Of a stretch of 23,569 bases of DNA, positions 1 to 23,569 are shown piece by piece. Under the pieces are notes generated by a model. It was not told where the DNA came from. It searched no databases and was given only the letters and a program-made list of their open reading frames with translations. Origin of the DNA: Borrelia coriaceae (lineage in GTDB: Bacteria > Spirochaetota > Spirochaetia > Borreliales > Borreliaceae); contig NZ_CP075087.1 of NCBI RefSeq assembly GCF_023035295.1, positions 1 to 23,569 on the forward strand. The letters run 5' to 3'. Within the stretch, counting starts at the first letter, position 1. Each line of letters begins with the position of its first letter. Both the position numbers and the translations under genes were made by a program.

Positions 1-215
1 TATAATTTGTTTTTAGTATAGAAGTGTTTGGCTAATAATATTGAACAAAGTTTACTCAAATAAAAACATAGTTACCTCATTTCTATACATAGTTGCCATG
101 AAAATACACAAAGTTGTCTCTTAACATTTTTTATTTTTACGAGTTGCACCTAAAATGAACATAGTTGCCTCAAAAATATACAATAGTTGCACTTAAAATA
201 TACCGAAGTTGATAT
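1..215. repeat. Left telomere and terminal inverted repeat
   Basis: The first 215 bases match the reverse complement of the last ~215 bases of the window with few differences. TAGTATA at 14-20 lies 13 bases from the end, where Borrelia telomeres carry the conserved box recognised by the telomere resolvase ResT. The right end has one extra terminal base, so one base may be missing here. Inward of the box lie eight degenerate copies of an AGTTGCCTCA-like motif, at 49, 70, 91, 112, 142, 163, 184 and 207, mostly with 21-bp spacing. A covalently closed hairpin is inferred from family knowledge, not seen. Confidence 0.9.
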
Positions 216-552
216 TTTTTTTCTATAAATAGATCTACCTCTAACTAATTCGAAATCAATCCTAACAAAATTACTTTTTAGTATCAAATAGTACAAAAAT
301 CAATCACAAAAATTTTTCCATGACCTAAACGAACAATCAATTATAATGACCCATAACTTATATTCAAATTATTATATTAATAATAAATTAATCTAAATAA
401 AATATTTACTACTATTTAAAAGATATAAAAATCGATGCAAAAAATATTTTTCCTTACCTCTCCACTGTACTAAACACTTTTATACTAAACGCTACTATTC
501 TAATAATTTGTCAGCCCACTTGGAATAACACCCATTAGTATATATTTGTTCC
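216..552. repeat. Left subtelomeric inverted repeat, inner part; no gene
   Basis: No coding sequence is recognisable. About 216-395 is a diverged counterpart of the reverse complement of about 23129-23353; short runs such as CTAACAAAATTACTT are shared. About 395-550 is a well-conserved inverted copy of about 22970-23130. It contains a telomere-like motif on the minus strand (470-489, TTTAGTATA followed by AAGTGTTTAG) pointing the opposite way to the terminal one. Confidence 0.75.
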
Positions 553-1161
553 TTACTTGAATATCAATGTTAATAATATCCCTAGACATATAGTAATAAT
601 CGTCCCAAACATCCAATTGTGTAACCTCAATGTACTCTTAAACTCCATCTTATTAATTTCTATGTCTTTTCTTACATTATCTATTTTATTATCTAGATCC
701 TTTATATCTGATTTTAATTCACTCCTCACAACATCTATCTTATTATCCAAATCCTTAATATCGGACTTTAACTCATTCCTTACATTCTCTATCCTTACAT
801 TAAGATTATTCTCTACATTGTCTATCTTACTATCTAAATCTTTAATATCAGACTTTAACTCACCTCTTACATTCTCAACCTTCACATTAAGACCATTCTC
901 TACAGTGTCTATTTTATTATTAAGATCATTAAATTTAATATCTATCTTATTATCTAGATCTCTAATATCTGATTTTAGATTTGACTCTAACTTTTCTAAC
1001 TTAAGATTAAAAGTATTTTCTAAATACTCAATATCCTTATAAGTTAACTCATTCCTATAGTACCTATAAGATAAATCAATAGCAATATCTCTAGCAATTC
1101 CTGCTTTAGTAAGCTCTGCTACTACCATTTGTTGAGTAACTATTGGTTGGGCTAATCCCAT
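553..1161 (-). CDS. bdr: Bdr family repeat protein
   Basis: This 202-residue protein belongs to the Bdr (Borrelia direct repeat) family. The N-terminal ~55 residues (MGLAQPIVTQQMVVAELTKA, then the RYYRNELTYKDIE block) are the conserved Bdr head. Residues ~56-170 are coiled coil built from repeats around DLDNKID, ELKSDIKD and VENN. The last ~22 residues form a hydrophobic C-terminal membrane segment. Bdr proteins are known as inner-membrane-anchored, phosphorylatable polymorphic proteins of unknown function. The start is supported by AAGGAG 7 bases upstream of ATG. The head and tail are very similar to the bdr at the right end, but this copy has fewer and less regular repeats. It points toward the left telomere, and its stop codon lies at the inner edge of the subtelomeric repeat. 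Confidence 0.92.
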   Translation of the reverse strand: MGLAQPIVTQQMVVAELTKAGIARDIAIDLSYRYYRNELTYKDIEYLENTFNLKLEKLESNLKSDIRDLDNKIDIKFNDLNNKIDTVENGLNVKVENVRGELKSDIKDLDSKIDNVENNLNVRIENVRNELKSDIKDLDNKIDVVRSELKSDIKDLDNKIDNVRKDIEINKMEFKSTLRLHNWMFGTIITICLGILLTLIFK

Positions 1162-1243
1162 AAAATTCTCCTTATTATACTATTATAATCTATTTAAAGA
1201 ATTGGTTAAATAAAGTAAAAAAATATACACAAAACCATAATAC

Positions 1244-1813
1244 CTAACTTACCAACGACAAACTTGATAAGTCATCATTACTACTAAATTCTTGTAAATT
1301 ACAAATTATCAAGTCAATCTGTTCTTGAATATCAAACGTATAATTAATTACCCTAATCACATTTTCAAGGTGTGCAATTTCATCATTATTTAATTCTCTT
1401 CCCTTTCTTAATCTAAGATAATTTTTAAGCACTCTATAAGTACCAATACTAAATTCATATACCTTAAAAGGAACATTTATAAATTTACAATTATCACTAT
1501 AAATAAGTTCTTTTTTGTCTTTCAAGTATTCAACTTTTTCTACAATACATTTTTCATTGACTTTTGATATATGAACCCCAACACTCTTATCTAAATCAAT
1601 TACATTTCTAAATAATTGTGCATTAATTAGATTCATTCCTAATTTACTAAGTTTTTCAAATAGGTTCACTGAATCTACAAAAATGATTTTTGCAAAGTCA
1701 ATTCTTAAAAACTCATTGAATTTTGTTCTATAGATATTTGAACTTAATATTACACAAATATATCCCAATATCTCTTGTGGGTTTAAAGCTAAATATTTTT
1801 TGAACGATTTCAC
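1244..1813 (-). CDS. Hypothetical protein, second gene of a lipoprotein unit
   Basis: I do not recognise this 189-residue protein. It has no signal peptide or lipobox. A hydrophobic patch around residues 14-24 (ILGYICVILSS) is too short and too early to be a convincing membrane segment. The rest is mixed polar and hydrophobic with a basic stretch (RLRKGREL) near residue 135. The start used is GTG, only 5 bases after the TAA of the lipoprotein gene upstream, so co-transcription and possible translational coupling are likely. No good ribosome binding site is visible at that GTG, so the start is uncertain; the next internal Met is near residue 60. The protein is probably cytoplasmic and its role is unknown. 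Confidence 0.5.
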   Translation of the reverse strand: MKSFKKYLALNPQEILGYICVILSSNIYRTKFNEFLRIDFAKIIFVDSVNLFEKLSKLGMNLINAQLFRNVIDLDKSVGVHISKVNEKCIVEKVEYLKDKKELIYSDNCKFINVPFKVYEFSIGTYRVLKNYLRLRKGRELNNDEIAHLENVIRVINYTFDIQEQIDLIICNLQEFSSNDDLSSLSLVS

Positions 1814-1818
1814 TCAAT

Positions 1819-2913
1819 TTAATCTCTATTTAATATTCTTTCCATCAAATTTCTAATCTCGAAAGCCTCATATGAAACAGCTCTAGCCCCCTCCTTAATA
1901 CTTTTACTATTAATCAGCGCATTAAATGTATCGTAAAAAATTTCTGGAGAATGATCTTTCTTTCCAATTGCACAATCTATAACCTCATAAATCCTAACAT
2001 ACATCTTTTCTAACATATTCATATATTTCTCCACTGCATGATTAAGTACTATAAGCTCTTCTTTAGTAGCTTTAATACTAAAATTTTTATAATGCACAGG
2101 GTCGCTCATTTTAAACCATAACAAACGTAAAGTAGAAGCAGCCATCGGACCTATCATATTTAATAAACTCAAGATAACTTCTTTATATTTTCTTTGCTCA
2201 GTCTCATATTTTCTCTCAATAATTTCATTAGCAACACCTGTAATACGAGGGCGGGAAAATAACATTTTATGTATCCCAAATGCTAACGCATAGATAAAAT
2301 TGCTATCATGCCCAAAAGCAGCATAAATGGCGTCTGCACGGAAATTATAATTCAACAATTTCCTATTGTTAAATATATCATCAAAGATTAAAGATGGATA
2401 ACCCTCACCCATACTATTATAGGGTTTTGCACTCTTAAAGCTAGGCTTTAAAATATAAAATATATATCTTATTCCATCAAATTGCTTTAAAGCCTCCTCT
2501 TTTGTCTTTACATGTCTTGGTACCCCTTCTATAAAATCTAAATGTAACTTTTCCTTATGCACTGCATCAAAATTTATTGGAAGGCTAGCCTCTTTTAAAC
2601 ATGAAGAAAGTAAAGCTTCACGATTTCGTTGTTCTTCTTCAAGATTTTGTTCTTCTTCAGGAATTAGTAGCCCTTGGTCCTGTTCCTCTTTAACTTCTCT
2701 TTTTTGATCATATGGCTTTACTTCAAGGATTCCTCCAAAACTGGACAGAAGTGGAGATGGCTCACTTACACCAACTGGTTTTACTGGTTTAAATTCTGTC
2801 TTTTTTGGGATTATTTTCTTCAATTCAGTTCCTTGTGTTTCTACACGTTGATCACAACTTATTACGATCAACGCTACCAGTAATAACAAACTACTATTTA
2901 TTTCCTTAGGCAT
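1819..2913 (-). CDS. Putative surface lipoprotein, unknown family
   Basis: This 364-residue protein begins with a lipoprotein-type signal: a charged MPKEINSS start, a hydrophobic run of Leu, Val and Ile, then VISC with the lipidated Cys near residue 20. A low-complexity linker rich in Glu, Lys and Pro follows (residues ~25-100, with EEEQNLEEEQ). The mainly alpha-helical globular part (residues ~100-364) contains several aromatic-rich segments. The start is well supported by AAGGAGA 8 bases upstream of the ATG. The long charged tether after the Cys is typical of outer-surface lipoproteins in Borrelia. I cannot match the globular domain to Vlp, Vsp, Mlp, Erp, BBK32 or other families from memory, so binding partner and function are not assigned. 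It leads a two-gene unit with the 189-residue protein. Confidence 0.65.
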   Translation of the reverse strand: MPKEINSSLLLLVALIVISCDQRVETQGTELKKIIPKKTEFKPVKPVGVSEPSPLLSSFGGILEVKPYDQKREVKEEQDQGLLIPEEEQNLEEEQRNREALLSSCLKEASLPINFDAVHKEKLHLDFIEGVPRHVKTKEEALKQFDGIRYIFYILKPSFKSAKPYNSMGEGYPSLIFDDIFNNRKLLNYNFRADAIYAAFGHDSNFIYALAFGIHKMLFSRPRITGVANEIIERKYETEQRKYKEVILSLLNMIGPMAASTLRLLWFKMSDPVHYKNFSIKATKEELIVLNHAVEKYMNMLEKMYVRIYEVIDCAIGKKDHSPEIFYDTFNALINSKSIKEGARAVSYEAFEIRNLMERILNRD

Positions 2914-3038
2914 AAATATTCTCCTTCTTTTTTAAGATCAAATATTAGTTACTCCAAAACAAAAGAATACTATTATTTAGCTTAAATCATCAAATTTATT
3001 GAATAAATAATACAATATTAATAACACAATAAATCACA

Positions 3039-4286
3039 TTACAATTTTTCAATTGCAGCATCATTATTAAGTACAAGTCTTTTTTTATTCTTTATAATAA
3101 AACCTCTATCCATCAAGTCTGATAAATATTTTTTTATTTGATAAGCGGATACATTTGTCTCTTTATTAATTTTCCTTAAAGGCTTTATTGTACGCTTATC
3201 ATCTTCTAAATTAGACACAATAAATTCAAGTGACTCATCAACCCTTTTAGATGTTCTCTTTTTCCTTTCTAAACTTGAAATTTGATGATTTTTAACCTTT
3301 TCCTTTATCCCAACCCCACTTCCTGTAGATAATGTGACTAAGTGTAATAACTTTTGTTCATAAAATTTATGATACGCATTTTGTATTATGCAAAATACCA
3401 TTGCTAAAAATATATCTAGACAAACAGACAATAATAATAATGAATAAACAAAAATTATATTAAGATAATCATCTCTAGCAATAACAACAGATGTTCCATT
3501 TAAAACATTAGCTGCCTTAAACTTATTATTATTTACAGCCGACCTTTCAATTAAACTGCTAAGCTTAAACCTCAAATCCTGCAAAGACTCTAAATACTCA
3601 TTCCTTTGATTAAACAACTCCTTATTCTCCCTACTTGCATTCTCAATCTCTCTCATGTAATCTTGCTTCATGGTTCTATACGTATAATCCAAGCTTAAAT
3701 GCTTATTTTTAGCAAACTCTATGCGATCATTGTTATTCTTAATCTTAATATCAATACTAGCTATTTCACCTTCAATTATCTTCTCTTTATCAGATAGCAG
3801 CTTACGCATACCTTCCTCTTTTGCTATCTGACTCTTTTGAGTACTCAAAACAGTGTCCTTAATAGTATCTTCAAACATCAGGCTAAAGAAACTCTCAAAG
3901 CTCATCCATGAACTTACAGATTGCGTTATAAGTCCTATCACTAATAATACAAATATCGCAATTTTTTCTAAGCATGCAAATACTGAAATCCTAACACTAC
4001 CTTCAGTAACACGCTTCCTTAATAAATAAAGAAAATACAATAATATTGAAGACGGTACTACTATAACGACTATTGTAAAAGGCAATGTGAAATACAGCTT
4101 AGAACTACTACCAACAGTATAACTTGCAATCCCTCTATGTGAATGCAACACATTAAAGAAAAATAAAAACAAAGCAAATAATATTAACCAAATATTACGA
4201 ATCAAAAATTCAAAATTAAGTCTTAAAGACTCTACAATACTAAACTCAATATTATGACCTTTTGTTGGCTTACCTTTACTTATCAT
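3039..4286 (-). CDS. Membrane-anchored coiled-coil protein with C-terminal winged-helix-like domain (copy 1)
   Basis: This 415-residue protein has a clear domain order. Hydrophobic segments lie at about residues 31-48, 67-90 and 107-128. A charged coiled coil runs over about 145-247. A fourth membrane segment lies at about 274-302, followed by a basic linker and, at about 345-407, a compact segment with winged-helix spacing (KINKETNVSAYQIKKYLSDL, then a GFIIKNKKRLVL wing-like hairpin). I know no named family for it. The DNA-binding call is inferred from the tail pattern. A close paralog lies at 17829-19070; the membrane and coil parts are nearly identical, while the extreme N-terminus and the C-terminal domain differ more. 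AAGG 9 bases upstream supports the ATG. Six 19-bp repeats lie 76-190 bases upstream. Possible roles are plasmid anchoring, partition or repeat-dependent autoregulation. Confidence 0.7.
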   Translation of the reverse strand: MISKGKPTKGHNIEFSIVESLRLNFEFLIRNIWLILFALFLFFFNVLHSHRGIASYTVGSSSKLYFTLPFTIVVIVVPSSILLYFLYLLRKRVTEGSVRISVFACLEKIAIFVLLVIGLITQSVSSWMSFESFFSLMFEDTIKDTVLSTQKSQIAKEEGMRKLLSDKEKIIEGEIASIDIKIKNNNDRIEFAKNKHLSLDYTYRTMKQDYMREIENASRENKELFNQRNEYLESLQDLRFKLSSLIERSAVNNNKFKAANVLNGTSVVIARDDYLNIIFVYSLLLLSVCLDIFLAMVFCIIQNAYHKFYEQKLLHLVTLSTGSGVGIKEKVKNHQISSLERKKRTSKRVDESLEFIVSNLEDDKRTIKPLRKINKETNVSAYQIKKYLSDLMDRGFIIKNKKRLVLNNDAAIEKL

Positions 4287-4361
4287 GTATATAACCTTTT
4301 TACTTATAATACTAGTATCTATAATACTATAAAATTAACAAATCATATATATATCTTCTAT

Positions 4362-4480
4362 TCAACTTTGAGTCGATACAACTATTTTGAGTCGATACAA
4401 TTATTTTGAGTTGATACAACCATTTTGAGTCGATACAACTATTTTGAGTCGATACAACTATTTTGAGTCGATACAATTAT
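4362..4480. repeat. Six-copy 19-bp tandem repeat (iteron-like)
   Basis: Six head-to-tail copies of a 19-bp unit, consensus TTTTGAGTCGATACAACTA, have their GAG at 4370, 4389, 4408, 4427, 4446 and 4465, an exact 19-bp period. The copies differ at only a few positions. The array is upstream of the start of the membrane/winged-helix gene at 4286. Contiguous copies without spacers rule out CRISPR. Iteron or operator function is inferred. Confidence 0.9.
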
Positions 4481-4492
4481 AACATAAGAAAA

Positions 4493-4528
4493 GAATAAGG
4501 CCAGTAACAGAAGTTACTGGCCTTATTC
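4493..4528 (-). terminator. Perfect 16-bp hairpin, terminator
   Basis: Positions 4493-4508 (GAATAAGGCCAGTAAC) pair perfectly with 4513-4528 around a 4-base loop. On the minus strand the stem is followed by a T-rich tract (TTCTTTTCTT). It is the strongest hairpin in the window and marks the left edge of the antigen archive. Confidence 0.85.
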
Positions 4529-4536
4529 AGGGTGTA

Positions 4537-4569
4537 ACACAGTAAGGATAATAAATTATCTTACTGTGT
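4537..4569 (-). terminator. Second hairpin downstream of the first archive vlp
   Basis: Positions 4537-4545 plus 4547-4551 pair with 4556-4569 (ACACAGTAA / TTACTGTGT and GATAA / TTATC), with one bulged G and a TAAA loop. It lies between the vlp stop at 4593 and the perfect hairpin, making a tandem terminator on the minus strand. Confidence 0.7.
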
Positions 4570-4592
4570 ACAAGTAATATTATTTAATATTT

Positions 4593-5480
4593 TTAAAAAA
4601 AGTCAATAGATTTCTTCAATTGTTGCCGCATTTTTGCAAACTTACCACCTTTAGCCATTGCTCTCAAGGCTATTCCTGCCGCAATAACGGCATCTTTTTT
4701 TGCTGATCCTACAGTAAGATCCTGAGCACTATCTGTTTTACCAGCAGCAATATTTGCAGCATCTTTTACTTCATTAATAGCAACGCCACCAATAGTAACA
4801 TCACCAGACATAGCAATAGCTCGCAGTATATCAGTACCACTTATAGCTCCAATTGATGCACTTGCCGCTGCTGCTTGAACCTCTGTGCCACCATTAGATT
4901 TCTTTTCACTAAATAACTTACCAATTGTTTGTTGTTGTGCATCTTTAGTCTTAGTAGCAGTTGGGTCTCCTTCACCTTGCTTTAACACTACCCCAACTAT
5001 TCCTTTAATTCCTTTAACAAGCGCAGTTACACTTGTAACGTCTGCTGCTACGGCATCCTGACCTGAAGCAGTAGCACCACTAATAGCATCACCACCAATA
5101 GCCCCTTCGGCCGCTTCTTTAGCCCCCTTTTCTATTATCCCTAATTTTTCAATAAATTTCTCAACCTCTCCTTTCACCTTTGGATAATTACCATTCTTTG
5201 CTAAAACGTCTTTTAACTTTTCTTTCGTTGTTTTCATTGTCTCTTCAATATTAGTAAAACACTTTCCTATATCTTCCTTTTTTGTATCAGCCTTAATACT
5301 CAAAGTATCAGAAACCATATTGCCAAAAGAAGTAAAAATATCTAAGAAACCTTGTCTTAAATTAGATATAGAGAGTATAAAATCCCTTTGCTTTTGAAGT
5401 TCTTCTATTACTCCATTATTACAAGAAAGGAATAGAGAGATAAATAATGTTGCACATATACTTTGTATCTTAATTTTCAT
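4593..5480 (-). CDS. vlp: Variable large protein (Vlp), C-terminus replaced, archival
   Basis: This 295-residue lipoprotein has signal peptide [20 protein letters not shown], five residues shorter than in the other cassettes. The body is Vlp: [19 protein letters not shown] near the N-terminus, a central Gly/Ala/Ser-rich variable part, and the conserved IAAGIALRAMAKGGKFA motif near residue 280. After that motif the expected C-terminal helices ([18 protein letters not shown] and following, ~50 residues) are missing; the frame ends with KMRQQLKKSIDFF. The gene therefore lost its 3' end at the edge of the archive. Intact Vlps here are 341-365 residues. The leader has GAGGCAGG rather than GGAGG. 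Vlps are outer-surface variable antigens; this copy is presumably silent and usable only as a partial donor. Confidence 0.85.
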   Translation of the reverse strand: MKIKIQSICATLFISLFLSCNNGVIEELQKQRDFILSISNLRQGFLDIFTSFGNMVSDTLSIKADTKKEDIGKCFTNIEETMKTTKEKLKDVLAKNGNYPKVKGEVEKFIEKLGIIEKGAKEAAEGAIGGDAISGATASGQDAVAADVTSVTALVKGIKGIVGVVLKQGEGDPTATKTKDAQQQTIGKLFSEKKSNGGTEVQAAAASASIGAISGTDILRAIAMSGDVTIGGVAINEVKDAANIAAGKTDSAQDLTVGSAKKDAVIAAGIALRAMAKGGKFAKMRQQLKKSIDFF

Positions 5481-5522
5481 ATATTACCTGCCTCATTCTT
5501 ATCTAAAGAGGCCAGATACAAA

Positions 5523-5561
5523 AAAGGAAAACCACTCCTATCAAAAGCAGTGTTTCCCTTT
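5523..5561 (-). terminator. Cassette-end hairpin after the vlp fragment
   Basis: AAAGGAAAAC (5523-5532) pairs with GTTTCCCTTT (5552-5561), one mismatch. It lies between the vlp fragment's stop at 5609 and the next leader, like the hairpins after other cassettes. Confidence 0.6.
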
Positions 5562-5608
5562 AATGAATTTACTATTTGGTTTACTTACTTTTTATTATTA
5601 AATTCTAA

Positions 5609-6075
5609 TTATTGGTTCTTAGCTTCAGTAGTTACAGAAATATCATTAGGATTAATGTTCATAACTTTTTTAACTTCTTTCAGTCCGGCATCAATTGTTT
5701 TTCTTATCGCTATAGTTAAAGCATTTAATGCTTTAGTTACTGCCCTTACTGCTTTACTGCTACTCCCCTTTAATTGCCTCATCAGCAGCATTAGTATTAG
5801 CAAACTTACTCTTCTTTCTTAGCCAACCGCTCTTAAGGCTATAACTCCTGAAATAACTACATCCTTAGCATTATCGGCATCACCAATACTAGCCTGACCG
5901 GCAGTATTATTAACTAATGTTATTGCTTTTCCACCCGCTTTAACCATGGCTTTTAGAATATCAGCACCAGTTACGGCTCCAACAGCTTTTGCTGCATGGA
6001 CTACTGTCTTCCTTGCATTGATAATTGCTGCCAATACCAATAATATTATCTAAACTATTAGAGCTTTTAAAACAT
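5609..6075 (-). pseudogene. 5'-truncated, frameshifted vlp fragment (group A)
   Basis: Only the 3' half of a group A vlp survives. Reading leftward, a frame with NSLDNIIGIGSN (about 6070-6035) shifts into [25 protein letters not shown]. That frame runs to a stop right after SGVIALRAVG at 5819. A shift into another frame then carries [20 protein letters not shown] and ends with [10 protein letters not shown] at 5609. There is no signal peptide or start. At least two frameshifts separate the parts. It still keeps the cassette-end hairpin. It cannot encode a lipoprotein but keeps homology that could serve in recombination. Confidence 0.85.
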
Positions 6076-6169
6076 TTTTTTAGTGTTTGCTTAAAATCAG
6101 TTTAACATTTCTTAGTTTCACTTTCTTAATGCCTACAATTTGCTTAATATTTTAACTCTATACCAACTA

Positions 6170-6607
6170 TCACCATATACAACCCATTGCTTCGCTTGTA
6201 AATTTATCTAAATCATGACTATTACCTTTAAATGAACCTTGTAAAACTACTCTAAAAGTCTTCTTTTGTTCCTCTGCACTATCTTTTCCATTACATCTTT
6301 CAAGTTGACCTTTTACATGTTCAAGTACAGATTTAATCTTAGTTGCATCATGTCCCAAAAATTTATCAAAATCATCACCCAAAGATTCTTTTAAAAAATC
6401 TAGATTTGCTTTTTCCTCTTCATTTAACTTTTCTCTTAATATTTCTTTAGGTGTTTTTTTAATTTCTCTTGTTTGCTCTTCACTTATTTCTCTTTTGCCT
6501 CTACTTTTTGATTCTTCAGTATTATTGGTAAAATCATATTTATTACAACTATTAACTAATAGTAATAAAATTAAAACAACATTAATTTTACTCATTTTTA
6601 TTTTCAT
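6170..6607 (-). CDS. mlp: Mlp family lipoprotein
   Basis: This 145-residue protein fits the multicopy lipoprotein (Mlp) family. It has a hydrophobic signal ending LLVNSC (Cys near residue 21), a charged tether with KREISEEQ, and the Mlp core: EILREKLNEEEKANLDFLKE, FDKFLGHDATKIKSVLEHVK, a CNG motif and TFRVVLQGSFKG, with a second Cys near the end. Mlps are outer-surface lipoproteins known from cp32 and other plasmids, with unclear function. The gene is intact. It sits inside the vlp archive, and its leader resembles the cassette leaders near the start codon (TAATATATGAAAATAAA) and in the TTAATTAAGGAG segment further up, suggesting it entered or evolved within the cassette framework. The final residues (AMGCIW) differ from Mlp endings I remember. 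Confidence 0.85.
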   Translation of the reverse strand: MKIKMSKINVVLILLLLVNSCNKYDFTNNTEESKSRGKREISEEQTREIKKTPKEILREKLNEEEKANLDFLKESLGDDFDKFLGHDATKIKSVLEHVKGQLERCNGKDSAEEQKKTFRVVLQGSFKGNSHDLDKFTSEAMGCIW

Positions 6608-6659
6608 ATATTATATACACCCTTTAACCTACCCCTTTAATTAAGGAGACAAAACAAAG

Positions 6660-6677
6660 GAGAAACAATCTCTCCTA
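6660..6677. other. Small hairpin upstream of mlp
   Basis: AGGAGA and TCTCCT pair around a 7-base loop between the mlp leader and the next cassette's terminator. It may be a decayed half of a second hairpin. Function is unknown. Confidence 0.35.
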
Positions 6678-6686
6678 AATCAAACA

Positions 6687-6725
6687 AAAGGGAAACTACT
6701 CTCATATATAGAAGTGTTTCCCTTT
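6687..6725 (-). terminator. Cassette-end hairpin after vlp 6743-7840
   Basis: AAAGGGAAAC (6687-6696) pairs perfectly with GTTTCCCTTT (6716-6725), just after the vlp stop on the minus strand. Confidence 0.75.
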
Positions 6726-6742
6726 AATATCTTTATTACAAC

Positions 6743-7840
6743 TTATTTAGTAGTAGATTGAACAATACCAGCTTCAATAGTTACAGGAGTATCACTAGAA
6801 TTAATTTTCATAGCGTCTTTAACAGATTTAAGTCCTGCATCAATAGTTTTCCTTATTGCAATAGTTAATGTATTTAATGCCTTAGTTACTGCACTTACTG
6901 CTGCACCTTTAATTTCAGTAGCAACATCAACTTTAATCTTAGTATCACTACTTTCATTAGTATTAGCAAATTTACCACCTTTAGTCATAGCTCTTAGTGC
7001 TATTCCAGCTGCTACTTCTGCATCTTTCTTACCCTTAGCGCCATTACCATCGGACTGACTGTATTTGGCTAAAGTAACAGCATTCCCACCATTTTTAATA
7101 GCTTGTAATATGTCGGCGCCACTTACTGACGCTACTGCTTTATAAGCATCTTTTGCTACCTTAGGAGCATCAGTCTTACTTCCAGCATTAGTATTAGCAA
7201 ATAGCATACCCGCATTAGTAGAACCAGTTCTTGAGGTAGCAGCAGAACCAGCATCTGGAACAGGAGCTTTATCATCCCCAGCAGTAGCACTTCCTTTCCC
7301 TTGAAGTACCACGTCTACAATTGATTTAATTCCACCTACTAGATTATCTACTTTTCCAACATCACCAGCATCACCTTTAGTATCACCATCACCACCAGGA
7401 GCAACATTAGCAATTGGTTCACCGGCATCACCAATAGCATCACTAGCGGTCTTTGATCCTTCTATTATTTTATCAAGTTTTGCATTTAAAGCTTTTACAG
7501 CAATCTCAGTTGCAGCAGTATTAGGATTTCCTTCTCTCTTCATTTTCTCAACAATTGCATTAAGATTATCTTTAGTTCCTTTAACAGTATCATGAACGAC
7601 CTTAAAGTAGTTCCCAACTTCAGACTTCTTAGTCTCAGAATTAAACCCTAAAACACCACCAAATGAATCCCCAAAAGAAGTAAAAATATCTAAGAAGTCA
7701 TTACCTAAATTAGCAAGTGAGGATAAGAAAGTATTTCTCTTCTCAAGTTCTTCTATCCCATTATTACAAGAAAGGAATAAAGAAAGAAATAATGTAGCAC
7801 AAATACTTTTTATATTTATATTTTTAATATTTATTTTCAT
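6743..7840 (-). CDS. vlp: Variable large protein (Vlp), group A, archival
   Basis: This is an intact 365-residue Vlp. It has the standard signal peptide and lipobox (FLSC near residue 25), then IEELEKRNTFLSSLANLGND and [19 protein letters not shown], a helical region with KKSEVGNYFKVVHDTVKGT, and a long variable central part rich in Gly, Ala, Asp and Ser. The conserved SVSGADILQAIKNGGNAVTL, AAGIALRAMTKGGKF and [18 protein letters not shown] segments follow, with a short tail. Family knowledge places mature Vlp on the outer surface as the dominant antigen during relapse. The leader has GGAGG 10 bases before the ATG. No promoter is evident, so it is taken as a silent donor. Confidence 0.93.
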   Translation of the reverse strand: MKINIKNINIKSICATLFLSLFLSCNNGIEELEKRNTFLSSLANLGNDFLDIFTSFGDSFGGVLGFNSETKKSEVGNYFKVVHDTVKGTKDNLNAIVEKMKREGNPNTAATEIAVKALNAKLDKIIEGSKTASDAIGDAGEPIANVAPGGDGDTKGDAGDVGKVDNLVGGIKSIVDVVLQGKGSATAGDDKAPVPDAGSAATSRTGSTNAGMLFANTNAGSKTDAPKVAKDAYKAVASVSGADILQAIKNGGNAVTLAKYSQSDGNGAKGKKDAEVAAGIALRAMTKGGKFANTNESSDTKIKVDVATEIKGAAVSAVTKALNTLTIAIRKTIDAGLKSVKDAMKINSSDTPVTIEAGIVQSTTK

Positions 7841-7857
7841 ATATTACGTGCCTCCTT
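7755..7857 (-). repeat. Shared 5' block of archive cassettes (upstream homology sequence), representative copy
   Basis: From about 16 bases before the ATG to about codon 27 the cassettes are almost identical. The block includes the codons for [18 protein letters not shown] and the lipobox FLSC followed by NN. Copies start with ATG at 5480, 7840, 9041, 10254, 11441, 12325, 13534, 14730, 15906 and 17283, shared by vlp and vsp alike. In B. hermsii such an upstream homology sequence directs gene conversion into the expression site. Two copies carry frameshifting deletions (14730 and 9041), one lacks five codons (5480), and one has an altered second and third codon (17283). Confidence 0.88.
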
Positions 7858-7895
7858 TTTCCTATCCCTTAACTAAAGAGGCTCAATACAAATAA

Positions 7896-7930
7896 AAGGG
7901 AAACTCTCCTATACAAGAACTGTTTCCCTT
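7896..7930 (-). terminator. Cassette-end hairpin after the vlp pseudogene
   Basis: AAGGGAAAC (7896-7904) pairs perfectly with GTTTCCCTT (7922-7930). Confidence 0.7.
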
Positions 7931-7976
7931 AAATCATTTTATTATTTAATTTCCGTATTTCTTATTAAATCTTCGA

Positions 7977-9041
7977 TTATTTACTTTTAGCTTCTGAAAC
8001 AGATACTTTTGAAACTCTTGCTTGATCTACTTCTGTCTTTACTTTATCAATAACATTCTTTACTGTCTTTTTAATTATATCTTCCACTGCTCCTAATAGT
8101 TTATTTACCGCTGTTATTCCTGCTGCTTGTACTGCTTTACCATCGTTACTACTATTTGCAGCTAATTTACCACCTTCAACCAATGAACGCAATGCTATTC
8201 CTCCTGCTACTGCTGCTGCTTTTGCATCACCTGTACCACCTGATAAATTAGATGTAATACATCCTTTTGCGAATGCAATTGCAGTTGTACTTACACTTGC
8301 TGGACCTGATACCTCTGGTTCATTGCCTTTTGATTTATTAACTATTGCATCTAACATTTCCTCTCCGCTTACTGCTGATACTATTAATGATGCTTTTTCT
8401 CCCGATGCTGCTCCTGCATTCTCATCTTTAGCTAAAACCCTAGCTCCAGCTTTTGCATCAGCTCCTATTGAGGTATCAGCTAATGATACCTCACTTTTTT
8501 GTAGTTCTTTAATCTTTTGTGTCTTAGCTATCTCCATTATTCCTTGCAGTGCCTTAAAAGCTTTTTCTAATTTTCCTGCATTTACTGTTAATCCACTTTG
8601 TGGAGAGACCACATCACCTATTACTTTGGCTACCACCACCTATATCTTTTAAATCATCCAAATATCCTTTTAAGCTCCCTAAAGCTCCCTTATCTGTATC
8701 AACAGCTACTCTAACTGCCTTATTGAATAAGCCATCTGCTGTTGCTTTTTCTGCTACTTGTTCCAATTCGGACGATACTTATCCAAGTTTAGTACCCAGT
8801 TTTTTAAAATGCTCTCCCACCTGTTCCTTAGTTGTATTTGTATCTACAGTAAAGCCCAAAGTTCCTGAAACTAACTCTATAAACTTATAAAATACTTCTT
8901 CAACACTTTTACCCATTTCCATCATTGTTTTGCCTAAATTCGCCTCTTCTACACTCTCCCCTGAATTATTACAAGAAAGGAATAAAGAAATAATGTTGCA
9001 CAAATACTTTTTATACTAATATTTTTAATATTTATTTTCAT
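7977..9041 (-). pseudogene. Frameshifted vlp pseudogene, group C
   Basis: A full-length vlp body is present but broken at three places. The start is the usual ATG at 9041, but 4 bases are missing near 8986-8990 in the signal-peptide block relative to the other cassettes, shifting the frame before the lipobox. An in-frame TAA lies at 8779-8781 (after KLG). A further shift lies near 8630-8645 (after LKDIGG). Read through these, it aligns with the intact group C gene at 16198-17283: KFIELVSGTLGFTVDTNTT, then a KAFKALQGIMEIAKT segment, VSAVSGEEMLDAIV, AVAGGIALRSLVEGGKLA and AVNKLLGAVEDIIKKTVK. The 3' two-thirds (7977-8639) is open and could still donate sequence. Confidence 0.88.
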
Positions 9042-9094
9042 ATATTACTTGCCTCCTTCCCCTATGCTTTAACTAAAGAGGATACATACAATAA

Positions 9095-9130
9095 AAGGAA
9101 AACAACTTCTATATAAGAAGTGTTTTCCTT
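9095..9130 (-). terminator. Cassette-end hairpin after vlp 9184-10254
   Basis: AAGGAAAAC (9095-9103) pairs with GTTTTCCTT (9122-9130), and ACTTCT (9105-9110) with AGAAGT (9116-9121), giving a 15-bp stem with one bulged A. Confidence 0.78.
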
Positions 9131-9183
9131 CAATGACTTTTTTATTTAGTTTACTTATTTTTTATTAAATCTTAATTAATTAT

Positions 9184-10254
9184 TTATTTAGTAGCAGTAA
9201 CAGATTCAGTAGTTACAGGAGTAGCTTCAGGATTAATGTTCATTGCTTTTTTAACAGTTTTTAGTCCTGCATCAATTGTTTCTCTTATAGCTATAGTTAA
9301 TGTATCTAATGCCTTAGTCACTGCACTTAATGCAACTCCTTTAACTGCAACTTGATAATCAGCATCATCAGCAGCAACGCCACCAGAAGCAACACCAGGG
9401 AATTTGCCGTCTTTAGTCATTGCTCTTAAGGCTATAGCTCCTGCTATAGTTGCATCTTTAGCTCTAGCTTCTGTAGCCTTAGTAGCCATTGTTTTACCAT
9501 ATGTAACAATAGCTTGTAATATGTCAGCACCAGTTACAGAACCAACAGCTTTTGCTGCATCAGCTGCCGCCTTCTTTGCATCATTAGCAGAAGAACCGAT
9601 TCCACTACTATTACCAGAATCATGAAATAACTTTCCTGCTTCACCTTGAGCACTACCACCAGTTCTGTCTTCAACATTATTACCAGCTTTTTTGCCGTCA
9701 CCAGCATTAGGATCACCCTTTTCTCCAAGTACTAATTTTACTATCTCTTTCATTCCCTCTACTAATTTATCAACATCACCAGCAGCACCACCTTTAGTCT
9801 TATCAGCAGAACCATTACCAAGTAGTTCATCACCTGTAGTACCAATAGCCCCACTAACAGTTTTTGCTCCTTCAATTATCTTATCAAGTGTATTATCAAT
9901 TAGTGTTTTTACAGCAGTCTCTACTCCAACAGCATTAGGATTGTTTGATGATTTCATGCTTTCAACAATTGTATTAAGCTTACCCTTAACTCCTTCTACA
10001 GCTTCTTTTACTTTCGTAAAGTAATTTCCAACATCAGACTTTTTAGTAGTAGTATTAAAACCCAAAACAGTACCTGTCATATCGCCAAAAGAAATGAAGA
10101 TAGATAAGAAGTCATTACCCAAATTAGCAAGTGAGGATAAGAAAGAATTTCTCTTCTCAAGTTCTTCTATTCCATTATTGCAAGAAAGGAATAAAGAGAT
10201 AAATAATGTTGCACAAATTCTTTTTACTTTAATATTTTTAATATTTATTTTCAT
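9184..10254 (-). CDS. vlp: Variable large protein (Vlp), group A, archival
   Basis: This intact 356-residue Vlp has the shared signal peptide with minor changes (KVKRICATLF) and lipobox FLSC. It continues with IEELEKRNSFLSSLANLGND, FLSIFISFGDMTGTVLGFN and KKSDVGNYFTKVKEAVEG. The central variable part contains several Gly/Asn-rich loops. SVTGADILQAIVTYGKTM, AGAIALRAMTKDGKF and LSAVTKALDTLTIAIRET follow. It is nearly identical in its N-terminal 80 residues to the cassettes at 6743 and 13661, showing recent exchange among group A members. The leader reads GATG in place of GGAGG, so even with a promoter it would be poorly translated from its own site. Confidence 0.93.
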   Translation of the reverse strand: MKINIKNIKVKRICATLFISLFLSCNNGIEELEKRNSFLSSLANLGNDFLSIFISFGDMTGTVLGFNTTTKKSDVGNYFTKVKEAVEGVKGKLNTIVESMKSSNNPNAVGVETAVKTLIDNTLDKIIEGAKTVSGAIGTTGDELLGNGSADKTKGGAAGDVDKLVEGMKEIVKLVLGEKGDPNAGDGKKAGNNVEDRTGGSAQGEAGKLFHDSGNSSGIGSSANDAKKAAADAAKAVGSVTGADILQAIVTYGKTMATKATEARAKDATIAGAIALRAMTKDGKFPGVASGGVAADDADYQVAVKGVALSAVTKALDTLTIAIRETIDAGLKTVKKAMNINPEATPVTTESVTATK

Positions 10255-10308
10255 ATATTACGTGCATCATTTTCCCTTTCATTTAACTAAAGAGGCATAT
10301 ACACAATT

Positions 10309-10346
10309 AAAGGAAAACTACTCCTATAAAAGAAGTGTTTTCCTTT
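10309..10346 (-). terminator. Cassette-end hairpin after vlp 10377-11441
   Basis: AAAGGAAAAC (10309-10318) pairs perfectly with GTTTTCCTTT (10337-10346). Confidence 0.75.
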
Positions 10347-10376
10347 AATGACTTTATTCAACTATTTATTTATTAT

Positions 10377-11441
10377 TTACTTAGTAGCAATACCAACTTC
10401 TGTAGATTCACCAATAGTCTCTGAATATTTTATTCCCTTAACTGCCTTTCCTATCTTATCTAAATGGATGTCTACTGTTTTCCTAATTATTACATTAAGT
10501 ATTCCCAGTACCTTATTTACAGCACTTACTGCTGCTCCTTTAACAACAGCACCAGCATCACTATCAGCTGGTTGAGTAAACTTACCACCTTTGGCCATAG
10601 CCTTTAATGCAACAGCTGCGGCTAAGTCTGCATTGGTAGCTGCAGTGCCGCTATTAGCAGATGAAGACCCACCAGTAGCTAATTGCCCCGCACTATTATC
10701 ACCACTAGCACTAAAGCCATCAGTTTTTGCATTCCTAATTTTATCAATCATTGCCCATGGATCTGCCTTACCAACTTCATCTGCCAACTTCTTAGCATCA
10801 CCATCAGCAGCTTGAGCATTATGAAACACTGATTTAGGACCATTTCCATTAGCTACTTGAATACCAACTTTTCCAGGATCAATCTTTACCCCAGATTTCT
10901 CTGCTGCATCAATTATATCTTTAACCCCTTCAATTACAGTCTTAACGTCACTTGCATTAACAGCATCCGATTTAGATGAAGCACTAGCACCAATTTCAGT
11001 ACTTCCATCATTAGTTATACCAGCAAGTTTAGTTAAGGAACTGATTAATTTATCAAAAACTTCAATTGTCCCTTTAATTGCAACCTTAACAGTTTCAATT
11101 GTACTTCCATCAGCATTCTTTGCTTCAGATATTTTACCTGATAAAGTGCTTAATTGATTCTTAGTATCTTCTAATCCTTTTTTTACCTTCTCAAAGTGTT
11201 TTCCTACTTCACTTTTCTTATCACCAGATTTAACAGCACTAAATCCTAATGCATCTCCCATAGCATTGCCAAAGAAACCAAAAATGTCTTGAAACCCATG
11301 ACCTATTTTGATAAGAAAATCAGAAAAAATATTTTTCTTCTGAAGATCTTCTATTACTCCATTATTACAAGAAAGGAATAAAGAGATAAATAATGTTGCA
11401 CAAATACTTTTTATATTTATATTTTTAATATTTATTTTCAT
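10377..11441 (-). CDS. vlp: Variable large protein (Vlp), group B, archival
   Basis: This intact 354-residue Vlp belongs to the second body type. After the shared signal peptide come VIEDLQKKNIFSDFLIKIGH, FQDIFGFFGNAMGDALGFSA and GKHFEKVKKGLEDTKNQL. The group hallmark KADPWAMIDKIRNA lies near residue 235, followed by AAAVALKAMAKGGKF and VSAVNKVLGILNVIIRKTVD. It is most like the cassette at 12452-13534. GGAGG is present 10 bases before the ATG. In the family the central part between the conserved helices is the exposed variable region; here it is rich in Ser, Ala, Asn and Gly. Presumed silent donor. Confidence 0.93.
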   Translation of the reverse strand: MKINIKNINIKSICATLFISLFLSCNNGVIEDLQKKNIFSDFLIKIGHGFQDIFGFFGNAMGDALGFSAVKSGDKKSEVGKHFEKVKKGLEDTKNQLSTLSGKISEAKNADGSTIETVKVAIKGTIEVFDKLISSLTKLAGITNDGSTEIGASASSKSDAVNASDVKTVIEGVKDIIDAAEKSGVKIDPGKVGIQVANGNGPKSVFHNAQAADGDAKKLADEVGKADPWAMIDKIRNAKTDGFSASGDNSAGQLATGGSSSANSGTAATNADLAAAVALKAMAKGGKFTQPADSDAGAVVKGAAVSAVNKVLGILNVIIRKTVDIHLDKIGKAVKGIKYSETIGESTEVGIATK

Positions 11442-11513
11442 ATATTACGTGCCTCCCTTTAACCCTACTCTTTAATTAAATAGGCTAAATATAAAAAAAG
11501 ATTTGAAAAAAAC

Positions 11514-11538
11514 AGGAACCTAGTTTTCTTAGGCTCCT
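11514..11538 (-). terminator. Intrinsic terminator after vsp
   Basis: AGGA-A-CCTA (11514-11522) pairs with TAGG-C-TCCT (11530-11538), with one internal A/C mismatch. On the minus strand a run of seven T follows the stem. It differs in sequence from the hairpins after the vlp cassettes, consistent with a separate vsp cassette origin. Confidence 0.75.
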
Positions 11539-11629
11539 AACTTTTTATTTATTGACTTTATTTTTATCTGTCACTTACTTATTAAGTAAAAAGTTAACCT
11601 TATAAATAAGCACTAGAATTATTGAACTA

Positions 11630-12325
11630 CTAGTTAGCTTTAATAGTAGCCTCCTTATCAGGTTCTTTAATCCCCTTTATTGTCCCGCTTAATATTTCTT
11701 TAGCAGTATTCATTAAATCAATAACAGCTATGTGTAATTCATTAAGTTCTTTTGCTCCATGTGTCCCGTCCGTACCATGAGCCTTCCTATCTATAGCCTG
11801 CTTAGCATTACTATCTTGAGTCCCACCACCAGCTCCTAAAGTGGAATACTGGGCAAGCAACTTGGTTTTAAATACTCCAGCCTTAGTTTTAACTGTCTCA
11901 ATTTTTGTTTCTAAATCTTTACCTTTCAAAGACTCTCCGACTTGCAAGCCTGTTATCTTAGTTAATATAACTGATGCGATCTCATAAACTCCTGCCATCA
12001 ATCCATTATTCTTATTATTATTACTACCGTCAGTAGTAATACCAGAAGAATTAATTTGTTTTCCAATACCTTTAGCAAGCTCATCTATAGAATTAATCAA
12101 ACTTGCTATTTCTTCAATACTCATCACAAAGGCAACAACTTCTTTTGCCTTATCACCTACTAATTTTAAATCAATCACTGTCCCATCAGCCGTAACTGCT
12201 TGCCCTGTTCTAAGCTTCTCTTTAACCTCTGCATTCTCCCCTGAATTATTACAAGAAAGGAATAAAAAGATAAATAATATTGCACAAATACTTTTTATAT
12301 TTATATTTTTAATATTTATTTTCAT
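11630..12325 (-). CDS. vsp: Variable small protein (Vsp), OspC-like, archival
   Basis: This 231-residue lipoprotein is a Vsp, the relapsing-fever relative of OspC. It uses the same signal peptide block as the vlp genes (lipobox FLSC then NNSGE). The body carries Vsp landmarks: VVAFVMSIEEIASLINSIDE followed by LAKGIGKQI near residues 60-95, LMAGVYEIASVILTKITGL, a KTKLLAQYSTLG-type segment, and a C-terminal helix with LMNTAKEILSGTIKGIKEP. Members of this family form all-helical dimers on the outer surface and act as serotype antigens; some have roles in tissue tropism or tick transmission. The leader has AAGAG instead of GGAGG. It is the only vsp in the window, lying between two group B vlp cassettes. 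Confidence 0.92.
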   Translation of the reverse strand: MKINIKNINIKSICAILFIFLFLSCNNSGENAEVKEKLRTGQAVTADGTVIDLKLVGDKAKEVVAFVMSIEEIASLINSIDELAKGIGKQINSSGITTDGSNNNKNNGLMAGVYEIASVILTKITGLQVGESLKGKDLETKIETVKTKAGVFKTKLLAQYSTLGAGGGTQDSNAKQAIDRKAHGTDGTHGAKELNELHIAVIDLMNTAKEILSGTIKGIKEPDKEATIKAN

Positions 12326-12382
12326 ATATTACGTGCACTCTTTACCCATACCTTAATAAACAAAGAGACTAGACACTAAAAA

Positions 12383-12419
12383 AAGGAAAACTACTCCCAC
12401 ACAGAGCAATGTTTCCCTT
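12383..12419 (-). terminator. Cassette-end hairpin after vlp 12452-13534
   Basis: AAGGAAAAC (12383-12391) pairs with GTTTCCCTT (12411-12419), one mismatch. Confidence 0.6.
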
Positions 12420-12451
12420 AAATGACTTTATTATTTACTTACTTTTTCTAT

Positions 12452-13534
12452 TTATTTAGCAGGATTAGCTTCCGTTGTTCCAGTTCCAGTAGTCTCAGAA
12501 TACTCTATTTTTTTAACAACCTCTCTTACTTTTTCTAGATTTTTTATTACTGTTTTAATAATTATTACATCAAGTATTCCTAATACCTTATTTACAGCAT
12601 TAGCAGCAGCCGCTTTAACTGCTCCAGCCTCTTCAGCAGAATTATTAGCAGCAAATTTACCACCTTTAGTCATGGCCTTAAGAGCAACAGCTGCTGCTAA
12701 GTCTGCATTAGTTTTTGCACCATTTTGATTAGCACCACCAGGTACTCTCGTAGCCAGCGCACCAGCTTCATTATTATTGTTTTCACTAAGAGAAGCAGTA
12801 GAAGTATTAGCATTTTGAATTTTATCTATCATTGCCCATGGATCTGCTTTTGATACTTCATCTGCTAGTAGAGGCCCAGCCTTAGCATCAGGTTTCTGAG
12901 CATTAGTATTTTTACCAACAAGTGCTGCCCCTGCTTTATCATCACCTTTTTCTACAAGATTACCAGGATTTCCTTTTTCAATATTTATACCAAACTCTTT
13001 GGCAGTTTCTATTATTTCTTTAACTTCTTTAAGAATAACATCAACACTCTCCTTGTGAGCACCAACAGCATTACCACCACCAGTCTCTATAGCCACAATC
13101 TCACCAGCTTGTTTAGTTACTTCAGCTATCTTAGCTACAGAGTCAATTAATTTTGTAAGCATTTCACTAGCAGTGCTAATAACAGCCTCAACTTCTTTAG
13201 TATCAGCATGGGAAGTAGAAACTATTTGTTTTGATAACTCTTCTAATTTAGTCTTAGTATTCTTTAATCCCTCTCCTACTTTCTCAAAGTGTTTTCCTAT
13301 TTTATCTCTAGTATCATCAGATTTAACAGCACTAAATCCTAATGCATCACCAATAGAATTACCAAAGGAACCGAACATTTCTTGAAATACATGACCTATT
13401 TTGACAAGAGAATCAAAAAAAGTATTTTTCTTCTCAAGTTCTTCTATTACTCCACTATTACAAGAAAGGAATATAGAGATAAATAATGTTACACAAATAC
13501 TTTTTATTCTAATATTTTTAATATTTATTTTCAT
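12452..13534 (-). CDS. vlp: Variable large protein (Vlp), group B, archival
   Basis: This intact 360-residue Vlp is of group B. The signal peptide has small changes (IRIKSICVTLFISIFLSC). It continues with VIEELEKKNTFFDSLVKIGH, FQEMFGSFGNSIGDALGFSA and GKHFEKVGEGLKNTKTKLEE. The KADPWAMIDKIQNA motif lies near residue 235, then AAAVALKAMTKGGKF and ANAVNKVLGILDVIIIKT. The 5' junction mixes features: the ELEKKNTF segment resembles group A, while the following part is group B, suggesting past recombination near codons 30-40. The leader has GATG rather than GGAGG and CAAGTAATAT rather than CACGTAATAT. Presumed silent. Confidence 0.93.
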   Translation of the reverse strand: MKINIKNIRIKSICVTLFISIFLSCNSGVIEELEKKNTFFDSLVKIGHVFQEMFGSFGNSIGDALGFSAVKSDDTRDKIGKHFEKVGEGLKNTKTKLEELSKQIVSTSHADTKEVEAVISTASEMLTKLIDSVAKIAEVTKQAGEIVAIETGGGNAVGAHKESVDVILKEVKEIIETAKEFGINIEKGNPGNLVEKGDDKAGAALVGKNTNAQKPDAKAGPLLADEVSKADPWAMIDKIQNANTSTASLSENNNNEAGALATRVPGGANQNGAKTNADLAAAVALKAMTKGGKFAANNSAEEAGAVKAAAANAVNKVLGILDVIIIKTVIKNLEKVREVVKKIEYSETTGTGTTEANPAK

Positions 13535-13590
13535 ATATTACTTGCATCATTTTTACCCACCCACTAACTAAAGAGGCTAAACACAAAAAA

Positions 13591-13626
13591 AAGAAAAACA
13601 ACTCCTATAATAGAAGCGTTTCCCTT
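13591..13626 (-). terminator. Degenerate cassette-end hairpin after the 13661 vlp
   Basis: The left arm AAGAAAAAC and right arm GTTTCCCTT occupy the usual place, but two mismatches weaken the stem. It is recognised mainly by position. Confidence 0.4.
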
Positions 13627-13660
13627 AAATGACTTTATTATTTAATTTACTTATCTTTTT

Positions 13661-14730
13661 TTATTTAGTAACAGTGCCAGCAGCTTCAGTAGTTACAGGA
13701 GTAGCTTCAGGGTTAATTTTCATAGCTTCTTTAACTGTTTTAAGTCCCGTATCAATCGTATTTCTTATTGCTATTGTAAGTGTATTTAATACTTTAGCAA
13801 CTGCACTAACTGCTATACCTTGAACTAAAGCAGCAATATCATTAGTTTGCCCATTAGCAAATTTACCACCGTTAGCCATAGCTCTTAACGCTATACCTCC
13901 CGCTATGGCAACATCTCTGGCATCACTATCAGCAATAGGACTAGTACCTGAAACTGTTGCATTGTTAATAGCTAACTTAGCAGCATCCCCCTTATCTTTA
14001 ACCATAGCTTGCAATATATCAGCACCGGTTACTGCTGCAACAGCTTTTGATGCATCGTTAGCAGCATCTTTTGCATTACTATCAATATTAGAAGCAGTTC
14101 CATCAAACAATTTCCTTGCATCTGTACCAGTACTCCTACTAGAGCTCTCTTGAGCTTTCTTAGTATCACCAGCCTCAGAGTTTCCTTTACCTTGAAGCAC
14201 TACATCTACAATGCCTTTAATTCCCTCTACCAGTTCACCTACTTTAGTACCAGGAACTCCACCAGCCTTGGAAGCAGCAGCCTTAGCAACATTACCAAGT
14301 AGGTCTTCACCTGTAGTACCAATAGCATCACTAACAGTCTTAGCTCCTTTAATTATTGTATCAAGTTTTTCACTAACCAATTTTTCTACTTCTTTTTTAA
14401 CAGCATCAGCATTAGGATTATTTTCTTTTTCCATATTAGCAACAATTTCCTTAAGCTTATCTTTAGTTCCTTGTACAGTGTCTTGTACTTTTTTAAAATA
14501 CTTCCCAACATCAGATTTTTTAGTATCCTTATTAAACCCTAAAACAGTACCTGTCATCTCTCCAAAAGAAGTGAAGATATTTAAGAAGTCATTACCTAAA
14601 TTAGCAAGTGAGGATAAGAAAGTATTTCTCTTTTCAAGTTCTTCTATTCCATTATTACAAGAAAGGAATAGAGAAATAAATAATGTTGCACAAATACTTT
14701 TTATTCTAATATTTTAATATTTATTTTCAT
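13661..14730 (-). pseudogene. vlp: vlp, group A, with a 1-base frameshift in the signal-peptide block
   Basis: The ATG at 14730 lies in the usual leader with GGAGG, but a T run at 14712-14715 has 4 T where the other cassettes have 5. The frame therefore reads MKINIKILE and stops. Downstream the vlp frame is fully open from just after the deletion to the stop at 13661: lipobox [92 protein letters not shown] and VSAVAKVLNTLTIAIRNT. An ORF search would call only 13661-14557 from an internal ATG. Because the lesion lies inside the shared block, conversion starting after it would yield a functional antigen. Confidence 0.88.
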
Positions 14731-14789
14731 ATATTACGTGCCTCCCTCCTTATTTCCCTCACCTTAACCAAAGAGGCTAGATATAAAAA

Positions 14790-14833
14790 AAGAGAAACAA
14801 TATCCTCTAAATAAAAGGCAACTTGTTCCTCTT
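14790..14833 (-). terminator. Cassette-end hairpin after vlp 14881-15906
   Basis: AAGAGAAACAA (14790-14800) pairs with TTGTTCCTCTT (14823-14833), one mismatch; the sequence differs from the other cassette hairpins but position and T-rich flank match. Confidence 0.6.
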
Positions 14834-14880
14834 AAATGACTCTATTATTTAATTATTTATAGCGTATTAATTCTGCTTGT

Positions 14881-15906
14881 TTACTTTTTAGTTTCAGAAA
14901 TATTATTATCAGAAATTACAGGAGTATCATCAGGATTAATCTTCATTGCTTTTTTAACTTCCTTAAGTCCTTCATCAATTGTCTTTCTTATTGCAATAGT
15001 CAATGTACTTAATGCTTTAGTAACTGCACTTATTGCTGCGCCTTTAATCGCATCAGCAGCCTCATCAGTCTTGGAATTAGGACCAGCAAATTTGCCATCT
15101 TTTGCCATTGCTCTTAATGTTATAGTACCTGCAATAATTCCATCTTTTTTATTATCTCCACTGGATTTAATCATAGCTTTCAAGATGTCAGCACCAGTTA
15201 CTGCTCCCACAGCTTTAACCGCATCAGCTGCCGCTTTTTTTGAATTAGCAGCATCTCCAGCATGAGTACTATTATCAAACAACTTTCCCGCTTCACCAGC
15301 AGTAGTACCACCGGTTCTTTTAGTAAGGTTTTCAGCCTTTTTATCATCCCCAGCTTCAGCATTACCCTCATTTTTAAGAACTACATCTACTATATCTTTA
15401 ATTCCTTTTATTAAGCTCTCAATTTTACCCTCAACACCTGCAGGAGAACTAGCATCAGCAACATTACCAATTGGGTCACTAGCATCAGCAATAGCATCAC
15501 TAACAGCCTTAGCTCCTTTAATTATATTATCTAATTTGTCATTTAAAGTTATTACAGCAGCCTTTGTTCCAGAAGCGTTACGATTGTTTTCTTTTTCCAT
15601 ATTAGCAACAATTTCATCAAGCGTTGTCCTAGTTATTGTTAAGCTCTTTTCTATATTCTTAAAGTAATCTTTAACATCAGACTTTTTAGTTTCAGTATTA
15701 AACCCTAAAACACTATTAGACATCTCACCAAAAGAAGTAAAAATATCTAAGAAGTCATTACCTAACTTAGCAATTGAAGAGTAGAACTGCTTATCCTTCT
15801 GAAGTTTTTCTAATTCCTCCCCTGAATTATTACAAGAAAGGAATAAAGAGATAAATAATGTTGCACAAATACTTTTTATATTTATATTTTTAATATTTAT
15901 TTTCAT
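14881..15906 (-). CDS. vlp: Variable large protein (Vlp), group A, archival
   Basis: This intact 341-residue Vlp is the shortest intact one here. After the shared signal peptide it reads [20 protein letters not shown], then [20 protein letters not shown] and [20 protein letters not shown]. The NNSGE after the lipobox is the form found in the vsp and group C genes, while the body is group A, so the 5' end looks like a hybrid. The central part has a [20 protein letters not shown] segment shared with other group A genes. [30 protein letters not shown] and [18 protein letters not shown] follow. The leader has a GGAGG-like sequence. Presumed silent donor. Confidence 0.93.
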
Positions 15907-15958
15907 ATATTACTTGCCTCCATTATCACTATCTCTTAACTAAAAAGGTTATACACAA

Positions 15959-15998
15959 AAAAGGACAACAACTCTTACAAAGAGAAGTGTTTTTCTTT
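15959..15998 (-). terminator. Hairpin next to the vlp 3' remnant
   Basis: AAAGGACAAC and AACTCTT on the left can pair imperfectly with AGAGAAGT and GTTTTTCTTT on the right. Position and layout match the cassette-end hairpins, here following the 16050-16108 remnant. Confidence 0.5.
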
Positions 15999-16049
15999 AA
16001 CGACTTTATTATTTAGTTTACTTATCTTTTATTAAATCTAAATTCTAAA

Positions 16050-16108
16050 TTACTGATTATTAGCTTCAGTAGTTAAAGGAATAGTTTTAGGATTAATTTT
16101 TATAACTT
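16050..16108 (-). pseudogene. 3' tail remnant of a group A vlp
   Basis: On the minus strand this short stretch reads VIKINPKTIPLTTEANNQ and a stop, matching the last residues of group A Vlps (compare AMKINPEATPVTTEA in the 13661 cassette). Nothing else of that gene remains upstream; instead the terminator of the 16198 gene follows. It is a scar of a deletion or cassette insertion. Confidence 0.8.
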
Positions 16109-16124
16109 ACTTTAAATTAAAAAA

Positions 16125-16163
16125 TAGAAGGCAACTTAGAATTACCTCTAAACTTACCTTCTA
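16125..16163 (-). terminator. Hairpin after vlp 16198-17283
   Basis: TAGAAGG (16125-16131) pairs with CCTTCTA (16157-16163), with further imperfect pairing inside. It is a different sequence from the hairpins after group A and B genes. Confidence 0.6.
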
Positions 16164-16197
16164 CTCCTACTTGTAAATAATCAACTTAATTCGTATT

Positions 16198-17283
16198 TTA
16201 TTGCTGACCTAACTCTGAAACCGATATTTTTGAAGTTCTTGCCTGATCTATTTTTTCTTTTACTGCTTTAAGAATATTTTTTACTGCCTTTTTAATTATA
16301 TCTTCTACCGCTCCCAATAACTTATTTACCGCTGTTACTCCTGATGCTTGTACTGTTTTATCATCACCACTATTATTTGCAGCTAATGTGCTTGTCTTAA
16401 CTAATGAACGTAATGCTATTCCTCCTGCTACTGCAGCTGCTTTAGCATCATCTTGTGCTAAGTAATCTCCACCTTTATTCCCTCTTGCAAAACTCATAGC
16501 AGTTGTCTCTCCAGTTGCATTTTTTGTTAATTGTGGATCCTCTTCTTTTGAATTAACTATCGATGCTAGCATTTCCGCCCCACTTACTTTTGACAGTATT
16601 ACTGCTGCTTTATCTCCCACTGCTGCTCCTGGTTTGTGAGACTGATCTGTAGCTAATATCTTAGCTCCATCCTTACTATTAGTTGCTTGTAATGTTATAG
16701 ATCCTGATTCTAATGCTTTAATACTTCCATCTGTTATAGCAATATCCACTATCCCTTTTAACGCTTTATATACCTTCTTTAATGCAGCATCATCTGCTGC
16801 TTTTCCTTCCTTAGCGCTACTACTAGTATTTTCTGTCTCACCTACTTTTTGATTAGCATCACCTATATCCTTTAAAGACTCTAGATGTCCTTTTAATGTA
16901 TCTAAAACCCCCTTAGCTGTATCAACTGCTTCTTTAATTGCCTTATTTAACAGACCATCTGTATCAACATCTGCTACTGCTTTTACTGCTACTTCTTCTA
17001 ATTGATCTGCTGCTTTTCCAAGTTTCTCACCTAACCCGCTAAAATATTCTCCTATTTTATTTTTAGTTGTCCCTGCGGTTACTCTTAATCCTAATGTATC
17101 TGATATAAGATCAATAAAAGAATAAAAAGCATCTTCAGCGCTCCTACCTACATCCATTAGTACTGTATTTAATCTTTGTTCAGCTTCTGCACTCTCTCCT
17201 GAATTATTACAAGAAAGAAATAGAGAGATAAATAATGTTGCACAAATACTTTTTATATTTATATTTTTAATATTTTTAGTCAT
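16198..17283 (-). CDS. vlp: Variable large protein (Vlp), group C, archival
   Basis: This intact 361-residue Vlp is the only intact group C gene. The start differs slightly ([18 protein letters not shown]), and the lipobox is FLSC followed by NNSGES. The body reads AEQRLNTVLMDVGRSAEDAF, YSFIDLISDTLGLRVTAGTT and KIGEYFSGLGEKLGKAADQL. A helical stretch ending LESLKDIG, ALKKVYKALKGIVDIAI, LSKVSGAEMLASIV, AVAGGIALRSLVKT and AVNKLLGAVEDIIKKAVK follow. This type resembles Vsp-like N-terminal helices more than group A does. GGAGG is present before the ATG. The frameshifted gene at 7977-9041 is its closest relative in the window. Presumed silent donor. Confidence 0.93.
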   Translation of the reverse strand: MTKNIKNINIKSICATLFISLFLSCNNSGESAEAEQRLNTVLMDVGRSAEDAFYSFIDLISDTLGLRVTAGTTKNKIGEYFSGLGEKLGKAADQLEEVAVKAVADVDTDGLLNKAIKEAVDTAKGVLDTLKGHLESLKDIGDANQKVGETENTSSSAKEGKAADDAALKKVYKALKGIVDIAITDGSIKALESGSITLQATNSKDGAKILATDQSHKPGAAVGDKAAVILSKVSGAEMLASIVNSKEEDPQLTKNATGETTAMSFARGNKGGDYLAQDDAKAAAVAGGIALRSLVKTSTLAANNSGDDKTVQASGVTAVNKLLGAVEDIIKKAVKNILKAVKEKIDQARTSKISVSELGQQ

Positions 17284-17340
17284 ATATTACGTGCCTCCTT
17301 TCATCCTATCCTTAACTAAAGAGACTAGACACAAATAAAA

Positions 17341-17381
17341 AAAGGAAAACCACTCTCCTATAAAAGAAAAGTGTTTCCCCC
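17341..17381 (-). terminator. Hairpin next to the group B 3' remnant
   Basis: GGAAAAC with CACT pairs with AGTG and GTTTCC, imperfectly. It has the same layout as the other cassette-end hairpins. Confidence 0.45.
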
Positions 17382-17439
17382 AAATAACTTTTTTAGTTAT
17401 CTATTTCTTATTATTTATTTAGTTTGAAGATTGATCCAC

Positions 17440-17600
17440 TTAATTCTTAGCAGCACTAATCTCTGTAGAACCACCAATAATCTAAGAATACTTTATTCCT
17501 TCATCAGTCTTTCTTACTTTCTATAGATTACTACTTACTGTTTTCCTAATTATTACATCAAGTATTTCTAATACCTATTTACTACTTCATTTATCACTAG
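17440..17600 (-). pseudogene. Decayed 3' end of a group B vlp
   Basis: On the minus strand the remnant reads VLEILDVIIRKTVSSNL, stop, KVRKTDEGIKYS, stop, IIGGSTEISAAKN, stop. This follows the C-terminus of group B Vlps (VLGILDVIIIKT then KVREVVKKIEYSETTG in the 12452 cassette). Internal stops and small deletions show it is dead. It forms the right edge of the archive. Confidence 0.8.
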
Positions 17601-17828
17601 TTCACTTAATTGACTACACCAATAATATTATCAGTGACAGCTCAGTACTTATAATGAAATATATTTCCAATCATTGAAATGATAGCCCTTAAAATATAGC
17701 GCCTATACTAGGTAAACCTTTTGCTTCATGTTTACCATAATTTTTATCTTTGTATTATATACAAAAAAAATATCAAAAAGTATAACATCTATGAAAATTT
17801 CATCAATTAATTTATTAGCAAAATCAAA
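17601..17828. other. Spacer between archive edge and the membrane/winged-helix gene
   Basis: No gene, repeat or clear hairpin is seen here. It may contain very decayed archive sequence. Confidence 0.4.
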
Positions 17829-19070
17829 TTATCGTTTCAATGTATCATCAACGTTAAGTATAAGTCTTTGTTTTTCTTTTATAATTAAACCTCTACCCAT
17901 CAAGTCTGATAAATATTGCCTGATTCTATACTCAGATATATTTGTCTCTTTATTAATTTTCCTTAAAGGCTTTATTGTACGCTTATCATCTTCTAAATTA
18001 GATGCAATAAATCCAAGTACTTCTTCAACCCTTTGCAAGGGTTTTTTATATTTTCTTGAACTTGAAATTTGACGATTTTTAATCTTTTCCTTAACACCAA
18101 CCCCACTTCCTGTAGGTAATGGAACTAAGTGTAACAACTTTTGTTCATAAAATTTATGATACGCATTTTGTATTATGCAAAATACCATTGCTAAAAATAT
18201 ATCTAGACAAACAGACAATAATAATAATAAATAAACAAAAACTATATTAAGATAATCATCTCCAGCAATAACAGCAGATGTTCCATTTAAAACATTAGCT
18301 GCCTTAAACTTATTATTATTTACAGCCGCCCTTTCAATTAAACTGCTAAGCTTCAACCTCAAATCCTGCAAAGATTCTAAATACTCATTCCTTTGATTAA
18401 ATAACTCCTTATTCTCCCTACTTGCATTCTCAATCTCTCTCATGTAATCTTGCTTCATGGTTTTATACCTATAATCCAAGCTTAAATGCTTATTTTTAGC
18501 AAACTCTATACGATCATTGTTATTCTGAATCTTAATATCAATACTAGCTATTTCACCTTCAATTATCTTCTCTTTATCAAAGAGTAGCTTACGCATACCT
18601 TCCTCTTTTGCTATCTGACTCTTTTGAGTACTCAAAACAGTGTCCTTAATAGTATCTTCAAACATCAGGCTAAAGAAACTCTCAAAACTCATCCATGAAC
18701 TTACAGATTGCGCTATAAGGCCTATCACTAATAATACAAATATTGCTATTTTTTCTAAGTATGCAAATACTGAAATCCTAACACTACCTTCAGTAACACG
18801 CTTCCTTAACAAATGTAAAAAATATAATAATATTGAAGACGGTACTACTATAATGATTATTGTAAAAGGCAATGTGAAATAAAGCTTAGAATTACTACCA
18901 ACCTCATAACTTGCAATCCCTCTATGTGAATGCAACACATTGAAGAAAAATAAAAATAAAGCAAATAATATTAACCAAATATTACGAATCAAACATTCAA
19001 AATTAAATCTTAAAGACTCTACAATACTAAATTGAACATTAATATCTTTGTTATCATCTTGACGTATCAT
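17829..19070 (-). CDS. Membrane-anchored coiled-coil protein with C-terminal winged-helix-like domain (copy 2)
   Basis: This 413-residue paralog of the 3039-4286 gene has the same layout: three N-terminal membrane segments, a long coiled coil (about residues 143-245), a fourth membrane segment, then a C-terminal winged-helix-like domain. From FSIVESLR to the GSGVG linker the two proteins are nearly identical. They diverge at the first ~12 residues and in the C-terminal domain: here the putative recognition helix reads NISEYRIRQYLSDLMGRG against NVSAYQIKKYLSDLMDRG in copy 1. A different set of three 19-bp repeats lies 64-120 bases upstream. It is transcribed away from the plasmid maintenance gene at 19957, so both share the putative origin region. 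Function is not known; DNA binding is inferred. Confidence 0.7.
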   Translation of the reverse strand: MIRQDDNKDINVQFSIVESLRFNFECLIRNIWLILFALFLFFFNVLHSHRGIASYEVGSNSKLYFTLPFTIIIIVVPSSILLYFLHLLRKRVTEGSVRISVFAYLEKIAIFVLLVIGLIAQSVSSWMSFESFFSLMFEDTIKDTVLSTQKSQIAKEEGMRKLLFDKEKIIEGEIASIDIKIQNNNDRIEFAKNKHLSLDYRYKTMKQDYMREIENASRENKELFNQRNEYLESLQDLRLKLSSLIERAAVNNNKFKAANVLNGTSAVIAGDDYLNIVFVYLLLLLSVCLDIFLAMVFCIIQNAYHKFYEQKLLHLVPLPTGSGVGVKEKIKNRQISSSRKYKKPLQRVEEVLGFIASNLEDDKRTIKPLRKINKETNISEYRIRQYLSDLMGRGLIIKEKQRLILNVDDTLKR

Positions 19071-19133
19071 TAAAATACCTCTATCTTAAATCATAGTACC
19101 ATACAACTAACAAACTTTTACATACCCTTAAAT

Positions 19134-19190
19134 ACTTGTGATGAAATTATCAATTTGTGATAAACACCCCCACTTGTGATGAAATTAATT
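19134..19190. repeat. Three-copy 19-bp repeat upstream of copy 2
   Basis: Three adjacent 19-base units at 19134-19152, 19153-19171 and 19172-19190 share TTGTGAT followed by an A-rich part (TTGTGA at 19136, 19155 and 19174). Copies 1 and 3 share their first 16 bases; the middle one differs more. The unit length equals that of the array at 4362-4480, but the sequence is unrelated. Confidence 0.8.
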
Positions 19191-19700
19191 TGACATGAAT
19201 TGTTATATTCAAGAAATAACTAAATATTTTCTCTACAGCAGCACCAGTACATGCAAGTTGAATCCCATAACTAAAGCCTACTGAATGCATCTTGGTTATC
19301 TTTTGCAAGACCTTGTACAATAGATTTGAGCAACCTTTAAATAATTAGCTCCATTACAATAACAATGGTATGTACTTTCTCAATCTCTGATTAAGAGATA
19401 ATACACTTTACTCCAACCTCCTTAAAATTTTCTGACCTAACTAGTTTTACATACTTTTGTTGTGAATTAAGTTCTTGAAATTATTCACCAAAAACAATTA
19501 TTGCCTTACTTTATGATTGTTTCAGAAATTCAATCTTTGCTCCATGCTAAGGTATTAAGAACTACAAAATCAACATCTAAAACATCAATACAACCACAAT
19601 TATCAAAGCAGTAATTTAAATTAACAAAAGAGATATAAAATATGAAAAAAACAGAAATAAGAAAAATAATTTAAATAACTCAATAATAAACTTATTAACA
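19191..19700. other. Non-coding stretch, possible decayed gene
   Basis: No intact frame is present. On the minus strand a short run around 19530-19620 reads like coding sequence (GCIDVLDVDFVVLNTLAWSKD then a stop), but I cannot identify it. It may be a decayed plasmid gene. Confidence 0.3.
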
Positions 19701-19956
19701 AAAAATGTTATATTGGTTCCGATTTAATATTTATAGCAATATATACAATCAGAAATATTAAATTTTTATTATATATATTGGTTAGCTAAAGTCGTTTCCA
19801 AGGTGTTTGGGGGGATAAGAGAATGGTGCATAAAAAAAATCACCTCGACTTTAAGCCTAGTCAAGAGTGAAATTTTTATATATAATAAATATATAAATTT
19901 CCAAAGCTTCATGTAAAAGTGAAAATCTAAACTTTGGAACAAATCAAAAAATACCT
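19701..19956. other. Putative replication origin region with inverted repeats
   Basis: Three inverted repeats lie in front of the plasmid maintenance gene: ATTTAATATTT (19722-19732) with AAATATTAAAT (19753-19763); TAAAGTCG plus AGGTG (19787-19794, 19801-19805) with CACCTCGACTTTA (19841-19853); and TTCCAAAG (19899-19906) with CTTTGGAA (19932-19939). A run of six G (19809-19814), rare in this DNA, sits in the loop of the second. In Borrelia lp17 the PF62 gene with its upstream non-coding DNA suffices for replication, so this is the natural place for the origin; that is inference. Confidence 0.5.
19881..19886 (+). promoter_or_regulatory. Possible -10 box of the plasmid maintenance gene
   Basis: A TATAAT hexamer lies 70 bases upstream of the ATG at 19957. 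No good -35 hexamer is visible at the right distance, and such hexamers are common in this AT-rich DNA. The resulting leader would contain the TTCCAAAG/CTTTGGAA hairpin. Confidence 0.25.
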
Positions 19957-21552
19957 ATGAATAGTGTAACAAAAGACAAAAAAAATATCAATTCAAATAA
20001 TACCAAAAGCCAAATACAATCAATACTAAAGTCACTTATAGTATTAAATAAAGATAAAATATCTCCTAATATAAAAAAAATTTGTATATCACAAGTTAAA
20101 TCACAGATAACGAAAATATTAAAACGCTATCATCGAATGCTTAAAATTTATTGGGCAATAAACATTAAGAATCAAAATTACAAAGAATCATGTGGAGCCA
20201 ATGGGTATTCAGCAAGTGACATCTACAGTATAGTAATCAAGCTATTAGAAAATGATGGCTATACAAGAGTATGCAAAAGAACAATTGCAAGAGATATTAA
20301 ACTCTTAAATGAAATGGGACTATTGGAATCTAAAATTCGAAGACTTGGAAAGAACAAGGGAAGCATTTCTCATTATAGACAAAACATGGAACTTGCACAT
20401 TTGCACAAAGAAATAATTTTAGAGTATTTAAAAGAATTACTTAAAGAAAATCTGAAAGACAAAATAATTATTGGTAATTTCGATAAAGATGCTGACAATA
20501 CAGAATTTAATTATACAAATCTTGAAAAATTCGGAATACTAGCTAAGGTAAGTAAAAAAAATAGGACATCTAACTCAAGTGATGGTAATAAAATAACACC
20601 AATGTCACGTGTAATCGGATCTTGTGTATTTAATGAAGCTAACATAAGCAATAATAAGAATTCTAAAGAATTGCTTCTTAAGAAGACTAATTTAAGTAAA
20701 CTAAAAAAAGAAGAGTGTAGATTTAAAAGGAGTGATGTAGAGACAAGGCTCATTTGTGAACATAAAATCAATAAAAATTATCTAAACCAAATAAAAAAAT
20801 ACAGTAACAACGATGCAACATACATCAATGCCCTAATCAATCTAGAGACTGCAATAGATGAGTACCAAAGTGAATATTACATCGAAGATATTTTAGAACA
20901 TTTCTTAAAGCAGTTTGGTAATAGGTACAAGTATAAGATTTGGATGATGATGAGGCGTAGTGACGGTGTTATTAGCGATTATGCTGTTATTTGGGAAGGC
21001 AGGTTTAGGGATTGGTATCCCAATAAGTACAAGAGTCCTTGTGCGGTTAAAGCGACTTATGGAGATAATTTACGAATAGGAATTAAAAAAGCATCTGTTA
21101 TTAAGGAGAAAAGGGCTAAAGAGCAGTTAAATGTAGAAGAATTAAAAGAAAAAGAGATAGAAAAAGCAAAAGAAAGAGAAGAGCAACGAAAACGAGAAGC
21201 TGCTAGTCTGCAAAAATATTTAACTGGTTTATTTGAAAGAGAATCAAAAGAAAGAGAAGAGCGACTTAAAAAGGCTAGAGAAGAAGAATTGAATTTAAAA
21301 AAGAAAGCTAGAGAAAGCATGCTTGCTAGTTTGGAAAGGAGTAAGGAAAGGTGTGTTGGGTTGGATATATCAAATAATGGGAAGGATAACATGATATGTG
21401 CTAGTTCAAATGAGGAGGATATGGTTAAATTTGCAATTAGAGATGAGTTTGGAGGATTTAAAACTACTAAGGGGCTGGGTATGGTGAATTTGGGAATAAT
21501 GATTGAAGATGTAGGCCACAATGAGAATTTAAAAGAAAAGGAGAGTAAATGA
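19957..21552 (+). CDS. Plasmid maintenance/replication protein, PF57/62 (Borrelia ORF-A) type
   Basis: This 531-residue protein matches the Borrelia plasmid maintenance family (PF57/PF62, ORF-A). Residues ~60-145 carry the family core: KIYWAINIKNQNYKES, YSASDIYSIVIKLLENDGYT, a helix-turn-helix-like RTIARDIKLLNEMGLLESKI, then RRLGKNKGSISHYRQNMELA. A variable Asn/Ser/Lys-rich middle follows. The C-terminal part has WMMMRRSDGVISDYAVIWEG and a highly charged helix (~390-465, rich in KEREEQRKRE). The family is thought to supply the replication initiator of Borrelia plasmids. The start lacks a well-spaced ribosome binding site; the nearest TTTGGAA is ~18 bases upstream, inside a possible hairpin, so translation may be regulated or the start may be wrong. 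No PF32, PF49 or PF50 partner is seen. Confidence 0.8.
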   Translation: MNSVTKDKKNINSNNTKSQIQSILKSLIVLNKDKISPNIKKICISQVKSQITKILKRYHRMLKIYWAINIKNQNYKESCGANGYSASDIYSIVIKLLENDGYTRVCKRTIARDIKLLNEMGLLESKIRRLGKNKGSISHYRQNMELAHLHKEIILEYLKELLKENLKDKIIIGNFDKDADNTEFNYTNLEKFGILAKVSKKNRTSNSSDGNKITPMSRVIGSCVFNEANISNNKNSKELLLKKTNLSKLKKEECRFKRSDVETRLICEHKINKNYLNQIKKYSNNDATYINALINLETAIDEYQSEYYIEDILEHFLKQFGNRYKYKIWMMMRRSDGVISDYAVIWEGRFRDWYPNKYKSPCAVKATYGDNLRIGIKKASVIKEKRAKEQLNVEELKEKEIEKAKEREEQRKREAASLQKYLTGLFERESKEREERLKKAREEELNLKKKARESMLASLERSKERCVGLDISNNGKDNMICASSNEEDMVKFAIRDEFGGFKTTKGLGMVNLGIMIEDVGHNENLKEKESK

Positions 21553-21615
21553 GATTTAATTTGAAATATTTAGTAAAAAGGTTATATAAAAAGGCATAGA
21601 TTTTGGAATACGTAC

Positions 21616-22017
21616 ATGAGCCGTGAAGTACAATCTAAGAGTACAGATAAGAAAATAATTAACTTTCCAATACTTAGTTCTGAAGATATTGACTATGAGT
21701 ATGTATATGCATATCTTAAGGATTGGGTAGGAAAGAAACATAGAGCTGGTCATGGAATTATAATTAATAGAGTTGGTGATAATTATGAATGTGAAACAAT
21801 CCAAGGTGCTTTGATGAGTAATATTTTGGATATGATTTTTGAGGATTATAATGAATTATTGCTTGGTGGTTTAGAAAGGGAGTCTGTTGATAGTAAAGTT
21901 GGGGATGGTGACATTGAACCTGTTGATGTGTTAGAGGGTAAAAGGGAAGTACCTTTTGAAAGGTTACAAGGGAAGCAAAGTAAAGGATTTAAGAAGGGTA
22001 AGATAACAATTATATAG
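21616..22017 (+). CDS. Hypothetical protein downstream of the plasmid maintenance gene
   Basis: I do not recognise this 133-residue protein. The N-terminal ~80 residues look globular (YVYAYLKDWVGKKHRAGHGI, then INRVGDNYECETIQGALMSN). The rest is acidic, then basic at the end (KQSKGFKKGKITII). It has no signal peptide or membrane segment. It starts 63 bases after the maintenance gene on the same strand, with GGAA 7 bases before its ATG, so it is likely co-transcribed. Its position is one where other Borrelia plasmids carry a partition-type accessory gene (PF50, PF32 or PF49), but I see no P-loop or other signature of those families. A plasmid stability role is inferred from position only. Confidence 0.6.
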   Translation: MSREVQSKSTDKKIINFPILSSEDIDYEYVYAYLKDWVGKKHRAGHGIIINRVGDNYECETIQGALMSNILDMIFEDYNELLLGGLERESVDSKVGDGDIEPVDVLEGKREVPFERLQGKQSKGFKKGKITII

Positions 22018-22043
22018 AGTTATATGATATTATGATTTATGTG

Positions 22044-22069
22044 AATAAGCAAATTTGCACTTGCTTATT
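22044..22069. terminator. Bidirectional hairpin between convergent genes
   Basis: AATAAGCAA (22044-22052) pairs perfectly with TTGCTTATT (22061-22069) around an 8-base loop. It lies between the plus-strand gene ending at 22017 and the minus-strand bdr, whose stop codon (22065-22067) is inside the right arm. Confidence 0.65.
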
Positions 22070-22904
22070 TAAATATCAGTGTTAATAATATTCCTATAGA
22101 GATGGTAATAATGGTTGTGAACATCCATTTGTGAAGTTTTAATTTATTATCAAATTCGGATAAAGTTTTATTAAGTTCCATTTTATTAATTTCCATGTCT
22201 TTTCTAACAAGAGCAATCTCATTGCTAACGTTATCAATTTTATTGTCAAGGTCTTTAATATCAGATTTTAATTCATTTCTAACATTATCAATTTTGTTAT
22301 TTAAGTTATTCTCAACGTTGTCAATTTTATTGTCAAGTTCATTGAATTTATTATCAATTTTATTATCAAGGTCTTTAATATCAGATTTTAGTTCATTTCT
22401 AACATTATTAATTTTATTATCAAGCTCATTAAATTTATTGTCAATTTTGTTATTTAAATTATTCTCAACGTTGTCAATTTTATTGTCAAGTTCATTGAAT
22501 TTATTGTCAATTTTGTTATTTAAGTTATTCTCAACAATATTAATTTTGTTATCGAGTTCATTAAATTTGTTATCAATTTTGTTATCGAGTTCATTGAACT
22601 TATTGTCAATTTTGTTGTCAAGCTCAGTTTTTACAGCTTTAATTTCAGACTGTAAATTTGCTTCAACCTTTTGAATTTCAGATTGTAAACTTGCTTCAAC
22701 TTTTTGAATTTCTGCTTGTAACATCCCTTCAACTTTTTCAAGTTTTATATCAAAGTTTTCTTTTAAAAACTCAATGTCTTTGTAAGTAAGTTCATTGCGG
22801 TAATATCTGTAAGATAAATCAATAGCAATATCTTTGTTAATGCCGGCTTTAGTAAGTTCGGCTATAACCATTTGCTGAGTAATTACTGGTTGAGGAAGTC
22901 CCAT
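22065..22904 (-). CDS. bdr: Bdr family repeat protein, long-repeat variant
   Basis: This 279-residue Bdr protein has the conserved head (MGLPQPVITQQMVIAELTKA, RYYRNELTYKDIEFL), two kinds of coiled-coil repeats and the C-terminal membrane segment (LHKWMFTTIITISIGILLTL). Residues ~55-90 repeat VEASLQSEIQK; residues ~90-230 repeat 11-residue units such as LDNKIDNKFNE and VENNLNNKIDN. The 11-residue step gives 33-bp repeats in the DNA. AGGAG lies 7 bases upstream of the ATG, and ATTATA at 22924-22929 (TATAAT on the minus strand) might be a -10 box, though the spacing is tight. It is oriented away from the right telomere, with its 5' end at the inner edge of the subtelomeric repeat. Function of Bdr proteins is not established. 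Confidence 0.93.
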   Translation of the reverse strand: MGLPQPVITQQMVIAELTKAGINKDIAIDLSYRYYRNELTYKDIEFLKENFDIKLEKVEGMLQAEIQKVEASLQSEIQKVEANLQSEIKAVKTELDNKIDNKFNELDNKIDNKFNELDNKINIVENNLNNKIDNKFNELDNKIDNVENNLNNKIDNKFNELDNKINNVRNELKSDIKDLDNKIDNKFNELDNKIDNVENNLNNKIDNVRNELKSDIKDLDNKIDNVSNEIALVRKDMEINKMELNKTLSEFDNKLKLHKWMFTTIITISIGILLTLIFK

Positions 22905-22969
22905 GATAGTCTCCTTGAGTATAATTATACAGTAAAAGTAGGTAAATTGGAAGAGATATGTGTATAGGA

Positions 22970-23353
22970 TACTAATATATACTAATGGGTGTTATTCTGA
23001 GGGGGTTTTCAAATTATAAGAATAGTAGCGTTTAGTATAGAGGTGTTTAGTACAGTGGAGAGGTAAGGAAAATATTTTTTTGCAGCGATTTTTATATCTT
23101 TTAAAGAGTAGTAAATATTTTATTTAATTTAAATTTAATCTATGTTAGAATAATTTTCTAAATCAATTAGTGAATATTATGAAAGTTTCAAATTATATTT
23201 GATTTGTCTATAGCTTATTATAAAGAGTGTTATCTATTGTAAAGTTAGAGTTAGTAAAATTTTTGTTATTGAGTTTTGTACTGTTTGATGTGAAGAAGTA
23301 ATTTTGTTAGGCTTTATTGTGAATTAGTCCGTAGTGTATTTGCATATAGAAAA
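22970..23353. repeat. Right subtelomeric inverted repeat, inner part; no gene
   Basis: About 22970-23130 is a well-conserved inverted copy of 395-550; the rest is a diverged counterpart of 216-395. A telomere-like motif is at 23031-23050 (TTTAGTATAGAGGTGTTTAG), facing opposite to the terminal one. No coding sequence is recognisable. Confidence 0.75.
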
Positions 23354-23569
23354 ATGTCAACTTTGGTGTATTTTAAGTGCAACTATTGTATACTTTTGTG
23401 TCAACTTTGCTCATTTTAGATGCAACTCGTAAAAATAAAAAATGTTAAGAGACAACTTTGTTCATTTTCATGGCAACTATGTATAGAATTGAGGTAACTA
23501 TGTATTTATTTGAGGCAACTTTGTTCATTATTATTAGCCAAACACTTCTATACTAAAAACAAATTATAT
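23354..23569. repeat. Right telomere and terminal inverted repeat
   Basis: This is the reverse complement of positions 1-215 with few differences and one extra terminal base. The minus strand carries TAGTATA 14 bases from the end. Eight AACT-ending copies of the degenerate motif lie at 23362, 23384, 23406, 23427, 23457, 23478, 23499 and 23520 (last base of each), spaced 21-22 bp with one 30-bp gap, mirroring the left end. Confidence 0.9.

What the first reader, a model, noticed from the sequence alone, without database searches (positions are those of the whole stretch)
3039..4480. Candidate membrane-tethered DNA-binding protein with its own 19-bp repeat array
The 415-residue protein combines four membrane segments, a long coiled coil and a C-terminal winged-helix-like domain. 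It has an exact six-copy 19-bp array just upstream of its start. Iteron-like arrays next to a putative DNA-binding gene usually mean the protein binds them. Attachment to the membrane would make this an anchoring, partition or envelope-sensing regulator, and I know no named Borrelia system like it.
Basis: partly seen in the sequence, partly recalled or inferred. Interest (0 to 1): 0.85.

Follow-up and report, generated by a model that had tools for sequence, protein, structure and literature searches.

The report
Membrane-anchored plasmid-tethering protein with private repeats
Relapsing-fever bacteria carry many small linear plasmids; those that lack the usual segregation motor usually encode this membrane protein with a DNA-binding tail beside a private repeat array, which looks like a self-contained way of tethering the plasmid to the cell envelope, though no binding or segregation has been shown.

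Summary
In detail: a 415-aa protein (3039-4286, minus strand) with four membrane segments, a predicted coiled-coil hairpin and a confidently predicted C-terminal winged helix, 79 bp downstream of six near-identical 19-bp repeats.

It is a family. The host genome holds seven full-length copies; five sit beneath tandem arrays (units of 19, 19, 38, 95 and 16 bp). The array motifs were found only upstream of these genes in the plasmid DNA examined. Relatives carry arrays of up to 66 copies. Within the genome the membrane part is homogenised while DNA-binding head and array differ. Of 19 contigs with an intact gene, 16 lack ParA (PF32). Several published 'PF57/62-only' plasmids carry it.

Best reading: a single-protein, NTPase-free plasmid tether/partition module with its own centromere-like array, working like RocS or pSK1 Par but built differently. 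Binding, autoregulation and segregation are inferred. Against it: some copies have only degenerate repeats, reptile-Borrelia homologs show no array, and some ParA-less plasmids persist with a broken gene. A global envelope-sensing regulator is disfavoured.

The parts
3039..4286 (-). 415-aa membrane-tethered winged-helix protein, copy a
   Evidence: ORF; paralog/homolog searches; hydropathy; AF2
3057..3251 (-). C-terminal winged-helix domain (residues 346-410)
   Evidence: AF2 core pLDDT above 90, helix-helix-helix-strand-strand order; winged-helix structural matches; weak Pfam winged-helix hits
3108..3146 (-). predicted recognition helix (residues 381-393)
   Evidence: helix 62-74 of the C-terminal model; block 369-388 tracks array similarity best (r 0.62)
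3519..3872 (-). coiled-coil helical hairpin (residues 139-256), periplasmic by inference from positive-inside charges
   Evidence: AF2; loop charges
3369..3473 (-). membrane segment 4 (residues 272-306)
   Evidence: hydropathy
3897..4001 (-). membrane segment 3 (residues 96-130)
   Evidence: hydropathy
4014..4100 (-). membrane segment 2 (residues 63-91)
   Evidence: hydropathy
4137..4220 (-). membrane segment 1 (residues 23-50)
   Evidence: hydropathy
4287..4365 (-). promoter-like leader similar among paralogs (TTGTTA...TATAGTATTATAG)
   Evidence: seen by eye in the leaders; not a good sigma-70 consensus
4366..4480 (.). six-copy 19-bp array (coding-strand unit TTGTATCGACTCAAAATAG)
4493..4528 (-). 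intrinsic terminator of the upstream vlp gene, bounding the array
   Evidence: 16-pair stem; fold z-score -10.9
17829..19070 (-). 413-aa paralog, copy b, divergent from PF57/62
   Evidence: hydropathy
19133..19184 (-). repeats of copy b (TTTCATCACAAGT twice plus TTTATCACAAATT, 18-20 bp apart)
19957..21552 (+). long-form PF57/62 plasmid maintenance protein, 531 aa
   Evidence: PF02414 E 7.2e-31

Best explanation
It is a plasmid-borne, single-protein tether/partition module. The protein sits in the inner membrane by four helices, sends a coiled-coil hairpin of about 60 residues per arm into the periplasm, and holds a winged helix in the cytoplasm. The winged helix binds the tandem repeats directly upstream of its own promoter. 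Many copies bound side by side anchor the linear plasmid to the envelope, so that copies are kept apart and inherited without a ParA motor; binding there also sets the gene's own expression. Shown by computation: the predicted fold of the head, the membrane segments, the arrays, their private occurrence in the DNA examined, the head/array pairing and the link to ParA-less plasmids. Inferred: topology, DNA binding, autoregulation, and segregation as the function.
For: Winged helix predicted with core pLDDT above 90, aligning to MntR, IclR, MarR and ArsR-type winged helices. In 690,019 bases of the host's plasmid DNA, 16 non-coding tandem rows were found; the five at 89% match or better are all directly upstream of this gene family; core motifs (up to 1 mismatch) were found nowhere else in that DNA, and the window's 14-base core, matched exactly, nowhere else in the whole genome. 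Arrays in relatives reach 65.7 and 60.5 copies of 19 bp at 95-98% match. Array similarity follows the winged helix (r 0.52, P 0.0006; given the membrane part 0.58, P 0.0002), not the membrane part (r 0.18, P 0.06), over 14 genes. Median dS among own paralogs is 0.13 in the membrane/coil part and 0.32 in the head, against 0.52 and 0.47 between species: bodies are homogenised within a genome, heads less so. Own 23 plasmid contigs: gene without ParA 5, gene with ParA 1, neither 1, ParA without gene 16 (P 0.001). 16 of 19 contigs with an intact gene lack ParA. On long-PF57 contigs of six relapsing-fever genomes the gene is on 10 of 10 without ParA and 2 of 8 with it (P 0.0015; the genus hit lists are truncated).
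Against: No binding or segregation data. Collapsed to one gene per array family (9), head and array similarity no longer correlate (r -0.02; partial 0.32, P 0.04), so the signal is mainly that same-array genes share the same head. Clear tandem arrays are not universal: B. miyamotoi lp29, lp24, lp13 and lp31 copies have only a few degenerate repeats, the two G008 copies looked at have one, and the reptile-type stretches scanned show no non-coding array of period 15 or more. ParA-less B. miyamotoi lp20 (two strains) has a broken gene and lp18-2 a copy truncated in the head. C12 shares array motifs with both C13 and C9 in one genome, awkward for a strict incompatibility determinant. Own contig C2 has neither ParA nor this gene. 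The ParA correlation is confounded by common descent of the PF57/62-only plasmids (PMC9158201 section 10). Own paralogs' linker (316-345) evolves about neutrally (median dN 0.28, dS 0.25).
Confidence: 0.5

Rival explanations
1. A membrane-bound, autoregulated transcription factor that senses the envelope through its periplasmic hairpin and controls only its own gene through the upstream sites.
For: The array lies just upstream of a promoter-like leader similar among paralogs, and in G009, B. venezuelensis, G002 and G005 the last repeat abuts the -10-like stretch (by eye). A membrane body with a periplasmic hairpin is compatible with sensing.
Against: No other sites for the core motifs in 690 kb of plasmid DNA, so no regulon is visible there; arrays of 25-66 copies exceed what I would expect of an operator; it would not explain the link to ParA-less plasmids. 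The chromosome was searched only for the window's own unit, and most of contig C8 was not searched for the other units.
Confidence: 0.2
2. A replication or copy-number factor: the array is an iteron set bound by a RepL-like winged helix, the membrane being the site of replication.
For: Reptile-Borrelia and B. hispanica homologs are annotated RepL; best RepL hit 2.4e-5, 10 of 38 members; weak PHROG hits to replication initiation proteins (best 3.1e-4, 9 of 38 members); in B. miyamotoi the gene is divergent from PF57/62 with 0.85-1.35 kb between.
Against: The window protein is below the RepL cut-off (19.8 against 20.3 bits) over only 58 of 164 profile positions. Each of the 14 named plasmid stretches already has a PF57/62-type 'plasmid maintenance protein'; in the subtelomeric copies the array is about 11-21 kb from it.
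Confidence: 0.15
3. A prophage gene (immunity, superinfection exclusion or similar) carried by plasmid-prophages, with its operator array.
For: B. turicatae lp24 has a tape-measure gene, RT5S lp27-B a DUF935 gene, and PMC9158201 proposes that PF57/62-only plasmids are prophages or remnants.
Against: The window and most of the B. miyamotoi plasmids examined are vlp/vsp archives, and no phage structural gene is annotated on the latter; PHROG and PADLOC matches are weak.
Confidence: 0.1
4. The array belongs to PF57/62 or is neutral satellite DNA, unrelated to the protein.
For: Homogeneous satellite arrays can arise by slippage; another non-coding array (16 bp, 53 and 8 copies) lies downstream of the gene in G009:C15 and C16.
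Against: Arrays lie beside this gene wherever it is, not beside PF57/62; same-array genes share the same head.
Confidence: 0.05

Closest known systems
RocS of Streptococcus pneumoniae (PMC11500499, passages and Discussion read)
   Same: Membrane-bound protein with a winged helix and coiled coil that drives DNA segregation without a ParA; the authors propose tethering of DNA to the membrane
   Different: RocS has an N-terminal MerR-type winged helix, DUF536 and a C-terminal amphipathic helix; here four transmembrane segments, a C-terminal winged helix, a hairpin inferred to be periplasmic, and a private array
Par of staphylococcal plasmid pSK1 (as described in PMC11500499)
   Same: Single-protein plasmid partition, coiled coil; per that paper possibly membrane-binding and proposed to bind plasmid repeats
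   Different: MerR-type N-terminal head and DUF536; a soluble protein with a predicted amphipathic tail, not transmembrane segments
StbA of plasmid R388 (PMC3098194, passages read)
   Same: Segregation needs the DNA-binding protein and direct repeats around its own promoter, not the ATPase
   Different: 9-bp repeats in two sets of five; the motif is also in other R388 promoters; not described as a membrane protein in the passages read
TubY/TubR of type III partition (PMC7762940, passages read)
   Same: Helix-turn-helix coiled-coil protein that binds DNA and membrane; repeat-type centromere upstream of the tub genes
   Different: Works with a TubZ GTPase; amphipathic tail, not transmembrane
Borrelia PF32/49/50/57-62 plasmid maintenance set (PMC9158201, PMC6945570, parts read)
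   Same: Plasmid-borne maintenance role; PF57/62 is on the same plasmids
   Different: This protein matches none of those families and usually occurs where PF32 is absent

Membership tests
RocS / pSK1 Par (DUF536) family | N-terminal winged helix | tested here: not met
   Head is C-terminal, residues 346-410
RocS / pSK1 Par (DUF536) family | DUF536 domain | tested here: not met
   Not among the 5 Pfam families listed for the window protein, nor among the 25 of 43 shown for 38 members
RocS / pSK1 Par (DUF536) family | Membrane attachment by a C-terminal amphipathic helix | not tested
   No amphipathic-helix analysis was made; attachment here is by four hydrophobic segments before the head
RepL (PF05732) | Score over the Pfam gathering cut-off along the domain | tested here: not met
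   19.8 bits against 20.3, profile positions 62-119 of 164; 10 of 38 members match at E up to 1, best 2.4e-5
ParABS / PF32 partition | ParA-type ATPase on the plasmid | tested here: not met
   No PF13614 match on C12, the window's contig; no tblastn match of 12 own ParAs in the window at 1e-5
Single-protein partition with cis repeats (StbA/Par-like mode of action) | Tandem repeats directly upstream of the gene | tested here: met
Single-protein partition with cis repeats (StbA/Par-like mode of action) | Protein binds the repeats and stabilises the plasmid | not testable with these tools
   Needs binding and plasmid-loss assays
ToxR/CadC-type membrane regulators | Target sites at promoters of other genes | tested here: inconclusive
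   None in 690 kb of plasmid DNA; chromosome searched only for the window's unit
TubRZC type III partition | TubZ GTPase on the plasmid | not tested
   No TubZ search was made

The most novel reading that the evidence does not exclude
A transmembrane plasmid kinetochore: a satellite-like array is held by an integral membrane protein whose periplasmic stalk grips the envelope (peptidoglycan or periplasmic flagella), so that plasmids are segregated by envelope growth with no motor, the replicon model of Jacob, Brenner and Cuzin (recalled) in literal form, with array and DNA-binding head turning over together much as centromere DNA and centromere proteins do.
Probability: 0.27. Interest if true: 0.95.

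Novelty: new variant of a known kind. Interest (0 to 1): 0.77.

Why it matters
Genome papers report relapsing-fever plasmids that carry only PF57/62 and no PF32, and in the parts I read give no account of how they are partitioned (PMC9158201 passages and section 10 part 1; PMC6945570 passages). This gene and its array sit on several such plasmids and give a concrete candidate that one binding assay and one deletion can test. If right, it adds an integral-membrane, motor-free mode of DNA segregation, speaks to the question left open for RocS and pSK1 Par of how one membrane-tethered protein can segregate DNA, and offers several natural head/array pairs in one genome for studying how specificity diverges. 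Several of these plasmids hold antigen-variation cassettes, so their upkeep matters biologically.

Tried and rejected
Global regulator of vlp genes: no array motif elsewhere in the plasmid DNA examined. RepL membership: below cut-off and partial. PF57/62 iterons: arrays lie beside this gene, not PF57/62. Single-strand structure of the array: z -1.86, 8 of 200 shuffles at least as stable, not pursued; the stable hairpin next to it is a terminator. Anti-phage defence: only PsyrA at E 0.1. Full-length fold search: long-helix matches, none at 1e-3. Head fold search: no Foldseek match at 1e-3, and several top VIA rows are methyltransferases, so only the fold class is claimed. Profile search of the PDB with the head: nothing significant; AspA of a Sulfolobus partition system appears at E 0.62-0.77, noise level. 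Homologs elsewhere: of 33 proteins found, the 23 with a source name are Borrelia and 10 have no source name (only the 8000 candidates sharing most words were scored). In the genus, 14 of 18 genomes match, one of them (G003) by a fragment only; three of the four without a match (G006, G011, G012) are single-contig assemblies. In 18 genomes of the other genus of the family only short interrupted fragments in 2.

The Mantel set: 24 genes were aligned, 16 had a definable unit, 14 were used; 'ven' and 'C9' were dropped as near-duplicates; lp29, lp24, lp13, lp31, Izh14, ZSt, G008 and G005:C41 had no unit; reptile-type homologs were never in it. Units were chosen by eye. The 89%-match line was drawn after seeing the list; the 11 dropped non-coding rows are seven subtelomeric (67-76% match, 3.2-3.8 copies) and four AT-rich ones (61-78%). 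Not in the 690,019 bases: the chromosome, most of C8, 8 kb of C6 (scanned later, no motif) and 500 bases of C18. Locus-tag literature searches found nothing: one search held two tags that no call had shown; one search repeated it with six tags based on names.

Full report

The array. Six 19-bp copies at 4366-4480, 79 bp from the start codon, bounded on the far side by the terminator of the upstream vlp gene. The copies are near-identical, not exact.

A family, each with its own repeats. The genome has seven full-length paralogs, two of them in the window. Upstream of them lie: 19 bp x 6 (C12a), 19 bp x 10 (C13, nearly the same unit), 38 bp x 5.8 (C23), 95 bp x 4.9 (C15), 16 bp x 3.9 (C18), and on C9 and C12b three imperfect copies of TTTCATCACAAGT 18-20 bp apart. 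Tandem Repeats Finder on 690,019 bases of this genome's plasmid DNA gave 16 non-coding rows of period 15 or more and at least 3 copies; the five at 89-98% match are exactly these arrays, the other 11 are subtelomeric or AT-rich. Core motifs with up to one mismatch were found only there. In relatives the same position holds arrays of other units: 65.7 x 19 bp (G004:C10), 60.5 x 19 (G007:C11), 32.6 x 19 (G017:C7), 24.8 x 22 (G002:C11), 12.2 x 19 (B. turicatae lp24), 8.9 and 4.9 x 19 (G009), 7.2 x 17 (B. miyamotoi lp20-2), 6.9 x 19 (B. venezuelensis lp17-1), and six to eight 22-bp copies in G005:C30. Not all members have arrays: several B. miyamotoi copies have a few degenerate repeats, the two G008 copies looked at have one, G005:C41 has irregular ones; the reptile-type stretches scanned show no non-coding array.

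Head and array go together. In 14 genes with a definable unit, unit similarity follows winged-helix identity (r 0.52, P 0.0006; 0.58 after removing the membrane part, P 0.0002) and not the membrane part (r 0.18, P 0.06); the best 20-residue block of the protein is 369-388, at the helix-turn-helix (r 0.62). With one gene per array family (9) the plain correlation vanishes (r -0.02) and the partial one is weak (0.32, P 0.04), so the solid statement is that genes with the same array have the same head: of the 21 own pairs the two array-sharing ones (C12a/C13, C9/C12b) have the highest winged-helix identities, 1.00 and 0.91, while C12a and C23, 96% identical in the membrane part, differ in head (83%) and array. 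Median dS among own paralogs is 0.13 in the membrane/coil part and 0.32 in the head, but 0.52 and 0.47 between species, as expected if gene conversion homogenises the body and spares the head. Median dN in body and head is below dS in both sets, so these parts are under constraint; the linker 316-345 is about neutral.

Link to plasmids without ParA. Own genome, PF13614 as the ParA model: five of the six plasmid contigs without ParA carry the gene (C9, C12, C13, C15, C18; not C2), and one of the 17 with ParA does (C23) (Fisher P 0.001). Contigs read in full for ParA that hold an intact gene: 16 of 19 lack ParA (own C9, C12, C13, C15, C18; G004:C10; G007:C11; G009:C15, C16; G017:C7; G016:C3; G013:C2, C4, C5; G014:C7; G010:C4); the three with it are own C23, G002:C11 and G015:C2 at 39, 66 and 78 kb (tblastn with 12 own ParAs for the relatives). 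The drafts G005 and G008, the 8.8-kb contig G010:C13 (no ParA), and split or partial copies were left out of that count. Of 14 named plasmid stretches none has a ParA match (best E 0.48); five of those stretches are incomplete. On long-form PF57 contigs (open frame of 500 aa or more) of G000, G002, G004, G007, G009 and G017 the gene is on 10 of 10 without ParA and on 2 of 8 with ParA (P 0.0015; the lists are truncated). Plasmids that gained a ParA cassette thus seem to lose this gene. Common descent of the PF57/62-only plasmids is a confounder.

Literature. PMC6945570 (passages) states that B. miyamotoi Izh-4 lp29, lp27, lp24, lp18-2 and lp13 have only PF57/62; lp29, lp24 and lp18-2 of Izh-4 and lp13 of Izh-5 carry the gene, lp18-2 a truncated one; lp27 was not examined. 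PMC9158201 (passages and first part of section 10) reports 13 linear PF57/62-only plasmids in one PF57/62 clade and suggests prophages; its list of the 13 is in a figure I could not read. I found no paper on this protein in the searches made. Functional analogues: RocS and pSK1 Par (PMC11500499, passages and Discussion), StbA (PMC3098194, passages), TubY (PMC7762940, passages); chromosome segregation in B. burgdorferi uses ParA with ParZ (PMC9712426, passages).

How it most likely works. The head binds the tandem sites; many bound copies of an integral membrane protein anchor the plasmid at the envelope; occupancy next to the promoter also sets expression. Head fold and array are shown computationally; binding, anchoring, autoregulation and segregation are inferred. 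Confidence 0.5 for the whole chain, with rivals as listed. Persistence of B. miyamotoi lp20 with a broken gene could reflect help in trans from paralogs with similar motifs on other plasmids, or dispensability.

Novelty. No known family tested fits: RepL is below cut-off, DUF536 was not found, no ParA partner is on the plasmid. It works like a single-protein, membrane-tethered segregation system but is a different build, hence a new variant of a known kind; the transmembrane-kinetochore reading would go further.

Noticed in passing
17829-19070: Second full-length paralog in the same plasmid, divergent from PF57/62, with different upstream repeats shared with plasmid contig C9 of the same genome.
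   Followed up: yes
1244-1813: C-terminal remnant of a Type ISP restriction enzyme (PF18135, E 2.9e-25).
   Followed up: no
1-219 and 23350-23568: 93% complementary terminal inverted repeats with degenerate 21-22-bp subtelomeric repeats (GGCAACTATGTAT-like), similar to ones near the ends of several other contigs of this genome.
   Followed up: partly
553-1161 and 22065-22904: Bdr-type repeat proteins near both ends; the first matches the NCBIfam Bdr model, the second resembles it in sequence.
   Followed up: partly
4593-17283: Archive of vlp cassettes, some truncated or broken, with an Mlp lipoprotein at 6170-6607.
   Followed up: no
L094 2788-3641: In G009:C15 a 16-bp x 53 non-coding array lies on the downstream side of the gene as well (8 copies in G009:C16); unexplained.
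   Followed up: no
L120, L121, L112: B. miyamotoi lp20 (two strains) has the gene broken into several frames and lp18-2 has it truncated in the winged helix, all on plasmids without a ParA match.
   Followed up: partly
L039, L045, L046: Split or partial copies lie on G004:C5 (a contig that has ParA) and, in G009, near both ends of the chromosome-sized contig C1, as if this gene moves with subtelomeric exchange.
   Followed up: no
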